Of a DNA stretch of 64,000 nt, positions 1-64,000 are shown in pieces. Every line of letters begins with the position of its first letter. Position 1 is the first letter of the stretch. Source of the stretch: a virus. The DNA lies in IMG/VR virus record IMGVR_UViG_3300046167_000815, positions 1-64,000 of that record; one strand, written 5' to 3'. The position numbers and the translations under genes are program-made. The notes under the pieces are model-generated. The model was not told the DNA's origin. It worked only from the letters and a program-made list of their open reading frames with translations, and made no database searches.

Positions 1-1
1 T

Positions 2-454
2 GAAGATAAATCTAAAGGTAAATTAGAATCTTCTAAAATTATGTGGGCTATACAAATGTGCGAGACACCTAACTCAAAGTTTTATAATCGTCCTGGAAAA
101 TATAAAGAAATGTCTGCTACTTTTTTAAAAGATGTTTCTCATAACTGGAAAAAACTTAATCCTGTAGTAGAGTCTTATAAAAATTCTGCATTAACAGATG
201 CAGAAAGAGCCTTGACTTCTTGGAACGATACTATTAAGATGAGAGATAAAGCTATTAAATCTATGTACGAAGAATTACTTGTTAATGCTTTAGGAGATTT
301 AGATACAAAAGCTTTAGCAGATGTAGATAAGATGTTAGCACTTACACCTAAATTATTTGACGATTATAATAAAATAAAGACAACGTTTGAAGAAGAAAAG
401 ATTCAGAAAAAAGGAAAACAAACTTTTTCGTTGTCAGATGAAGATGCCTTATGA
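2..454 (+). CDS. Putative small terminase-like protein, 5' end outside window
   Basis: The frame is open from the window edge, so the true start probably lies upstream; the first internal ATG is at 41. The visible part is about 150 residues, mostly charged and helical, with a C-terminal lysine-rich stretch and an acidic end. It overlaps TerL by four bases (ATGA), which indicates translational coupling. Its position immediately before TerL is where a small terminase subunit or another packaging factor is expected, but I see no diagnostic motif such as a clear helix-turn-helix. The packaging role is therefore inferred from context only. Confidence 0.5.
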   Translation, partial: EDKSKGKLESSKIMWAIQMCETPNSKFYNRPGKYKEMSATFLKDVSHNWKKLNPVVESYKNSALTDAERALTSWNDTIKMRDKAIKSMYEELLVNALGDLDTKALADVDKMLALTPKLFDDYNKIKTTFEEEKIQKKGKQTFSLSDEDAL

Positions 455-2625
455 TAGTAAACAACTCTAACTTTCTTGTAGGCACTATACCTAATCTACA
501 TCCTGAACTAGAATACTACGAAAGGATTTCTTATTGGCAAACACAAAAACGTAGATGCATTGAAGGATATTGGCAACAAGGCAAATGGATGCCAGGCCCA
601 TTATACTACTACGTAAATTTCCATAATATACTTTTTGAGGACGACAGCTCTGTGTCGCAAGCATCTGGTTTGCCTTGGCTACGTGACTTGGATTGGGAAA
701 TGTATTATATCTACGAAGAGTGTAGAGGTTTTTCAGGATTTTCAAAAGATAAAAAATATACCTGTGATAGAAGATACGGTCCAGAAAAAGATTTAGCTCT
801 TCTTTTAGGACGTATTACAGAAAAAGAAATTAATTCTAAAGTTTATATGGACGCAAGATCTTATTTGCGTATGAACCATAAAACAGACTTAGGAAAGCCT
901 TTATATAAAAACGAAGCAAAACATTTAATTAGTATACAGTCCCGTGGTGGGGGTAAGTCATATGGTAGTTCTGGTATTCTAAATCATAATTATTTATTTG
1001 ACGGAGCTACAGATTACGACGTTTATTTAGATCGTAAAAAAGCTAAGAACTACATTGCATCTGATACTATTATAGGCGCTATTGATACTAAGTATACTGG
1101 GCCTCTTGTTAAAAAAGTACTCCATGCTCTTGAGATGTTGCCTGGAGGATATAAAGTATCTGCAGAAGAATCACATCCTTCTCCGTTACTAGTTAGTCAT
1201 AGTGGGTCGCTTGCTGCCAATAAAGAATATCAATCTAAAACTGGTTCTTTGTTAAGGCATAGAACTTTTAAAGATAATCCGCTAGCAGCCAATGGTACTC
1301 GACCTAACTTAGTTGTGTTAGATGAGGTTGGTTTTATGAGTAACATAAAAGAATCTTGGGCAGCAATTGAAGCAACACAACAGTCAAAGCAAAAAAAGAA
1401 TCTAGTTATGTGGGCCCTAGGTACAGGAGGTCTTGTATCTGGTAGAGCTGCTTTGTATGCAGAAAGTATATTTAGAAATCCTAGTGATTATAATTGTCTA
1501 GTCTTTGAGGATATTTTTGAGAACAGAGGAGACATAGGATACTTTGTTCCTTTTTGGAAAACTCTTAACGAATTTAAAGAAGGCGATAATCTTATTACTA
1601 ATGAACAGCGATCTATGTTGTATATAGAACATAGACGTAAAGAAGCTAAAAAATCTGACGACCCTTCTGTTTACCAGGGAGAAATAATTAACGGACCTAT
1701 TGTTCCGTCAGAAGCATTCTTAGTTGTAGAAGGTAGTTATTTTCCTACTTTGTTTTTAAAAAATCATTTATCAGAATTAGAAGGAGGTAAGCTAACAAAA
1801 TATTTAGAAAGTTCTTTTAAGGGCACATTAATATTTGACAACAACGGAGAAGTAGATTTTTCTACAATACAAGATGCTAAACCTATTCGTAATTATCCTC
1901 TTAAAAAAGAAGATCCTAAAGCAGGGTGTGTAGAAGTTTGGGTTAAGCCGCAAAAAAATGAAGAAGGCGTAGTACCTAGAAATACTTATATAGCAGGAAT
2001 GGATGTCGTGGATAAAGCCAGGGCAACTACCACCTCTCTTCCTTCTATAGTAGTAATGAATAGATTTACTAGACAAATAGTTGCAGAGTACACAGGACGT
2101 ACAGACGATCCTAATGATTTTTATGAAATCTGTAGAAAATTATTATTATATTATAATGCTACAGGAATGTACGAGCAAAACTTACCTGGTTTGTTTACAT
2201 ACTTTGAACGTAAAAAATGTTTGTATTTATTAGCAGATACTCCTTATCAATTACGTAACTCAGATACTTTTAAACAAGGTAGTAACACTTCTAAGGGAAT
2301 TAATGCGTCTGAGAAAGTAAACCAGACTGCCAGAGATTTTATTAAATCTTTTTTATTAGAAACAGTTTCTAATAATTCTGATACAAGAGTATTAGAACTT
2401 ATTTATTCTACAGCAATGATAAAAGAACTTATTATGTGGAATAAGAGAGGTAACTTTGACCGTGTATCATCTTTAGGCATGCTTATGTGGCACGATGCTA
2501 CTACACAAATAAATATACAAGAAAATACTAAAAAAGTAAAAACTTTCTTAGAAGATCCTTACTGGGAAGAGTTTGGAGTTCTTAGAGATACAAACGTAAA
2601 CAAAGCTTCATTTAACGATTTCTGA
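451..2625 (+). CDS. terL: Terminase large subunit (ATPase/nuclease)
   Basis: This is the DNA-packaging motor protein: an ATPase that translocates DNA into the prohead plus an RNase-H-fold nuclease that cuts the concatemer. The Walker A loop S-R-G-G-G-K-S lies around residues 164-170 with the lysine at 169. Walker B is N-L-V-V-L-D-E with D291/E292. The nuclease domain starts near I-A-G-M-D-V-V-D, with the first metal-binding aspartate at about 518. The length of 724 residues is normal for crAss-like and related Bacteroidota phages. The start overlaps the preceding gene by four bases, and the portal gene follows after a 69-base gap holding a promoter-like box. Confidence 0.95.
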   Translation: MIVNNSNFLVGTIPNLHPELEYYERISYWQTQKRRCIEGYWQQGKWMPGPLYYYVNFHNILFEDDSSVSQASGLPWLRDLDWEMYYIYEECRGFSGFSKDKKYTCDRRYGPEKDLALLLGRITEKEINSKVYMDARSYLRMNHKTDLGKPLYKNEAKHLISIQSRGGGKSYGSSGILNHNYLFDGATDYDVYLDRKKAKNYIASDTIIGAIDTKYTGPLVKKVLHALEMLPGGYKVSAEESHPSPLLVSHSGSLAANKEYQSKTGSLLRHRTFKDNPLAANGTRPNLVVLDEVGFMSNIKESWAAIEATQQSKQKKNLVMWALGTGGLVSGRAALYAESIFRNPSDYNCLVFEDIFENRGDIGYFVPFWKTLNEFKEGDNLITNEQRSMLYIEHRRKEAKKSDDPSVYQGEIINGPIVPSEAFLVVEGSYFPTLFLKNHLSELEGGKLTKYLESSFKGTLIFDNNGEVDFSTIQDAKPIRNYPLKKEDPKAGCVEVWVKPQKNEEGVVPRNTYIAGMDVVDKARATTTSLPSIVVMNRFTRQIVAEYTGRTDDPNDFYEICRKLLLYYNATGMYEQNLPGLFTYFERKKCLYLLADTPYQLRNSDTFKQGSNTSKGINASEKVNQTARDFIKSFLLETVSNNSDTRVLELIYSTAMIKELIMWNKRGNFDRVSSLGMLMWHDATTQINIQENTKKVKTFLEDPYWEEFGVLRDTNVNKASFNDF

Positions 2626-2666
2626 TAAGAATTTAGACTTGATAATGAAGTTTAAATTTTTATCTT

Positions 2667-2674
2667 TAACTTTG
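2667..2674 (+). promoter_or_regulatory. TAnnTTTG promoter-like box before portal gene
   Basis: The sequence TAACTTTG matches the Bacteroidota -7 element TAnnTTTG and sits 20 bases before the portal ATG, in one of the few real gaps of the head module. No TTG is present at the ideal -33 distance; the nearest ends 25 bases upstream. Motif match only. Confidence 0.35.
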
Positions 2675-2694
2675 TTATTAAAATAAAAATTCAC

Positions 2695-5139
2695 ATGGCA
2701 CAATCCTCAAGTGTAAAAATGAATAACTTAATTAGCTTTCCTAGGCAAAAGTTATCAGACAAAAAGAAAACAGATAAGTGGTATAAAGAGTGCGTAGATT
2801 ACGCAGAAAACCTTTTAACATCTGATTACGATCTAAGAGCACATTTTAAAAAGAAAGATACTAACTACAAGTTACGTTCTAATATTATTAATCCAAAAGA
2901 TTTTCAGAGATACATTAATCCTGATAACTTAGATCTAAGCAAACTTCCTGCACAATTTCAACACATAGGAATAGAAAATTCTAAAATAAATTTATTATTA
3001 GGAGAATATTCTAAGAGAAGAAAAGAATATAGAGCTTATATATCTGCTAATGATAAAGAAGGTATTTCTAGAAAAGAAATAGAACTTAAAAAACAAATGG
3101 ATGATGTCTTTACAAGAATCATTACAGGAGACGCTATTTCAGAAGAAGAGATACAAGAGAAGCTAAAAGAACAAATGGATTATGCTGCATATGATTTTCA
3201 AGACATTGCAGAAATTACAGCTAATAAAATTTTAAAACGAGAATATAAAGAGCAGAATTTAGATTTCTTATTCCTACGAACTTTTGAGGATTTGTTGGTA
3301 GCAGGAGAAGAGATTGTATACTGCGGTGTTCTAGGAGGCGAGCCTGTCATGAGAAGAGTCAATCCTATGAACCTTTATACTTTAGGAGGTAGCTCAATGT
3401 ATATTGAGGATTCTGATATTATTGTATGGCACGACTACATGTCAGTAGGCCAAGTTATTGACGATTACTGGGATGAGTTAGAACCTAAAGATGTAGAGTT
3501 TTTAGAAACAGGGTCATAAAACAAATTCAGAAACTAGTACTGCTATAGGTCTTAATAGAGACTACGCAATAAATGATATTTTTGGAGATGTAGATGCATT
3601 ACAAATTTTTCATCCATCAGAAATAGGAACTAAAACATTTGGCGGTTCTTTTGATACTAGCGGTAATGTAAGAGTTATAAAAGCTTGTTGGAGATCTAGA
3701 CGTAAAATATACAAACGTAAATATTACGATGAAGACGGAGAAGCTCAATATGACTATGTAGATGAAAACTACAAAGCAAAAAAAGATCTAGGAGAAGAGC
3801 TAGAAGAAACTTGGGTAAACGAATGGCTAGAAGGCTACTAAGATTGGAGACGATATTTATGTAGGAATGAAACCTATTGCTTACTCTGGAAAATCATTAG
3901 TTAATAAATCTAAAGGTACGCCTCCATTTATTGGTTCTGTAAATAGTACTAATGATTCACGTGTACAGTCTTTGTCAGATATAATGAAGCCTCTTACTTA
4001 CTCTTATGATATTGCATATTATAAACGTGAGTTAGAAATTGCTACATACAAAGGAAACTTTGCTGCAATTAATGCGTCTATGATTCCTGCAGGATGGAAA
4101 CCTGCTGAATGGATACGTTATATAACAGTAAATAAATTCGGATTCTTAGATCCTACAAACGAAATACTAAAGGGCCCTTCTCAAGGTAAGTCTGCAGGAG
4201 CATACAATACTTTGACTGCTACTAATGTACAGATAGGAGATCCTAATGCAATTCAGATGTATACTAATATACTAGTAGACATTGAAAATACACTTGGTAA
4301 ACTTGCAGGAGTATCTGGCGCAAGAGAAGGACAAATACAAAACCGTGAGGCTGTAGGAAATGTAGAACGTGAAGTTGCACAAACTTCTCACATTACAGAA
4401 AAATGGTTTGCAGTAGACAGCAACTTCCGTAAACGAGCAATGACTAAATTTTTAGATTGTGCTAAATATGCTTACAAAAAGAATCCAAAAAGAGCCCAGT
4501 ATCTTATGGACGACATGGGTATGGTAATGATAGATTACTTTGACGAGTTTGCTGCTTCCGAGATGGATATATTTGTAGGTAACTCTACAGAAGACACTGC
4601 TCTTTACCAACAAATTAAATCTTTATCTCAAGCTGCTATACAAAATGGCCAGGCTAAAATAGAAGATCTAATTGCAATATCTACGTCAGAATCTGTACAA
4701 GAAACTTCTCGTAAACTTAAAAATTCTGCAGAGCGTATTAGAAAAGAACAAAACGAAAGAGCTGAAGCAGATAGAGCGTCACAAGAAAAACTTCAGATGA
4801 TGAAGCAAGAATTCCAAGAAAAGATGTGGCAGAGAGATGATTTTAATAAAGAAGAAGATCGTAAAATAGAATATGCTAAGATCGAACAAAAAAGAGAAGA
4901 GGCGGTTATGAAAGAAGAAGTTTCTCTTGTTCGTGAAAATATGAAAATGGTAGATTCTGATGGAAACGGTATTCCTGATGAAATAGATCTTAGAAGAACA
5001 GAAGTTGACGAAACTTATAAACAAGATTCTATAGCATTAGGACAAGCAAAATTAGAAGAAACTAAAAGAAGTAATATGGCCTAATGAAGAAATAAAAAGA
5101 CAAAAACCTGTTAAAGTTGTAGCAGGAGGTAAAGAGTAA
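2695..5139 (+). CDS. Portal protein, interrupted by three +1 frame changes
   Basis: The portal forms the dodecameric ring at the DNA-entry vertex. The coding sequence is in four pieces: 2695-3519, then the +1 frame to 3841, then the next +1 frame from about 3840 to 5084, then a short +1 tail ending K-E at 5139. Each junction is repaired by dropping one base (near 3511-3516, near 3838-3839, near 5075-5077). The repaired protein is 813 residues and reads smoothly across the joins (E-T-G-H-K-T-N, E-G-Y-K-I-G-D, S-N-M-A-N-E-E). The C-terminal third is a long charged coiled coil (about 640-740) followed by a calcium-loop-like D-S-D-G-N-G-I-P-D-E-I-D. Identification rests on position after TerL and overall resemblance to crAss-like portals. 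An intact portal is essential, so the breaks are likely sequence errors or recoding. Confidence 0.85.
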
Positions 5140-5235
5140 TTTTAATATTTGGCTATAGCACTAAGAGAAAAATAACATATATATAGTTTATGGACTATAA
5201 AAATAATTTTAATATTGTAATTAAATAAAGACAGC

Positions 5236-5614
5236 ATGAGTGAAGAAAACGAATTATTTGACGGTATTCAAATTTTATCACCTGGTGAAGTAGAAGCACA
5301 GCACAACAAAGGAAGTGAGGAACCTGTTGCTGAAGAAGCCTACTGAAACTGTAGAAGAAGAGGTAGCTCTTCCTGAAGCAGGAACAGAAGATAGCGATGA
5401 ATCCGCCATTGCTCCAGTTGAACGAGAGAGTTCACCTGTAATTGAAAATGAAGAAGACGATTCTATTGAATCCGAAGCACCCGCAGAAGGTACTACTCGT
5501 TACCAAGCCCTTATTAAAGACTTGGCAAACGAAGAAATCTTTGAAGGTACTACTGAAGAAGAGATGGAAGAAATGCTAAAGGATGCTTCAGGCAGATACC
5601 TATTAAGAAATTAA
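5236..5614 (+). CDS. Acidic scaffold-like protein, one +1 frame change
   Basis: The ATG at 5236 opens an acidic frame that hits TGA at 5344-5346. The +1 frame carries on as a very acidic protein rich in Glu and Thr to 5614. Removing one base near 5337-5342 (for example one C of GCCTAC) gives a 125-residue protein that reads through as E-E-A-T-E-T-V-E-E-E. The stop overlaps the next ATG (TAATG), so the two genes are coupled. Acidic, low-complexity proteins just before the capsid gene are typical of scaffolding or head-assembly factors. It may originally have been one protein with the next gene, which would need one additional frame change near 5600. Confidence 0.6.
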
Positions 5615-6438
5615 TGGAACTTACTGTTGATACAAAACTTAAAGCTAAACAAAATGCTTGGTTAAATAACTTTGACGGAGCTAAGAGACGATTTTTAGAA
5701 ATCGAAGATAAGTTTAGCGATACAGATACAGCTATCCAAATGGCACAGCGTCTTGAGTTCTTTGATAATTTAACAGAGCAGAATCTTTCAGAAGATACTA
5801 ATCTTCAAAAGAATCTGTACTTTGAGTATTTAGTAGGCAAAAACTTTTCTGAAGAAGAGGCCAGAGAAATGGTAGAAGAAGCTGACGGAATAGATAAACT
5901 ATACGAAAAAGCAAGTTCTGCATTACCAGCCTTAAAAAGAGAAGCTACACAATTTGTAGCTAATTCTGAAGCAGAAAAAATACAAGCCCAAGAAAACTAC
6001 TCTAAACAACAACAAGAGCAGTTTGAAAATTTAATGCAAACAGTAGACAGTAAAGAATTTTTTATAGACGGTCTTAAAATTAATAAGACAGTTAAAGATA
6101 AAATTAAGTCTAATATGACTAGTCCTGTTTACAAAACTGAAGACGGACGAGAACTAACAAGTTTAATGTATAAACAAATGAGAAGCCCTGGAGAATTCCA
6201 AGCTCTTATGAGTTACTACGATACTATAGGATTGTTCGATGTAGATAAAGAAGGAAAGTTTTCTCCTAATATCGAAAAAATAAAAAAAGTAGCTAAAACA
6301 AAAGCGGTAACAGAGCTTGATAGAGTATTAGCTACAGAAGAACAAAGAGGAGTCGGAAGACAAAATTCTAACCGACCTTCTGGAAAGTCTTCTGGAATAT
6401 TAAGTATTCTAGAAGCAGGACAAAAGAAAAAAAGATAA
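5614..6438 (+). CDS. Scaffold-like head assembly protein
   Basis: A 274-residue, highly charged, largely helical protein located directly before the major capsid gene, which is the usual place of the scaffold in tailed phages. The middle (about 110-150) is glutamine- and glutamate-rich and predicted coiled coil. The C-terminus is basic (K-K-K-R), as expected for a scaffold region that binds the inner capsid surface. The start overlaps the stop of the acidic gene upstream by one base. No enzymatic motif is visible. The role is inferred from composition and position. Confidence 0.6.
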   Translation: MELTVDTKLKAKQNAWLNNFDGAKRRFLEIEDKFSDTDTAIQMAQRLEFFDNLTEQNLSEDTNLQKNLYFEYLVGKNFSEEEAREMVEEADGIDKLYEKASSALPALKREATQFVANSEAEKIQAQENYSKQQQEQFENLMQTVDSKEFFIDGLKINKTVKDKIKSNMTSPVYKTEDGRELTSLMYKQMRSPGEFQALMSYYDTIGLFDVDKEGKFSPNIEKIKKVAKTKAVTELDRVLATEEQRGVGRQNSNRPSGKSSGILSILEAGQKKKR

Positions 6439-6475
6439 ATAAATATATTCGTTGAATAAATAAATAAATAAACAA

Positions 6476-7984
6476 ATGTCACAATTACTTCCGTTACAAA
6501 AGTATGCTGCAGTTGATTATAACGGTTTGGTTACCGATAATCACTTCCATGCTTTGTATCAACAAAAACCAGAATTGATCTCTGATACTATCAAATCAAT
6601 TTACAAAACTAATTTGCAAGGAAAACTACGTGAATTCGTAGATCGTTTCCCAGTAAAAGAAGTTGAACAAGAAAATGGATTCTACAACTGGATGTTGCAG
6701 GGTCAACACGACAAGAACTTAGCAGTTTCAGATGCTGAGGATTTTGCAGGTAACACTTTGTCTGCTGGGACATTCCCAGGAAACATTGGCGCAAACGGTC
6801 AACGTTTTTACCTTATCTTCGATGAGCCTTTGTTTGAAGAAACAAACGTTATTCGTGGAGAATCTGATACGTACCACTTCTTAGTAAAGAAAGTACACGA
6901 TGCTGGATCTCGTTTTAAAGTAGAGGTTGAGTTGTTTACTGATGATGAGAACATGAGTGTTCCTTCAGATGAAATCGCAGTAGGTACTCGTTTCTCTAAA
7001 TTTTACGATGCAGTTCCTTCTACATTGTCTTACAAAGGTGCAGAGCCTTACTTCACTTCTCCTTGGAGAATGGAAAACCGTCCTACTACAATGCGTATGC
7101 AGTACAAAGTTGCTGGTAACACTATCAACAAAGGGAAAAACGAACCTTTAGAGTTTGGATTCACTTACAAAGGACAAACAGAATCAATGTGGATTAACTA
7201 CCAAGATATGGTAGCGCATCACCAATGTGAAGAAATGTTTGCAAGAATGTGTCTTTACGGAAAGAAAAATTGGACTGCAGATCACAAATATTTGAACAAA
7301 GACGACAATACTAAATATAGCATTGAGTCAGGTTCAGGTTTCTTTGAGCAAATTGCTCCATCAAACGTTCACTACTACAACACTTACGACCTTGATTGGC
7401 ACCTAGAGATGCTTCTTGATATGGGAGTTGGGAAATTGGAAAGAGGTAAACGTATCGTTCACATCATGACTGGTGAGTTCGGAGCAATTGAGATTTCTAA
7501 GCAAATCGCTCAGAAAACTGCTGCACAAGTAACTATCGTTTCTGATAAATATATTACTGGAAGCACAGCTCCAGGAAACCTTGGAGGTAAGAATACTAAG
7601 TACTCTATGGAGCCACAATACAACATTTACCAATGGTACAATGGAGTAGAGCTTCGTATTGAAATCTTGGACTTCCTTGATGATGATGTTTACTTCCCAC
7701 AACGTCACCCAGATGGACTAGGAGGAGTAGAGTCACACAGAATGATTGCTCTTGACTATGGCGAAGATGCAGGAATTTACCGAGTTAAGCCAAAAGGAGT
7801 TCCAGATTATAACTGGGCGTACATCGCAGGAATGCGTGATCCTTTCACGGCTGGAGGTAAAGGTTCTCCTAAATCAGTAGCTTCTGCAATTGATGGATAC
7901 GAAGTACACTTCCAAAAATGGGGAGGTATGATGATCGAAGATCCAACAAAAGTAGTAGATCTACAGTTGTTAGTTGAAAGATAG
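6476..7984 (+). CDS. Major capsid protein (HK97-type, crAss-like)
   Basis: A 502-residue protein that I recognise as the crAss-like major capsid protein from its N-terminal half (for example the segment L-L-P-L-Q-K-Y-A-A-V-D-Y-N-G), its size and its position after the scaffold. It forms the icosahedral shell. Codon use is visibly different from neighbours: more C-ending codons such as AAC, TTC and TAC and more CGT, as expected of the most highly expressed gene. The leader is an A-rich tandem AAAT repeat without a Shine-Dalgarno sequence, a form seen in strongly translated Bacteroidota genes. A terminator follows immediately. Confidence 0.9.
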   Translation: MSQLLPLQKYAAVDYNGLVTDNHFHALYQQKPELISDTIKSIYKTNLQGKLREFVDRFPVKEVEQENGFYNWMLQGQHDKNLAVSDAEDFAGNTLSAGTFPGNIGANGQRFYLIFDEPLFEETNVIRGESDTYHFLVKKVHDAGSRFKVEVELFTDDENMSVPSDEIAVGTRFSKFYDAVPSTLSYKGAEPYFTSPWRMENRPTTMRMQYKVAGNTINKGKNEPLEFGFTYKGQTESMWINYQDMVAHHQCEEMFARMCLYGKKNWTADHKYLNKDDNTKYSIESGSGFFEQIAPSNVHYYNTYDLDWHLEMLLDMGVGKLERGKRIVHIMTGEFGAIEISKQIAQKTAAQVTIVSDKYITGSTAPGNLGGKNTKYSMEPQYNIYQWYNGVELRIEILDFLDDDVYFPQRHPDGLGGVESHRMIALDYGEDAGIYRVKPKGVPDYNWAYIAGMRDPFTAGGKGSPKSVASAIDGYEVHFQKWGGMMIEDPTKVVDLQLLVER

Positions 7985-8001
7985 ACTATAATTAAATAAT
8001 T

Positions 8002-8040
8002 AGCTCCCTTGCTTGATTGCAGGGGAGCTTCTTTAAAATT
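8002..8040 (+). terminator. Hairpin terminator after capsid gene
   Basis: Arms at 8002-8012 and 8019-8029 pair over 11 bp with one G-T wobble and a 6-base loop. They are followed by a T-rich tract interrupted by AAAA. It lies 17 bases after the capsid stop and would end or attenuate the head transcript. Confidence 0.7.
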
Positions 8041-8066
8041 TTTGAGGAAAAATAAAAGACAGCAAA

Positions 8067-9020
8067 ATGGCAAAAACAAAAACAGAAGAGAAAACAGACA
8101 TTATTTGGGGAACGTATTTACAAAATAAAATTGTAGACGTAAAACCAATTGAATCCTCTGGAAAGTGGAGAAAACTTTTAGTTGCAGGACAAGACATGAA
8201 GAAAGAACCTTACATGTTTAACAAAGTAAAGAAAAGTTTCCAAGTTCCGTTAATGAGTGCCTCTAGAGGAGGAGGTGTAAAAGTAGTATTTAACGATGTT
8301 GAAAGAACATTTATTAAAAAATACTATTCCAAATACCCAACGGGTATGACGGAAAAAGAGTTCTTTGAAGAAGAGTTAGGTGTAGACCTAAATCCTTATG
8401 GCGAACCAGGAAATAATTTCTGGAGAGACAATAAAAAAAGTAGAGTCACACTTACTAAAGAAGGTATGACTTTAAACCTTAACACATCTATGGGTATGTT
8501 GAGATATAAAATTTTATTGTCTAATAAGAATCTCATTTCTCCTTCGTATGAAGATAGAAGAAAAAGAGCTACTTATGAATTTATGATAGTTAACCAAGGA
8601 AAACTTACTACTAAAAAAGCAGAAGCTGGTAAACTTAAAAGTAAAGCATTTGCTGCATACGGTAGAATTATATCCGATATGGATTCTATGAAAGGATTTG
8701 TTAGAGCATTAGGAAGAGCTATTCCTGCCAACTATACAAATGATTGGCTAGAAGCAGAAATTTTAGATGTACTAGAAGAAAATCCTGCTGGATTCCTTAG
8801 AATAGTAGAAGATCCTTCTTATGAAGCTAAGATCTTTATTCAGAAAGCAGTTGAATGTGGGGCTATCAAACGTATGAATGATAAACGTTACGTTCTAGAC
8901 AATGGTATTGAGATTGGAGATTTGCCGCAATCTATTCAGTACTTGAACGATCCTGAACATCAGGAAGTAAAATTGAGAATAAAATCTCAAGTAGAAATGG
9001 CAAAAAGAAAAGAAAACTAA
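8067..9020 (+). CDS. Conserved crAss-like structural protein after the capsid gene
   Basis: A 317-residue basic protein with a lysine-rich N-terminus, no signal peptide and no membrane segment. The last third (about 215-290) looks like a compact helical domain. Its position between the capsid gene and the first connector-like gene is conserved in related phages as far as I can recognise, and points to a head or head-completion role. I cannot assign a biochemical function. It follows the capsid terminator, so it is expected to be made at a lower level than the capsid protein. Confidence 0.55.
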   Translation: MAKTKTEEKTDIIWGTYLQNKIVDVKPIESSGKWRKLLVAGQDMKKEPYMFNKVKKSFQVPLMSASRGGGVKVVFNDVERTFIKKYYSKYPTGMTEKEFFEEELGVDLNPYGEPGNNFWRDNKKSRVTLTKEGMTLNLNTSMGMLRYKILLSNKNLISPSYEDRRKRATYEFMIVNQGKLTTKKAEAGKLKSKAFAAYGRIISDMDSMKGFVRALGRAIPANYTNDWLEAEILDVLEENPAGFLRIVEDPSYEAKIFIQKAVECGAIKRMNDKRYVLDNGIEIGDLPQSIQYLNDPEHQEVKLRIKSQVEMAKRKEN

Positions 9021-9027
9021 AAAATAG

Positions 9028-9783
9028 ATGGACGCTAACAGCATGGCAGACGAACTAGACCAGCAAGTAGACAGAGCATCGAGCTTTGGATCACCTGGTT
9101 ACGAGAATGAAGATTACTCTTCTGTACTTACAGAAGCTATGCATGTGTACATCAAACAGTTCATTGACAGAAAGAATAACCGTAAAGGTGAAAGTTTAGA
9201 AGAAACTGAAGTTAGAAACCAAGGACTCAGTGCGCTTATTAAAAGAGGCGCTGGTCTTTCGGTTTCTTCTAGTCAGGCAGGAACATTCACTAACGGGACT
9301 TTTTATGATTTGCCTTCTGATTTTATGTACACCATACACGAAGAAGGCACAATAGATAAAAACAAATGTGATGACCCTAATACTCGTATACCAACGTTTT
9401 TTAGAGTTATATCACATGACGAGGTAACACGTTTAGAAAAGAATAAATATAAAAGACCTTATTATTATTCTTACGGTGACTCAATGACATGGAGATTAGT
9501 ATTCTCCAGAGAAGTAGATGGTAATAATCCATCTCTTCCTGCTACAGCAAAAAGACATCAGCTAGTAACTGATGGAACTTATAATGTAGAAAGCTACTCT
9601 ATTAATTACTTGAAGTTCCCAGAACCTATAGTAGTAGATAGAGAAGTTCCGACAAATCAAAGAAATTGTATTCTTGATGAGTCAACTCATTTAGTTATTA
9701 TTGATATAGCTAAGAGTTTATTATTAGAAAGAGTAAAAGAACAGGAGATAACTAATGTAATGTCTCCAAAAGATTTAGAATAA
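9028..9783 (+). CDS. Connector/ring-type structural protein
   Basis: A 251-residue protein with an acidic helical N-terminus and a beta-rich middle containing the phrase F-Y-D-L-P-S-D-F-M-Y, which is typical of head-tail connector and ring proteins in these phages (T7/P22 adaptor-like layout: helical start, then strands around L-P-x-D-F). It begins eight bases after the preceding stop. A role as one of the ring proteins that stack below the portal is likely, but which ring it is cannot be told from sequence alone. Confidence 0.5.
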   Translation: MDANSMADELDQQVDRASSFGSPGYENEDYSSVLTEAMHVYIKQFIDRKNNRKGESLEETEVRNQGLSALIKRGAGLSVSSSQAGTFTNGTFYDLPSDFMYTIHEEGTIDKNKCDDPNTRIPTFFRVISHDEVTRLEKNKYKRPYYYSYGDSMTWRLVFSREVDGNNPSLPATAKRHQLVTDGTYNVESYSINYLKFPEPIVVDREVPTNQRNCILDESTHLVIIDIAKSLLLERVKEQEITNVMSPKDLE

Positions 9784-9809
9784 TAATTATTAATTAAAAA
9801 CAAAGTAAA

Positions 9810-11105
9810 ATGCTAAGAAAAGCAAACAATGTTTTCGGAACAGTCGTAAGTGACGTTACGAAACTTACTGCGGACCTCCCTGGTATTGGTGACGTAGTAA
9901 CAAATGACAATTTAGAAGAAGGTGCCGTAGTTTTAGTAGACGGTGGAAATGTACGTAGAACTTTTGCTACTATAGCTACTGGTGATATTTTTCACATTGT
10001 ACAAGGACGTGGAGCGACAAAGCCGCTTAACAAATCTGCTGCTATTGAAAAAGGGACAGAAACTATGTCTTTTCAAAAACACCTAGCTGCTATTCAGCAA
10101 ATAACTACTATTGGATCTAACGGTACAACAGGAGATTTGCCATCTGCAGACGACACTTCTTACTACATCAAGTTGCGTAAAAACGACAACGATGAAGGAA
10201 ATCGTTCACAGCCTTTTAGCTTGTTCGGTCAGTACAAAACTGGAACTGGTGCTACTCAAAGAGAAGTTGCATTTGGTCTTGCAGTTAACTTTACTGCTAA
10301 CATGGCAAAAGAAGCTGCAGGTACTAATGGATACGTTGCTATTCAAGTTACAACAGAAGCTGCTGATGCGGTAATTGGCGGTATAACAAGTATTTCTATT
10401 GCTGAAGGATCTAAAACAGGAACTTTCTTTAACGGCGGATCTCCTGCTACTCCTACTCTTGCTGTAGGCGACTTAGTTCGAGTAGAAGGTTCAGGTTTTG
10501 ATAAACAAGTTTACGAAGTAAAAGCTTTAGCTGGAGCTGTAGTTACTTTTGATCGACCTTTAGTTCTTACTACTGGTTTTGGCACTACTTCATTTGCTAG
10601 CCCAAGAAAGATTGTTGCTGCAACTGCAAACACTGCTGTTTACGGTATCAAACTTACAGGTATTGAGTCTGCTTTTGACGTAAACAAATTCCGTAACTAT
10701 TTTGCAAATCGTTTTACAGCTACGTTTAGCGATGCTTCTACACTTGTTACTTCTGTTGCTGGTGCACGAGGAGGTTCTGGTGTATGGCAACAAGTTGCTA
10801 TGGATGAGTACATGAGTGCTGGTTTCGACGGTGAAAACGGTATGTTGGGTACACCTCCATCACTACGTGATGCTTCTGTTAAGATTCCTGGAGTAGGAGG
10901 TCAAACAGCGGCTACATGTCGATATTCTAGCGTTACTCTTGCATGGACTTCTGAGTCAAGCGAATTAGTAGGAATTAGCAAAGGAAAAGGAAGTGTAATC
11001 ATATACTTAAACCTTGATGCTTCAGGTGATCTTAGTAGTACAACCAATACTGGAAGAGCATTAGCTGACACACTAGGCGTTCCTTCTGGAGATTTGGACG
11101 CATAA
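9810..11105 (+). CDS. Abundant virion structural protein
   Basis: A 431-residue protein rich in Gly, Ala, Thr and Ser, predicted mainly beta, with little charge and no membrane segment. Codon choice is biased toward the C-ending codons seen in the capsid gene, suggesting high expression. A strong terminator follows directly. The composition suits a decoration, sheath-like or auxiliary capsid protein. I do not recognise a named domain, so the exact place in the virion is open. Confidence 0.5.
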   Translation: MLRKANNVFGTVVSDVTKLTADLPGIGDVVTNDNLEEGAVVLVDGGNVRRTFATIATGDIFHIVQGRGATKPLNKSAAIEKGTETMSFQKHLAAIQQITTIGSNGTTGDLPSADDTSYYIKLRKNDNDEGNRSQPFSLFGQYKTGTGATQREVAFGLAVNFTANMAKEAAGTNGYVAIQVTTEAADAVIGGITSISIAEGSKTGTFFNGGSPATPTLAVGDLVRVEGSGFDKQVYEVKALAGAVVTFDRPLVLTTGFGTTSFASPRKIVAATANTAVYGIKLTGIESAFDVNKFRNYFANRFTATFSDASTLVTSVAGARGGSGVWQQVAMDEYMSAGFDGENGMLGTPPSLRDASVKIPGVGGQTAATCRYSSVTLAWTSESSELVGISKGKGSVIIYLNLDASGDLSSTTNTGRALADTLGVPSGDLDA

Positions 11106-11126
11106 TAATTTTTCTCCTCAACCCTT

Positions 11127-11171
11127 AGTAGCCTGCCGAAATTTTGCTGTCGAGGCAGGCTACTTTTTTTT
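11127..11171 (+). terminator. Strong rho-independent terminator
   Basis: An 11-bp perfect stem (11127-11137 with 11154-11164), a 16-base loop and a run of eight T. It closes the head-protein unit before the fibre cluster. Confidence 0.92.
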
Positions 11172-11186
11172 ATCTTAAATATTTAT

Positions 11187-11194
11187 TACTTTTG
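11187..11194 (+). promoter_or_regulatory. TAnnTTTG promoter-like box before fibre cluster
   Basis: TACTTTTG matches the Bacteroidota -7 element, lies just downstream of the strong terminator and 25 bases before the next ATG. This is the expected arrangement for a new transcription start. No clear -33 TTG is present. Confidence 0.45.
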
Positions 11195-11219
11195 AAAGAG
11201 TAATATAAAACTACAACAA

Positions 11220-11837
11220 ATGGCTCTTGTACCTAAAATCAATATCTGTATTCAAAGTAAATGTGATAAAATTGATGTCTACGAAGAGACAGGCCCTTAT
11301 AGTTTAACTAACAACCTTGAAGGTTGGAAATCTTCTTCAGCACTTCCTGGAAATATAGACACTTCAGAAATAACTACTGCTGATCTTAAAATTTACGATC
11401 ACTTACAAAATAACCTTTACACTACAATAGTTTTAAAAGACGCTGTATCAATTGATGTATATTCTGGCGTAACAGGCGCTCCTGCTCCTGGTAGCTTTTT
11501 AGCTGTAAAAAACTCTGCATGGACACAACCAGATGGAGTATATAAATTAGTATACACTATTGTTTCGGCAGCAGGATCGTTTACTAATGAAACTCAATAT
11601 TCTTTACTAATTTGTAATATTAAAAATTGCTTAAACGGACTTAAAGCAAAAGCAGTTACAGAATGTAGTACTGAAAAATTATCTGATATAAAAGATAATA
11701 TAAACCAATTAGAAGTATTAATTTACGGAATAGAATCAGCTTTTTCCTGTAACGACATGACTACTGCTATAAATCTTATTGCTAATGCTAAAACCATTTG
11801 TGATAATTTATGCGACTGTGGTTGTTCAGGATGTTAA
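11220..11837 (+). CDS. Head-fibre-like structural protein with Cys-rich end
   Basis: A 205-residue protein belonging to a type common at the start of fibre clusters in Bacteroidota phages: a beta-rich N-terminal half, a helical segment about 145-185, and a C-terminal C-D-N-L-C-D-C-G-C-S-G-C tail. At least 12 cysteines occur overall, including pairs near the N-terminus (C-I-Q-S-K-C). The tail could bind a metal or form disulphides on the virion surface. Function is inferred from position ahead of the collagen-like fibre; I know of no enzymatic motif in it. Confidence 0.5.
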   Translation: MALVPKINICIQSKCDKIDVYEETGPYSLTNNLEGWKSSSALPGNIDTSEITTADLKIYDHLQNNLYTTIVLKDAVSIDVYSGVTGAPAPGSFLAVKNSAWTQPDGVYKLVYTIVSAAGSFTNETQYSLLICNIKNCLNGLKAKAVTECSTEKLSDIKDNINQLEVLIYGIESAFSCNDMTTAINLIANAKTICDNLCDCGCSGC

Positions 11838-11849
11838 AAAAATAATATT

Positions 11850-12932
11850 ATGAGTAATTGTTCAAATTGTGAATCTATCACATTGTTTAAAGGATCTGAC
11901 GGTAGAACTATATATAATGGTTCTGGAGCTCCTACATTAAATACAGCTAACGTTGGAGACTTCTACATAGATACTACTTCTTGGTTAATCTACGGACCTT
12001 ACACAGGAACTTCTTGGGGAGCAGGAACTTCTTTAGTAGGAGCTTCTGGAACAAACGGTTTGCCAGGTGCAACTGGACCACAAGGAGTTTATGGAGGATT
12101 CTCGTCAGAATGGGATTTTGATTCTAACACAGGTTCTGGAACAGGTTCTGGAGAATTTAGATTTGACAATGCTAGTCCAGGTTCTGCTACTTCTTTATAC
12201 GTTAATAAAATTAATGTAGATACTACAGACCTTACAGCTTTTTTAACTTCTTGGCAAAACTCAGGAAATTTTGGATTAGTACGTATCAGTAAAATAAATG
12301 ATTCTAATGTTTTCTGGATGGGAAGCATAGACGATATAGCAATAGGCGCTACAGAAATAGTTTACCCTGTAACTAGTATTTTGTCTAACGGAACTTTTGC
12401 AGATGGAGATAACTATGTAGTTTCTTTTGTAAGAACAGGAGACGCAGGTCCTACAGGAGGAGCAGTTAATATAATGGGAGCATACAATAACGCTACAGGT
12501 TTTGGTAGCCCTGCTACTGGAGAAACTACTGCACTATCAGTTCCTTTATATGCTAATGAGTTATCAGATAACGGAGACGAACTAGAAATAGATATTTTCT
12601 TAACTTACGCTAGTAATGATCCTGTAGATTTAATTTTAAGAATAGGAACAGGACAAGAACTACAATATAGATTAGTAAACTCTGATAATGATACTAGAAT
12701 TATCAAAGCAAAAATGGCTCGTATAGATGCTACTAATCAACTTTGGACATTAAGTTCTATAGGGAAAACAGAATTTTCTGTAACTTCTGTACAAGAAATA
12801 ACATCAGGAACTTCTACTTATAATTTAGCAACACCTGCTACATTTACAATATCTCTTAATAATCCTGGAGGAGCAGCAGTAGCTAATGCAGTAAGAATTA
12901 AAAAAGCAGTTGTATATAAAAATAAAATATAA
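11850..12932 (+). CDS. Fibre protein with collagen-like segment
   Basis: A 360-residue fibre. The N-terminal domain ends in a short collagen-like stretch with G-x-y triplets around residues 71-84 (G-A-S-G-T-N-G-L-P-G-A-T-G-P-Q-G), which in phage fibres forms a trimeric stalk. It is followed by a beta-rich C-terminal domain of about 270 residues rich in Thr, Asn and Gly. A second short G-D-A-G-P-T-G-G occurs near residue 200. Likely a head or tail fibre that binds the host surface. The stop codon overlaps the next gene's ATG (TAATG). Confidence 0.7.
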   Translation: MSNCSNCESITLFKGSDGRTIYNGSGAPTLNTANVGDFYIDTTSWLIYGPYTGTSWGAGTSLVGASGTNGLPGATGPQGVYGGFSSEWDFDSNTGSGTGSGEFRFDNASPGSATSLYVNKINVDTTDLTAFLTSWQNSGNFGLVRISKINDSNVFWMGSIDDIAIGATEIVYPVTSILSNGTFADGDNYVVSFVRTGDAGPTGGAVNIMGAYNNATGFGSPATGETTALSVPLYANELSDNGDELEIDIFLTYASNDPVDLILRIGTGQELQYRLVNSDNDTRIIKAKMARIDATNQLWTLSSIGKTEFSVTSVQEITSGTSTYNLATPATFTISLNNPGGAAVANAVRIKKAVVYKNKI

Positions 12933-13255
12933 TGCATACTAACGAACTTACATTTAACGAATTATCAGCTAGCGATTTTCTTCCAAATGATTGGGGGCAC
13001 ATCGACCTTTCTGGTTATTCTTATTTAGAAGACGAAGAAGTCTGCTTTAAATTAGCAGTATGGTCTTTACAATGTAAGTTTGCAAAGTTGACTCAAAATT
13101 ATTTTTATCAAATAGAATACGGCATAGATACTACTTGTACTTTAAACGGCCTTATAGATTATAAAAGAGGACTAGAGGTTTTAAATGCTTATAATCCTAG
13201 AGATATAGAAAATAATACTCTTGTACATAATTCTATCTCTATCAAAAAATTTTAA
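12932..13255 (+). CDS. Small protein coupled to collagen-like fibre gene
   Basis: A 107-residue protein starting inside the stop of the fibre gene (TAATG overlap), so it is made in step with the fibre. It is slightly acidic and mostly soluble, with two cysteines in the middle. No domain is recognised. By position it may help fibre assembly or attach to it. Confidence 0.5.
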   Translation: MHTNELTFNELSASDFLPNDWGHIDLSGYSYLEDEEVCFKLAVWSLQCKFAKLTQNYFYQIEYGIDTTCTLNGLIDYKRGLEVLNAYNPRDIENNTLVHNSISIKKF

Positions 13256-13292
13256 AAGTGTTACAAGCACTACATAAAAAATATTAAAAGAA

Positions 13293-14117
13293 ATGGCAAA
13301 GCAGATTTATAAATCAGGTAATTATGTAATAGTAGATAACACTCCAGGAGATTATCAGTTTTCTACAAATTATTCTTACTTTATAGAAGAATACAATAAT
13401 TTTATAATTATTGACAAAGTAAATAGAGTTACTATTCCTATTTCAGATGCTGCTAATTATACTGACGATTCTGCTGTAGCTTATACAGAAAGTACTTTAA
13501 GAGATTTTTTAATTACTAATACATCTTCTCTTTCTAGTTCTGGAAGTGGCGGTGGTGGTGGTTCTACTCCAATAGGCGCAACTTTAATGAAAACGAACCA
13601 AACAGTAGTTCTGAGGACTGGTGATGACGGCGACATACAAGCGGGTAGAGAAACGGACTTTTTTACTTTGGCATCTGAAAATCCTTTTGGAACAACTGAT
13701 AGATTCACGGATGAATTAGGCGGTCAAACCTACACAAACAACATTGTTATTGATTGGTCAACTTATAACGGAACGGATGTTCTAGGATATTCAAGACTTT
13801 TTCAACAAGGAATATGGAATGATGCGATAGACAATGCTTTGGCTTATTCAGTAGGAACTTACACAAGTGGGTGGAGGGTATCAAATATAAAAGAAATGAT
13901 GAACATTGCTAATTATGGCACGGCAAACACTTTGAACTATTCACCATTTAATTTTTCAAGCTCTCTTATTTACAGTTCTACGGGCGCACCAAATAACGTA
14001 AATAACGTCATAATGTTTAGAAATCTGGACGGAGAAATTCAGGATTTCTCAAAAACCTTATCATGGCCATACATTCCCGTTAGAAACTTCACAGTAACAG
14101 GAACTACATTAACATAA
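13293..14117 (+). CDS. Modular fibre protein with DUF1566-like tip
   Basis: A 274-residue protein with an N-terminal attachment module (about 1-78, beginning M-A-K-Q-I-Y-K-S-G-N-Y) shared with the fibre gene at 14406, then a glycine/serine linker (about 83-93), then a C-terminal domain. The C-terminal part resembles the DUF1566/Lcl-C fold, with the phrase Y-T-S-G-W-R-V-S-N-I-K-E-M. It probably recognises the host. Base composition changes at the linker: the tip uses GGC, ACG and GCG codons that are rare in the neighbouring N-terminal module, suggesting a domain acquired by recombination. Confidence 0.65.
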   Translation: MAKQIYKSGNYVIVDNTPGDYQFSTNYSYFIEEYNNFIIIDKVNRVTIPISDAANYTDDSAVAYTESTLRDFLITNTSSLSSSGSGGGGGSTPIGATLMKTNQTVVLRTGDDGDIQAGRETDFFTLASENPFGTTDRFTDELGGQTYTNNIVIDWSTYNGTDVLGYSRLFQQGIWNDAIDNALAYSVGTYTSGWRVSNIKEMMNIANYGTANTLNYSPFNFSSSLIYSSTGAPNNVNNVIMFRNLDGEIQDFSKTLSWPYIPVRNFTVTGTTLT

Positions 14118-14135
14118 TTTAAAAAAAAATAAAAA

Positions 14136-14384
14136 ATGGCAACATACAAATTCCCACAATTTAACTCTGAAATAGTTGATCCAACTGTTACTGTTAATGA
14201 TGCTGATATTAAAATTAATGTTCCTAATATGAGTATATCATTATCAGTAACTCTTGAAACTGATAACAGTAAACTTTACGGAGTAGAGTTATCCGATATT
14301 CCTGCTGATAATCTTAATTATGAAGGAGAGTCAAATTTAATGTCTAAAGCAATGGAAGCATTAGAACAATACGAAGTAAAATAA
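14136..14384 (+). CDS. Small beta-rich fibre-cluster protein
   Basis: An 82-residue protein beginning M-A-T-Y-K-F-P-Q-F-N-S-E-I. It has alternating hydrophobic/polar residues suggesting a small beta sandwich, and a helical C-terminal end. It is located between two fibre genes. Small proteins of this kind recur in Bacteroidota phage fibre clusters, but their job is not known to me. An A-rich leader precedes the ATG. Confidence 0.5.
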   Translation: MATYKFPQFNSEIVDPTVTVNDADIKINVPNMSISLSVTLETDNSKLYGVELSDIPADNLNYEGESNLMSKAMEALEQYEVK

Positions 14385-14405
14385 TAATACATAAAGTCAC
14401 AAATA

Positions 14406-15371
14406 ATGAAACAAATATATAAATCTGGAAATTATTTAATAGTAATTAATACTGCTAATAGTTTGCAGTTTCCTCTGTCTTCTATATATAGAGAGCAGTA
14501 TAATAATTTTATTATTACTGACGAAATTGGAGAAAGAGAAATTATAATACCTATTTCTGAATCTGCTACATATACAGATAATGATGGAGTATCTTACACT
14601 GAATCTACTTTAAGAGATTTCTTAAAAACAGAAACAGGTCTTAGAGCTGCATCGGGCGGTAGCGGAGCAGCATGGGGTGGTATCACGGGAACTTTGTCCG
14701 ATCAAACAGATTTGCAAAGTGAACTTGATAACAAACAAGACACCTTAGTAAGTGCAACAAACATCAAAACAATCAACGGAACTTCGGTTTTAGGAAGTGG
14801 TGATTTAGCCGTTGGAGGAAGTGGTGCGCCCGCAACACACGTTTTGACAGAACCAAGAACGGGTTTTTTCTATTCTGTGTCTTTCGGTTTTGCATCAAAT
14901 TTAACCACAATTGGAAGCGGTCAATTAATGTTGTCGGCATTTACACCAGGCTATGATTTAGAAATTGATGCGATTAGTTTTATTCAAGTTTCAACCGCAC
15001 TTGCGGGAGGGCTTTTAAAAGTAGTTATATATTCGGATGCTAACGGTCAACCAAACACAAAGCTATTTGAAAGCGCAACTGTTTCAGCAGATACAACGGG
15101 TAACAAACTTTTAACGGGATTAAGTTTTACATTTAACGCAAACGAAACTTATTGGATTTCTACGGTTTCAAATGGTAATATTGGATTAAGGGCTTACAAT
15201 AATAATCAAGACGTATTATTTCCAATTATTGCACACTCACAAAGCACTCAAGCGTATTCGGCATATTATTATCCATCTAATTTTAATTCGTTACCAACAA
15301 CAATGCCCAATTTACCAAGTAACTATTTTACAAACAATAGAATCCCGTGTATAACATTTAGAAAATCTTAA
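14406..15371 (+). CDS. Modular fibre protein with jelly-roll-like tip
   Basis: A 321-residue paralogue of the fibre gene at 13293 in its first ~78 residues (both start K-Q-I-Y-K-S-G-N-Y and share Y-T-E-S-T-L-R-D-F-L). A linker follows that is common in phage fibres, here K-Q-D-T-L-V-S-A-T-N-I-K-T-I-N-G (about 112-127), then G-S-G-D-L-A-V-G-G. The C-terminal ~180 residues are beta-rich and read like a carbohydrate-binding jelly roll. The linker and tip use different codons from the N-terminal module, which points to exchange of the tip. Confidence 0.65.
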   Translation: MKQIYKSGNYLIVINTANSLQFPLSSIYREQYNNFIITDEIGEREIIIPISESATYTDNDGVSYTESTLRDFLKTETGLRAASGGSGAAWGGITGTLSDQTDLQSELDNKQDTLVSATNIKTINGTSVLGSGDLAVGGSGAPATHVLTEPRTGFFYSVSFGFASNLTTIGSGQLMLSAFTPGYDLEIDAISFIQVSTALAGGLLKVVIYSDANGQPNTKLFESATVSADTTGNKLLTGLSFTFNANETYWISTVSNGNIGLRAYNNNQDVLFPIIAHSQSTQAYSAYYYPSNFNSLPTTMPNLPSNYFTNNRIPCITFRKS

Positions 15372-15376
15372 AAATT

Positions 15377-15535
15377 ATGGCACAAATTAGACAAGAAATA
15401 TATGACGACAACGGACTTGTCGAAGTGAAATTCATCGAAATAAATGAACCGACACAAGAGGAATTGATAGCAGAAAAAGAAGCGGAACTTTTGAAGATAT
15501 ACGCTGAACTTAACGAATTAAAAGAAACAAATTAA
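15377..15535 (+). CDS. Small fibre-partner protein (copy 1)
   Basis: A 52-residue protein starting five bases after the fibre stop. The N-terminus is M-A-Q-I-R-Q-E-I-Y-D-D-N-G-L-V-E, and the C-terminal half is a charged helix likely to form a coiled coil. A clear paralogue lies at 16399 after the next fibre gene. The pairing of one fibre gene with one tiny acidic gene suggests a dedicated chaperone or capping partner. Function is inferred from context. Confidence 0.65.
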   Translation: MAQIRQEIYDDNGLVEVKFIEINEPTQEELIAEKEAELLKIYAELNELKETN

Positions 15536-15548
15536 AAATTTAAATAAA

Positions 15549-16388
15549 ATGGGACTTAATGTTTTTAAGAAAAAACCTTCTGAAGCCAGAAGAGAAACTA
15601 AAACAGGAATAGAAATATTTAAAAGTGTTTTAGATAAAAAATTATATTACAGAGACGTAAATAATAAATCAGTTCCTGTATCAGAAGAAACTACTATTAC
15701 TACAGACGCTTCTTTATCAGGTGACGGTACTGCTTCAGATCCTTTATCTGTTGAAGGAAAACAAGATACTTTAGTAAGCGGAACTAATATTAAAACTCTT
15801 AACGGAGCTTCTGTATTAGGCAACGGAGATCTAACCGTTGGTGGCGGCTCAGGTTTTCATGTACAATTGTTACCTGGAGGATCTATTTATGGCGGTATTT
15901 ATCAAGCAAATGTAACCGCAGCGGGTTCAAATTATAATAATGCGACTTCCGCAAATCAAATATATTACTTTCCTTTTATACCAAATCATACTTTTACAAG
16001 CACTGAACTTCGAATTAATTGTGGTTTAGCTGCTGCGGGAAGTGAGGCAAGGCTTTGTATTTATTCTCATGATGGACTTAATGCACCACAAGATTTATTA
16101 TTTGAAAGTACAAACCTTGATTTATCTACTACTGGTTATAAAACTGTAAACGTTACAAGAAATTGGACAAAAGGACAAGTGTATTGGTTTGCAGTTCATA
16201 TGAAAGATAATTCTACAAGAATTATTGGAATGGGAAACAATATTTCTGATTCACTTATTATTGGAGTTTTAAATAGTAATAGAATTAAAAGTTGGACTCA
16301 AAGTGGACAAACTTTTGCAAATGGTGCTCCAGCAACCGCCAATCCTAATGGATTTAGATATGACGCATTTTTAGTAGAATTTAAGTAA
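15549..16388 (+). CDS. Modular fibre protein, second linker type
   Basis: A 279-residue fibre with a basic N-terminal attachment segment (about 1-50), a repeat-like region T-T-D-A-S-L-S-G-D-G-T-A-S-D-P-L-S-V, and the linker K-Q-D-T-L-V-S-G-T-N-I-K-T-L-N-G that is also present in the 14406 fibre. The tip (about 105-279) is beta-rich and similar in style to the 14406 tip (both contain segments reading F-E-S-T/A near a strand-rich core and a Y-W-F/I motif). It probably binds the host surface. The N-terminal module differs from the other two, so it may attach elsewhere. Confidence 0.65.
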   Translation: MGLNVFKKKPSEARRETKTGIEIFKSVLDKKLYYRDVNNKSVPVSEETTITTDASLSGDGTASDPLSVEGKQDTLVSGTNIKTLNGASVLGNGDLTVGGGSGFHVQLLPGGSIYGGIYQANVTAAGSNYNNATSANQIYYFPFIPNHTFTSTELRINCGLAAAGSEARLCIYSHDGLNAPQDLLFESTNLDLSTTGYKTVNVTRNWTKGQVYWFAVHMKDNSTRIIGMGNNISDSLIIGVLNSNRIKSWTQSGQTFANGAPATANPNGFRYDAFLVEFK

Positions 16389-16398
16389 ATAAAAAATT

Positions 16399-16566
16399 AT
16401 GGCACAAATTAGAGAAGAAGTTTACAACGAAGATGGATTAGTAGAAGTTAAATTTCATGAAATTGAAAATGAATTAACTGCAGAAGACATTATTGCTCAA
16501 AAAGAAGCAGAACTTCTGGCTATGTATACAGAGCTTGAGGCTTTGAAAGAAGCTAACAAAGAATAA
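16399..16566 (+). CDS. Small fibre-partner protein (copy 2)
   Basis: A 55-residue paralogue of the protein at 15377: M-A-Q-I-R-E-E-V-Y-N-E-D-G-L-V-E followed by a charged helical half. It starts ten bases after the fibre stop and ends eight bases before a terminator stem. The two copies keep the same start and the same coiled-coil pattern while differing in codons, so the duplication is not recent. Confidence 0.65.
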   Translation: MAQIREEVYNEDGLVEVKFHEIENELTAEDIIAQKEAELLAMYTELEALKEANKE

Positions 16567-16573
16567 GAATATT

Positions 16574-16608
16574 AATTTAGCAGGAGCATTTGTTTCTGCT
16601 AAATTTTT
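16574..16608 (+). terminator. Rho-independent terminator after fibre cluster
   Basis: Perfect 10-bp stem (16574-16583 with 16596-16605), 12-base loop, ending in a run of T at 16604-16608. It separates the fibre unit from the lysis-like unit. Confidence 0.8.
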
Positions 16609-16619
16609 ACACTATAACT

Positions 16620-17162
16620 ATGATAAAATTATTTAAATACACGGCTATATCTAACGGATACGACAGTGTACAGCATATGAAAGAAAGTTTATTTCACCCA
16701 GAAAGTTTTTCTTGGGCAGCACCTTTAGCAGGTGTATTAGGAACAGTGTCGGTAATATTTGAACAAATTTTTGGAATTCATATTGTAGTATTTTTAGTAC
16801 TATGTATTTTATTTTTTTTGGAATTATATACAGGCATAAAAGCGTCTAGAAAAGAAGGCAAAGGATTTAGGTCTTCTAAGTTTCAAAAAGGATGGTTTAA
16901 ATTAGGAGTATATGCGGTTATGATAGGGTCAATGAATATTTGCGCTATCTATATACCTAACAAACCTATATTCGGAATAAATATAAATATTTACGGATAT
17001 TTACATTACGTATTTTATAATTACGTATTGATTGCTCTATTTATATCTAACGTAGAAAATTTTGTAAGACTAGGATGGAATATGAACGGCTTTATTCCAT
17101 TAATAGCTAAAAGACTAAATTTAGAAGTTGTTGAAAAAGAAAAAGACAAAGACTCTAAATAA
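16620..17162 (+). CDS. Holin-like membrane protein
   Basis: About 180 residues with three or four hydrophobic segments: roughly 31-48, 50-70, 97-117 and 130-148. A charged loop R-K-E-G-K-G-F-R-S-S-K-F-Q-K-G sits between the second and third, and the cytoplasmic tail is highly charged. This layout matches the toxin-secretion/phage-lysis holin families of Bacteroidota phages. I use the ATG at 16620, because an upstream in-frame start at 16590 falls inside the terminator stem. It is the first gene of a membrane-protein cluster, consistent with a lysis cassette. Confidence 0.65.
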   Translation: MIKLFKYTAISNGYDSVQHMKESLFHPESFSWAAPLAGVLGTVSVIFEQIFGIHIVVFLVLCILFFLELYTGIKASRKEGKGFRSSKFQKGWFKLGVYAVMIGSMNICAIYIPNKPIFGININIYGYLHYVFYNYVLIALFISNVENFVRLGWNMNGFIPLIAKRLNLEVVEKEKDKDSK

Positions 17163-17171
17163 CTGTGGGCA

Positions 17172-17549
17172 TTGAAAAATTTTATAGAAAAGACAAGTAC
17201 TTGGGCAGGTAATATTAGCAGTATTAGTAAGTTACTAATAGGCTTGTTTTTTTTAATTTTTACAATCGGAACAGAGTGGTATCAAATACAAGTAAATCTA
17301 AAAACTAATATTAAACAAGAAGAAGATATAAAAGATTCTAAATCTTATGCAGAAAAAATATTTAATGAGTTATCTCAAAACATTAAAAAAGAAAATAAAC
17401 TGCAACAAGAAAAATTTAATGAAACAAATAAACGTTTTATAGAAAATTTAAAAGAGTTTAATAAGTATAAAGAAACACAAGAAAACAAATTATTACAGTC
17501 TAGAGAAAGAATATCTTTTTTAGAAGGAAGATTACACAGTATAAAATAA
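17172..17549 (+). CDS. Membrane-anchored coiled-coil protein, spanin-like
   Basis: A 125-residue protein with one N-terminal membrane segment (about 19-35) followed by a long charged coiled coil to the end. This topology resembles an inner-membrane spanin, but no partner lipoprotein is evident. The only in-frame start is TTG at 17172, directly after the holin stop, since a stop lies just upstream. It could equally be a scaffold for the holin. Confidence 0.55.
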   Translation: MKNFIEKTSTWAGNISSISKLLIGLFFLIFTIGTEWYQIQVNLKTNIKQEEDIKDSKSYAEKIFNELSQNIKKENKLQQEKFNETNKRFIENLKEFNKYKETQENKLLQSRERISFLEGRLHSIK

Positions 17550-17555
17550 TTAGTT

Positions 17556-17856
17556 ATGAAGTTACCTAAAACATTTATTGGTTGGACAAGTATAAAATGG
17601 TTTATAAGAGAAATTATAAAACTATATTCTGACGAACCGTCTTACTTTTTCTAAAAAAAGAATAGAATCAGGAGTTGCTTTTATCATTGCTCAAATAGGT
17701 ATGGTTTTCTTTTTAATTAAAAAAATAGACACTCTAGATGTATATGAATTTGTTATGTGGGCTAGTGTAGAATTCTTAGTTGCTGGATATACTATTAATA
17801 AAATACAAAGAGAAAAAAGGCTATCGTCTATTAAGAGAATGACGAATAAAAAATAG
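17556..17856 (+). CDS. Small membrane protein, one +1 frame change
   Basis: The ATG at 17556 reads 32 codons to a TAA at 17652-17654. The +1 frame continues to the TAG at 17854. Dropping one base in the T-rich run near 17645-17651 gives a 99-residue protein reading S-Y-F-S-K-K-R-I-E-S-G, with two hydrophobic segments (about 42-57 and 67-83) and a basic tail. The continuity across the join and the shared cluster with the holin show this was one gene. It may be an accessory lysis protein; the function is not established. Confidence 0.6.
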
Positions 17857-17874
17857 AATTTGTATATTTACAGC

Positions 17875-18540
17875 ATGTTTACACTTTTAAATAAGTTTAG
17901 TAACTACATATTTATAGCAATAATTATATTAATTTGCTTTTTATATTTTAAAGGATGCGTTCAACATAACGCTGATAAATCTCGTATCGAAAAGCTTTTA
18001 GAATACAAACACACTGTAAAAAATTATACTACTAAAAAAGGAACGGTTGTTAACTATAACAACTCGCTGGCAGTGTCTCCTGAGGATTTGAAGATCGTTC
18101 AGGACACTCTGCTGACGTACATAGAAAACTTAGAACTAAAACTAAAAAACGTCAAGTCTACTACTATTATTACTGAACGTATACAAATAGACTCAGTAGA
18201 AGTTCCTGTATATCTTACAGATTGTGATTTTGATACTACTATTAATGTTACAAAACCTTTTTACGACTTTAACATTACAATGACTAATACTGGGTTAACT
18301 TTTAATTCTTTAAAGTTTCCCTAATCGTTTAGGAGTAACTTTAACAGATAAAAAAGAAAAATGGTATAAACCTAAAAATTCTATTGTAGTTGTTACTAAC
18401 AGTAATCCGTATATGAAAACAGACGGTATATCCACCTTATACTTTTAAAAAACAAAAAAAAGTGGTATAACAGACAAATAACTTCTTTAACAGCAGGAAT
18501 TTTATTAGGAGCATTTATGTCATATCAAATAACAAAATAG
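17875..18540 (+). CDS. Membrane-tethered protein, three +1 frame changes
   Basis: The ATG at 17875 gives an N-terminal membrane anchor (about 10-30), then a soluble domain with a coiled-coil stretch. The frame stops at 18324. The +1 frame continues from the CCC at 18319-18321, then again near the ACC at 18432-18434, then again at the A8 run near 18454-18461, ending at TAG 18540. The repaired 220-residue protein reads K-F-P-N-R-L-G-V-T-L-T-D-K-K, then S-T-Y-T-F-K-K, then K-K-W-Y-N-R-Q, and finishes with a second hydrophobic segment. It resembles a Bacteroidota phage family of unknown role that sits near holins. Three breaks in 150 bases is remarkable. Confidence 0.6.
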
Positions 18541-18568
18541 TTTTGTTATATAATTAAGGAGAAAAGTT

Positions 18569-19376
18569 ATGAAGAGACACAGATTATTTTACGACATCGA
18601 AACATCATTTTGTAAAGGGCACTTTTGGAGACCTGGTTATAATCAAAGAATTGGTCCTGAACAAATTACAGACTACGCTAAAATTATTTCTGCACATTGG
18701 AAATGGGAAGGTGAAGAAGAAGAAGTGCACCATGCTCATTGGGGTCTAGAAAAACAATGTGACAAATCTTTAATAAAAAAACTGATTAAAACAATTTGAG
18801 AAAGCAGATGAAATAGTTACTCATAACGGAAAAAAGTTTGACACTCCTTGGGTAAGAACACGAGCTTTGTATCATGGAATACCTATGAGACCAGATTACA
18901 ATGAAATAGATACATATAAATTAGCAAAGTCTTATCTTAATTTGCCTAGTTTTAGTCTTAAAGAAATTTGTAAATATTATAATCTAGAAGCAAAAAAAGA
19001 TGCGGGAGGATTAGATACTTGGAAAGACGTAGTATTTAAAAAATGTCCTAAAGCATTTGAGCATTTATTATATTATGGAGACGGAGACATTATTTCTTTA
19101 GAAGCAGTGTTTAATAAATTAAGGCCATATGTTAAACCTAATATGCACTATCATTCAGAACATATTAGTATTTTAGGAATTAAAGCAGTTCCTGGAAAGT
19201 TTTTCTGTCCTGAATGTGGTAAAATAGGAAGACATCGTAAACAGTATAGAACAATGGCAGGAACAATAAGACACTACATGAGCTGCACAGACGACAAATG
19301 CGGAACATCATTTAAACTTAGTCATAAATCATTTGTTGATTTTAATACATATAAAATAGCAAATAACATAACGTAA
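18569..19376 (+). CDS. DEDD-type exonuclease with zinc ribbon, one +1 frame change
   Basis: An RNase-H-like 3'-5' exonuclease. The first motif is F-Y-D-I-E-T with D9 and E11. The second is H-N-G-K-K-F-D, and the third lies in Y-G-D-G-D-I-I-S-L. The C-terminal ~60 residues hold a zinc-ribbon-like C-P-E-C-G-K with a later C-T-D-D-K-C-G. The frame stops at TGA 18797-18799 and resumes in +1; removing one base in the AAAACAA run near 18786-18792 gives K-Q-F-E-K-A-D-E-I-V, a 268-residue protein. A GGAGAAAAG Shine-Dalgarno-like sequence precedes the ATG. It lies among structural genes but could act in DNA processing, replication or host DNA degradation. Confidence 0.75.
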
Positions 19377-19383
19377 TTTTTAA

Positions 19384-19391
19384 TATATTTG
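19384..19391 (+). promoter_or_regulatory. TAnnTTTG promoter-like box
   Basis: TATATTTG precedes the ATG at 19396 by four bases, in the short gap after the exonuclease gene. If used, the transcript would be leaderless or nearly so. Motif match only. Confidence 0.3.
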
Positions 19392-19395
19392 TATA

Positions 19396-20106
19396 ATGTT
19401 ACCATTAGTAGATTTACATAGTCAGTTAGACGAAGCTTTGAATATTAATAATTCAGATTCAATCTTTAGTACACTGTACTATACAGATTTAATTAATGAA
19501 CAACGATCTTTATATATCAGAAACGAATATAACAGAACAAGAGAAGTAGACCCTAATGTTCAGCAATCATTTTGTGAGGATTTAGAATTAGTAGATCCTA
19601 ACAATTGTCCTTGTGCAAACATACCAGTAGGGTGTAAAATTTTACGTACTAAACGTAAGATTCCTAATACAATAGAATTTCATCACAGCAAAGCTATTAC
19701 GTCTGTCGGTCCTGTAATTATTACAGCAAAAAGATTTAACTTAATAGATTACGATAGAGTTCCTTTTGTAGGACACGGTAGAACTACACATAACACCGTC
19801 TATGCATTTTTATACGATAATTACTTATACGTAATATCTAAAAATCCTGCAAAGCTTCTTTTGAAAAAAGTTACTATTCGTGGAATCTTTGAAGATCCTA
19901 CTGCTATTGCAGAATTTTTAGATTGCAGCGAAAACAATATCTGCTGGTCTCCTGACGATGTTTATCCATTAAATCAATGGATGTGGACATATGTTAAACA
20001 ACAAGTGTTACAGCAACTTTTCCAAAAAAGACAAGTCCCACAAGACGACTCTGGAAATGCACAAGATGATTTAGCAGACGGAACAGCGCCAGTACAATCT
20101 AAATAA
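19396..20106 (+). CDS. Ring/connector-type tail protein
   Basis: A 236-residue protein with an N-terminal helical stretch, a beta-rich middle and a C-terminal acidic, glutamine-rich tail. It contains C-P-C-A-N-I-P-V-G-C and the phrase P-Y/F-V-G-H-G-R-T. It sits next to the IHF-like gene and the muzzle protein, the position of one of the crAss-like ring proteins that link portal and tail. The sequence alone does not say which ring. It begins a run of closely packed tail genes. Confidence 0.55.
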   Translation: MLPLVDLHSQLDEALNINNSDSIFSTLYYTDLINEQRSLYIRNEYNRTREVDPNVQQSFCEDLELVDPNNCPCANIPVGCKILRTKRKIPNTIEFHHSKAITSVGPVIITAKRFNLIDYDRVPFVGHGRTTHNTVYAFLYDNYLYVISKNPAKLLLKKVTIRGIFEDPTAIAEFLDCSENNICWSPDDVYPLNQWMWTYVKQQVLQQLFQKRQVPQDDSGNAQDDLADGTAPVQSK

Positions 20107-20113
20107 CATAATA

Positions 20114-20641
20114 GTGGAACCAATAAGGGGGAAAGGAAAACACAAAGCGGATATAAAAAAATATAATTTTTATAGCCATTATAGGAAGAATACTACTTTC
20201 AGTCGTTTAGACAGAAAAGAATATTCTGCCTTTTTAAAAGATTTGCTTACTACATTTAGTGAAGCTATCGTAAAAGAAAATATGGAATTAAAACTTGGGA
20301 AACTAGGTTTTATTAGAATACAAGCTAAGAAACTTCATTTTTTCGATAAAGAAGGTAATAGAGCCAAGACACTAAGAGTAGATTGGAAGAAGACCCTAGA
20401 TTATTGGAAGGTAAAGTATCCTGGTAAAACAAAAGAAGAACTGAAGAAGATTAAAAACAAACCTGTTTTATATCATGAAAATGATCATACAAAAGGAGAG
20501 TTTTATCAGCATCTTTGGGACAAGCTTACTTCTGTAGTAAAATACAGAGGGCTATATAAGTTTATTCCTTCTCGTCAGTATTCTAGATTAATAGCAGAGG
20601 TAGTAAAAGATCCTCATAGAACAGTATTTTATTACGGGTAA
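20114..20641 (+). CDS. IHF/HU-like DNA-binding protein of crAss-like phages
   Basis: A 175-residue basic protein with an HU/IHF-like core: a helical pair around 30-58 (Y-S-A-F-L-K-D-L-L-T-T-F-S-E-A-I) and a strand region beginning L-K-L-G-K-L-G-F-I-R-I. The lysine-rich arms and a C-terminal extension go beyond the ~90-residue bacterial IHF length. Such a gene next to tail genes is a hallmark of crAss-like genomes. GTG at 20114 is the start. It probably binds or bends phage DNA in the virion or at the packaging vertex. Confidence 0.75.
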   Translation: MEPIRGKGKHKADIKKYNFYSHYRKNTTFSRLDRKEYSAFLKDLLTTFSEAIVKENMELKLGKLGFIRIQAKKLHFFDKEGNRAKTLRVDWKKTLDYWKVKYPGKTKEELKKIKNKPVLYHENDHTKGEFYQHLWDKLTSVVKYRGLYKFIPSRQYSRLIAEVVKDPHRTVFYYG

Positions 20642-20660
20642 AACCAAAATTAAAAAAAAA

Positions 20661-20897
20661 ATGATGGAAAGTAAATCAACAAAGTCTTGGGAAAATTCAG
20701 AAAAATTTGAAGACGGATCAAGTACAAAAGTTTGTGTTAGAGAAGTAGAAAACGGTTTTATTAAAACTGTAACTAAACACTATATGGACGACAAAGGATC
20801 GTGGAAATACGACGATACTGTAACTGTTCATTTTGAAAATCCTATGGAAGAAAAAAGTCTTGCGGATAAATTACAAACCTTTTTAGAAGAGAACTAA
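20661..20897 (+). CDS. Small acidic protein in tail operon
   Basis: A 78-residue protein, beta-rich then helical, with no known domain (K-S-W-E-N-S-E-K-F-E-D-G-S-S at the start). It is placed between the IHF-like gene and a ring protein, and it ends one base before the next ATG. Start could be either of two adjacent ATGs. A small tail or assembly factor is plausible. Confidence 0.5.
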   Translation: MMESKSTKSWENSEKFEDGSSTKVCVREVENGFIKTVTKHYMDDKGSWKYDDTVTVHFENPMEEKSLADKLQTFLEEN

Positions 20898-20898
20898 G

Positions 20899-21687
20899 AT
20901 GTACACAGGAAATACAGTATCATATAAAGCAATCATGGATAAACAGATCCGTGATTTTGGTTTTGAAATAGACGACGACTCAGGAATGGAGTGGTTAGCA
21001 GAATTTATGGCGCAAACTAAAGTCGGAATAGTAATGATCAATGATGTTGTATATATTCCTATTTGTGACGGACGTGGAGAACTTCCTATGAATTTGTATA
21101 AGATTGTACAAACTGCAAGATTAGGAGGAGTCGATAATTTAGAAGAAGCTAAATGCGGTAAAGGAAATATGGTGCCTATGAGATGGGCAACAGATCATTT
21201 TCATAAACAATACCATAAAGACGATAGAGATTATACTACGCAATCTGCTGACACATATACAGTAGAAAACGGTTATATATTTACTTCTTTTAGTAGTGGA
21301 TTTGTTTCTATGGCTATAGAGTCTTTGCCTGTTGATGCAGACGGAGCTCCTTTAATTCCTGCAGAACAAGCTTGGTTAGAAGCAGCGTCTCATCATCTTG
21401 CCTGGAAAACAGCAAGAAAACTTAGACGTACAAACTCTATTGATAAAGATTTCTATATGGAAATTATGCAAGATAGAGATTGGTACTTTGCACAAGCAGT
21501 AAATCAATCTAAACTAGATCAGAACGTAGATCAAGCAGAGTCTAGTAAAAACGCAATAGTTAGAACTATACCTGATATACAAGCTCATGCTTCTTTCTTT
21601 GCTAATCTTCAGTTACCAGAACAACGTAACTTTAGAGATATGTCATCATCAGGAACATCAAGCCCTAACAAAATTATTTCTGGATAA
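20899..21687 (+). CDS. Ring/tail-connector protein (tail tubular A-like)
   Basis: A 262-residue protein with an N-terminal helical domain, a beta-rich central part, and long C-terminal helices (about 155-205) that include Q-A-W-L-E-A-A-S-H-H-L-A-W-K-T-A-R-K. This mixed layout resembles the P22 gp4/T7 gp11 adaptor group. It lies two bases before the muzzle gene, just as connector and nozzle genes are paired in podoviruses. I infer that it is one of the ring proteins between portal and muzzle. Confidence 0.6.
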   Translation: MYTGNTVSYKAIMDKQIRDFGFEIDDDSGMEWLAEFMAQTKVGIVMINDVVYIPICDGRGELPMNLYKIVQTARLGGVDNLEEAKCGKGNMVPMRWATDHFHKQYHKDDRDYTTQSADTYTVENGYIFTSFSSGFVSMAIESLPVDADGAPLIPAEQAWLEAASHHLAWKTARKLRRTNSIDKDFYMEIMQDRDWYFAQAVNQSKLDQNVDQAESSKNAIVRTIPDIQAHASFFANLQLPEQRNFRDMSSSGTSSPNKIISG

Positions 21688-21689
21688 AA

Positions 21690-24600
21690 ATGAAAAGAGC
21701 CGTTAATGTATATAAAGGTTTAAACTCCGATACTGCAAGAGACAGTATTAGCGGTGGTCTCTACATAGACGCACTAGATGTTAGAATTACTACTGACACA
21801 GGAGAGTCGCAAGGATGTATTACTAATATTAAAGGAAATAAAAAATATTTTACAATACCTGTTAGTGACCCAGACTTAGTAGTAAACGGAACCCCAGAAA
21901 TAATAGGAAGCACTTCTATAAGAAATACTATTATATTATTTGTTGCAGATGACGGTGGACAAAATGGTTGGATATACAGTATAGAATATTCTGATGATGA
22001 GCAACAACTTATTGGAGGACTTACTTTAATTTATAAAAACAATTCTTTAAAATTTAAAAAAGAATTTCCTATAGAAGCTGTAGGAAGATATGAAAATAGT
22101 AATATACAAAGAGTTTACTGGGTAGACTATAATAATTATATACGATCTTTAAATATTAAAGACATTGCTTTATCTACTCTTACACCTGGACTTATAGATA
22201 GTTTTCCTAGTGTAAAATTTGAACAGCCTCTATTAAAAAATGTTTTAGGCGGGGGTTCTTTACTTGTAGGTATTAATCAATATGCTTATAGATTAACTAC
22301 TGTAGACGGTAAACAAACTTTAATATCTCCTCCAGGAAATTTAATACACACTACTTCAGAGACCGAATCTGCGTTACAAAGTAGAACTTATACTGGAGAT
22401 AAAAAAGGCACTAACTCTGGGAAATCTTTACAAATAACAATAGATACTTCTAACTATTCTCATTTTGACACTATTGAACTAATTCATATACTACATGAAG
22501 ATTTAACAGGAACATCAGAAGTTTTTTCTGTAGAAACAAAAGGAATTAATGGAGCTGCTTCTGTAACATTTGTACACACAGGAACTGAGAACACAATTGT
22601 TCCTTTAGATATTGCAGAATACACAGTAAAAAACTACCCTTTTGTAACTGCAAAAAGTATAACTCAAAAAGATAATTCTTTAGTAGCCGCAAATATAAAA
22701 GGATCTAATTTTGATATAAACGATTTAATTCCTGATACAGAAAGTTTTGACGCTAAAGTTCCTAGACATAATTCTACAGGGTCTCTTCCAAATCCTGTTG
22801 TAGGAACTCCTGCACAACAAGAAATTGCTAAATTAGCCAATGCTTTTAATGTTGACTATAATATAGATGCTCATTGGGAACAAACTTGGCACGACAATAG
22901 CCAATATAAATTTCAATCGAATGGAACACGTTTAGGAGGAACAGGGCCTAACATAGAATATAATTTTCATTTACAGCCTTACCTTATAGATAATGTAGCT
23001 TCTTGTGAATTTCCTAATAATAATCATATAGGAACTGTATTAGTTAATTTAAATGATGGATACGGAAATTATGCCAATAATACCTGGGAAAACATGGCAT
23101 CTCCTTTTGTGTCTGGACTTTTAAAAGGTTACAAAAGAGGAGAAACATATAGATTTGGTATTGTATTTTATAATAAAAAAGGAGAAGCATCTTTTACAGA
23201 GTTTATAGGAGACATTAAATTTCCAGATATTTCTGATGAAGATTCTGTAAATAACTCTTCAGGAACTAATTTTTTTCCTACTAGTTTAGAAACAAATTCT
23301 AATCTTCCTGTTTCTGTAGATACTACAGCTTATGCTTTGGGAATAGAATTTAATGTAGACTTTAGTACTTGTCCTAGCTTACTTAATGAAATAGAAAGCT
23401 ATCAAATAGTAAGAGTTAAAAGATCTATTTCAGATACTAGACGTTTGTGTTCTGGTATTATGAAAGTAGGAATGAAATTTGATATTACTAGTAATGATGG
23501 AGGAGGAGGATCTGCTGACGATCCTGCTAATAACGGAGGTTATAATTTAGGAGGACCTAATTATAGCGAGGAAATACTGCACCACTTTACTTATCATCAA
23601 AGAAGATCTAATGCAGCAGATGCCCAAGAATTTCCTGGATATGGAATAAGTGGTAACTTTGCAACTATTAATAATAATCATATATTAGGCAATCCTTTTA
23701 AAGTATTTGGTGCATATGCTACTTTTTATTCTCCCGACGTATCTTATAATTTTAATGCAGTTAGAAATTCTATAGATCAAAATTCTTGTTTATTAATGAC
23801 AGGAAGATATGGGCAATATTTTTCTAACATTAATTCAGCAGTTTCTACTGCAGGAGTAGAACAAATATTTACTGATAATAATGTTACTGAAGGAAGTATA
23901 AAATCTTTTGATATAGTTTACTCTGCTCCTGCAACTACAGAAAACTTAGGAGCAAAAATAGAAGACCACAGACGTAAATTAAGGTCTGTAGGACAAGTAG
24001 ATAAAGATACTTCTCTTAAAGCTATTGAGTATGTTAAACAATGGAATGAATTAAATGTAGTAGATTTTTCTAATAGTGCACAATCAGATTCTGTAATGAG
24101 CACAGAGTTAACTACTGCTTGGGGGCCTTATTTAGGATATGATGATGTAGGAGTAAATAGTAATCTTTATTTTAGAAACTTTTTTACCTATTTAGGAAAC
24201 GCAGGTGCAGGATTAAATGATCACGAAGCAAGTAGTCCTACTCAGCCTCATCAAACTATTTTTCATAAAGGAGCTACAGGTATTACAGGGTCTTTGGCTA
24301 AAATAGATTATAATCCTTTAACAGGGCTTCCAGTAGCACAACTGTTACTAATCATGCTTTTAATACAGGAACTACTGTAGGTAGTGGGCCCGTAAGAGCA
24401 GTTAATCAAACTTTTGCTCCTTTAAATAAAGGTTTAGTACAAGAAAACTATACTAGTACTCCTATAATAGATATACTACTTCCTAAACAAGAAATTTATG
24501 GCGGCTACACTGCAGATATTTTATCAGGAAATATTTTCCAACCTGCTTCGCCTATTATATCAGTAGCTAACTTAAATCCTAAAGTTTTTGGTGGAGATAT

Positions 24601-26239
24601 ATTTCTACACATGTTTACTTTCCAGGAAAGTACAGCTTGGCTATGGGATAAATTTTATCAAAACGCTTTAAGTAACTCAAATGTAAAACAAGAGTTTAAC
24701 GAAAACAGAACTTCTACTCTTTGTTTTGTAGTAGAAACTGCAGTTAACGGAGAACTGTCTTACGGAGCAGATGTAAAAAGAGAAGTTACGTTTGATGTTG
24801 CAGGAGGTTCTTCTGGAGTAAATTCTACTATTTGGAGACAAGAAAATAATAATAGCACTACTACTTGGGGTAAACCAAATACTGCAGGACAAAAGGCTAT
24901 GTATAAAGATGTTTACAATACAGTATATTCTTCTGAAAACGATGATGTATCATTCTTTACAAAACCTCCAGCTTTTAATTCTTTAGGAAATGTAAACGAC
25001 ATTAGAGCTTATATATCACAAGTAAAGATAAATTCAGAAACTGTAGATTCTTGGACTTCTTTTGGGGTAAACGATTACTACGACGTAGATGATTACGGAC
25101 CTATAAATAAAATAATTACTTGGAGAGATAACGTATACTATTTCCAAGATAAAGCTGTAGGAGCATATTCTATTAACCCTAGAGCGATATCTTCACCTGG
25201 AGACGGTATTCCTACAGAGTTAGGATCTGCAAAAGGATTTAATGACCATACTTATCTTTCTACTAAATATGGAAGTATACACCAATGGTCAGTAAAAGAT
25301 TTAGAATCGGGAATATATTATTTTGACGGAACACATAAAAAGATTTTTAGAATATCTGGATCATCAGAACCTTTATCAGAAATGAAAGGACTTCACGGTT
25401 TACTAAAAAACTTTAACGGAAATATTTCTTTACGTAAAGAAAATGCAGGAGACAATCCTATATTAGGAGCGGGTGTACATACTACTAGAGACAGAGTTAA
25501 TAATGAAATATTATTTACTTTCTTAGGTACTTGGAAAGCCTCTGAGTTAAACGGAAACACTTTGTATTCTGAAGGTGAAATAGTAACTTACGGAGGAGCT
25601 AACTTTATAATAAGTACTACTTATACTTCTACAAACACTTCAAAAGAAGATGTGTTAGTAGCAGAGCTATATCAAAACTCTACAGTAACTACATTGTTGC
25701 CAGACGATAAAATTACTCTTGTATTTGACGAGCTTGTAAATCAGTTCTCTTCTCGTTATAGTGCTACTCCTCCAATCTATATAGAAAACGGAGATATATT
25801 ACTTTCTGCAGATCCTAGCAAACACAACGAAATTTACCAACACAATAAGGGTAACTGGGGAGAGTTCTATGGAAAAACAGAAGAGATGTCTATTAAGTTA
25901 GTACTAAACGAAAATGCTGACTTTAATAAAATACTTAGAACTTTAGAATTTAATTCTATTGTAAGAGATAATCAAAAAAATATAGACCGTACTAAAACTA
26001 TTACGGCTTTCCGTGTAGAAACAGAATACCAAGACACAGGTAAAATAGATTACGATTCAGGAAGAATTAAACGTAGATTCGACAAGTGGAGAGTACATTT
26101 ACCTAGAGATACAAAAAGCCCTGGACAAGATCGTTTGAGAAGTACTTATTTTATTTTAACTTTATACTTTGATAATACAGACAATCGTGAGCTAATTCTC
26201 GATAGAATTTTGTATTATTATGACATACAGATATTCTAA
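21690..26239 (+). CDS. Muzzle / tail stabilisation protein (P22 gp10-like), one frame change
   Basis: The tail-tip protein of crAss-like phages, corresponding to the muzzle of crAss001 and related to P22 gp10. The N-terminus M-K-R-A-V-N-V-Y-K-G-L-N-S-D-T-A and the repeated beta-rich, aromatic-poor segments are typical of the propeller fold. The frame ends at 24380, but the coding continues in another frame through 24611 to 26239. One missing base near the GGG at 24324-24326 would join them as T-G-A-S-S-S-T-T-V-T-N, giving about 1516 residues. The final ~100 residues contain R-F-D-K-W-R-V-H-L-P-R-D, a motif I associate with this protein. Its stop overlaps the next start. Confidence 0.8.
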
Positions 26240-29200
26240 TGGCAAAGAAAAAAATTTATATAGATCCTTCAAAACGTGGTACGTTTACAGCAGAAGCTAA
26301 AAAACGTGGTATGGGTGTACAAGAATTTGCTTCAAAAGTAATGTCTAATAAAGATAGGTACTCTTCTTCAATGGTTAAACAAGCAAACTTTGCACGTAAT
26401 GCTGCTAATTGGAATCAAGACGGAGGAAATATAGATTCTATGAATGCTATGATGAAAGCAAGATTAGCATATGCTAATGAATTTGGAAATAATAGTGCTA
26501 AAAGAATGGTTGCTCCTGTAGATAATTCATATGATTTTGGCGATGGTAGAACAGGTACTCATTATATGGGCAGTTACGGCAATTATGCTATTCCTAATAT
26601 ACAAGACGTAGAAGGAAGTCTTCAAATGACAGGTCCTAGAATGGACGAAGCTATATTTTTTGATCGTCCTGAAGATGCTACTTATTTTGCCAATGAAAAC
26701 TATAAACGTGTATCTCCAGCATTCCAACAAAACGGAGGAAATATGAATGCTGTAAGTTTAATGGGTTACAGAGATGATTCTCCTTTTCGTAATGAAGAAA
26801 GTCTTAATATATACTCTCCTGACGGGCTTATAGATATGTCTAATGTAGGCATGCCTATAGTAGCTAACGGCCAAGTATTAGATCCTTATTCTGGAATAAA
26901 TCAAGTACCTCCTACAAAAAGTGGTTACGTAAGGGAAACTCCTTTAGAAACTTTTGAAAATGGAGGACGTATGGTTCCGCCTAATATTCCTATGTATTAC
27001 CAAGATTTTGGAACACCTATTTATAGAGATACAACTGAGATTCCTCCTAGTTTTCAAAATGGAGGCGGTCTTTATACATATCCTGGAAGACCTGGAGCAG
27101 TATATGAAAAAGGAACAGACGGAAATTGGAAAATTAATTTAGGAGCTGATACGCAAGGAAAATTTATTCCTATTGTAGATCCTAGATTAACAAGAACAGA
27201 ACAGTTAAATTTAAATGCTGTTCCTTTAGAAGAAACAGAATCTGTTGTTCCAGGTTACAATGAGTCTGCTTACTTTGACGATTTAAAATATTTAGAAAAC
27301 AGTATTAAAAAAGGATTTAAAGACGGTAGATGGTATCCGCATGTTTCTTTAGAAGGAGGTGAAAAAACAATTGCATACGGCCATAAATTAAAAAAAGGAG
27401 AAGATTTTTCTAAAGGACTCTCTCAAGAAGAGGCCGAGGCTTTAATGCTTAAAGACTATACTGTTAAAAAATCTTCTGCTCAAAAACATGTAGATAAAGA
27501 ATTTGGAAAAGGAACTTTTGAAAATTTAGATCCTCGTAAACAAATACTATTAACAGACTATCAATATAATGTAGGACTTACTAAATTTCCTAAATTAACT
27601 GAGGCAGTAGTAACAGATAATATAGATGCTGCTTTAAAAGAATACAAAAGATATCACAGTGGTAAAAAACCTTTAGTAGAAAGAAATAAATGGACAGAAG
27701 AACAAATAAAATCTTTTGCCTACGGAGGTAATATTTATAAATCTGGCGGCTACACAGTTACTAGATCTAACGACAGAAAAGGTAAAACTCATAAGGTAAC
27801 TAGAAAGTCAGATGGCAAAGTTAAATATTACGGCCATCCTATGAGAAACCAACCAAAGAATAAAAAAGTAAAAGAGGCTGCTGAAGCTAGACACAGAGCT
27901 CAAGGAAATTTCCGTAATCCTTTCTTTAAAGCTTATTGGGATAAAACTTGGAAAAACGGTGGAGTAATGGACTCTTATAATTCTTATCAATTTGGAGGTT
28001 CTATGCAAGAACTGCAAGAAAAAGAATCTAAAAGTTATTACGATGTAGAAGGTGTAAATAAAGAAAAACTACAAGAATGGTATAATATTGGTAAAGTTGC
28101 TCCTACTAATATTGGAGAAGCAAAGTTATTAGCAGAAGCAATAGGATATACTCCTGCTCAATCAAATATTGTAGCGGCACAATGGGCTTTAGAATCTGCT
28201 AGAGGAACAAAAACAGGAGGACAATTTAATTATTTTGGTATTAAATCTCATAGTAAAGCAACTAGAGATAAATTAAAAAATAAATACAATATAAATGTAT
28301 CTACTGCTGCACCAGTATCTACTCAAGAAGAATTTACTCCAGGCAAAAAAGAAACAATTAAATCTAGTTTTTTAAATTTTGATGATCCTATAGCTGCTTT
28401 TTTAGGACACAAAGCATTTTTAGAAACTAATAAAAGATATGAAAAAGCTTTAAAAGCAGAAACTTCTTTTGATTTTGCTAAAGAGTTAAAAAATGCAGGA
28501 TATGCAACTTCTGCAAAATATGCTCCTACTTTAGGGTCTATAGCTTATCCTTTTTTATCTTCAGAAGAAATAGAAAAGTTTAAAAGTTTAGGATCAAAAA
28601 TAAAAGACACATTACCAAAAGATAAAAAAACAAAATTAGTACAAGATAATATTGCACCCACACCCGTAGTTAAAGATGTTTTTACTCCTACAGAAATTCC
28701 AGGAACTAAAGTATCAGACGCTAAATTATTTGAAAGAAATATGAAACTGCCAAAAAACACAACCAACTTAGAAATAAAAAATGTCGTTCCTAAAAGAACT
28801 CCACAATTTGGGGCTTCTGCATTTGGACAAGGACAAATGTTTAAAACATACGGAGGTAAAACTTACCAAGGAAATGTGTATAGAAACGGAGAAATTCTTG
28901 CTGGAATAGGCGCAGGATTATATGGTGCTGCAGAAGGAATTCTTGATACAGTGACTCTTGGTCTTACTGATAACCTAACTGATAAAGGTTTTGACGCTCT
29001 TTTTACAGGAGAAAAAAATAAAAATGTAGGCGGAATTAGAGGAGCAGGTAATGTTGTAGGGGGAGTTGCAGGAGGATTTATTAATCCTGCAGGAACAGGA
29101 GCTGCGGTAGGACAAGTTGCTGGAGGTATGGGAGAAATGGCAGAAGCAACAGGAAACGAAAGATTAGACGCTGCAGGAAATGTTATAGAAGCTACAGGAA

Positions 29201-31408
29201 ATGTAGTAGGGAACTTTGTAGCTTATGGCGGGAACATACATCAAGTTGATCCTAATATGTCTGTAGGAACAAATATGTTAGGAAAACAATATGCTATTCC
29301 TGCAGGATATAAAGAAATGTATCAACAAAATTTAGGAGAAGCTATTCCTGAAGGAGCTACTTTATCACAAAGTGCTTTTGATTTATTTAATACTCAAGGA
29401 AAAATATCTAGTTGGAACGCTCCAAATACTCCAGACCCTTCTGCTGAAAAAGCTTATAAATACGCTGACTACAGTACTGGAAGCGGAGATGTAAGAGCTA
29501 ACCCACAAAGTAGAGCAAAACAAAGTGATTACGTTAAACCAGGACAAGTAAAAATGGTACATCCAGACGGAAGGTCTATGTATACAGATCCGCAAAATGC
29601 ACAGTTATTAATACAAAAAGGTTACCAACAAGAAGGAGTTAATCTTGTTGACGCTGCTACTTTTGGATACGGAGGTAAATATTATGGTTACGGAAGTAAG
29701 ATGTACAACGATTATGCAAAAGGAGGTAAACTTCCTGAAAGTGTATTACGTAGTAGACTAGAATCTCATATGTCAAAATCAGAAGCTGATGATTACATCA
29801 ACAGTTATAAGAAAGGCGGTAACATGATTAAAAGAGCAGACGGTTCTTATAGTCAAAGAGGATTGTGGGATAATATTAGAGCTAATAAAGGTTCTGGTAA
29901 AAAGCCTACTAAAGAAATGCTAAAACAAGAAAAGAAAATAAAAGGCAATAAAAAAACTTACGGAAGCAACATGTACAATAATGGAGGTTTCGGTATGAAT
30001 ACTATGAATGAAATTCCTGTAACAGAATTTAATGCAGGAGGCACTCACGAACAAAATCCTTTAGGAGGAATTCCACAAGGAATGGGAACTAATGGAAAAG
30101 TTAATTTAGTAGAACAAGGAGAGTTAAAAATAACAGATCCTAGAGATCCTTCTGGACAGTCTAAATTTATTGTATCTGCACAAAAAGATATGATTATTAC
30201 TAAAGAAATAGCAGAAGAAAATAATCTTCCTAAAACTTTTGTAAATAAAACTGTTCGTAAAGCAGCAGACATGTTGTTAAGAAAAGATTCTAGAAGAGAA
30301 GGAGATACTATTGAAGAAAATTCTAAACAACAAGACCTTATAGGATTTTTACAAGCTCATGAAACTTTAACTGCTATGAAAGAAGCAGAACAAAATGCAG
30401 AGTTTCAAGAAAAAATGATGACTCTTTCAGAAGAGTACCCTGAGCAAATGGCTACTATAATGCCTCCTCAATCAGAAATGGAAACAGAGATGGCTCCAGA
30501 AATGCCTAACCAAATTCCATTAGGAATGGCTATGCGATATGGAGGTAAAAAGAAAAAATACAAATATGGACACGGATCTAATATGTATACAATGGGAACA
30601 AATGTTCACCAAGTAGATCCAAACATGACATCTTTTACTCCTACTTTTCCTGAACCTACGCCTTTTTCTGCTGGTGTTGCCGACACTCTTCCTTTAAGAC
30701 CTTTTGCAGAAATGGATACTGCAGGTACTCCTAGTACTTCAGATTTTTTAGGATTATCTGACTCTCAAAAATTTGAAACAACAGACAGAGAATTAGCTAG
30801 TTATAAAGAAATGCAAGATACAGATAGTCAAGATTCTGAAAAACAAAGTTTTGTAAATTATGCAGGACAGCTTTTACCTGCTGCTTTAAATATAGGTATG
30901 GGGACTTTTTGGAAAAGAAGACACTGTTAATCTAGGAAGAGTATCTTCTAGAACTTTGCCAGAAACAGACGTTAGTCAACAATTAAGAGATGCAAGAATG
31001 AGCGCTGCTAGAACTGCTAATCAAATGCGAGGATCAGGACAAGCAGGAAGTTATTTAGCAAATATTGCTAATTTAAAAAATATTGATGATGCTACAAAAG
31101 CTAGAATATATCAAGATAAATACAATAGAGATGCGGCCATAGCTGCTAGACAAGCACAAATGGATATAAATGTAGATCGAGCTAACTTAGGTCTAAAAGC
31201 ACAAGAAGAACAATACAAGAGAGCTGCTGAAGCTGCTAAACAAAAACAACTATTTACAGGAATAGGGCAGGCAGCACAAAAACTTAGAGCAGATCAATTA
31301 GATGATATAGCTCAAGCATACAATAGACAATTTTCTGATAGATATGGATTTGATTATGAAAAACCTTTTCAAAGAAAAAATAAAAGAAAAAATAAAAACG
31401 GTAACTAA
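26239..31408 (+). CDS. Giant tail protein with two peptidoglycan hydrolase domains, one +1 frame change
   Basis: A roughly 1722-residue virion protein carrying two cell-wall hydrolase domains. A GH24/lysozyme-like domain lies about 341-490 (T-I-A-Y-G-H-K-L and a later Q-Y-N-V-G-L). A GH73/FlgJ-like glucosaminidase domain lies about 620-775, with its catalytic glutamate in A-L-E-S-A-R-G (E652) and F-N-Y-F-G-I-K-S-H. The domains are separated by short glycine-rich blocks such as Y-G-G-N and N-G-G. The phrase H-Q-V-D-P-N-M appears twice. A hydrophobic glycine-rich region lies near 890-1000. The frame stops at 30930; dropping one base in the T5 near 30906-30910 continues as G-T-F-G-K-E-D-T-V-N-L. 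It likely degrades peptidoglycan during DNA entry. Confidence 0.75.
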
Positions 31409-31436
31409 GGTTAAGAGAAAAAAGCCAAAATAAATA

Positions 31437-34415
31437 ATGGATATGAATAAGTTTCAATTAGGCACTATATTGCCGCAGACACAAGCAATTCCTTTTCAAT
31501 ATACTCCTTTAGGATTAGAAGCTTTTGCTCAACCTATTGCTATGAAGCAACAAAGGTTTGATACTGTTTTAGGCGCTGTAGAGGATACAGAATTTAATAT
31601 AGAACATCTTTCGGGAGATAAACAATCTCAAGAAAAATTAAAACAAGAATTAGAAGAACACAAAGCTGCTTTACTTGCAGACTTAGATAAAACTTCTAAT
31701 TATAAAGATGCCGCACGTAGACTTAAAACTCTTAATAAAATTTATAATTCAGATGCAGAAATTACAGGCATTAGAAATCAAGCAGCTTCTTTTGCTGCAG
31801 AAGATAAAGTTGCAAGAGAGCGTATAGATGGAAAAACTTATACTCAAGATGATTACGAAAAGTGGAAGTTTAAAGCATTAAATAGTTATAATGAACAAGG
31901 AGGTCTTAATTTTGATAGAGCTACTGGAAACTATACTCCTATAGACGTATCTCAACGAGGTGATAATTTAGAAAAAGAAATTAGAGACGATGCTCAAAAA
32001 TCCGCTAAGAGTACTCCTATGCAAATAAGAGAAACTTATGGTGATATAGATCCTGGTACTATGTCTAGAATAGAAACTCTTTATAAAGAAAGATCTTTAG
32101 ACCCTACAGCTACTCATCAAGGTATTGCATTAGAAATAGAAAACTGGCTTAAACAATCAGATCGTTATAAAAACTTTATTGAGGAAAAAGCAGAATACGA
32201 TTTTTATTACGACTCAAGACATAATCCTAATTTTATTGATGATGTTCTTAGTAATCAAGAAGCAAGATATGAAGATACTATGTCTATTTATTCTCAACTT
32301 GCTCAACAACCAGAAGTAGGAAGCGATAAAAGGGAGGAATATCAAAATATAGTAAAAAAATTAGGAAGAAATTATAATGAATTTTTAGATTTAAAAGAAC
32401 AAGCACAAGCTAGTAATAAAATGTTGCCGCTTGCAGAACAACTTTATATAGAAAATGTTAAAGGAGACTATTTAGGAGATGTAGCTAGAGCAGCAGGAGA
32501 CTTAGTAGATGTAAGCCAAGTTAAATTTAATATTAAAGAAGGCGGATCTGGATCAGGAAGTGGCGTTGCAAAAAAACTTGAAAATATTGAAAATTTAGAA
32601 GTAAATACTTCTACTATAGATTATAGTGCTAAAAATGCTCCTATAATACAAGGAGGTTCTACTTCTGCTCTTGATGTAACTGAACAAGAAAAAATATTTA
32701 ATAAAGGGCAAGCAGAATTAGTTAGAGATTTTGATTTCCCGCATAGAGATTCAGAAGCTTTTAAAGCTAGTCAAATTATAAGTAACGATGACAATATAAA
32801 TCTTTTAAAAGAAGAAGACCAAACTAAATTTAGAGCAGTTTCTGACGACGCAAACGATTTTTATACTCTTATGAAGAGAGATGAAAAGTTTGAAAAGAGT
32901 ATAGAAGATAAAGACTTACAAATAGAAGAGTTAAGGAAAGTTCTTAGTACAGGAACTGCAAATGAAATAGCAGAAGCTACTTCTAAAATTACAGGTCTTA
33001 ACCAAGATAAAGAAGAAATAAAATTACAAAGAGAAGCAGAGTTTAATGAAATAGATAATTTATTAGATGAAGCTTATCCTGTAGTTACTGGAGGCAATAG
33101 ACTAGTTCCTGAATTAGATAATTTTAATCTTACTACTGCTACTAGACAAGAAAAATATAAAGCATTTTATAATTTATATAAAGATCAACTTGTAAGTCAA
33201 TCTAATCTTTTTAGTACAGAAAGGGCTGCTTCTAGTCAAGTAGAAAGTGATCTAGGTACTTTAGAAGAAGTACGTAAACAAGAAGAATTAGAAAAACAAC
33301 AAAGACTACAAGATGAAGGAACTTTAGCTGAAGTAGGAAAAGTTTCTTTATCAGAAACTCCTACTGAATTTACTCTTAGTATTTTTAATGCAAGTTATCC
33401 TAGTCATACAGCAATTCAAACTTTAAGAAATTCTTTAACTGCTCGTAGTGCTGCAACAACTCATGAAGTTATTGTAGATGAACACAGTAATGCATTTACA
33501 GAGGGTACTCTTAAAAAAATTACAGATGAATTTGAAAAAAATCCTCCAGGTTCTGATGGAGCAGGAAAAGTAGTAAACTTTGATGCAGCTACTGGAAAAA
33601 TTACTTATCTACCTAAAGTGGTTAACTATAATTTAGAAAATTATGAAAAACCTGCATATGAAGGAAGAGCTAAAGGACCTGAAGAAAATACTATAGATCT
33701 TTTTAGATACAATAGAATGCCTTTAGACAAAGCAGAAATAGCCAAAATAATTAAAAGAACAAAAACAACAGAAGGAGAAGTTACTAATGAAGAGGTTAGA
33801 GAGTGGAAACAAAATAATCCTCAAACTATGGTACTTGCTTCAATAGGTAAAAGTTATAATGTTGATCAAAAAGCTGCTAAAACATTTACAGAGTACGCAG
33901 GAGCTGCAATAGCAGGCGATAACCCTTACGCTTTTGAAACAGTGTTAAATAGTTATTCTGCTATAAATATTTTAACAGATCCTGATAGAAGAAAAAGATA
34001 TAACCAAATGTCTTCGTCTTTACAGCAGTTAATTAAACAAAAAAATACTAATAGAGTATTAACGCAAACTCCTAATATATGGCAAAGTGACGGAGAAACT
34101 AGTTCGGGGTATTTTTTAGATTATAGATATGAACCAGATCCAATTAATAAAGAATTAGGAAAAATAATAGTAGACGTTAGTCAAATTACTATAAATAATG
34201 CAACAGGAGAACAGTTATCAAACACTCCAGTAACTACTCATACAATGCCTGGTATAAATTCTCAAAGTATTAGAGCTATGGATGTTTTTTATGGAGTAGG
34301 TAATGATGATGACGTAGTAAGAAATCCACAAGCAAACTTAGGAGAAGATGCTTTTCTTCCTGCAAGTTTTTTGCCTTTAGACTATTTAAAACTAAAGCAT
34401 AGATACGGTAAATAA
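31437..34415 (+). CDS. Large virion cargo-type protein
   Basis: A 992-residue, mostly helical, highly charged protein with no signal peptide or strong membrane segment. It starts M-D-M-N-K-F-Q-L-G-T-I-L-P-Q-T-Q-A-I-P-F and has coiled-coil stretches near 460-550 and 600-650. Its position between the hydrolase-bearing tail protein and the RNA polymerase polyprotein matches the cargo proteins ejected with the polymerase in crAss-like virions. No enzymatic motif is seen. The role is inferred from gene order. Confidence 0.6.
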   Translation: MDMNKFQLGTILPQTQAIPFQYTPLGLEAFAQPIAMKQQRFDTVLGAVEDTEFNIEHLSGDKQSQEKLKQELEEHKAALLADLDKTSNYKDAARRLKTLNKIYNSDAEITGIRNQAASFAAEDKVARERIDGKTYTQDDYEKWKFKALNSYNEQGGLNFDRATGNYTPIDVSQRGDNLEKEIRDDAQKSAKSTPMQIRETYGDIDPGTMSRIETLYKERSLDPTATHQGIALEIENWLKQSDRYKNFIEEKAEYDFYYDSRHNPNFIDDVLSNQEARYEDTMSIYSQLAQQPEVGSDKREEYQNIVKKLGRNYNEFLDLKEQAQASNKMLPLAEQLYIENVKGDYLGDVARAAGDLVDVSQVKFNIKEGGSGSGSGVAKKLENIENLEVNTSTIDYSAKNAPIIQGGSTSALDVTEQEKIFNKGQAELVRDFDFPHRDSEAFKASQIISNDDNINLLKEEDQTKFRAVSDDANDFYTLMKRDEKFEKSIEDKDLQIEELRKVLSTGTANEIAEATSKITGLNQDKEEIKLQREAEFNEIDNLLDEAYPVVTGGNRLVPELDNFNLTTATRQEKYKAFYNLYKDQLVSQSNLFSTERAASSQVESDLGTLEEVRKQEELEKQQRLQDEGTLAEVGKVSLSETPTEFTLSIFNASYPSHTAIQTLRNSLTARSAATTHEVIVDEHSNAFTEGTLKKITDEFEKNPPGSDGAGKVVNFDAATGKITYLPKVVNYNLENYEKPAYEGRAKGPEENTIDLFRYNRMPLDKAEIAKIIKRTKTTEGEVTNEEVREWKQNNPQTMVLASIGKSYNVDQKAAKTFTEYAGAAIAGDNPYAFETVLNSYSAINILTDPDRRKRYNQMSSSLQQLIKQKNTNRVLTQTPNIWQSDGETSSGYFLDYRYEPDPINKELGKIIVDVSQITINNATGEQLSNTPVTTHTMPGINSQSIRAMDVFYGVGNDDDVVRNPQANLGEDAFLPASFLPLDYLKLKHRYGK

Positions 34416-34419
34416 TTTT

Positions 34420-34427
34420 TATCTTTG
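34420..34427 (+). promoter_or_regulatory. TAnnTTTG promoter-like box
   Basis: TATCTTTG sits four bases before the ATG at 34432. If it is a promoter, transcription would begin at or within the start codon. Motif match only. Confidence 0.25.
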
Positions 34428-34431
34428 AAAC

Positions 34432-37400
34432 ATGGAAGAAGAAGAGTACTTAGATGATTCTAAAAAAGTAGAAGTTAAAGGTGTAGAAACTGCTCCTATT
34501 GCAGAAGAGGTTATAAAACCTGTTGAAGATATTGTAGTAGATATAGAAGAGCCTAAAAAAACTAAACCTAAAGCTACTAGTACTAAAGATACTACCGAAC
34601 CTATTGTTGATACTACTTCTAAAATAGAAGAAGAGGTACAAACAAAAGATATTTTTGACGGCCTAAGAAAAAAACCTTTTCCTGCAGCTATGGAGTTTTC
34701 TACTCCTAAAACACAACAAGAAGCTTTTTCTAGACAATTAGGATCAAGAGCTGCCGCACCTACTACTTCTACTATAAAAGGATTTACAGGAATAATAGAT
34801 TATGATGCTTTACAAGAAGTATATGCTCCAGTAGATTTAGCTGTTGGAATTCCTGACCCACAAGAACGTGAAAGTTTTATAGCCAGTAATGGCAGTAAAA
34901 TGGTAAAACTTTTTAATGAAAATGATTTTGGAGTAAAGTTTGAATCTGATCTAGCAGACTTAGCAAAATATAAAGAAAAACAATATCCATTAGCAGTTAA
35001 AAAGTTTATAGACGACCTAGATGCAAATCAAGGATGGATGGCAGAGTCAATGCTAACTCTTACTAAATTTATAGGTAAAATAGCAGTAGGTGTACCTGCT
35101 ACTATGTTAGCTTCAGTATATGGAGCAGGGTCTGCATTAGTTAATTGGGATTCCCGTAAGTTTTACGACAATGCTGTAATGGACGCTGCAGAACTTTTAG
35201 ACCAGTCTGTAGATAAATATACTGCTATATATGGAGGATCAGATGTTTTTGATTTTGAAATAAACCCAGATACAGGAATATACGAATTTAAACAAAAAGA
35301 TTTTTTAGCCAGAATGGCCTCTGATCCTTTAAAATCTATTAATGCCGACGTAGTTCCTGCTGCAGCTTTTATTGCAGATATGGTTATTTCTGAAAGTGCT
35401 TTTGGAGCATTAACTGCCGCTACAGGAGGTTTAGCTACAGGAGGACTTGCAGTAAATACCGCTAGGTTAGCAAATAAAGCAAAACAATTAAGTGGTTGGG
35501 CTACAAGAACAGGACAATATTCTAAAGCTAATCGCATACTAAGAGGGATAGACAAAGTAGACGATGTTAAAGCTGCTGCAGATATAGCAGAAAAAACACA
35601 AAGATATAGATCTGCTTTTGGAACAATAGGATCTATGTATCGTTCTTCTGCTTACGAATCTGCTTTAATAGCTAGAGACACAGATAAACATACATTAGAA
35701 CTATTAATTTCTCAGCATAAAGAACGTGAAGGTACAGAACCTACAAAATTAGATTTAATACGTTATAAAGAGTTAGCTAAAAGTGCAGGAGAACAAGCTT
35801 ACGGTCTTAATGCAATATTAGTAGGTGGTAGTAACTTAATACAATTTCCTAGACTACTAACAAAAAACTATAAAGTAGCGTCTTCTAGAAAAGGAGTATT
35901 TGATTCTTTAAAGCTAGGAGGAACTCAGTTTAAAAACGGAAAGCATATAGCAAATGTAGATGCTAAAAAATATTTAAAAACTTTAGGTTATACTAAAGCC
36001 GCTATTAAAGGAGGTATAACAGAAGGATTTGAAGAACTTTCTCAAGGTGCACTAGAAGAAGGATTAGTAGATTATTTTGCATCTAAGTACAGCGAAGACT
36101 CTAATAGAAATGCTTTAGAATTAATAAATGCAGTAACAAATAAAGCCTCCACATACTTAAATACTGTTGAAGGACGAGATAGTGTTACTATTGGAGCAAT
36201 GATGGGTATGCTAGGAATTAGAGTTCCTTTTGTTAAAAAAAGTGATTCTAAGTTGGGGTTCTCTCTTACTACAAAAGGTTTTGGTGGAGCTCGGCAAGAA
36301 ATCCAAGAAACTAGAAAAAAAATAAAGGAAGCTAGATCTAATGCAGAACTTTTAAATTCTGATTTAAATTTTAATCCTGTATTAAGCACTACTTTTGAAA
36401 ATTCTATGCGGCATATTCAGAGCCAAAAAAATATGGATGCTGCAGCTAATAATGGAGATACTTATAGATATAAAAATTCAGAATTTGATTCTTTATTTAG
36501 TTTAGTACACACAAGAACTAAAAACGGATTAGAAGATACTATAGCACAAGAATTAGACGGTGCTTTAGAAATGCCTATTGAAAAGTTTAACGAAACTTAT
36601 GCTACTAAAGGAGTAGAAAATTATACAGAAGAAACTAGGGCCCAAGCTGTAGAGTCTGCTAAAAATACTGCCGCTAAAATGGTAGAGTCTATAAAAAGTG
36701 TAGAAGCTTTATTAGCGAATAAAAAACCAGATCTTTTAACAAGAGCTGCAGAAGAAGCCTGGTTAGCAATAACTGGCAAAGAAGCAAAAACTACTTTAGA
36801 TCTTTCACAAGTAGAACAAGGTATTAAAGACCAAATGGTTTATTTACATGCTGCAGTAGAAAATACTTCAAAACGTGAAGCAGAGCTTTTAGAACAAATA
36901 AGAGAAAAAACTGGTCACAGTTTTCCTTTGTCTACATTAGATAGATTATTAACACAAGTTTCTGGAATAAGAATAGAGGACGGCAAACTTACATTTAGTA
37001 ATAGAGCACAACAAGTAAAAGAAGAAGTACTTAAAGAATATGAAAATCTTTTAGATTCTTATAAAAAGGAAGACCCTGTTAATTATAACATGAATGTAGC
37101 AGAAGTGTCTGATTTACTAGATGATGTTTTAAAATTAAAAATTAGAAGAGGGGAAGCTTCTAGAATGTACCGTGAGCTTTTTACAGAAAAAGGATCTAAA
37201 GCATTTGCTGATTTTGCAGTAGCTTTATCTATTGCTGCAGATAAAAACAGAAATAAGATAGCAAAAGAAGATATTATTGAAAAGGAAGTGCAAGAAAGTA
37301 GAAATGCAACTCTTTCTAGACAACAAAAAAATGAACTTTCTGTTTTTGGAAATACTGATATTGTAGATGCTAAAATAAATTCTGATACAGTAAACGGTAT

Positions 37401-39462
37401 AAAAGAAATACAAGCAAGAGAAGAAGACCCTACTAATTCTGACGAAGATTTAGTAGACGGTATGCTAAAAACTTTAGATACTTATCCTGGTTTACTTACA
37501 TTAATAAAAGAAAGATTAGAAGATAAAGGAGTCCCTACTGAGGGCATTACTGTTGCTCAAGAAATTCAACTAAGAGATTCTGACGGAACTATGTTAAGTA
37601 ATTTCTTTAAGGAAATAGCTATTTTAAAGAAAGAAGTAAAAGCCATGGAAGAAGCCATGGGAGATACTTTTAAAGCAGACTCGGCAGATCAATTAGGACA
37701 AGTACAATCTAAAGAAGGAGTTCCTGTTTTAGATAAAGATGTAATAGAAGATGATGTTTCAGAAGCTCTTTCTAAGGGAAAACAAGTTACTGATAAGATA
37801 ACTATTATAAACACTTTTGATAAAAAAATAGAAGCAGGAAAAACTGTAAAAGGAGAGGACGGAAAAGCTGTTAAACATTCTGTAAATAAACAGTACTATC
37901 CTTTAGATGCTAATAAAGTTAATGATCCTGATTTTTTAAATAATCTAGAACTTACTTCAGAAAAACGTAATTTTACTTTTAGAGTACAAAAAGACAACCC
38001 TTATAACGATACTGCCAGTGTAGAAAACATGGCTATTGAAGTTGTTTATATAGATCCAGTAACACAAGAAGAAACATTTATTTCTAGATTACCTGCTTAT
38101 AAAAAAGGAATGCCTAAACAATTGTTAGAGCTTAGAAAAGAGGTAGTAAAAAGATCAGAAGTTACAGAAGATGTTAGTGAAGACAACGTCAAAAGAATTC
38201 AAGAAATAAAAGCTAGAAAAAAAGAAATTAAAGAAGAGCTTAAAAAAGAACCTAAAACTCCTGCTTTAGAACCTATTATTTCTACAAATGAACTTGCTCT
38301 AGAACAAGAAAAAACTGCTCTTGAAGAAGAACAAAAACTTGATAGTCCTAATGAAAAAATTATAGCAGGGCATAAAACTCGTATTAAAGAATTAGAAAAA
38401 ATAATTAAAGAGTCTAAACCAACACCACAAACTAGTAAGGTTGAAGCTAATAAAAATATTTTAAATTCAAAGTACTTACAAGAATTTGGAATTAAATGGG
38501 AAGATAAACCTTTTCCTGGTGATATTATAGAGTACAATGGTTCTTATTATAAAGTTGATTATTCAGAAAATCAGGAGCTAACAGGGAATGAAATATTAAG
38601 TCTTGCAGAAGATGGTTTAATTGAATATACAGGAGTAGCTGAAGTTTACAAAAATGAAACCTTTGACTTATTACCTTGGAATATTAAAAAAAATAAAGAT
38701 GACGTTAATGAAAATCATCCAACGGGTCCTTTGTTTTCTGTTCCTTTAGAAATACTTGTTGATAGAGCTAAGTTTACAAAAATAAAAAAAGGAGAAGAAA
38801 GCACTTCTATAGATACTTTTTATGAAGAAGCTACTATAGTAGAACCAACACAACCAACTAGTGAAGTTGAATTACCTATAGGTACAGAAGTAAGAGTTGA
38901 AAATGAAGAAGGTACATGGTTTATTTCAAAATATGTAGATGTAACCTATTTAGGAACAGAAAAAATTGATAAAGCAGCGATAGTAACTAAAAACTTAGGA
39001 GATAATACTGAGATGTTAGAGGTCGTGTTAAAAGATTATAAAGTAACTCCTGCTACTCAACCAATTGCTGAAGTAACAGAAGAGACAAATCAGATAAGAT
39101 TAGAGTTTGAAGAATTTACTGATAATGCTACAGTTAAAGTTGTAAATAACAAAAAAGAATTAGCAGAAGAGCTAAACTCCCTTACAAAAGAACTTAAAGA
39201 ATTAATGGGAGATATATCTCCTCAAATAAATTTAAAAGAAGAAAGTGTTTTTGAATACATTTCTGATCTAACACTTATAGAAGACACTAAATTAAAAAAT
39301 AGCAAAGAAACAGAATTAAAAAAGAATTTTGGAGAGGATAATGTTGAAAGAGCAAATGCAATTAATGCAAACTTTGATACTATTATAGAAGAAATTAATA
39401 AAAGCGGAATTAATATCTTCTTTGATCCTAAAACAAATAAGCATCAAAATGGTTGTGATTAA
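34432..39462 (+). CDS. Giant virion cargo protein with hydrophobic segments
   Basis: A 1676-residue protein with an acidic N-terminus (about 1-70). It has two hydrophobic glycine/alanine-rich regions near 206-238 and 304-346 and a third near 583-600, then long charged coiled coils to the end. Membrane-active segments within a virion cargo protein suggest it helps form the channel through the host envelope, as internal core proteins of T7 do; this is an analogy, not a homology claim. Lysine/glutamate repeats at about 1230-1330 look like extended helix. No catalytic motif is recognised. Confidence 0.6.
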   Translation: MEEEEYLDDSKKVEVKGVETAPIAEEVIKPVEDIVVDIEEPKKTKPKATSTKDTTEPIVDTTSKIEEEVQTKDIFDGLRKKPFPAAMEFSTPKTQQEAFSRQLGSRAAAPTTSTIKGFTGIIDYDALQEVYAPVDLAVGIPDPQERESFIASNGSKMVKLFNENDFGVKFESDLADLAKYKEKQYPLAVKKFIDDLDANQGWMAESMLTLTKFIGKIAVGVPATMLASVYGAGSALVNWDSRKFYDNAVMDAAELLDQSVDKYTAIYGGSDVFDFEINPDTGIYEFKQKDFLARMASDPLKSINADVVPAAAFIADMVISESAFGALTAATGGLATGGLAVNTARLANKAKQLSGWATRTGQYSKANRILRGIDKVDDVKAAADIAEKTQRYRSAFGTIGSMYRSSAYESALIARDTDKHTLELLISQHKEREGTEPTKLDLIRYKELAKSAGEQAYGLNAILVGGSNLIQFPRLLTKNYKVASSRKGVFDSLKLGGTQFKNGKHIANVDAKKYLKTLGYTKAAIKGGITEGFEELSQGALEEGLVDYFASKYSEDSNRNALELINAVTNKASTYLNTVEGRDSVTIGAMMGMLGIRVPFVKKSDSKLGFSLTTKGFGGARQEIQETRKKIKEARSNAELLNSDLNFNPVLSTTFENSMRHIQSQKNMDAAANNGDTYRYKNSEFDSLFSLVHTRTKNGLEDTIAQELDGALEMPIEKFNETYATKGVENYTEETRAQAVESAKNTAAKMVESIKSVEALLANKKPDLLTRAAEEAWLAITGKEAKTTLDLSQVEQGIKDQMVYLHAAVENTSKREAELLEQIREKTGHSFPLSTLDRLLTQVSGIRIEDGKLTFSNRAQQVKEEVLKEYENLLDSYKKEDPVNYNMNVAEVSDLLDDVLKLKIRRGEASRMYRELFTEKGSKAFADFAVALSIAADKNRNKIAKEDIIEKEVQESRNATLSRQQKNELSVFGNTDIVDAKINSDTVNGIKEIQAREEDPTNSDEDLVDGMLKTLDTYPGLLTLIKERLEDKGVPTEGITVAQEIQLRDSDGTMLSNFFKEIAILKKEVKAMEEAMGDTFKADSADQLGQVQSKEGVPVLDKDVIEDDVSEALSKGKQVTDKITIINTFDKKIEAGKTVKGEDGKAVKHSVNKQYYPLDANKVNDPDFLNNLELTSEKRNFTFRVQKDNPYNDTASVENMAIEVVYIDPVTQEETFISRLPAYKKGMPKQLLELRKEVVKRSEVTEDVSEDNVKRIQEIKARKKEIKEELKKEPKTPALEPIISTNELALEQEKTALEEEQKLDSPNEKIIAGHKTRIKELEKIIKESKPTPQTSKVEANKNILNSKYLQEFGIKWEDKPFPGDIIEYNGSYYKVDYSENQELTGNEILSLAEDGLIEYTGVAEVYKNETFDLLPWNIKKNKDDVNENHPTGPLFSVPLEILVDRAKFTKIKKGEESTSIDTFYEEATIVEPTQPTSEVELPIGTEVRVENEEGTWFISKYVDVTYLGTEKIDKAAIVTKNLGDNTEMLEVVLKDYKVTPATQPIAEVTEETNQIRLEFEEFTDNATVKVVNNKKELAEELNSLTKELKELMGDISPQINLKEESVFEYISDLTLIEDTKLKNSKETELKKNFGEDNVERANAINANFDTIIEEINKSGINIFFDPKTNKHQNGCD

Positions 39463-39466
39463 TTCG

Positions 39467-39474
39467 TATATTTG
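39467..39474 (+). promoter_or_regulatory. TAnnTTTG promoter-like box before RNA polymerase ORF
   Basis: TATATTTG, a match to the Bacteroidota -7 element, ends 19 bases before the ATG of the polymerase polyprotein, in a 31-base gap. A separate promoter for the giant ORF is plausible. No -33 element at proper spacing. Confidence 0.35.
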
Positions 39475-39493
39475 CTAGGATAAATCGTTTATT

Positions 39494-42400
39494 ATGGCTT
39501 GTAGATATTTTGTTGGTGGTTACTCACTAACCGAAGCACAATTTAAAAAAGTGCTTAATGATGGTCTTCTAGATCAATTACTAGTTAAACAAGGTATTGA
39601 AATACCAGGGTTTAATATTAAAGAGGAGTTTATAGAAAGTACTCTTGAAAGTGCTAAACAAGGTCCTGTAGAATTAAGAGTAGTATCTAAAATAAACAGT
39701 AAGAAGCGAATAAACAATCAATTAGAAAAAGTAAGCTACACAGAAGGAGACGTTATAGGCGGGACTAATAGAAGAAGTGCTGCACGTAAATTAACTACTG
39801 TTATAAAAGAAGCTAACGATCAAATTAAAAAAGAAAATAAAAGGTTAAATAAAAAAAGAAAACCAATAGACCTCATACTGGTAACTTCTGTTGGAGGTAA
39901 ACTACAATACGGAGAAAATATTTCTAAAAAAGTAGTACAAGAAATAGAAGACAGTCCTTATGTAAATCTAGAAGATGGTTTTATATATATGCTGGTTCCT
40001 AGTTCTTACGGTTTATATCCAATAAGATTAGAGTCCCGTTTCTTAGGAGAAACAAATGTAGGTAGCCAAGTAAAAGAAAACGTAAAAAAATTATTTACTG
40101 AAACAGACAACAAAGTTTTTGACAATATTGCAAAAAATATAAGTAGGTTTTTATATAAAACAACAATAAAAAAGACTCCTGAAGGAGTTAATATAACTAC
40201 TACTAAAGCAGATAAAGAACAAGTATCAAAGACTTTTGAAACTGCCGAAGAACTAATTACTTTTATTTTAGGAGACCGAGCAGGTAAAAAACTAAACAAA
40301 GATAAAGACGGCAACCTTAGTACTAATAAAGGTTTATTGGCTCATGTAAACAGTTTAAAAATAAACAATAATGTTAAAGACCCTAATTCTTTATCTAATG
40401 ATTTTTATGCTAACAATGAATTTATAACTACAGATGTCTATACTGAAGGAGGTAACTTTTTTAATAGCAGTAGTTTTGTTGTAGAAGCATTTAATCCTAC
40501 AACCCAAACAACAAAAGTATTAGGAGAGATATTAAGCAGCTCTATACCTGTTAAAGAAGAAAGTGAGGCTAGCTCTAAAATAGTTAAACCTATTGTAAAA
40601 GAAGAAACTAAAGAAGACGAACTTCCAATTAATAATAAAACAATAGAAGAAGTACAAGAACTTCAATCTATTTATATACCTATAGAAAACTCTAATTTAC
40701 AATATAGAGTTTACGTAAGAGCTAAAGAAAATACTTTAGAAATGTATGAAGTAGAAAAAGGAAGTTTAGTAGCTGTTCCTAATTCTAATGCAAAAAAATG
40801 GAAAGTATCTTCTAAGGCAAATTCTAAAGAAACTAGTATTGCTCGTAAAGAAGCAAAGCCTAAGTTTGACGAACTTAAAAAACAGTTTGGTACAAAAGAT
40901 ACTACTACTCCAGAAGGAGGTATATACCAAGATCCTAAAACTGGAGAAGATGTAGGAACAGGTTTGTTTGATAATCCTATTGTTGAAGAAACAGAATCTA
41001 CTCCTGAGACAGAAACAAACATATCAGGAATATTTGATTACGGAGAAGAAGGAGATGTAGGGGAAGATTTAGATATAAAACCACGTACTCGTACTGTAGA
41101 TAATAAAGAAAACGCTGTACAATGGGATAAAGAAAAAGAACTTAAATGGTTAATAGATAAACTAGGCAGAAAAGTTCTAGATGGAAAAGTATCTTTATTT
41201 AATTCTGTAGAAGACTTAGAATCTTATTTGCCTAAAGAAACTTACGAAATGCTATTAGAAGCACGTAAAAACGGAAAGTTTCTTAACGGTTTGTTTACTA
41301 AAGCAGGAATGTACATATCAAACAATGCTTTTGATGGAACAGGTTTTCACGAAGCATTTCACGTAGTATTTAATCTAGGGCTTAACTTAGAACAAAGAAT
41401 TAGTTTATTAAATGAAGCAGTAGAAAAATACTCTGACGAAATCTCACCAGAAGCTACTTTAATAAAAATAGAAGAAGTACTTGCAGATAAGTTTATGGAG
41501 TACGTACAAGCAGAAGGAGAAGTAAAAGGTCTTGTAGGAAAAATAGGCAAATGGTTTAAAGCTATGTTTAGAGGTTTTAAATTATTTTTTAATAAAAACT
41601 CTGTAGTTTCTATATCAGATTTGTTTAGTGATATTCAATTAGGTGTTTATAAAAACAAAATTACTTTTGAAAATACGGACTTAACTAAAATACATCCTGA
41701 AAATATTAAGCTGCGTGAAACAGAAAATACTAATAAAAGTAATAACGATCCTATACCAGAGTTAGATCCTAGATTAAAAAAAGATGCTTTTCAATATATG
41801 GAAAACAGACTTTTTCAAGAACTAGATAAAATAAGAGAAGAAAACGCTGATTTTAAAAATTTATCAGATTCTGAATTAATTAATGAAATATCTAAACAAG
41901 GAGGTATAAAACGTATTTACGGGGTGCTTCTTTATAGAATGTCCCTGGACGCTAAGGCTAGTGCAAACGCAGGTAAAGATATTTCTAATTTATTAGAAAT
42001 ATGGAATGCGTTTACAAATAACAATAAAGCAATAGAAAAAACAATAATTGCTGGAAAAAGAATGCCTATTTTTAAACTAGGCCTTACTCCTTTAGCTAAA
42101 GAGTTTAATCGTTCTTTACGTAATAGAGGTATTAATATTAATTTAGATTCAATAGAAGACTTAAAATATACTTTTACAGAAGAAGAAGAAAATTCTTTTG
42201 CTAAAGATGTAGAGAATAGCACTGCAGAAGAGCGTTGGCAACAAGCTTATATAGAAATAAATCCACAAGAAACTTTATCTCAACTTACTAGAAGAAGACT
42301 AAGTACTATTCCAAAAATGATTATAGTAGACGGAGAAGAAGTGAGAGCTACTAATAGATTAGGAATTCCTATTAACTATTCTGAAAAAGAAGTATTTGCT

Positions 42401-45400
42401 TATTTAGCCCATAATATTACTGATTCTTATAGTCCTTCTAAAATGGTAAATAGACTAAAAGAATTGTCTGACAAAAAACCTTTTATAGAAGAGATTTTAA
42501 ATATGATACAAAAGTATCCTAATTTTAAAAATTCTTTGTACACTACTTTGGCTTCTAAAACTTTTCAAAAGTTTTTAATGGTTTTAGAAGTAGATGGAAA
42601 TTACAGAACTTTTTATTCTAACAGAAAATCTATAGATAATCTTATTACAGAAACTATGATTAACGGTTTTGTAGTAGATGAGAATCCTCTTTTTGATAAA
42701 CACGATAGTGAAAGTGAACTAAAAGGACAAATAGATTTTGAAACTCCTATTAAGAAAAAAGTATCAGAACAAATTGCTAGATTAAATAGTCTAACAGAGC
42801 GTAGTAAGGTTACTACTACTAAAGAAGAAATAACTGATTTTATTAGTGACTTTGCAAAATTTTTAAAAGACAATCATTTAAGTGTAAGTGAAGATCAGTT
42901 ATTAGAAATATGGAATCCTGATACAGAAAATACTAAATCTAAATGGAATAATATTGTAAAATTACTTAGTAGTACTGGTAAAATATTTAAAGAACTTGAG
43001 CAAGGTAGAAATCCTTTTTTACAAATGCGAGTGTCGGACGACAGTGTATTTAAAAATGTATTAAAAGAATTTGTATTTAGAGCAAAATCAGGAATGGAAA
43101 AAGACCTAAGTATTGCTTTTGTAAATGGAAATAAAAAAGCAGTATACGCAGTTCAATATTCTAATTACTTAAATAAACTAATTTCTAAATTTAAAAATCC
43201 TAAAGATTTTAAAGAATACAAAGCAGAAATAGCAAACGATCCTTTGCTTAGTAGTATGCCAATGATTACAGATCTTTTAACCGAAGAAGGAGAGGCTTCT
43301 CAGTTAATGGATAATTTAGAAACAGTTATTTTTGATTCTTTAGCAAGAAGCGGAAAAAATACAAATGTAGACTATTCTGATTTGTCAGATATTGAAATAG
43401 AATCTATGGCAATGGCGGCCTTTTTTAAACAAGGTAACAAAAGCAACTATGGTTATTACAAACTTCCTATTCCTGCAGATAACTCTGTATTGCCTCTAAT
43501 TCAATATAAAAAATATGACTTTAAAGAAGTCGTAGATAGATTTGTTCAAGTAGCCAATGCAGAAAGAAAAAGAATAAATTTCTTTAAAAATTTACCAGAA
43601 GACTCTTCTCTTCTTTTAATAGAAAACTTTAAGAAGAACGCAGGTAAATATCATATATTAAACTTTTTAAATGGCAAAGTATCTGAAAATACTAGTGTTG
43701 ATGATATTAGAATTATAATAGAAGACCATTTACTAACAGAGTTTTTAGAGTTACAAAAAGAAAAATATAAAGATGCGGGCATAATAAAAGAATACGAAAA
43801 GGGCCCTAATGGTAAAATTACTTTTACTGATGGAGTAATTAGTAAAAGCCAAGAAAAAAATTCTTCAGAGTTCTTTAAAAGTTATTTGTTTAATTCATAT
43901 TTAATGAATACTCAAATGACTACTATTTTTGCAGGGGACCCTGCTTTTTATACAGGCACAGGAGATTATCAAAAAAGATACAAACAAATAGTATCTCCTG
44001 GAACTTTTACTAATTCTGAAATTATATATGATAAGTATTCTGGTTTAGTATTCAATGATGAAGTAGCTCCTACAGAATCTTACGTTGTAGATAATATTAT
44101 AGATTTAGTAAGAGCTTCTGATCTGCCTGCAGAAAACAAAAAAGAATTAATAGCTAGATGGGAATCAACTAGAAGTACTACTTCTGATAAAGGCCATAAT
44201 AATCTTACTGATGCGGCTACTTTTATATCTTTAGATAGAGCTAAAAATATTTTAGTATCTCTTGATAGATATACTCCAGCACATAAAAAAGCATTTGAAA
44301 GAATAAAAAAAGGAATTGAAAAACCAGAAGACTCTGCTTTGTTTAGTGTCTCAAAACCTTTTATGTTTAGTAAGATGAATATAGAAGGAGTAGAAGTTCC
44401 TATTCAAATTAAAAACTCAGAAGTACTTTTAACTAAAGCACTTGCATATAAAAAAGATGCAGACGGAAACTTTATGCGTCCTAAACTAGTAGCTGCTTAC
44501 GATTTATTAAACAATCCTAAACCAGATGGTCCGCAAATAGATTTTATTGCTTTTGAATCTGCTGTAAAAGTAGGAGCTATAGGAAGTAAACTAGACGAAG
44601 AAGGAAACGTTACATATAATGAATTAGTAGAAGATGATGAAGGCAAACTAATATTAAACGGACCTCCTGCTATTGTTACTTTAGACCATGCAGACTGGAG
44701 ACTTCAACAAGAAGTACCGCCTAAATACGAAGATGCTTCTGGTAACTTTGGTAGCCAATTACGTAATCTAATTATAAGTGATATGTCAATGGACGGCATA
44801 TACAAAATAAATAAAAAAGATTATACAGGAAGAGAAGTAGCAAGAATGTATCAAGATCTTATAGTAGAAAATCTACAAGAGTCTTACGAAGATGTAGAAG
44901 AAATGTTCCTGGACGAAGACGGGGAAATAGACTATAAAAAAATTACTACTCATTTAAGAGCAGAAATTACAAGAAGAAACTTAGGAGAAGAATATTTTAA
45001 AGCAATAGAGCTTGTAGATAATGTTCGTAAAAATAAAAAAACACCTACTTTACCTCTTTGGCATCCTTTAGTTTCTTATAAAGTAGAAAGCCTTCTAAAC
45101 TCTTTCTTTAAAAATAATGTTACCAAACAAAAAATTAAAGGAGGAGCAATGGTCAATGCTACTTCTTACGGAGTATCTGAAGAACTAGAGTTCTACATAG
45201 ATAAAAACGGTAATTATTTAATGGAAGCTTTGCTGCCTTGGTGGACTAAAAGATTCTTTCCTAAAAATAAAGATGGCGAGATAGATTTAAAAACACTGCC
45301 AAAAGAATTAACAGCGCTTTTAGGTTACCGTATTCCTACTGAAGATAAATACTCTATGTTTAATATTAAAGTAGTAGGGTTTACGGATTCAGCAGCAGGA

Positions 45401-48400
45401 GGTACTATTATTCTTCCTCAAGAAGCTACTACTCAAGCAGGACTCGATTTTGATATTGATAAACTTTCTATGATTATTCCTGAGTACAGAATAACAAAAG
45501 AAGGTAAAATAGAATACAAAAAATATTTAAATGAAAATTCTTCTGCTGAAGAAATTGTGGACGCTATTTTTGACAGTAATAGTTCTTACGAATCTTTTGT
45601 TAATAAGTATGTTCCAAAAAGCAGTCAAAAAAGAATACTAAAGTTAAAAGAAGAAGCTGATCAAGATATTTTTAATTCTGTTTTATCAAGAAACAACTGG
45701 AAAAAAGATGTAGGTTTTACAGAGATTGTAACAGAAATAAAAGATTTAACAGAAGAAAGTAAAAAAGAAACAGACCCTGTAAAAAAAGCCGCTCTTAAAA
45801 AACAAATTAATTCTTTACGTAATAAAGTATACGAAGAAAAAGATTTATTTGATGCAGGTGTTAATACTGCGCATGAAAGATACAAGACTCTTAAAAAAGA
45901 TATAGCTGGTTTTGTAGAAACGATTTCTAAAGACGAATACGTAGACTTTAATACTAAAGCAACACGTAATAATCAATTATTACAAATAATGATTGGTATT
46001 ATGGAAAATAAAGAAACGGCTCTTTCTATTATTGACTCTGGTAACTTTGATAAGTTAATAGAATTAGGAACTAGTACTAGAATACTACAACTACCAAAAG
46101 ATTCTAATCTTAAAAAAGAAGGTATAGATATTTTAAAAGATTTTAAATCTGGAAAAATAGATGTTTTACAATATAGAGAACTACTTAAAGATTTTTCTAA
46201 AAAATTAGATGATAAGGATTTTAATATAAATTATCCTTCTACACAATTGACTTTGTTTAGACGTAATATGACAGGTAAAAAGCTAATTGGTATTTTTGCA
46301 AATCATAATTCTAATCATGCTAAAGCACAATACACAAATCTTGCTTTGAATTCAAGTGTTAAATTTGATGGAATAGAATACAACAGTTTAAATAATGTAA
46401 AAAATTCTGAAGGAGAAAGAATATCTAAATCATTAGCAATTAAATTAGCTGCTGTTGTAGACAACGCTCAAGAACCTGTATCTGCTTATTTAAATATGAA
46501 CACTTACACGGCCAATGTAATCGCATACTTATCTAGATTAGGAGTTAAAGAAGATACTATTTTTGCTTTTGTTAATCAACCTTCAATTGTAGAACTTACA
46601 AAAGAGCACTTTAACGAAAAAGGATCTGCTGCAACAGAAAAAAATAGAGTAGACAAACACATTGCACAGCTAAAAGGAGATTTAGGCATCAATAATATTA
46701 GTTTAGATTCTATAGAAATGGAAGAAGGGAATCTAAATTTAAAAGAATTGCAAGATGCTTTAGATAATAATAACTCTAAAGAAACATTAATTACTCAGTA
46801 TAAAGCGTTAGTAGCTTTTAAAGATCATTACAATATAGCAGAAGAATTAAGCCAAATAACGCAAGCTTCTAAAGTAGATACTCAACCTGTAGGTCCTTCT
46901 AATGGAGAAAACTATGTAATGATTAATAAACAACAAAGAGTATTAAATAGAAGTAACTCTATGATTACAGGTAAAGAAGAATTATTTTTTACAGAATCAG
47001 AGCAATTAATTAATCCTGCTTTTAATAAATATGGATGGTTAAAACCTTTAGGTATTTTAAATAAAGTATTTCCTTCTATAGGAAAAATTTCTACAGAAAC
47101 AGGTAGTATACAATACTCTATGCTAGGAAAAATAAAAAATTTCTTTTCTGATTTAAAAACAGATTTTAATTTAACAGCTTCGGAAGCACGCCAGGTAGAC
47201 AGTCTGTTTATGTCTTACATAGGGTCTAAACTTCCTTTCTTTAATTACAAAGATGCTACAAGAGTTTTAAATGAAGTTCCTGATACATTGCGTAAGTACA
47301 AAGAAGAAAACCCAGATTCTATTTACATGCCGCTTTTAGAAGCTTTGTATACTAAAGATGCTACAAGAACTGTTCCTGTACGTAGAATAGAATACTACAA
47401 TACAGGTAAGAAGAGTTTAGATCATGAAGAAGCAAGAGCAGCTTGGAAACAAATGCTAACTGCAGAAAATGCTAAAGACAGAAAACTAGCGTTAGATTTA
47501 GTTAAATATACTTTTTTCTCTAATGGATATAGTTTTAGTTCTTATTCATTCTTTAATATGATTCCTGTAGAGTTTTGGAAAGACTCTTTTGCAAAAGAAG
47601 ATATTAATAAAGGAGTAGGACTTTTAGACGAAAACAATAATAGTTTTAATGATATAGCTGAATTAGTTTTTGAAGATTTAAAAAACGAACCTGCGGTAGG
47701 AGTTGACGGTTACATAACACAATCAGGCGCTGTATATAATTTTATTAAACAGTTTATACAAAATACTGCAGAAAAATCTATGGTAGTACCTTCTTTAAAT
47801 TTAAAAGAAGATACTCCAAGAGGATTTACTCCTAAAAAAGGAGTTTTAAAATTAGCACCTGACGAAGTATTTGTTTTTGGAACTACACAAGAAGGAGCTC
47901 ATAATATAGATGCTGCAGGGTTTGCTTTTAGCGGAAACGCTACAACAAATAAATCTTTGTATAAAAAAGGAGACACAGGTAAATGGACTCAATACGGTAT
48001 AACGGGTCAAATTACACTTGGTACAGAAGGACAAGGATTTGGTATAAGAATGCAAAAAGCTACTTTTAAAGATGGGTCTTTAGAAAAAATAGAAGGTCCT
48101 AAACAATTAGAAGAAGCTGAAAGTAGAAAGCTTATAACATCTATGAAATCTGATTTAAGAAAATTAATTAAAGCAGCTAACGAAAATAATAATAAAACTT
48201 TTATTGTAGGAAATTTAGATAATTCTACTAATGATACAGGAAGAACAAGTTTTAAAATTATTAAACAAGCTTTAGAAGAAGTTAACAAAGAAGCTATGTT
48301 TCCTGAAAATGTAATTTTTCCTGAAAAATACGATCCAAGGATAAATAACAATAGAAAAATTGTAAAAGTTGATAATACTCAAAGTTTAATTATTAGAAAA

Positions 48401-48964
48401 GCAGCTCATCAAAACTATAAAAATAATGATGGAGTTTTTCCTTCTTTCTTTAAAGTAACTAAAAATAAAGTTACTAGTGTTTACGAAATAAATAAAGAAA
48501 CTTTAGATAAGGATTACTTAGAATACAATAAGATTCCTACATTAGGAACTAACAATTTTATTGTAGAATTTAATTACAATAATCCTATAAATGAGTCTAT
48601 AGTTCCTAAAATTATTAAGAAGAGCAGCGGTTTAACTTTGACCAACAAAAAAGAAATAGAGGAAAAGTATCAAGAAGCTCCTCCAATAGATCCTACAAAC
48701 TCTTCTTTGTTTACTATTTCTACAAAAGAAGTACTGGAAGATTTAAAAGACGACGATTACCCAGACATAGATGTTTTACAATTTTCTGCGCCTACAATAA
48801 AATCAAACATAGAAACACCAAATATTGGGCCCAAGGAAGCTCCTTACTCAGAATATAGTACTTTAGCAAAAAGTAAAAAGCAAGTTCCTATGCCAGAAAG
48901 TATTTGGGAAAAAGCAAGCGCTTTAGAAAAAGCAAGTATTATGATACAACTTAAAGAATGTTAA
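39494..48964 (+). CDS. Virion RNA polymerase polyprotein (zincin + RNAP + macro-like domain)
   Basis: A 3156-residue giant protein. Residues about 560-700 hold a zinc-metallopeptidase-like domain with H-E-A-F-H at 619-623, followed by a basic amphipathic stretch (G-K-W-F-K-A-M-F-R-G-F-K). The central part is the crAss-like single-chain RNA polymerase: the catalytic aspartates lie in D-F-D-I-D at 1985-1989, and a likely beta-type double-psi barrel lies upstream near 1740-1760 (V-P-P-K-Y and G-S-Q-L-R-N). The C-terminal region about 2790-2950 contains V-F-V-F-G-T-T-Q-E-G-A-H, resembling the macro-like phage domain that usually reads V-F-V-F-G-S-N. Such polymerases are packaged and injected to transcribe early genes. 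No frame breaks occur in 9.5 kb. Cleavage by the internal peptidase is possible but unproven. Confidence 0.85.
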   Translation: MACRYFVGGYSLTEAQFKKVLNDGLLDQLLVKQGIEIPGFNIKEEFIESTLESAKQGPVELRVVSKINSKKRINNQLEKVSYTEGDVIGGTNRRSAARKLTTVIKEANDQIKKENKRLNKKRKPIDLILVTSVGGKLQYGENISKKVVQEIEDSPYVNLEDGFIYMLVPSSYGLYPIRLESRFLGETNVGSQVKENVKKLFTETDNKVFDNIAKNISRFLYKTTIKKTPEGVNITTTKADKEQVSKTFETAEELITFILGDRAGKKLNKDKDGNLSTNKGLLAHVNSLKINNNVKDPNSLSNDFYANNEFITTDVYTEGGNFFNSSSFVVEAFNPTTQTTKVLGEILSSSIPVKEESEASSKIVKPIVKEETKEDELPINNKTIEEVQELQSIYIPIENSNLQYRVYVRAKENTLEMYEVEKGSLVAVPNSNAKKWKVSSKANSKETSIARKEAKPKFDELKKQFGTKDTTTPEGGIYQDPKTGEDVGTGLFDNPIVEETESTPETETNISGIFDYGEEGDVGEDLDIKPRTRTVDNKENAVQWDKEKELKWLIDKLGRKVLDGKVSLFNSVEDLESYLPKETYEMLLEARKNGKFLNGLFTKAGMYISNNAFDGTGFHEAFHVVFNLGLNLEQRISLLNEAVEKYSDEISPEATLIKIEEVLADKFMEYVQAEGEVKGLVGKIGKWFKAMFRGFKLFFNKNSVVSISDLFSDIQLGVYKNKITFENTDLTKIHPENIKLRETENTNKSNNDPIPELDPRLKKDAFQYMENRLFQELDKIREENADFKNLSDSELINEISKQGGIKRIYGVLLYRMSLDAKASANAGKDISNLLEIWNAFTNNNKAIEKTIIAGKRMPIFKLGLTPLAKEFNRSLRNRGININLDSIEDLKYTFTEEEENSFAKDVENSTAEERWQQAYIEINPQETLSQLTRRRLSTIPKMIIVDGEEVRATNRLGIPINYSEKEVFAYLAHNITDSYSPSKMVNRLKELSDKKPFIEEILNMIQKYPNFKNSLYTTLASKTFQKFLMVLEVDGNYRTFYSNRKSIDNLITETMINGFVVDENPLFDKHDSESELKGQIDFETPIKKKVSEQIARLNSLTERSKVTTTKEEITDFISDFAKFLKDNHLSVSEDQLLEIWNPDTENTKSKWNNIVKLLSSTGKIFKELEQGRNPFLQMRVSDDSVFKNVLKEFVFRAKSGMEKDLSIAFVNGNKKAVYAVQYSNYLNKLISKFKNPKDFKEYKAEIANDPLLSSMPMITDLLTEEGEASQLMDNLETVIFDSLARSGKNTNVDYSDLSDIEIESMAMAAFFKQGNKSNYGYYKLPIPADNSVLPLIQYKKYDFKEVVDRFVQVANAERKRINFFKNLPEDSSLLLIENFKKNAGKYHILNFLNGKVSENTSVDDIRIIIEDHLLTEFLELQKEKYKDAGIIKEYEKGPNGKITFTDGVISKSQEKNSSEFFKSYLFNSYLMNTQMTTIFAGDPAFYTGTGDYQKRYKQIVSPGTFTNSEIIYDKYSGLVFNDEVAPTESYVVDNIIDLVRASDLPAENKKELIARWESTRSTTSDKGHNNLTDAATFISLDRAKNILVSLDRYTPAHKKAFERIKKGIEKPEDSALFSVSKPFMFSKMNIEGVEVPIQIKNSEVLLTKALAYKKDADGNFMRPKLVAAYDLLNNPKPDGPQIDFIAFESAVKVGAIGSKLDEEGNVTYNELVEDDEGKLILNGPPAIVTLDHADWRLQQEVPPKYEDASGNFGSQLRNLIISDMSMDGIYKINKKDYTGREVARMYQDLIVENLQESYEDVEEMFLDEDGEIDYKKITTHLRAEITRRNLGEEYFKAIELVDNVRKNKKTPTLPLWHPLVSYKVESLLNSFFKNNVTKQKIKGGAMVNATSYGVSEELEFYIDKNGNYLMEALLPWWTKRFFPKNKDGEIDLKTLPKELTALLGYRIPTEDKYSMFNIKVVGFTDSAAGGTIILPQEATTQAGLDFDIDKLSMIIPEYRITKEGKIEYKKYLNENSSAEEIVDAIFDSNSSYESFVNKYVPKSSQKRILKLKEEADQDIFNSVLSRNNWKKDVGFTEIVTEIKDLTEESKKETDPVKKAALKKQINSLRNKVYEEKDLFDAGVNTAHERYKTLKKDIAGFVETISKDEYVDFNTKATRNNQLLQIMIGIMENKETALSIIDSGNFDKLIELGTSTRILQLPKDSNLKKEGIDILKDFKSGKIDVLQYRELLKDFSKKLDDKDFNINYPSTQLTLFRRNMTGKKLIGIFANHNSNHAKAQYTNLALNSSVKFDGIEYNSLNNVKNSEGERISKSLAIKLAAVVDNAQEPVSAYLNMNTYTANVIAYLSRLGVKEDTIFAFVNQPSIVELTKEHFNEKGSAATEKNRVDKHIAQLKGDLGINNISLDSIEMEEGNLNLKELQDALDNNNSKETLITQYKALVAFKDHYNIAEELSQITQASKVDTQPVGPSNGENYVMINKQQRVLNRSNSMITGKEELFFTESEQLINPAFNKYGWLKPLGILNKVFPSIGKISTETGSIQYSMLGKIKNFFSDLKTDFNLTASEARQVDSLFMSYIGSKLPFFNYKDATRVLNEVPDTLRKYKEENPDSIYMPLLEALYTKDATRTVPVRRIEYYNTGKKSLDHEEARAAWKQMLTAENAKDRKLALDLVKYTFFSNGYSFSSYSFFNMIPVEFWKDSFAKEDINKGVGLLDENNNSFNDIAELVFEDLKNEPAVGVDGYITQSGAVYNFIKQFIQNTAEKSMVVPSLNLKEDTPRGFTPKKGVLKLAPDEVFVFGTTQEGAHNIDAAGFAFSGNATTNKSLYKKGDTGKWTQYGITGQITLGTEGQGFGIRMQKATFKDGSLEKIEGPKQLEEAESRKLITSMKSDLRKLIKAANENNNKTFIVGNLDNSTNDTGRTSFKIIKQALEEVNKEAMFPENVIFPEKYDPRINNNRKIVKVDNTQSLIIRKAAHQNYKNNDGVFPSFFKVTKNKVTSVYEINKETLDKDYLEYNKIPTLGTNNFIVEFNYNNPINESIVPKIIKKSSGLTLTNKKEIEEKYQEAPPIDPTNSSLFTISTKEVLEDLKDDDYPDIDVLQFSAPTIKSNIETPNIGPKEAPYSEYSTLAKSKKQVPMPESIWEKASALEKASIMIQLKEC

Positions 48965-48965
48965 T

Positions 48966-51900
48966 ATGAATTGTATAAATATAAATCACCCAGAATATAA
49001 GTCTTTATTAAACAGTACAAAAGAACATCCGCATGTTTTAAACTACAAAATAAGTTTATGGATGGACAAAAACGGAACAGATAGTTTTCCTACTGCTAAT
49101 GAAGTTTTGTCTATTCCTTTTGGCCAAGGGGTATTTTATAATATTAATCCTATAAAACAATTAGGTATTAAATACAATATGAACCAAGCAGGTTTTATGC
49201 CTGCAAATGTAGACTTAGCACAGGTTCAAAGAGACGCTAGAAAATTAAATTTAACGGTCCATAGAGCTGCTTCTCGTATGTGGTTCTTTAAAGACTCTAG
49301 TAAAAGATTCATCAATCCCTTCAAATACAGACAGTTAGAAACAAGTACTCCTCTCAATCCCAACCAAGATCTAACTGACAGACTTTTAAAGTGGGCTAAT
49401 ACTCACGGTATTGCCGTAACTACTTTAGAAGAAATGATGAATAGGGCAACAGACTCAGACTCTTTAAAAGGGTCTGTAGCTGTTGCTGACTTACTTAATA
49501 GAATAATAGCTATAGATCCACAAAAAGAAGGATACGATACATTAGCGGAAGAAGTAGCACACTTTGCTACTAGCATATTAAAAGACGATGTTTCTGTAAA
49601 GAAAGCTATGGAGAAAATAGTAGATACAGAAATGTATAAAGAGGTAAAAGAGGTTTACGCTGAACTATATAATAATGAAGAAGACTTTAGAAAAGAAGCC
49701 GTAGATAAACTACTTACTCAAGTTATTCTAGATAAGTTTCAAGAAACAAAAGAAACAAAAGGAGTGCTGCCTTTTATTAAAGGAATCTTTAGCAAGTTTA
49801 AAAAATGGGTTTCTAAATTTAGAAAGTCAGATGCTGCAGAAGAAATTAAAAATGATTTATATCCTCTTGCACAATCTATTCTTAACAATGAATATTTAGG
49901 AACTGCTAATACTGTAGACGCAACAAGTAACACTGTATTCTACCAAAAAGGATTAGTGTATACTCCAGAATCTGAAACAGAATTACTAGAATCTTTACCT
50001 GAATCAATAGAAAAAGTTAAAGCTAAATTTGTTATAGCGGCTACTAATAAACTTAATGAACGATTAGAACAACTTAGAAGAAATAGCGCTAAGGCAAAAA
50101 AAGTAAAAAGTTTACAAAAAGAAATAGATACTTTAAAAGAACAAATAGAAAAAAATGAACTTACTGTAAGTGCTTTAGGAGTAATAGAATTAGCCAGAAA
50201 AGAGCTTGTTCCTATAAATAAAATGCTAGATACTTTTATTGAAAAAAATGCTACTAATGGTAAGGACTTAGAAATGATAGAAAAATTTTCTGAAATGTAT
50301 CAGAATTTATTTACAGATTTTCAAGAAGGAATGTCTGTATTAAATTTTTCTAAAGAAGAAAATCAAAATCTTCTTAATATGCTACAAGAAGTTCGTTCCG
50401 AAATATTACAAATGGATTCTAGAAATAGAGCTCTTATAAAAGAAAACGCACTTACTGTATTAGAAGAAGGCAATGTAGGCCCTGACGGTCAAAAAATAGA
50501 TCCTGATTTTAATGCAGAAACCGCTTTTAATTTTACTAAAGAAGATGCTTCTGCCTGGAGACTACAAGTAGGTAATTACAAACTTTCTAATTCTCCTATT
50601 ATAAGAGCAGTCCATAAAATATTATTTGATGCTACTCAAGCTGTAAAAAGATTTGCAATTTCAAAAGGTAACGTTTTACTAAGGGCACAACTAGAAATGG
50701 AAAATGCTGGAGTAAAAGTAGAAGATTTAATAGAAAAAGATGCAAATGGAAAGTATACTCAGTACCTTATACGTAAAGAAGACTGGGCAGGATACTATGC
50801 TGAAAGATCTAAAATGCAAGAAAAACTTGCAAAAGAATTAGGTTACGATAGCTATGCAGATCTTGATACTAGCCAGCTTTCTGAAAAAGATTTAAAAACT
50901 TATAAAAGAGTTACTAAAGCATTTTTTAGAGAAAATTCTCTTTTAAGTTATGATTCTGAAGGAACAATTATAGGCAGAAAACCTAAAACTCTTAATCCTA
51001 AGTTTGCAGAATTAATGAAAAATCCTGCAGTTAAAAATTATTATGATTTACTAATAGATACTAAAACAGAAGCTCTTTCTAAATTGCCTACTCAATATAG
51101 AACTTCTGCTTCTATATATTTATTGCCAGGAATAAGAGCTCAGTTTTTAGAAAAACTTACTGATAACAACCAGTCTTTTTTAACTAATATGAGAGAGACT
51201 GTAAAAGAAGCTTTCTTTATTGATGAAGATGATACTCAGTTTGGGGAAATATCTGCACTAAATAATAGAATGGTCCCTATATATTTTAACCAACGTTTTG
51301 ATAATCCTGCAAATTTATCTAGAGATTTAACTAGAAGTTATACTGTGTATTCTGAAATGGCAGAAAACTTTAAATCTATGAACACCATAGCAGGTGATGT
51401 ATATACTATTTCTAGTGCTTTAAGTAGAAAAAAATACCAAAAAGGAAAACAACAAGTAGAAGGTATCGTTTCTAGAGATTTTAAAATACTGCAAAACATG
51501 TTAGATCAAAATGTTTACGGTATAGTAAAGAAAGATGTTAGTGTAACAGTAAAAGATACTCCTCTTACTAGAAAATTACATCTTGCTAATAAGTCTTTTT
51601 CTTTTACTAAGTTGGCGCAAAAAGTTTCTAAGTATATTTCTTTAAATAACTTGGCCTTAAATCCTTTTACTTCTACTGCAGGTTATTTAAAAGGGTCTAT
51701 TGATTCTCTTGTAGAAGATCAAATAGGATTATATACTACATTAGAATCTAAAAACTGGGCAAGAGGAGAGTATGCTAAAAATATACTACATGTCTTACAA
51801 GAAGTTCCTAAAAAAAGACAGACAAATAAAATGCATCTTTTATTACAACGTAACGGAGTTGTAGAGCTTAGTAAAATGCTTAGAAATACTAATAAGAATA

Positions 51901-53060
51901 AACTACTTTCTGATGTTACTAGTAGAGACCTTATGTTTTTAAATTATCGTACTGCTGACTACGCTATTAAAGGTAGAGTAGCATTGTCTATTTACGATAA
52001 CATAAGATTAGTAGACGGTAATTTTATAAACAAAAAGAACTTTTTAGAAAAGTCTGAAAAAGAAGGCCTATCTAAAAAAGAAGCTAATAAAAAATGGAAA
52101 GAGTCTAGAGACAAAAGTTTGTACAATGCTTATGAAGTAGTAGACGGCATTCTGCAAGTAAAACCAGAGTTTAAGCAATACGTTACTGATGGGGTAGAAA
52201 ATGCGGCTGTGGGACAAGTTAATCATGTAGCTAACACAGTAGACGGTACGCTATCAGAAAGTGATAAAGGAGCACTAGCTCGTACAGTATATGGAGATTT
52301 TGTACTTATGCACCGTGGATGGTTTATAAATATGATAGATTCTAGATTTACTAAGAAAAAAGTAAACTTTATTACTGGAGAAGAAGAGATGGGTATATAC
52401 CCTGCTGCAGGAGATTTCATATATCAAGATATAATTAAAGGTAAGAATCTTACTCCTTGGGATATTTATTCTGCTTATAAAAATATAGCTAGTCCTGCTA
52501 AAAAACGAGGAGTTAAAAAAGCAACTTTAGATCTTATTTATTTACAAGTTGTAGCTCTCATAAGTGCTATGGTAAATGTAGCAGCAGACGACGATGATGA
52601 AAATATGATGCTACAATTAGCAGCATACCAAATGAATAGAGTGCTCTTAGAACAAGCTGCAGGACAACCTTTGTTAAACACAGGGGAATTACTTCAAATT
52701 ATAGATGAACCTGTTGTGGGTGTAAGAACTGTAAAAGATTTAGTAGATATTAAAGAAATATTTAATTTTAAACCTTACCAAAGCGGAATGTATAAAGGAT
52801 GGACTCACGCAGGTAAGTGGGCCATTAAAAAAATACCTGGATACAAAAATATTTACGAAAGTCAGTTTCCTGATCTAAAAAATAATTTCTTAAAAAATCA
52901 AATTATAGATTCTTATACTTATGATTTATTAAAAGAAAAACAAGACGATAGTGAATTTACTTTATTAGAAAGACTAGCTCTTATATTTAAAGACCAACAG
53001 CCAGATAACGAAAGTACTGTGGTCCAATATATAGAAGCACTAGAAGAAGACAACTACTAA
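48966..53060 (+). CDS. Giant virion cargo protein with degenerate zincin domain
   Basis: A 1364-residue protein starting two bases after the polymerase stop. The N-terminus (M-N-C-I-N-I-N-H-P-E-Y-K-S-L-L) resembles a module found at the start of crAss-like giant proteins. Residues about 185-290 parallel the zincin domain of the upstream ORF, but the motif reads E-E-V-A-H (195-199), lacking the first zinc-binding histidine, so peptidase activity is doubtful. A basic K-F-K-K-W-V-S-K-F segment follows, as in the intact copy. Coiled coils lie at about 360-420. A hydrophobic segment near 1190-1205 precedes an acidic A-D-D-D-D-E-N. It is probably ejected with the polymerase. Confidence 0.65.
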   Translation: MNCININHPEYKSLLNSTKEHPHVLNYKISLWMDKNGTDSFPTANEVLSIPFGQGVFYNINPIKQLGIKYNMNQAGFMPANVDLAQVQRDARKLNLTVHRAASRMWFFKDSSKRFINPFKYRQLETSTPLNPNQDLTDRLLKWANTHGIAVTTLEEMMNRATDSDSLKGSVAVADLLNRIIAIDPQKEGYDTLAEEVAHFATSILKDDVSVKKAMEKIVDTEMYKEVKEVYAELYNNEEDFRKEAVDKLLTQVILDKFQETKETKGVLPFIKGIFSKFKKWVSKFRKSDAAEEIKNDLYPLAQSILNNEYLGTANTVDATSNTVFYQKGLVYTPESETELLESLPESIEKVKAKFVIAATNKLNERLEQLRRNSAKAKKVKSLQKEIDTLKEQIEKNELTVSALGVIELARKELVPINKMLDTFIEKNATNGKDLEMIEKFSEMYQNLFTDFQEGMSVLNFSKEENQNLLNMLQEVRSEILQMDSRNRALIKENALTVLEEGNVGPDGQKIDPDFNAETAFNFTKEDASAWRLQVGNYKLSNSPIIRAVHKILFDATQAVKRFAISKGNVLLRAQLEMENAGVKVEDLIEKDANGKYTQYLIRKEDWAGYYAERSKMQEKLAKELGYDSYADLDTSQLSEKDLKTYKRVTKAFFRENSLLSYDSEGTIIGRKPKTLNPKFAELMKNPAVKNYYDLLIDTKTEALSKLPTQYRTSASIYLLPGIRAQFLEKLTDNNQSFLTNMRETVKEAFFIDEDDTQFGEISALNNRMVPIYFNQRFDNPANLSRDLTRSYTVYSEMAENFKSMNTIAGDVYTISSALSRKKYQKGKQQVEGIVSRDFKILQNMLDQNVYGIVKKDVSVTVKDTPLTRKLHLANKSFSFTKLAQKVSKYISLNNLALNPFTSTAGYLKGSIDSLVEDQIGLYTTLESKNWARGEYAKNILHVLQEVPKKRQTNKMHLLLQRNGVVELSKMLRNTNKNKLLSDVTSRDLMFLNYRTADYAIKGRVALSIYDNIRLVDGNFINKKNFLEKSEKEGLSKKEANKKWKESRDKSLYNAYEVVDGILQVKPEFKQYVTDGVENAAVGQVNHVANTVDGTLSESDKGALARTVYGDFVLMHRGWFINMIDSRFTKKKVNFITGEEEMGIYPAAGDFIYQDIIKGKNLTPWDIYSAYKNIASPAKKRGVKKATLDLIYLQVVALISAMVNVAADDDDENMMLQLAAYQMNRVLLEQAAGQPLLNTGELLQIIDEPVVGVRTVKDLVDIKEIFNFKPYQSGMYKGWTHAGKWAIKKIPGYKNIYESQFPDLKNNFLKNQIIDSYTYDLLKEKQDDSEFTLLERLALIFKDQQPDNESTVVQYIEALEEDNY

Positions 53061-53073
53061 ACCGTAAAATTTT

Positions 53074-53099
53074 TTCAGAGAGCCCTTGAGCTCTCTGAA
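53074..53099. terminator. Perfect hairpin between convergent gene blocks
   Basis: A 10-bp perfect stem (53074-53083 with 53090-53099) and a 6-base loop lie between the last + strand gene and the first - strand gene stop. T and A tracts flank both sides, so it could end transcripts from either direction. Confidence 0.7.
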
Positions 53100-53104
53100 T
53101 TAAT

Positions 53105-53973
53105 TTAAAAAATATATCTAATTTTATTCCACGGAATCATTTCATCGTGTAAGTTTTTAAAATATTTTATATACTTAGATTTTAATCCTTTAGCATATCT
53201 AATATTTTTACCGCCATATTGAGAAGTTTTTACTTCTTGTTTTTTAGGCTGCCACAATAAATCTTCTCCTGATACGTTATTAGCTACATTATACTTATGT
53301 TTATTTTCATTATGAGTTAAAAAATAACCTCTGACAATACATCTTTTTTATACTCTTCTTTAATATGCATATCACATAAAGCAAATAACTTAGCATAATG
53401 TTTTAGCCAATCGTCAAACACAACTACTGGACTAAAATTTAAGTGCACTTCATACCCAGCTTCAATAAATTTATTTACTGATTTAATCCTGTCTATAATA
53501 TCTGGAGTATTAGGCTCTAATTTTTCTTTGATTATTTGCGGCATAAGACTAAATCTAATTCTTACTTTCTTTTTAGGATTAAATTCTAAGAACTTAGTAG
53601 GAATTATTTTAGTAGCAAACGTTGCTTTAGCAATAGGATGCTCTACAAAAAACTCAAATATTTTTTGCCATTCGTGGTATTTAGCATGTAAAGCAAAATC
53701 TTCGTTACAAGCAATGTCATAAGTAACATACTCAGGATCCGTTTGATTAGGCTTTTTTACATCAGCATAAAAATATGCATGATTGTTAATCGCTGTTAGT
53801 ATATCGCCATAGTTTTTTGCAACAGTAAGGCCTTCTGGCAAATGCCTTTTCATATAACAGTAGGAGCATTTAAGTAAACAGCCGAACCCAAAAGAAGGCG
53901 AGATATAATCGCTACTTCTTTCTGACAATCGGATTTCCATAGCTTTTCTACTGACTTTCTTTATTTCAGTCAT
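53105..53973 (-). CDS. Spore-photoproduct-lyase-like radical SAM protein, one frame change
   Basis: A 289-residue radical SAM protein. The cluster motif C-x3-C-x2-C lies at C32, C36 and C39 within F-G-F-G-C-L-L-K-C-S-Y-C-Y, the pattern of the SPL group that repairs thymine dimers of the spore-photoproduct type. The frame ends at 53317, but the other frame continues as L-T-H-N-E-N-K-H-K-Y and ends I-P-W-N-K-I-R-Y-I-F at 53105. One missing T in the T6 run (coding strand) near 53328-53333 explains the break. The C-terminal end matches what I expect for this family. It probably acts in repair of UV-damaged phage DNA, but a different radical reaction is possible. Confidence 0.75.
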
Positions 53974-53985
53974 ATGTACTTCTAT

Positions 53986-54156
53986 TTATGATCCACAACC
54001 AATGCAATCTATATGGCTATCCATAGGTTTAATTCCTTTAAGTTTCATTTGTAAGTTATGAATTTCGTCTTTAATATTCATATCTTGAAACATGTCACCA
54101 GTTAATTGCGATTCTAAAGAAGCTATAGTAGCTTCTAATTCTTCTTTGTTTTCCAT
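53986..54156 (-). CDS. Small protein with C-terminal C-I-G-C-G-S
   Basis: A 56-residue protein, helical and charged (M-E-N-K-E-E-L-E-A-T-I-A-S-L-E), with the tail D-C-I-G-C-G-S. The two cysteines could bind metal or couple to the neighbouring radical SAM enzyme, which is a speculation from proximity. It begins 10 bases after the stop of the gene before it. Confidence 0.55.
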   Translation of the reverse strand: MENKEELEATIASLESQLTGDMFQDMNIKDEIHNLQMKLKGIKPMDSHIDCIGCGS

Positions 54157-54166
54157 GATTTTTATT

Positions 54167-54491
54167 TTATGATTCGTATTCTAATTCTTCTTTTAACAAA
54201 ATTAAAAAATCTTCTTTAGTTCCTAAAACTCTAGGGCTCTTCATAAACAATTTCATAGTCTCTATACTCAAACTTTTCTGCTTCTGTATTATGCTTAGAA
54301 ATCATTTTTTCAAATATAGCCTCTACACTTTTTGTATAAAGCAATAAATCAGTTTCTAATTCTATTACAAAATTATAACCTCCTTTAGGTTTCCACTTTG
54401 GTTTTTTGTCTCCATAAGTATTAAATCCCTTGGGCCCTACATTATAGTTTTCATAATACTGAGTTTTGATAATAATTTTTTCTTCTACCAT
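54167..54491 (-). CDS. Small protein of unknown role, one +1 frame change
   Basis: The ATG at 54491 reads 86 codons to a TAG at 54231-54233. The +1 frame continues as R-V-L-G-T-K-E-D-F-L-I-L-L-K-E-E to TAA at 54167. Removing one C of the CCC at 54234-54236 (coding strand) gives 107 residues. The first half is beta-rich with aromatic residues (K-T-Q-Y-Y-E-N-Y-N-V-G). The start overlaps the end of the glycosylase-like gene by seven bases. No domain recognised. Confidence 0.55.
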
Positions 54492-55174
54492 TTTATAGTT
54501 TCTTTATATAAGTTATTTAAAATAACATTAGCCTCTTTAAAATTAGGACAATGCCAGTCTTTTTTAGGATAGACGTAATCTTTAGGGTCATCAAAAGTCA
54601 AAACATGATTATTTTTTTCTAAGAAAGGTTTTAGTTTTTGATTTTCTTCTCCCCATAAAATGTAAATAGTACCTGGTTTATACTGATTTAAAGCATTTAA
54701 AACTGCAGATATAAACTTACCCCAAGGCTTAGTATGTTCGCCTTTGTCGTCTTCTCTAATTGTCAACTGTTTGTTTAATAGAAGTACTCCTTGTTTAGCC
54801 CAGTCTTCTAAACTAAAATCAAACCCTAAATGCAAACCATTGTGAAATTCTCTTTCTACTTGTTCAAAAATTCTAGTAATAACAGGTGAATAAAACTGCG
54901 TTACAAATTCATTTCCATATGCTAAACCATTAGCAGCTTCTATGTTTCTGTGCGGCTGTTTGCCTATAATAACAACTCTGGTAGATTCCCAAGGGCAAAG
55001 TTTAAAAGCCTTAAATATGTTTTCTTTATTAGGTTTTACTTTGTTCATAGCATATTCTGCTCCGACAAAACCCATTAATTTAGAAGTACCATATTCTGTT
55101 TTAAGTGTTTCTTGTAACTGGATAGCCCACCCTTTTCCCAGGGTGTCTATCCAGAATTGTTTTTTATATTTCAT
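54485..55174 (-). CDS. Uracil-DNA glycosylase homologue with altered active site
   Basis: A 229-residue protein with the layout of family 1 uracil-DNA glycosylase: V-V-I-I-G-x-x-P-x-x at 67-75, then G-L-A-Y-G, then V-L-L-L-N-K-Q-L-T-I. The water-activating motif, normally G-Q-D-P-Y-H, reads G-K-Q-P-H-R here, so the catalytic Asp is Gln73. The usual H-P-S-P-L motif near the C-terminus is also not evident. It may therefore bind uracil DNA without cutting, or be a structural or inhibitory relative. The start is the ATG at 55174, two bases after the preceding stop. The fold is likely; the activity is doubtful. Confidence 0.7.
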   Translation of the reverse strand: MKYKKQFWIDTLGKGWAIQLQETLKTEYGTSKLMGFVGAEYAMNKVKPNKENIFKAFKLCPWESTRVVIIGKQPHRNIEAANGLAYGNEFVTQFYSPVITRIFEQVEREFHNGLHLGFDFSLEDWAKQGVLLLNKQLTIREDDKGEHTKPWGKFISAVLNALNQYKPGTIYILWGEENQKLKPFLEKNNHVLTFDDPKDYVYPKKDWHCPNFKEANVILNNLYKETIKW

Positions 55175-55175
55175 A

Positions 55176-55803
55176 TTAGTTATCAAATTCTTTTGCAGGA
55201 TTTAGTTTATGCGTTACTCCTAATTGTTTTAACGTTTTACTACTAAGGCCTTCTTTATTTTTATCTATTATGGACCATACTTCTTGGTCTCCTAAAATTA
55301 CAGGATCATTCTCAGAAGAAGAAAGAGCTTTTTCCCAGCTTTTTCTAAGTTCAGGACATCTGCTTAAAATACGAGGAAGAATATTAGGGTTTAATTTAAA
55401 GAAACCGTTTTTTAATATAAGACCTTTTATTTCTGGAGACAAGTTTAGAATACTTACCTTCTAATAAAAGATTATATTGATCCAAATGTTTTTCAGGTAT
55501 CTTAAATACCATAACAATAAAATCGTCTTTTTCGTATTCGTCCACATAAGTTGCCATAGATATTATTGTCGAATAAAACTCTTCAAAATTATAATCTCTG
55601 TAAGGTTTTAGTACTATAAAAATATACGGCTCGTGATTAAAATCAAATTCTAGATCTTCGTCCCACATAAAAGCATTAGAAAATCTAGTAGTCATAATGC
55701 GTTTATTAAAACTGTTTGTAACATCGCATCTAAATAATTGTTTAGGTATTTCCAAAAGAGGAAACAAAAACGTTGATGTCTGCGTATATTTTTTATCGCT
55801 CAT
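55176..55803 (-). CDS. Unknown replication-operon protein, one +1 frame change
   Basis: The ATG at 55803 overlaps the preceding nuclease gene by four bases. The frame runs to 55396, but a second frame, open from 55442 to 55176, carries the better C-terminal half (L-S-P-E-I-K-G-L-I-L-K-N-G-F-F). One extra base near 55445-55450 accounts for this, giving E-G-K-Y-S-K-L-S-P-E-I-K and 208 residues. The N-terminal half is beta-rich, the C-terminal half helical. I do not recognise the family. It is encoded in the middle of DNA metabolism genes. Confidence 0.6.
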
Positions 55804-56816
55804 ATTTCTATATTAATGTGTCCGTTTATATAATACTCCATAGGATAATCCCAATTGTCTTTTTCTTTATGAAATTTATACCTTTCTAAAGAATGTAAAA
55901 ACCCTTCGTATTTTCTACCAGAAACAAGTGTGCCTCCTTGCCATCCTATATTTGTTACTACATTAGGAACTCTAAAAATCATAGGAGGATTTACCATCTC
56001 TTTCTCTACCACTATATAGTTAAAAGGCAATACTTTATATCCTTTTTCTATAAGTTCTATTACTTTTGGGTCCTGTTTTATGCCGTAAGAATATACAGCA
56101 CATTGAAAATCATATCTAAATTTCCAAAAGTCATATTTAAACATATGTATAGAAGAACCAGTAGTTTTATAGTCTATAGGCAAAATTGTTTTTGCATTAT
56201 GATCTATATACACTTTATCTAGTTCTCCTTTAATAGAAAATGTTTCTTCGTCAAAAGGAGCAATATCAAATGTAATTACTTTGTGTTTCCATATTTCTAT
56301 TCCTTCTTTTTCTTCAGAGTATTTACCAGTAAAAGGATCCGTTTTTAAAGAAGCTACTGCTATAATAGCTTTGTAATGGTCTTCTTCTGTAATTAACTTT
56401 TTACCTTTAGAAGCTACTAAACTATTAAAATAGTTCTCGCATTCTTCTTTAATTTTCTTTACTCTAGTTTCTGATTTCCAATTAGTCTGAAAAGAGTATT
56501 CTTCACAAGCATCGTGAATCTCTTCGTCCATTGTAGACCAGGATAACTCTTCATTATCTTCGTTTACAAGATACATGTCATACACATATCTAGTTATGTT
56601 TCTTTTAACTTCTGATAAAGAATCTTTCATAACATAATACTTGTCTGATATTTCTATATCTGACAATAACATGTCGTCTACTAAAGAACCAAACACAAAA
56701 TGATCTTTTTCTGAATCATCTTGCTGGTCCAACTGCTTTAAAAAAGCAGAAGGACTAACAAGAATTTTCTTTAAAAGGCTTTGGTTTAATCCAGAGAGTT
56801 CTCTGTAATTTTCCAT
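55800..56816 (-). CDS. PD-(D/E)xK nuclease
   Basis: A 338-residue nuclease with the core motif: glutamate at E198 and D200 in K-G-E-L-D-K-V, then D215-Y-K217 in L-P-I-D-Y-K-T-T-G, and a later Q-C-A-V-Y-S-Y of the Q-x3-Y type. This pattern fits the Cas4/RecB/exonuclease VIII-like group, probably acting on phage or host DNA ends in recombination or replication. The N-terminus S-G-L-N-Q-S-L-L-K-K-I-L is typical of phage members. It starts one base into the stop of the resolvase gene (TAATG). Confidence 0.8.
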   Translation of the reverse strand: MENYRELSGLNQSLLKKILVSPSAFLKQLDQQDDSEKDHFVFGSLVDDMLLSDIEISDKYYVMKDSLSEVKRNITRYVYDMYLVNEDNEELSWSTMDEEIHDACEEYSFQTNWKSETRVKKIKEECENYFNSLVASKGKKLITEEDHYKAIIAVASLKTDPFTGKYSEEKEGIEIWKHKVITFDIAPFDEETFSIKGELDKVYIDHNAKTILPIDYKTTGSSIHMFKYDFWKFRYDFQCAVYSYGIKQDPKVIELIEKGYKVLPFNYIVVEKEMVNPPMIFRVPNVVTNIGWQGGTLVSGRKYEGFLHSLERYKFHKEKDNWDYPMEYYINGHINIEI

Positions 56817-57313
56817 TACTTTTTAATTGTTTTTAATTTATAAACTAACTTTCTTTCTTTAAGAGTTTCTACTTCTACAAATTCGTAAGAAGTTTTTGAC
56901 AGAAACTCTATTGTGTCATCAGGTAAAATTCCTCTTTTTTGCAGAACGTCGTCTAGACATTTTATCCACACTAAAGCTAAATTACCTATGTCCCATCTTG
57001 GACTATATCCTTCGGGAGCAGGTTTCCAACTAATTCTACCTTTACCTGTTTTTTTGTCTTTTAATCTTTTTACATCTCCATAATTAATAGGAGCGTATAT
57101 GATTAATTGTGTTTCTACGGGCAAAGATATTTTATAGTCTTGCGGCATATGCTTCTCAATATACTTGTGCATCGCTGCTACAAATGCATTACGAACGGTA
57201 AAGTGCGCTGAAGCATGTATCTTATTGTAACCTATTTTTACCCATTTTTTACCGCTTAACGGTACATGGGTAATAAATTCAGGAAACTCAATTGTCATTT
57301 CACTAATTGCCAT
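56816..57313 (-). CDS. RusA-like Holliday junction resolvase
   Basis: A 165-residue endonuclease. The RusA signature of spaced acidic residues is visible: D108 and N111 in R-W-D-I-G-N-L, D121-D122 in K-C-L-D-D-V-L, and D132-D133 in L-P-D-D-T. This fits cleavage of branched DNA formed in replication before packaging. It lies directly before the PD-(D/E)xK gene and overlaps it by one base. The length is near the usual 120-170. Confidence 0.8.
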   Translation of the reverse strand: MAISEMTIEFPEFITHVPLSGKKWVKIGYNKIHASAHFTVRNAFVAAMHKYIEKHMPQDYKISLPVETQLIIYAPINYGDVKRLKDKKTGKGRISWKPAPEGYSPRWDIGNLALVWIKCLDDVLQKRGILPDDTIEFLSKTSYEFVEVETLKERKLVYKLKTIKK

Positions 57314-57322
57314 ATTTTAATT

Positions 57323-58456
57323 TTAAGACCAAACAATATTAGAAATACTTTTATCATCTAGTATTTTTTCTTCTTTTTCTATTTCTTTTTCCACAGGAAT
57401 AAAGTCTTCTATTATTTTTTGGTCGTAATTAAAATTTAAGAATTCAAGTGCCTCTGTGTTTAAAGTTATTACTTTAGCTTTAAAATGTTTAGATTCTCTG
57501 TTAGCGATTCTATCTGCGTACTCTTCAAAGATTATATCTACCCATTCTTTATTAAGAACTTTTCTTTCTATAAATAAGTCCATCATATAATCTATAGTAA
57601 CATATGTGTAACGATTTATGTTTAAGTACGCTAATAAAGACTTAAAATTAATATGACGACAATACTTATTTTTTAAAAACTTTTCTGAGTAAGCCTCGAA
57701 TAGCATACATAAGTACAACAAACTTTTTGTGTAATCACAGTTAGCTATCATTTCCATGGCTAAAACTAAGTTGTCTTCGTCAGAACTATCTATCATAGAT
57801 TTAAGCTGATTATATTCTTTTTTTTCTATGACTAAAGCATCTCTGCCGTTTACTATTTCCATTAAATCTTGTTGATTATATACAACTATGTCATTATCTA
57901 AAAAATATTCGTAACACTCATAGTCAGGACCTTCTTTTAAATACTTGTTATAGTCATAACTAGTTTCTACATTAGGATAAAATCTTTTAATAGAATTAAG
58001 AGTTCTATAATCTACTGTTACTGTTCCTTCTTCTTCAATGTGATTTCCTAATATATCTATATCAATATCTGCCAGCGTAAATAAAGAGTCTACATTATTT
58101 TTTACAGAATGTTTAAAATAGTCTGCTGATTTTGTGTGATTTTTATTATTTAAAATATAACCCCCAGAACTTTCTGAAATTGCGTTAATGCCAGAATCAC
58201 TTGAATTTATAAAACAAAAATCTGCTTCTTTAAAATTTTTAGTAATTCTTAAATTGTGGCTCATCATTACAGTACGCAATTTTACTTTTGGAATACTACA
58301 ATTTTTTGATATAAAAACAGTTTGATTGGGTTTTAAAGAATATTTATTTTTAGACATAATAAAATTATTATCTTTATTATCTTCATTTAATTTAATTCTG
58401 CCTTTTAAAACAGTTTTTTCCAATTCTGCATCTACTACTATTTGTAATGTTTTCAT
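57323..58456 (-). CDS. Unknown protein of the replication operon
   Basis: A 377-residue protein with a beta-rich first half and a helical second half (about 210-330), the latter containing several aromatic-rich helices such as Y-L-C-M-L-F-E-A-Y-S. Acidic and lysine residues are common and no cysteine motif stands out. It is followed at ten bases by the resolvase gene and preceded at two bases by the MoxR-like gene. This protein type recurs next to MoxR-like ATPases in Bacteroidota phages as far as I recognise, but no function is known to me. Confidence 0.5.
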   Translation of the reverse strand: MKTLQIVVDAELEKTVLKGRIKLNEDNKDNNFIMSKNKYSLKPNQTVFISKNCSIPKVKLRTVMMSHNLRITKNFKEADFCFINSSDSGINAISESSGGYILNNKNHTKSADYFKHSVKNNVDSLFTLADIDIDILGNHIEEEGTVTVDYRTLNSIKRFYPNVETSYDYNKYLKEGPDYECYEYFLDNDIVVYNQQDLMEIVNGRDALVIEKKEYNQLKSMIDSSDEDNLVLAMEMIANCDYTKSLLYLCMLFEAYSEKFLKNKYCRHINFKSLLAYLNINRYTYVTIDYMMDLFIERKVLNKEWVDIIFEEYADRIANRESKHFKAKVITLNTEALEFLNFNYDQKIIEDFIPVEKEIEKEEKILDDKSISNIVWS

Positions 58457-58458
58457 GA

Positions 58459-59628
58459 TTATTTAATTAAAATTTTAGTTATTGTTGGGTTCAACATTAG
58501 TTTAGAAAACTTTTGTTTATTACCGTTCAACAATTCTTTAACAATAAAATATTTTAAGTCTTCTGTAAAAGAAGTACACTCTGTAAATATTTCTTCTACT
58601 CTCTGTACTATTTCTTTAGAAATAGGATTTGTTTTTGCAAAATTCAACAAGTAGTTTACTATTCTAGTAGAAACTACACTAGAGATGTCGGCTCTAAATT
58701 CGTCCTCTTCTCCTATCATTTTTCTTAACTCAGCAAAAACGTAATCTTTGTCTTTTGAAATAATGTTTTTTGGCGATATAATTTTATCAAGCTTATTATT
58801 AATAAACATTGTAAACATGCTTGAAAAATCTTGTCCTACAGAACCCTCACCTATCATTTGAATCATAGGTAACTCGTCTTCAAACTTTTCTATCGAACTA
58901 ATTGCATTAAAAAATGTAGTAAAACTTCTAGGATTAACTTTTTCGTTTACTAATTCTGGATGCATAAGTAAAAAGTTTATGCAACGGCTGTCCATATTAA
59001 CAGACTCTGCCCATTTTGCCCATACTTTTTCATCAAACTTTAGCTCCACAGAAACAAAACGTGTTTGCTGTGCAACATCTAAGCTTGTTACATTATATTC
59101 TCCATTGTCAGGATTAGAAGTAAGAATTACATGCCAGTTCTTAGGCAATTTCCAAGAAATATACTCTTGTCTATCGCAAATTTCCATAACAGCTTGCATA
59201 AATCTATGGTCTGCACGTGTAAAATCGTCGAGTATAAGTACACCGCCATCTTTTTTACCTTGTACCCAAGATGGTTTTGCGTGTGACATTCTTTTATCTA
59301 CTACTCTATATCCTTTTTCATTTGCAGTAGCAATTTCTTGCTCAGTAATCCACAATACTTTTCCTTCATTGTTTTTTACTTTGTATTCTTTGACAGGAAA
59401 ACCTATCAAATCGCCTAACTCTTCTAGCTGAGATAGATTTATTTTTTCTACTTGCAAGTCTAGATCTTTTGCTAGCTGTATAATAGAAGAAGTTTTACCT
59501 AATCCTGCATTACCTGATACATCTATAGTAACAGGTACTAATCCTTTTTCTTGAATGTGTTGATTATTTTTAATCATGTGAGATACAAAATCTCTTAATT
59601 CTTCTACGTTTAATTTAGTTTGATTCAT
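58459..59628 (-). CDS. MoxR-like AAA+ ATPase
   Basis: A 389-residue ATPase. Walker A is G-N-A-G-L-G-K-T at 39-46, Walker B is G-V-L-I-L-D-D at 129-135, and the sensor 1 region reads V-I-L-T-S-N-P-D, all typical of MoxR/RavA-type AAA+ proteins. These usually act with a VWA-domain partner as a chaperone that remodels or inserts metals into protein complexes. Here the VWA protein is the neighbour upstream, five bases away, supporting a working pair. The target is not evident. Confidence 0.85.
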   Translation of the reverse strand: MNQTKLNVEELRDFVSHMIKNNQHIQEKGLVPVTIDVSGNAGLGKTSSIIQLAKDLDLQVEKINLSQLEELGDLIGFPVKEYKVKNNEGKVLWITEQEIATANEKGYRVVDKRMSHAKPSWVQGKKDGGVLILDDFTRADHRFMQAVMEICDRQEYISWKLPKNWHVILTSNPDNGEYNVTSLDVAQQTRFVSVELKFDEKVWAKWAESVNMDSRCINFLLMHPELVNEKVNPRSFTTFFNAISSIEKFEDELPMIQMIGEGSVGQDFSSMFTMFINNKLDKIISPKNIISKDKDYVFAELRKMIGEEDEFRADISSVVSTRIVNYLLNFAKTNPISKEIVQRVEEIFTECTSFTEDLKYFIVKELLNGNKQKFSKLMLNPTITKILIK

Positions 59629-59633
59629 TTTTT

Positions 59634-60795
59634 TTAAATTTCTAGTTTAATAACTTTTCCTGGTAATTCATTATTCATATCAGATCTTTCTGACAGAACC
59701 CATAAAATATTCTTATTTGGTTTTAACTCTGTATATGCTTCACCGTCAGTAAAATATACAAGACTTGTAAACTTAGGATTGTCCATGTAATAATCTAATA
59801 CTGGATCAAAACTAGTACCTCCTCTACCTGATATTTCAAGCTCAAATTTACCTTTGTATTCTTGTATACTATTTATTTTAGTGTCACACTGTACAATTTC
59901 AATAGCTACTCCTGATCTATATAAATGATAAATTTCATTCATAAATTCAGTAAGCTCATCGTTGTTTACAGAAGCAGATGTATCTATTGCAACTAACATT
60001 TTTTGTCGCATCTTTACTCTTAAACCAGGATTATCAGAGTATCTATGATTCTCTTTTCTTCTTTGTTTCTTAGTAAAGGTTCTAAGAGAGTTGCCCTGTA
60101 AATCTTCTAATAAACTTTCGCCAATTAAATTTTGGTTTTTCTACTACAGAAAGTTTTATGATTTCTTCTATTTCTCCAGGTACTACTCCTCTTTTCTTAA
60201 TAGTCTGTTCTTGTGCCTCTTTTATTAATGTTTGTACTTGCTTATCCATTAACTTTTGTTCTCCTTCAGAAAGATCTTCAAACTGTTCCCATTCAGAATG
60301 GTCTACACCTTCTTCTAGCATTTTGTCAAAAGCTTCTGACCCAGAAGTTCCGTTTTCTTCTTTTTCTTTTTGAGCTTGTTGCATCTTTTCATAATAATAT
60401 CTGCAACCTGCTTTACGATCAAGATTTAATTCTGGGTAATTGTCAATGTCTACGCCTCCTTCTGGCAACCATTCTTTGTCTATATACTGATTTATCTCAC
60501 AATCCATAGCAATGTTTGCTAGTTTCTTATCTTTAAAATCAGTAAAAACATTTAGATGTTTAAATGCAATATGAAGTAATTCATGTTTTATTAAACCTAT
60601 TCTTTTTATGTGCGGCAGTTCTTCCCAAAAAGAAGAATTTATCATTAAATGATAATTGATTCCTTGTTTTCCAACACATGCAGTAGGTACTTTTTCATTC
60701 CATACTTTGTTTAGCATTATTAAAAAGAATCCGTAAAACGGTTCTTTAAACATAAGGTCTTTGGTAACCTTACTTAAGGACTGTGATTTATCCAT
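59634..60795 (-). CDS. HELLH metallopeptidase/VWA protein, one +1 frame change
   Basis: A two-domain protein with a zincin-like N-terminal half, H-E-L-L-H at residues 71-75, and a C-terminal VWA half with the metal-ion-dependent adhesion motif D-T-S-A-S. The published pattern of such DUF2201-type proteins is a single chain. Here the first frame stops at 60082 and a +1 frame continues. Dropping one base of GGGC near 60104-60107 (coding strand) gives F-T-G-N-S-L-R-T-F-T-K-K-Q-R-R-K and 386 residues. It pairs with the downstream MoxR-like ATPase. The acidic middle (about 150-190) is low in complexity. Confidence 0.75.
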
Positions 60796-61796
60796 AACTT
60801 TGATATTTTTTGATTAAATAATTCTTTGGCTTTTTCTTTTCCTACTTTACTAACTAAGTCGCTAAAATCTGTTACACCAGGTAATTCTGGCATAAAAAAA
60901 TGCGGTACATTATATTTTTTAGTAAAATCTTTAGAGAGTTTAACACCTGCTGTATCATTATCGAATAAACAAAACACTTGTTTAAATCTAGATTTATACT
61001 CGTTCATTACTGAAACTTTCATCATTACTGATTCTGATTGTAAACCCACACTATCTATTTCCATTACATCTTTTAAACTCATTACGTCTTTTAAAGATTT
61101 AGTAATGATTAAAAGTTCTCCTGATGAAGGAAGTTTTGTATAACCTTGGTGCACAGTATAATTGGCATTGTTAATCCATTTAAACTTTTTACTATAAGGC
61201 TGATAAATTTTATAGCTAACACTATCGTCTTTATATTCTATATATGCATAAGCATTCTTGTCTGCTTTATTAGCATTCCCGTTAAAGAATACGTGGCTTA
61301 TAGGCACCACGTTATACTTTTTTAAAGTAGTTTTTTTAATGCCGTATTGTTTCCAATATTTAGCATCGTGAATTTGCCATTTTCTTTTTCTTATCCCTAT
61401 TTTAACTTGCTTTTTCTGTACTACTTTTTTAGCTTTAACTAACTGTTTACGTTCTCCTGTTATTTCTGCATCTGATAGTTTAAAATCATATGCAATTTTC
61501 CACAAAGCTTCTTTGTAATTTATATCATAAAGCAGACTTACAAACACGATAACATCGCCACTATCTTTAGTAGCAAAATCGTAGAACATTAATGTTCCTG
61601 AACCATTCTTATGATAATATATTACAAACGAAGGCACATTGTCTTCTCTTAAAGGACTATTAATTTTAGTACCTTGTTCTATAGGAGAGCCTATGTAATA
61701 GGAGTATATTTCTTCTTGTGTAATTACAGAAAGTATATCTTCTTTAGTAATTTGCTCGTTAAAAATAAAAGAATTTAAATTTATTTTTTTATGCAT
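60774..61796 (-). CDS. DNA primase with Toprim domain
   Basis: A 340-residue primase. The N-terminal part (about 40-95) resembles the zinc-finger-like start of DnaG-type primases (S-P-L-R-E-D-N-V-P-S-F and Y-D-F-A-T-K-D-S-G-D-V) but has lost the zinc-binding cysteines. The Toprim domain has L-L-I-I-T-K-S-L-K-D-V, where the usual catalytic glutamate position is not obvious, and the metal-binding F-D-N-D-T-A-G, with P-G-V-T-D-F-S-D near the end. It likely makes primers for phage replication. Its end overlaps the metallopeptidase start by 22 bases. Confidence 0.75.
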   Translation of the reverse strand: MHKKINLNSFIFNEQITKEDILSVITQEEIYSYYIGSPIEQGTKINSPLREDNVPSFVIYYHKNGSGTLMFYDFATKDSGDVIVFVSLLYDINYKEALWKIAYDFKLSDAEITGERKQLVKAKKVVQKKQVKIGIRKRKWQIHDAKYWKQYGIKKTTLKKYNVVPISHVFFNGNANKADKNAYAYIEYKDDSVSYKIYQPYSKKFKWINNANYTVHQGYTKLPSSGELLIITKSLKDVMSLKDVMEIDSVGLQSESVMMKVSVMNEYKSRFKQVFCLFDNDTAGVKLSKDFTKKYNVPHFFMPELPGVTDFSDLVSKVGKEKAKELFNQKISKLWINHSP

Positions 61797-61813
61797 TTAC
61801 TATAAATTTTAGA

Positions 61814-61845
61814 ATAAAAAAAGAAAGGACAACATAGTCGCCCTT
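61814..61845 (-). terminator. Hairpin with T-run between SSB-like and primase genes
   Basis: On the - strand a 9-bp stem with two G-T pairs and a 3-base loop (61825-61845) is followed by a T-rich run at 61816-61824. It lies in the 74-base gap after the SSB-like gene and could reduce transcription of the primase and downstream genes. Confidence 0.65.
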
Positions 61846-61870
61846 CCTTTTATTTTAATTAAAAAAAGTC

Positions 61871-62467
61871 CTACCACTCATCATCATCAGAGTCAGCAGT
61901 ACTTGTCGCTAATGCAGCGCTTTCTTCTCCGTCTTCTTGCAGACGAGTCATTCCGTCAAGATCTGTTTGTTTAAGAACAGATGTCTCAGCAGAAACATTC
62001 ATAGCTTCCATAAAAGGAACCCAAGAACGAGGTTGAATGTATTTTTTACGATACTCGTTTGTACCATAGTTAGCAAAAATACGAACAGCTCCTAAATTAG
62101 GTAAAGCTCCTCTAAGCAATTTCATAGCTTCGTCTAACATTGCTTCTGCAGAATTAACAACAGGCAATTGAGCGTTAGGGCCCAAAGCAACATGCAAGAT
62201 ATGCTTTAAAACTTTACCTTGTTTTTGAATTAATTGCTCAACAGTATTCCAAGAAGTTTCTTTTGTTACATACCAGAAAGGCATATTACAAGATCCACCA
62301 TTAGAATCTGTAAAAGTAATTTTATAGTCTGGGGCAAATTCTTTGTCTTCAGAGTTTTTCTTATGAATAGTCATCTTAACATCGTTAACTACTCCTGCAT
62401 TTCCTCCGTTGAAAATTGCTTTACCCTCTACAGCATTAAAGCTGTCATCATTTAAATTAATGTTCAT
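61871..62467 (-). CDS. SSB-like single-strand DNA-binding protein
   Basis: A 198-residue protein with a beta-rich first part compatible with an OB fold. Its acidic C-terminal end is S-T-A-D-S-D-D-D-E-W. Acidic tips ending in an aromatic residue are the protein-interaction tail of phage single-strand DNA-binding proteins. It lies directly before the primase gene and after another protein with a similar tip. I consider SSB the best reading from tail and context; the OB fold itself cannot be shown by eye. Confidence 0.65.
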   Translation of the reverse strand: MNINLNDDSFNAVEGKAIFNGGNAGVVNDVKMTIHKKNSEDKEFAPDYKITFTDSNGGSCNMPFWYVTKETSWNTVEQLIQKQGKVLKHILHVALGPNAQLPVVNSAEAMLDEAMKLLRGALPNLGAVRIFANYGTNEYRKKYIQPRSWVPFMEAMNVSAETSVLKQTDLDGMTRLQEDGEESAALATSTADSDDDEW

Positions 62468-62509
62468 TACTTGTTTTTATTTACTAATTAAAAATTTAAT
62501 AGCGGTTTT

Positions 62510-63085
62510 TTACCACTGATCGTCTACTATTTCTTCTTCTTCAACTGTATTAGCTACACTTTGATAAGAATCTGCGTTAGAAACAATTTCTTCTTCTTCG
62601 TTTGATTCTACTTGTACTTCTTCTTGTACAACTTCTTGTACAATAGGCGCTTCTTCAACAACAGTATTGTCATTAGTAGCGCTTGTTACCATAAAATAAG
62701 GTTGGTTTTCTACAGTCTCAAAGTGAAGATAATTTTCTACATCATTGTTCAAAGAAAAACTGTTTGTAAGAAACTCATATGTTTTCTTGTCACTAAAAGA
62801 ATAAGACTTGTTAGTCTTAAAAGCCTTCATGTTTTCGTTTTCTTCTGCTAAAGCCATAAGTACTACATCTCCTGTTTCTGCATTTCTACCGAAAGTTACA
62901 TAAGATTGTGCTCCTGTTTCTTTGTCAGGAGAAACTAATCCTAATGCATCAATAGCAGCTTTGTTAAATGTAAATTTACGACCAGAACCTTTGCCTAACA
63001 ATGCAGACATAGTTACTACTGGCGTGTTAAACTTTTCTACTTTAGTAGAAGATTTTCTGTTTGTTGGTACTCCCCAATCAATCAT
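62510..63085 (-). CDS. Acidic-tailed DNA-metabolism protein
   Basis: A 191-residue protein with a folded N-terminal part (about 1-130, beginning M-I-D-W-G-V-P-T-N-R-K), then a very acidic, valine/glutamate-rich tail ending E-E-E-I-V-D-D-Q-W. The D-D-x-W tip is the same as in the SSB-like protein that follows it. It may be a second DNA-binding protein or an SSB partner. The high number of glutamates would give strong charge repulsion of DNA unless the tail is displaced. I do not recognise its fold. Confidence 0.55.
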   Translation of the reverse strand: MIDWGVPTNRKSSTKVEKFNTPVVTMSALLGKGSGRKFTFNKAAIDALGLVSPDKETGAQSYVTFGRNAETGDVVLMALAEENENMKAFKTNKSYSFSDKKTYEFLTNSFSLNNDVENYLHFETVENQPYFMVTSATNDNTVVEEAPIVQEVVQEEVQVESNEEEEIVSNADSYQSVANTVEEEEIVDDQW

Positions 63086-63125
63086 TTTTCTTGTGTTTTA
63101 AAAAATTAATAATATTAAATAATTT

Positions 63126-63144
63126 GTTTAGCTCCGTGCTAAAC
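63126..63144 (-). terminator. Hairpin after P-loop ATPase gene
   Basis: A 7-bp perfect stem (63126-63132 with 63138-63144) with a 5-base loop, extendable by one T-A pair, in the 164-base gap between the ATPase stop and the next gene. On the - strand it is followed by an A/T-rich tract but no continuous T-run, so termination is uncertain. Confidence 0.4.
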
Positions 63145-63249
63145 ATAAACAGATCTATTTTTTATCAGAGTAGATCCAATTCTGAATAGTTTAAAGTGTT
63201 TGCTTTAACAGCACTATAAGTACTCCAAAGCAGTTAATAAAAAAATTGT

Positions 63250-63921
63250 TTAGTAATACTCGTTGATAGCAGTATCGACTAATGTTAAATCGTTAGGAAT
63301 AGTTTCCTCCTCAAACATGTCAATAGGTGTCTTACAAGTATCTGAGCCAGAAGTCTTTGTTCTAAATACATGTTCGTTAGGTTGCCCAGGAGCACTCTTA
63401 ACCTCACAATATAAAACAATAGAGCTAAAACTCTCAGGTACAAATTTTTCAAGCTGTTTACCTTGTACAGCTACTCTTTCCATAGGAAAGCCTGTTTCAT
63501 CATAATGAGTTTCTGGATGAGCAAAGAAGTAAACATGTAAGTCGTCTCTTACTTTGTCATTCACAATATTCATTAGATCATAAATAGATGCAGAAAACTT
63601 ACCCCATTTCTCAAAACCTTTAGCCGTTCTAAACGCTTTACTCATGACATGGTCAGTCATAATTCTAGACCATGTGTCTATCACTAAAGTTTTAATTTGC
63701 GGTTTGTTCTTATGAACATCCTTTAAGATATTAATAACTTCTACTATATCAGAAGTTTTTTTGTAATTACCCTTTTCTTCAGAATACTTTTCTTGAAATT
63801 TTCTAAAAGGTAAGGGCTTCTGGTCTGTATTCAAGATGAACGTCTCATCAGGATTAAGATTACGTAGGGAAGTAGATTTCCCCATACCAGATTTACCTGT
63901 AATAAACACTAATTTTCCCAT
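63250..63921 (-). CDS. RecA-like P-loop ATPase (Sak4-like)
   Basis: A 223-residue ATPase. Walker A is G-K-S-G-M-G-K-S at 9-16, and the Walker B strand is I-K-T-L-V-I-D-T-W-S-R. It looks like the Sak4-like or AAA_24 P-loop proteins used as recombinases or recombination helpers by phages, which often work with an SSB protein, and here two acidic-tailed proteins follow in the same operon. The ATG at 63921 is chosen because GAGGAG lies six bases upstream. A longer start at 63975 would place that element inside the gene. Confidence 0.75.
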   Translation of the reverse strand: MGKLVFITGKSGMGKSTSLRNLNPDETFILNTDQKPLPFRKFQEKYSEEKGNYKKTSDIVEVINILKDVHKNKPQIKTLVIDTWSRIMTDHVMSKAFRTAKGFEKWGKFSASIYDLMNIVNDKVRDDLHVYFFAHPETHYDETGFPMERVAVQGKQLEKFVPESFSSIVLYCEVKSAPGQPNEHVFRTKTSGSDTCKTPIDMFEEETIPNDLTLVDTAINEYY

Positions 63922-63961
63922 TTTTTCTCCTCGTTTTAATTGATTAAAAATACTAAAATCC

Positions 63962-64000
63962 TTACTTATCTGCAAGGATTTCGTGCTTTACTAAAACACT
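63962..64000 (-). CDS. C-terminal fragment of a gene entering from the right edge
   Basis: On the - strand an open frame ending H-E-I-L-A-D-K with TAA at 63962-63964 runs off the window edge. It is 40 bases upstream of the ATPase start and could be the tail of the preceding operon gene. Too short to identify. Confidence 0.3.
   Translation of the reverse strand, partial: SVLVKHEILADK

Follow-up and report, generated by a model that had tools for sequence, protein, structure and literature searches.

The closest described relatives of the locus reported here are crAss-like phages, in which the virion RNA polymerase (RNAP) is a single chain with a DFDID core, as in phi14:2 (g066; structure 6vr4) and crAss001 (gp50; 2412 aa, without HExxH). 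In phi14:2, genes g067-g066-g065 have the order and direction gp47-RNAP-gp49, the protein ends read ..NTIC / MAC..ECK / MSCK, and the annotation places the RNAP in the virion. In crAssphage (BK010471), the same three modules are distributed over two proteins, KP06_gp45 (“RNAP associated protein fused to zincin protease”) and KP06_gp44 (“RNAP catalytic subunit fused to unknown RNAP subunit”), which meet at Cys-bearing ends (..SFSCM / MSCG..). Annotation had thus already recorded, in these two entries, both a gp47-terminal zincin and an RNAP with a fused subunit. According to PMC10172136, packaging of crassvirus cargo was shown by mass spectrometry, cargo of crAss001 is proposed to cross the tail partly unfolded, and disulfides occur elsewhere in the PhicrAss001 virion, including the tail (tail hubs, rings, and the gp57 dimer), so that interchain bonds do exist in a crassvirus virion. 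These bonds are static structural ones outside the cargo, and the same paper, in whose main text the word “cysteine” does not occur, appears to describe no coupling of cargo proteins. The cargo proteins gp47, RNAP, and gp49 were not resolved by cryo-EM.

A second giant injected polymerase is gp50 of the N4-like phages (Schitoviridae), which is free of Cys and carries a zincin-like domain in its chain (PMC12633501, PMC5512222); fusion of zincin domains to N4-like RNAPs was reported by Iyer et al. (PMC5512222). The N4 authors tie the scarcity of Cys to passage through the tail and the oxidizing periplasm (PMC3715699, PMC3915230, PMC2784036), and the near-absence of inner Cys in crassvirus cargo resembles the situation in N4. 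However, N4 gp50 is a T7-type enzyme unrelated to the crAss-like RNAP, and the ejection proteins gp51 and gp52 have no terminal Cys; thus, N4 offers no coupling comparable to the one proposed below.

The DNA analyzed here (“the window”) comprises 64,000 nucleotides, positions 1 to 64,000 of the IMG/VR record IMGVR_UViG_3300046167_000815, the whole of which has 79,211 bases. It encodes TerL, a portal, a major head protein, a cargo block, and an adjacent gp49; TerL, the portal, the major head protein, and the crAss_CARG1 domain (Pfam) of a cargo protein 1 identify it as a crassvirus. Cargo protein 1 (gp45-like, 1563 aa; 26239..30930, plus strand, as are all features below unless stated otherwise) has glucosaminidase and crAss_CARG1 domains (Pfam PF01832, PF25725). 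Its one Cys is its last residue (..KRRHC), for which the next cargo protein (31437..34415; 992 aa, gp46-like by position, zero Cys, outside the proposed train) offers no partner; the gp45 of Dulem41 has zero Cys. Then follow the N-terminal part of a gp47 homolog (34432..39462; 1676 aa), which BLASTP matches to gp47 of crAss001 (2e-20), Dulem41 (6e-20), and cr85 (5e-15), the chain under study (39494..48964), and a gp49 homolog (48966..53060; 1364 aa), assigned by phrog_37651 (virion structural protein, E=2e-33) and by synteny with crAss001 gp49 and phi14:2 g065. A minus-strand gene block contains a spore-photoproduct-lyase-like protein (Pfam SPL; 53317-53973) and a DUF2201_N/phage metallopeptidase-like protein (60082-60795).

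The first-pass annotation had described 39494..48964 as a packaged RNAP with a metallopeptidase-like domain in front and a macro-like domain behind, in one chain of 3156 residues marked by three motifs. The single open frame was confirmed, as were the positions of D-F-D-I-D (residues 1985-1989; 45446-45460), H-E-A-F-H (619-623), and V-F-V-F-G-T-T-Q-E-G-A-H (from 2792); all three exceed chance, given the alignment of DFDID with the catalytic DFDID of 6vr4, the presence of the HEAFH domain in relatives, and the match of residues 2785-2956 to phrog_2072. The polymerase assignment holds: residues 1456-2479 (43859..46930) match phi14:2 structure 6vr4 in three stretches (phmmer, E=1.2e-21), with DFDID on DFDID. 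Stretches for both putative double-psi beta-barrels of the chain align with 6vr4 (GSQ.. at 1753 and DFDID at 1985). The middle of the chain also matches crAss-like RNAPs in 108 phage records. No T7-type (N4-like) polymerase was recognized, the DFDID-type 6vr4 being the only solved structure matched at E up to 1. Pfam gave nothing above the cutoff for the chain, and a direct search with the whole chain found zero close relatives; profile searches with the DFDID region succeeded. Packaging in the virion and injection of the RNAP are documented for relatives and are presumed for the window phage.

The window chain exceeds phi14:2 g066 by 976 residues; ahead of the polymerase it has the gp47 C terminus and its zincin-like domain, and after the polymerase a domain resembling A1S_2505. 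As to the front, a zincin-like HExxH...E domain does precede the polymerase, but it is the C terminus of the neighboring gp47 and not an addition to the RNAP. Residues 524-733 (41063..41692) match the extreme C terminus of gp47 of crAss001 and relatives (tblastn, E about 1e-9 to 1e-11); a longer segment, residues 175-722, aligns with cr85 gp47 1714-2252 (E=2e-18). Because the upstream protein corresponds to the N-terminal half of gp47 and residues 175-722 to its C-terminal part, the gene boundary cuts gp47 at an earlier point here, leaving the rest of that protein on the RNAP. The gp47/RNAP break thus lies upstream of the zincin-like domain, which therefore rides on the polymerase chain. Two break positions exist, one before the zincin (the window, L018, L019, L022, and L095) and one after it (crAss001 and cr85), and Cys is found at both. 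crAssphage likewise breaks after the zincin and has its RNAP fused to gp49, whereas in the window gp49 is separate.

H619, E620, and H623 (HEAFH, 41348-41362) and the candidate third ligand E661 (41474-41476) are invariant in 25 sequences (the window and 24 relatives with the domain), so that HExxH is joined by a distal Glu. The motif helix and flanking helices were modeled by AF2 at pLDDT 86-96, and some relatives of the region give weak Pfam matches of the metallopeptidase type (Tox-MPTase4, Peptidase_M41, and ATLF). Foldseek and VIA found zero zincin matches for the AF2 model of the region, perhaps because nearly a third of that model has a pLDDT under 50. The first-pass annotation had also proposed that the peptidase might cut the chain into mature parts. 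Such processing, which would free the RNAP core from both ends and would be compatible with the disulfide model developed below, is suggested by the conservation of HExxH...E in many relatives, by the proximity of the domain to the gp47/RNAP boundary, and by the proposal of Iyer et al. (PMC5512222) of the same for polyvalent proteins, with the domain present in N4-like RNAPs. However, we regard it as distinctly unlikely. Among 74 fused chains with the domain (L017-L256), 47 have lost the second His, mostly to HExxE, versus 27 that keep HExxH; this change suggests that catalysis was lost or altered while the domain was retained, and a canonical peptidase motif, judged by these sequences, is not required in fused chains generally. 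Moreover, in a close pair of loci described below, the zincin region of the fused chain L254 is replaced in the split L235, and the Foldseek search, as noted, gave no zincin match.

As to the back end, the extra domain behind the polymerase is real, but it resembles the phage A1S_2505/phrog_2072 family more closely than it does any macro family. Residues 2785-2956 (47846..48361), with a long insertion, match phrog_2072 at E=2e-4 and are thus similar but divergent; NCBIfam A1S_2505 (NF049995) gave E=0.011 and 16 bits, below its curated cutoff of 45. No Pfam macro match was obtained, and the AF2 model of this domain (pLDDT 46) was too poor for a fold search. The same domain occurs elsewhere in the RNAP chains of L021, L072, L094, and L173 and towards the front of the chain in cr116_1, and the RNAP chain of cr126_1 is annotated with DUF1768. 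These look like exchangeable accessory domains. The protein itself is a further form of the known crAss-like virion RNAP; what would be new is the proposed end-to-end coupling through Cys residues.

The RNAP chain of the window has only two Cys, residues 3 (MAC..; 39500..39502) and 3156, the last residue (48959..48961); the first-pass annotation does not mention them. The upstream gp47 part has one in 1676 residues, at 1675 (..QNGCD; 39454-39456), and gp49 has one in 1364, at residue 3 (MNC..; 48972-48974). The few Cys of these proteins thus stand at the gp47 C terminus, at both RNAP ends, and at the gp49 N terminus. Altogether, the five cargo proteins of the window (8,751 aa) contain five Cys, all within 3 residues of an end, for which the chance probability is about 5e-13; 19 other genes of the window have 0.58% Cys. 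The terminal Cys of the gp47 part and Cys3 of the RNAP, as well as Cys3156 and Cys3 of gp49, are proposed partners, the gp47 part being the first car of the train and gp49 the last.

Profile searches yielded 240 IMG/VR loci, of which 144 were nonredundant with a recognizable RNAP. Where RNAP and gp49 are split, Cys is present both in the last 10 residues of RNAP and in the first 10 of gp49 in 111 of 112 loci, the sole exception being L089, with the RNAP Cys at -13. In 162 other open reading frames of the same contigs, the baseline is 13% for N-terminal and 10% for C-terminal Cys. The free C terminus of gp49 has Cys in none of 98 cases, and the gp46-position neighbors of fused chains (26 relatives) have none in 10,981 residues. 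Nine loci encode RNAP fused to gp49, with zero Cys in 46,238 residues, although this contrast represents just 3 to 4 independent events and is not significant alone; four of these chains (5,005-5,642 aa) are complete at the 5' end, the other five are truncated by the edge of the contig, and the length of most would suffice to accommodate gp47.

Some RNAP chains (L037-L039, L067, L093, and similar ones) have many internal Cys (up to 24) in addition to the terminal Cys, whereas others have almost none. Internal Cys content may track the oxygen level of the habitat.

On the gp47 side, fusion was recognized by HMM and the unfused state by an RNAP too short to contain gp47, so that architecture was assigned without using Cys; 14 loci were excluded from the count, either because their architecture could be called only with the help of Cys or because a frameshift or intron interrupts them. 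An N-terminal RNAP Cys is found in 0 of 65 chains fused to gp47 versus 30 of 31 unfused ones, the exception being L147, whose neighborhood looks broken. The outer ends of the fused chains should not be over-read, because Cys is in any case absent from the start of gp47 and from the end of gp49; in the inner junction zone of 75 fused chains, there are 2 Cys in 120,000 residues. On the RNAP tree, at least 10 changes of architecture fall on supported branches, and the presence of Cys followed the architecture in all 10 independent pairs (sign test, p=0.002). The C-terminal Cys of gp47 draws on less material than the gp49 side, namely, 18 adjacent pairs plus annotated genomes; in L069, the gp47 Cys is at -24. 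Among the few internal Cys of fused RNAP chains, 37 cluster in one 200-residue stretch before DFDID and possibly represent one conserved position near the active site.

A close pair of loci (63-67% identity) illustrates the same change. L254 encodes a fused chain of 4141 aa with one Cys near the C terminus, while L235 is split into 2015 and 2149 aa, with ..ILIKKCKG and MGVCPN.. at the new ends; the break replaces about 250 residues of L254, zincin region included.

These contrasts bear on two explanations that involve no coupling between different subunits. (i) Cys might be selected against in injected proteins and merely tolerated, unpaired, at floppy ends. The zero Cys of N4 gp50-52 and the reported avoidance of Cys (PMC3715699, PMC3915230, PMC2784036) are in line with it, but tolerance cannot yield 111 of 112 junction ends against 0 of 98 free gp49 ends, does not explain the loss of Cys on fusion, and is at odds with gut phages that have internal Cys and still retain the terminal ones; we consider it very improbable. 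(ii) Equally little credence can be given to homotypic or intrachain pairing, i.e., gp47-gp47 or gp49-gp49 dimers or an RNAP ring closed by its own end Cys. Each end does have Cys, and an unfused RNAP often has one per end, but RNAP fused to gp47 keeps the C-terminal Cys only, which makes a ring impossible, and in RNAP+gp49 fusions, both partner Cys vanish together.

An Intestiviridae set, with a separate gp47 and an RNAP-gp49 fusion, was examined once the pattern had already been formulated (jaberico, cr107, crAssphage, crAss002, cr3, cr110, cr271, and ctbg_1). All eight have a C-terminal Cys in gp47, all eight have an N-terminal Cys in RNAP, and in all eight the last 10 residues of the gp49 end are free of Cys; crAss002 and cr110 fit only after the annotated RNAP start was moved to an inner ATG giving MSC.., which in crAss002 is identical to the start in cr107. 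The annotated RNAP starts thus appear to be too early by 32 codons in crAss002 and by 14 in cr110 (L263, L265), and the Cys rule points to the likely right ones. In the Suoliviridae phage cr10_1, gp47 and RNAP are fused and the chain has Cys at -11; the overlapping start of gp49, MKIICPN.. (L260:16745 onward), is missing from the public annotation. The pattern therefore spans Steigviridae, Intestiviridae, and one member of Suoliviridae. Each of the four possible combinations of the two breaks is represented and conforms to the Cys rule, with an even number of end Cys (4, 2, or 0) in every architecture because joining of genes removes both partners at once.

In crAss001, DAC17, cr106, and cr116, the gene for gp47 occupies the opposite strand, away from the RNAP start, yet its product also has a C-terminal Cys. 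Since the gp47 Cys is kept in spite of the opposite strand (crAss001, DAC17), it is a protein-level feature. A DNA or RNA signal at the gene junctions (translational coupling or recombination) that is merely read as Cys codons might be suspected, as many junctions have only 3-20 nt. However, such a signal would not account for the opposite-strand gp47 genes, Cys is kept at junctions with 500-nt insertions, and TGT:TGC is 229:45 at 34% GC, which is ordinary codon use; we regard the probability of this explanation as practically negligible.

Cys at the ends that would meet head to tail, none at the ends that would be free, and joint loss on fusion are as expected if a disulfide replaces the peptide bond. 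We therefore favor, as quite probable, the reading that the pattern described above reflects a split polyprotein whose pieces are held together by terminal disulfides and enter the host as one string. Together, gp47, RNAP, and gp49 would make up a single functional chain, about 5,000-6,000 residues long, which the capsid would hold and the narrow tail would let pass on injection; some crAss-like phages encode it as one polypeptide and most as two or three. At each gene break, the upstream C terminus and the downstream N terminus each carry a Cys in proteins that are otherwise nearly free of it. In the window, this holds for the gp47/RNAP break upstream of the zincin-like domain. We infer that disulfides form between these Cys in the virion and staple gp47(C)-(N)RNAP(C)-(N)gp49 head to tail, that the stapled pieces thread the tail as one string, and that the reducing cytoplasm then frees the subunits. 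For crAss001, this predicts two linked tryptic peptide pairs, one of gp47 ..CNS and gp50 CITTNSTIEELAAK, the other of gp49 CAIIPQVR and the peptide that holds the C-terminal Cys of gp50. In crAssphage (L262) and jaberico (L258), the gene block that faces the RNAP gene includes genes for thioredoxin-like proteins, which might be relevant to how injected cargo is reduced.

Points against the disulfide model include the anaerobic life of the gut hosts, which raises the question of where oxidation would take place, and mispairing, which the many internal Cys (up to 24) in some gut phages could allow. An alternative that joins the same three proteins without a disulfide is that the terminal Cys are shared metal ligands (Zn or Fe-S) or make a thiol contact that holds the RNAP complex together after injection. 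Metal or thiol contacts would account for the head-to-tail placement and the loss on fusion, would suit anaerobic hosts, and would function in a reducing cytoplasm. With only two Cys per junction and variable adjoining residues without a conserved extra ligand, we judge this alternative to be rather unlikely. Native chemical ligation was rejected, as the N-terminal Cys is at position 3-9 and never the first residue.

To our knowledge, a redox-stapled split polyprotein has been described for no virus. Our literature search found no report of the terminal Cys, although the papers on phi14:2 (Drobysheva 2021) or on the 2018 reannotation of crAssphage might contain an earlier mention.

For the most abundant gut viruses, it has yet to be explained how several huge proteins exit the capsid in sequence through a channel narrower than 50 angstroms; in crAss001, gp47, gp49, and gp50 total about 694 kDa. 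The Cys rule, if true, would mean that they leave as one string, the order of which is fixed by the chemistry of the ends. It appears more likely than not that the transcription apparatus of crassviruses enters the host as a single covalent string, in which a terminal disulfide replaces each lost peptide bond and the reducing power of the host frees the subunits. The rule would also identify the subunits that form a set, including those encoded on opposite strands, and would provide a sequence mark for the true starts and ends of badly annotated cargo genes. More broadly, the coupling of terminal Cys may serve as a model for stapling and releasing injected protein cargo.
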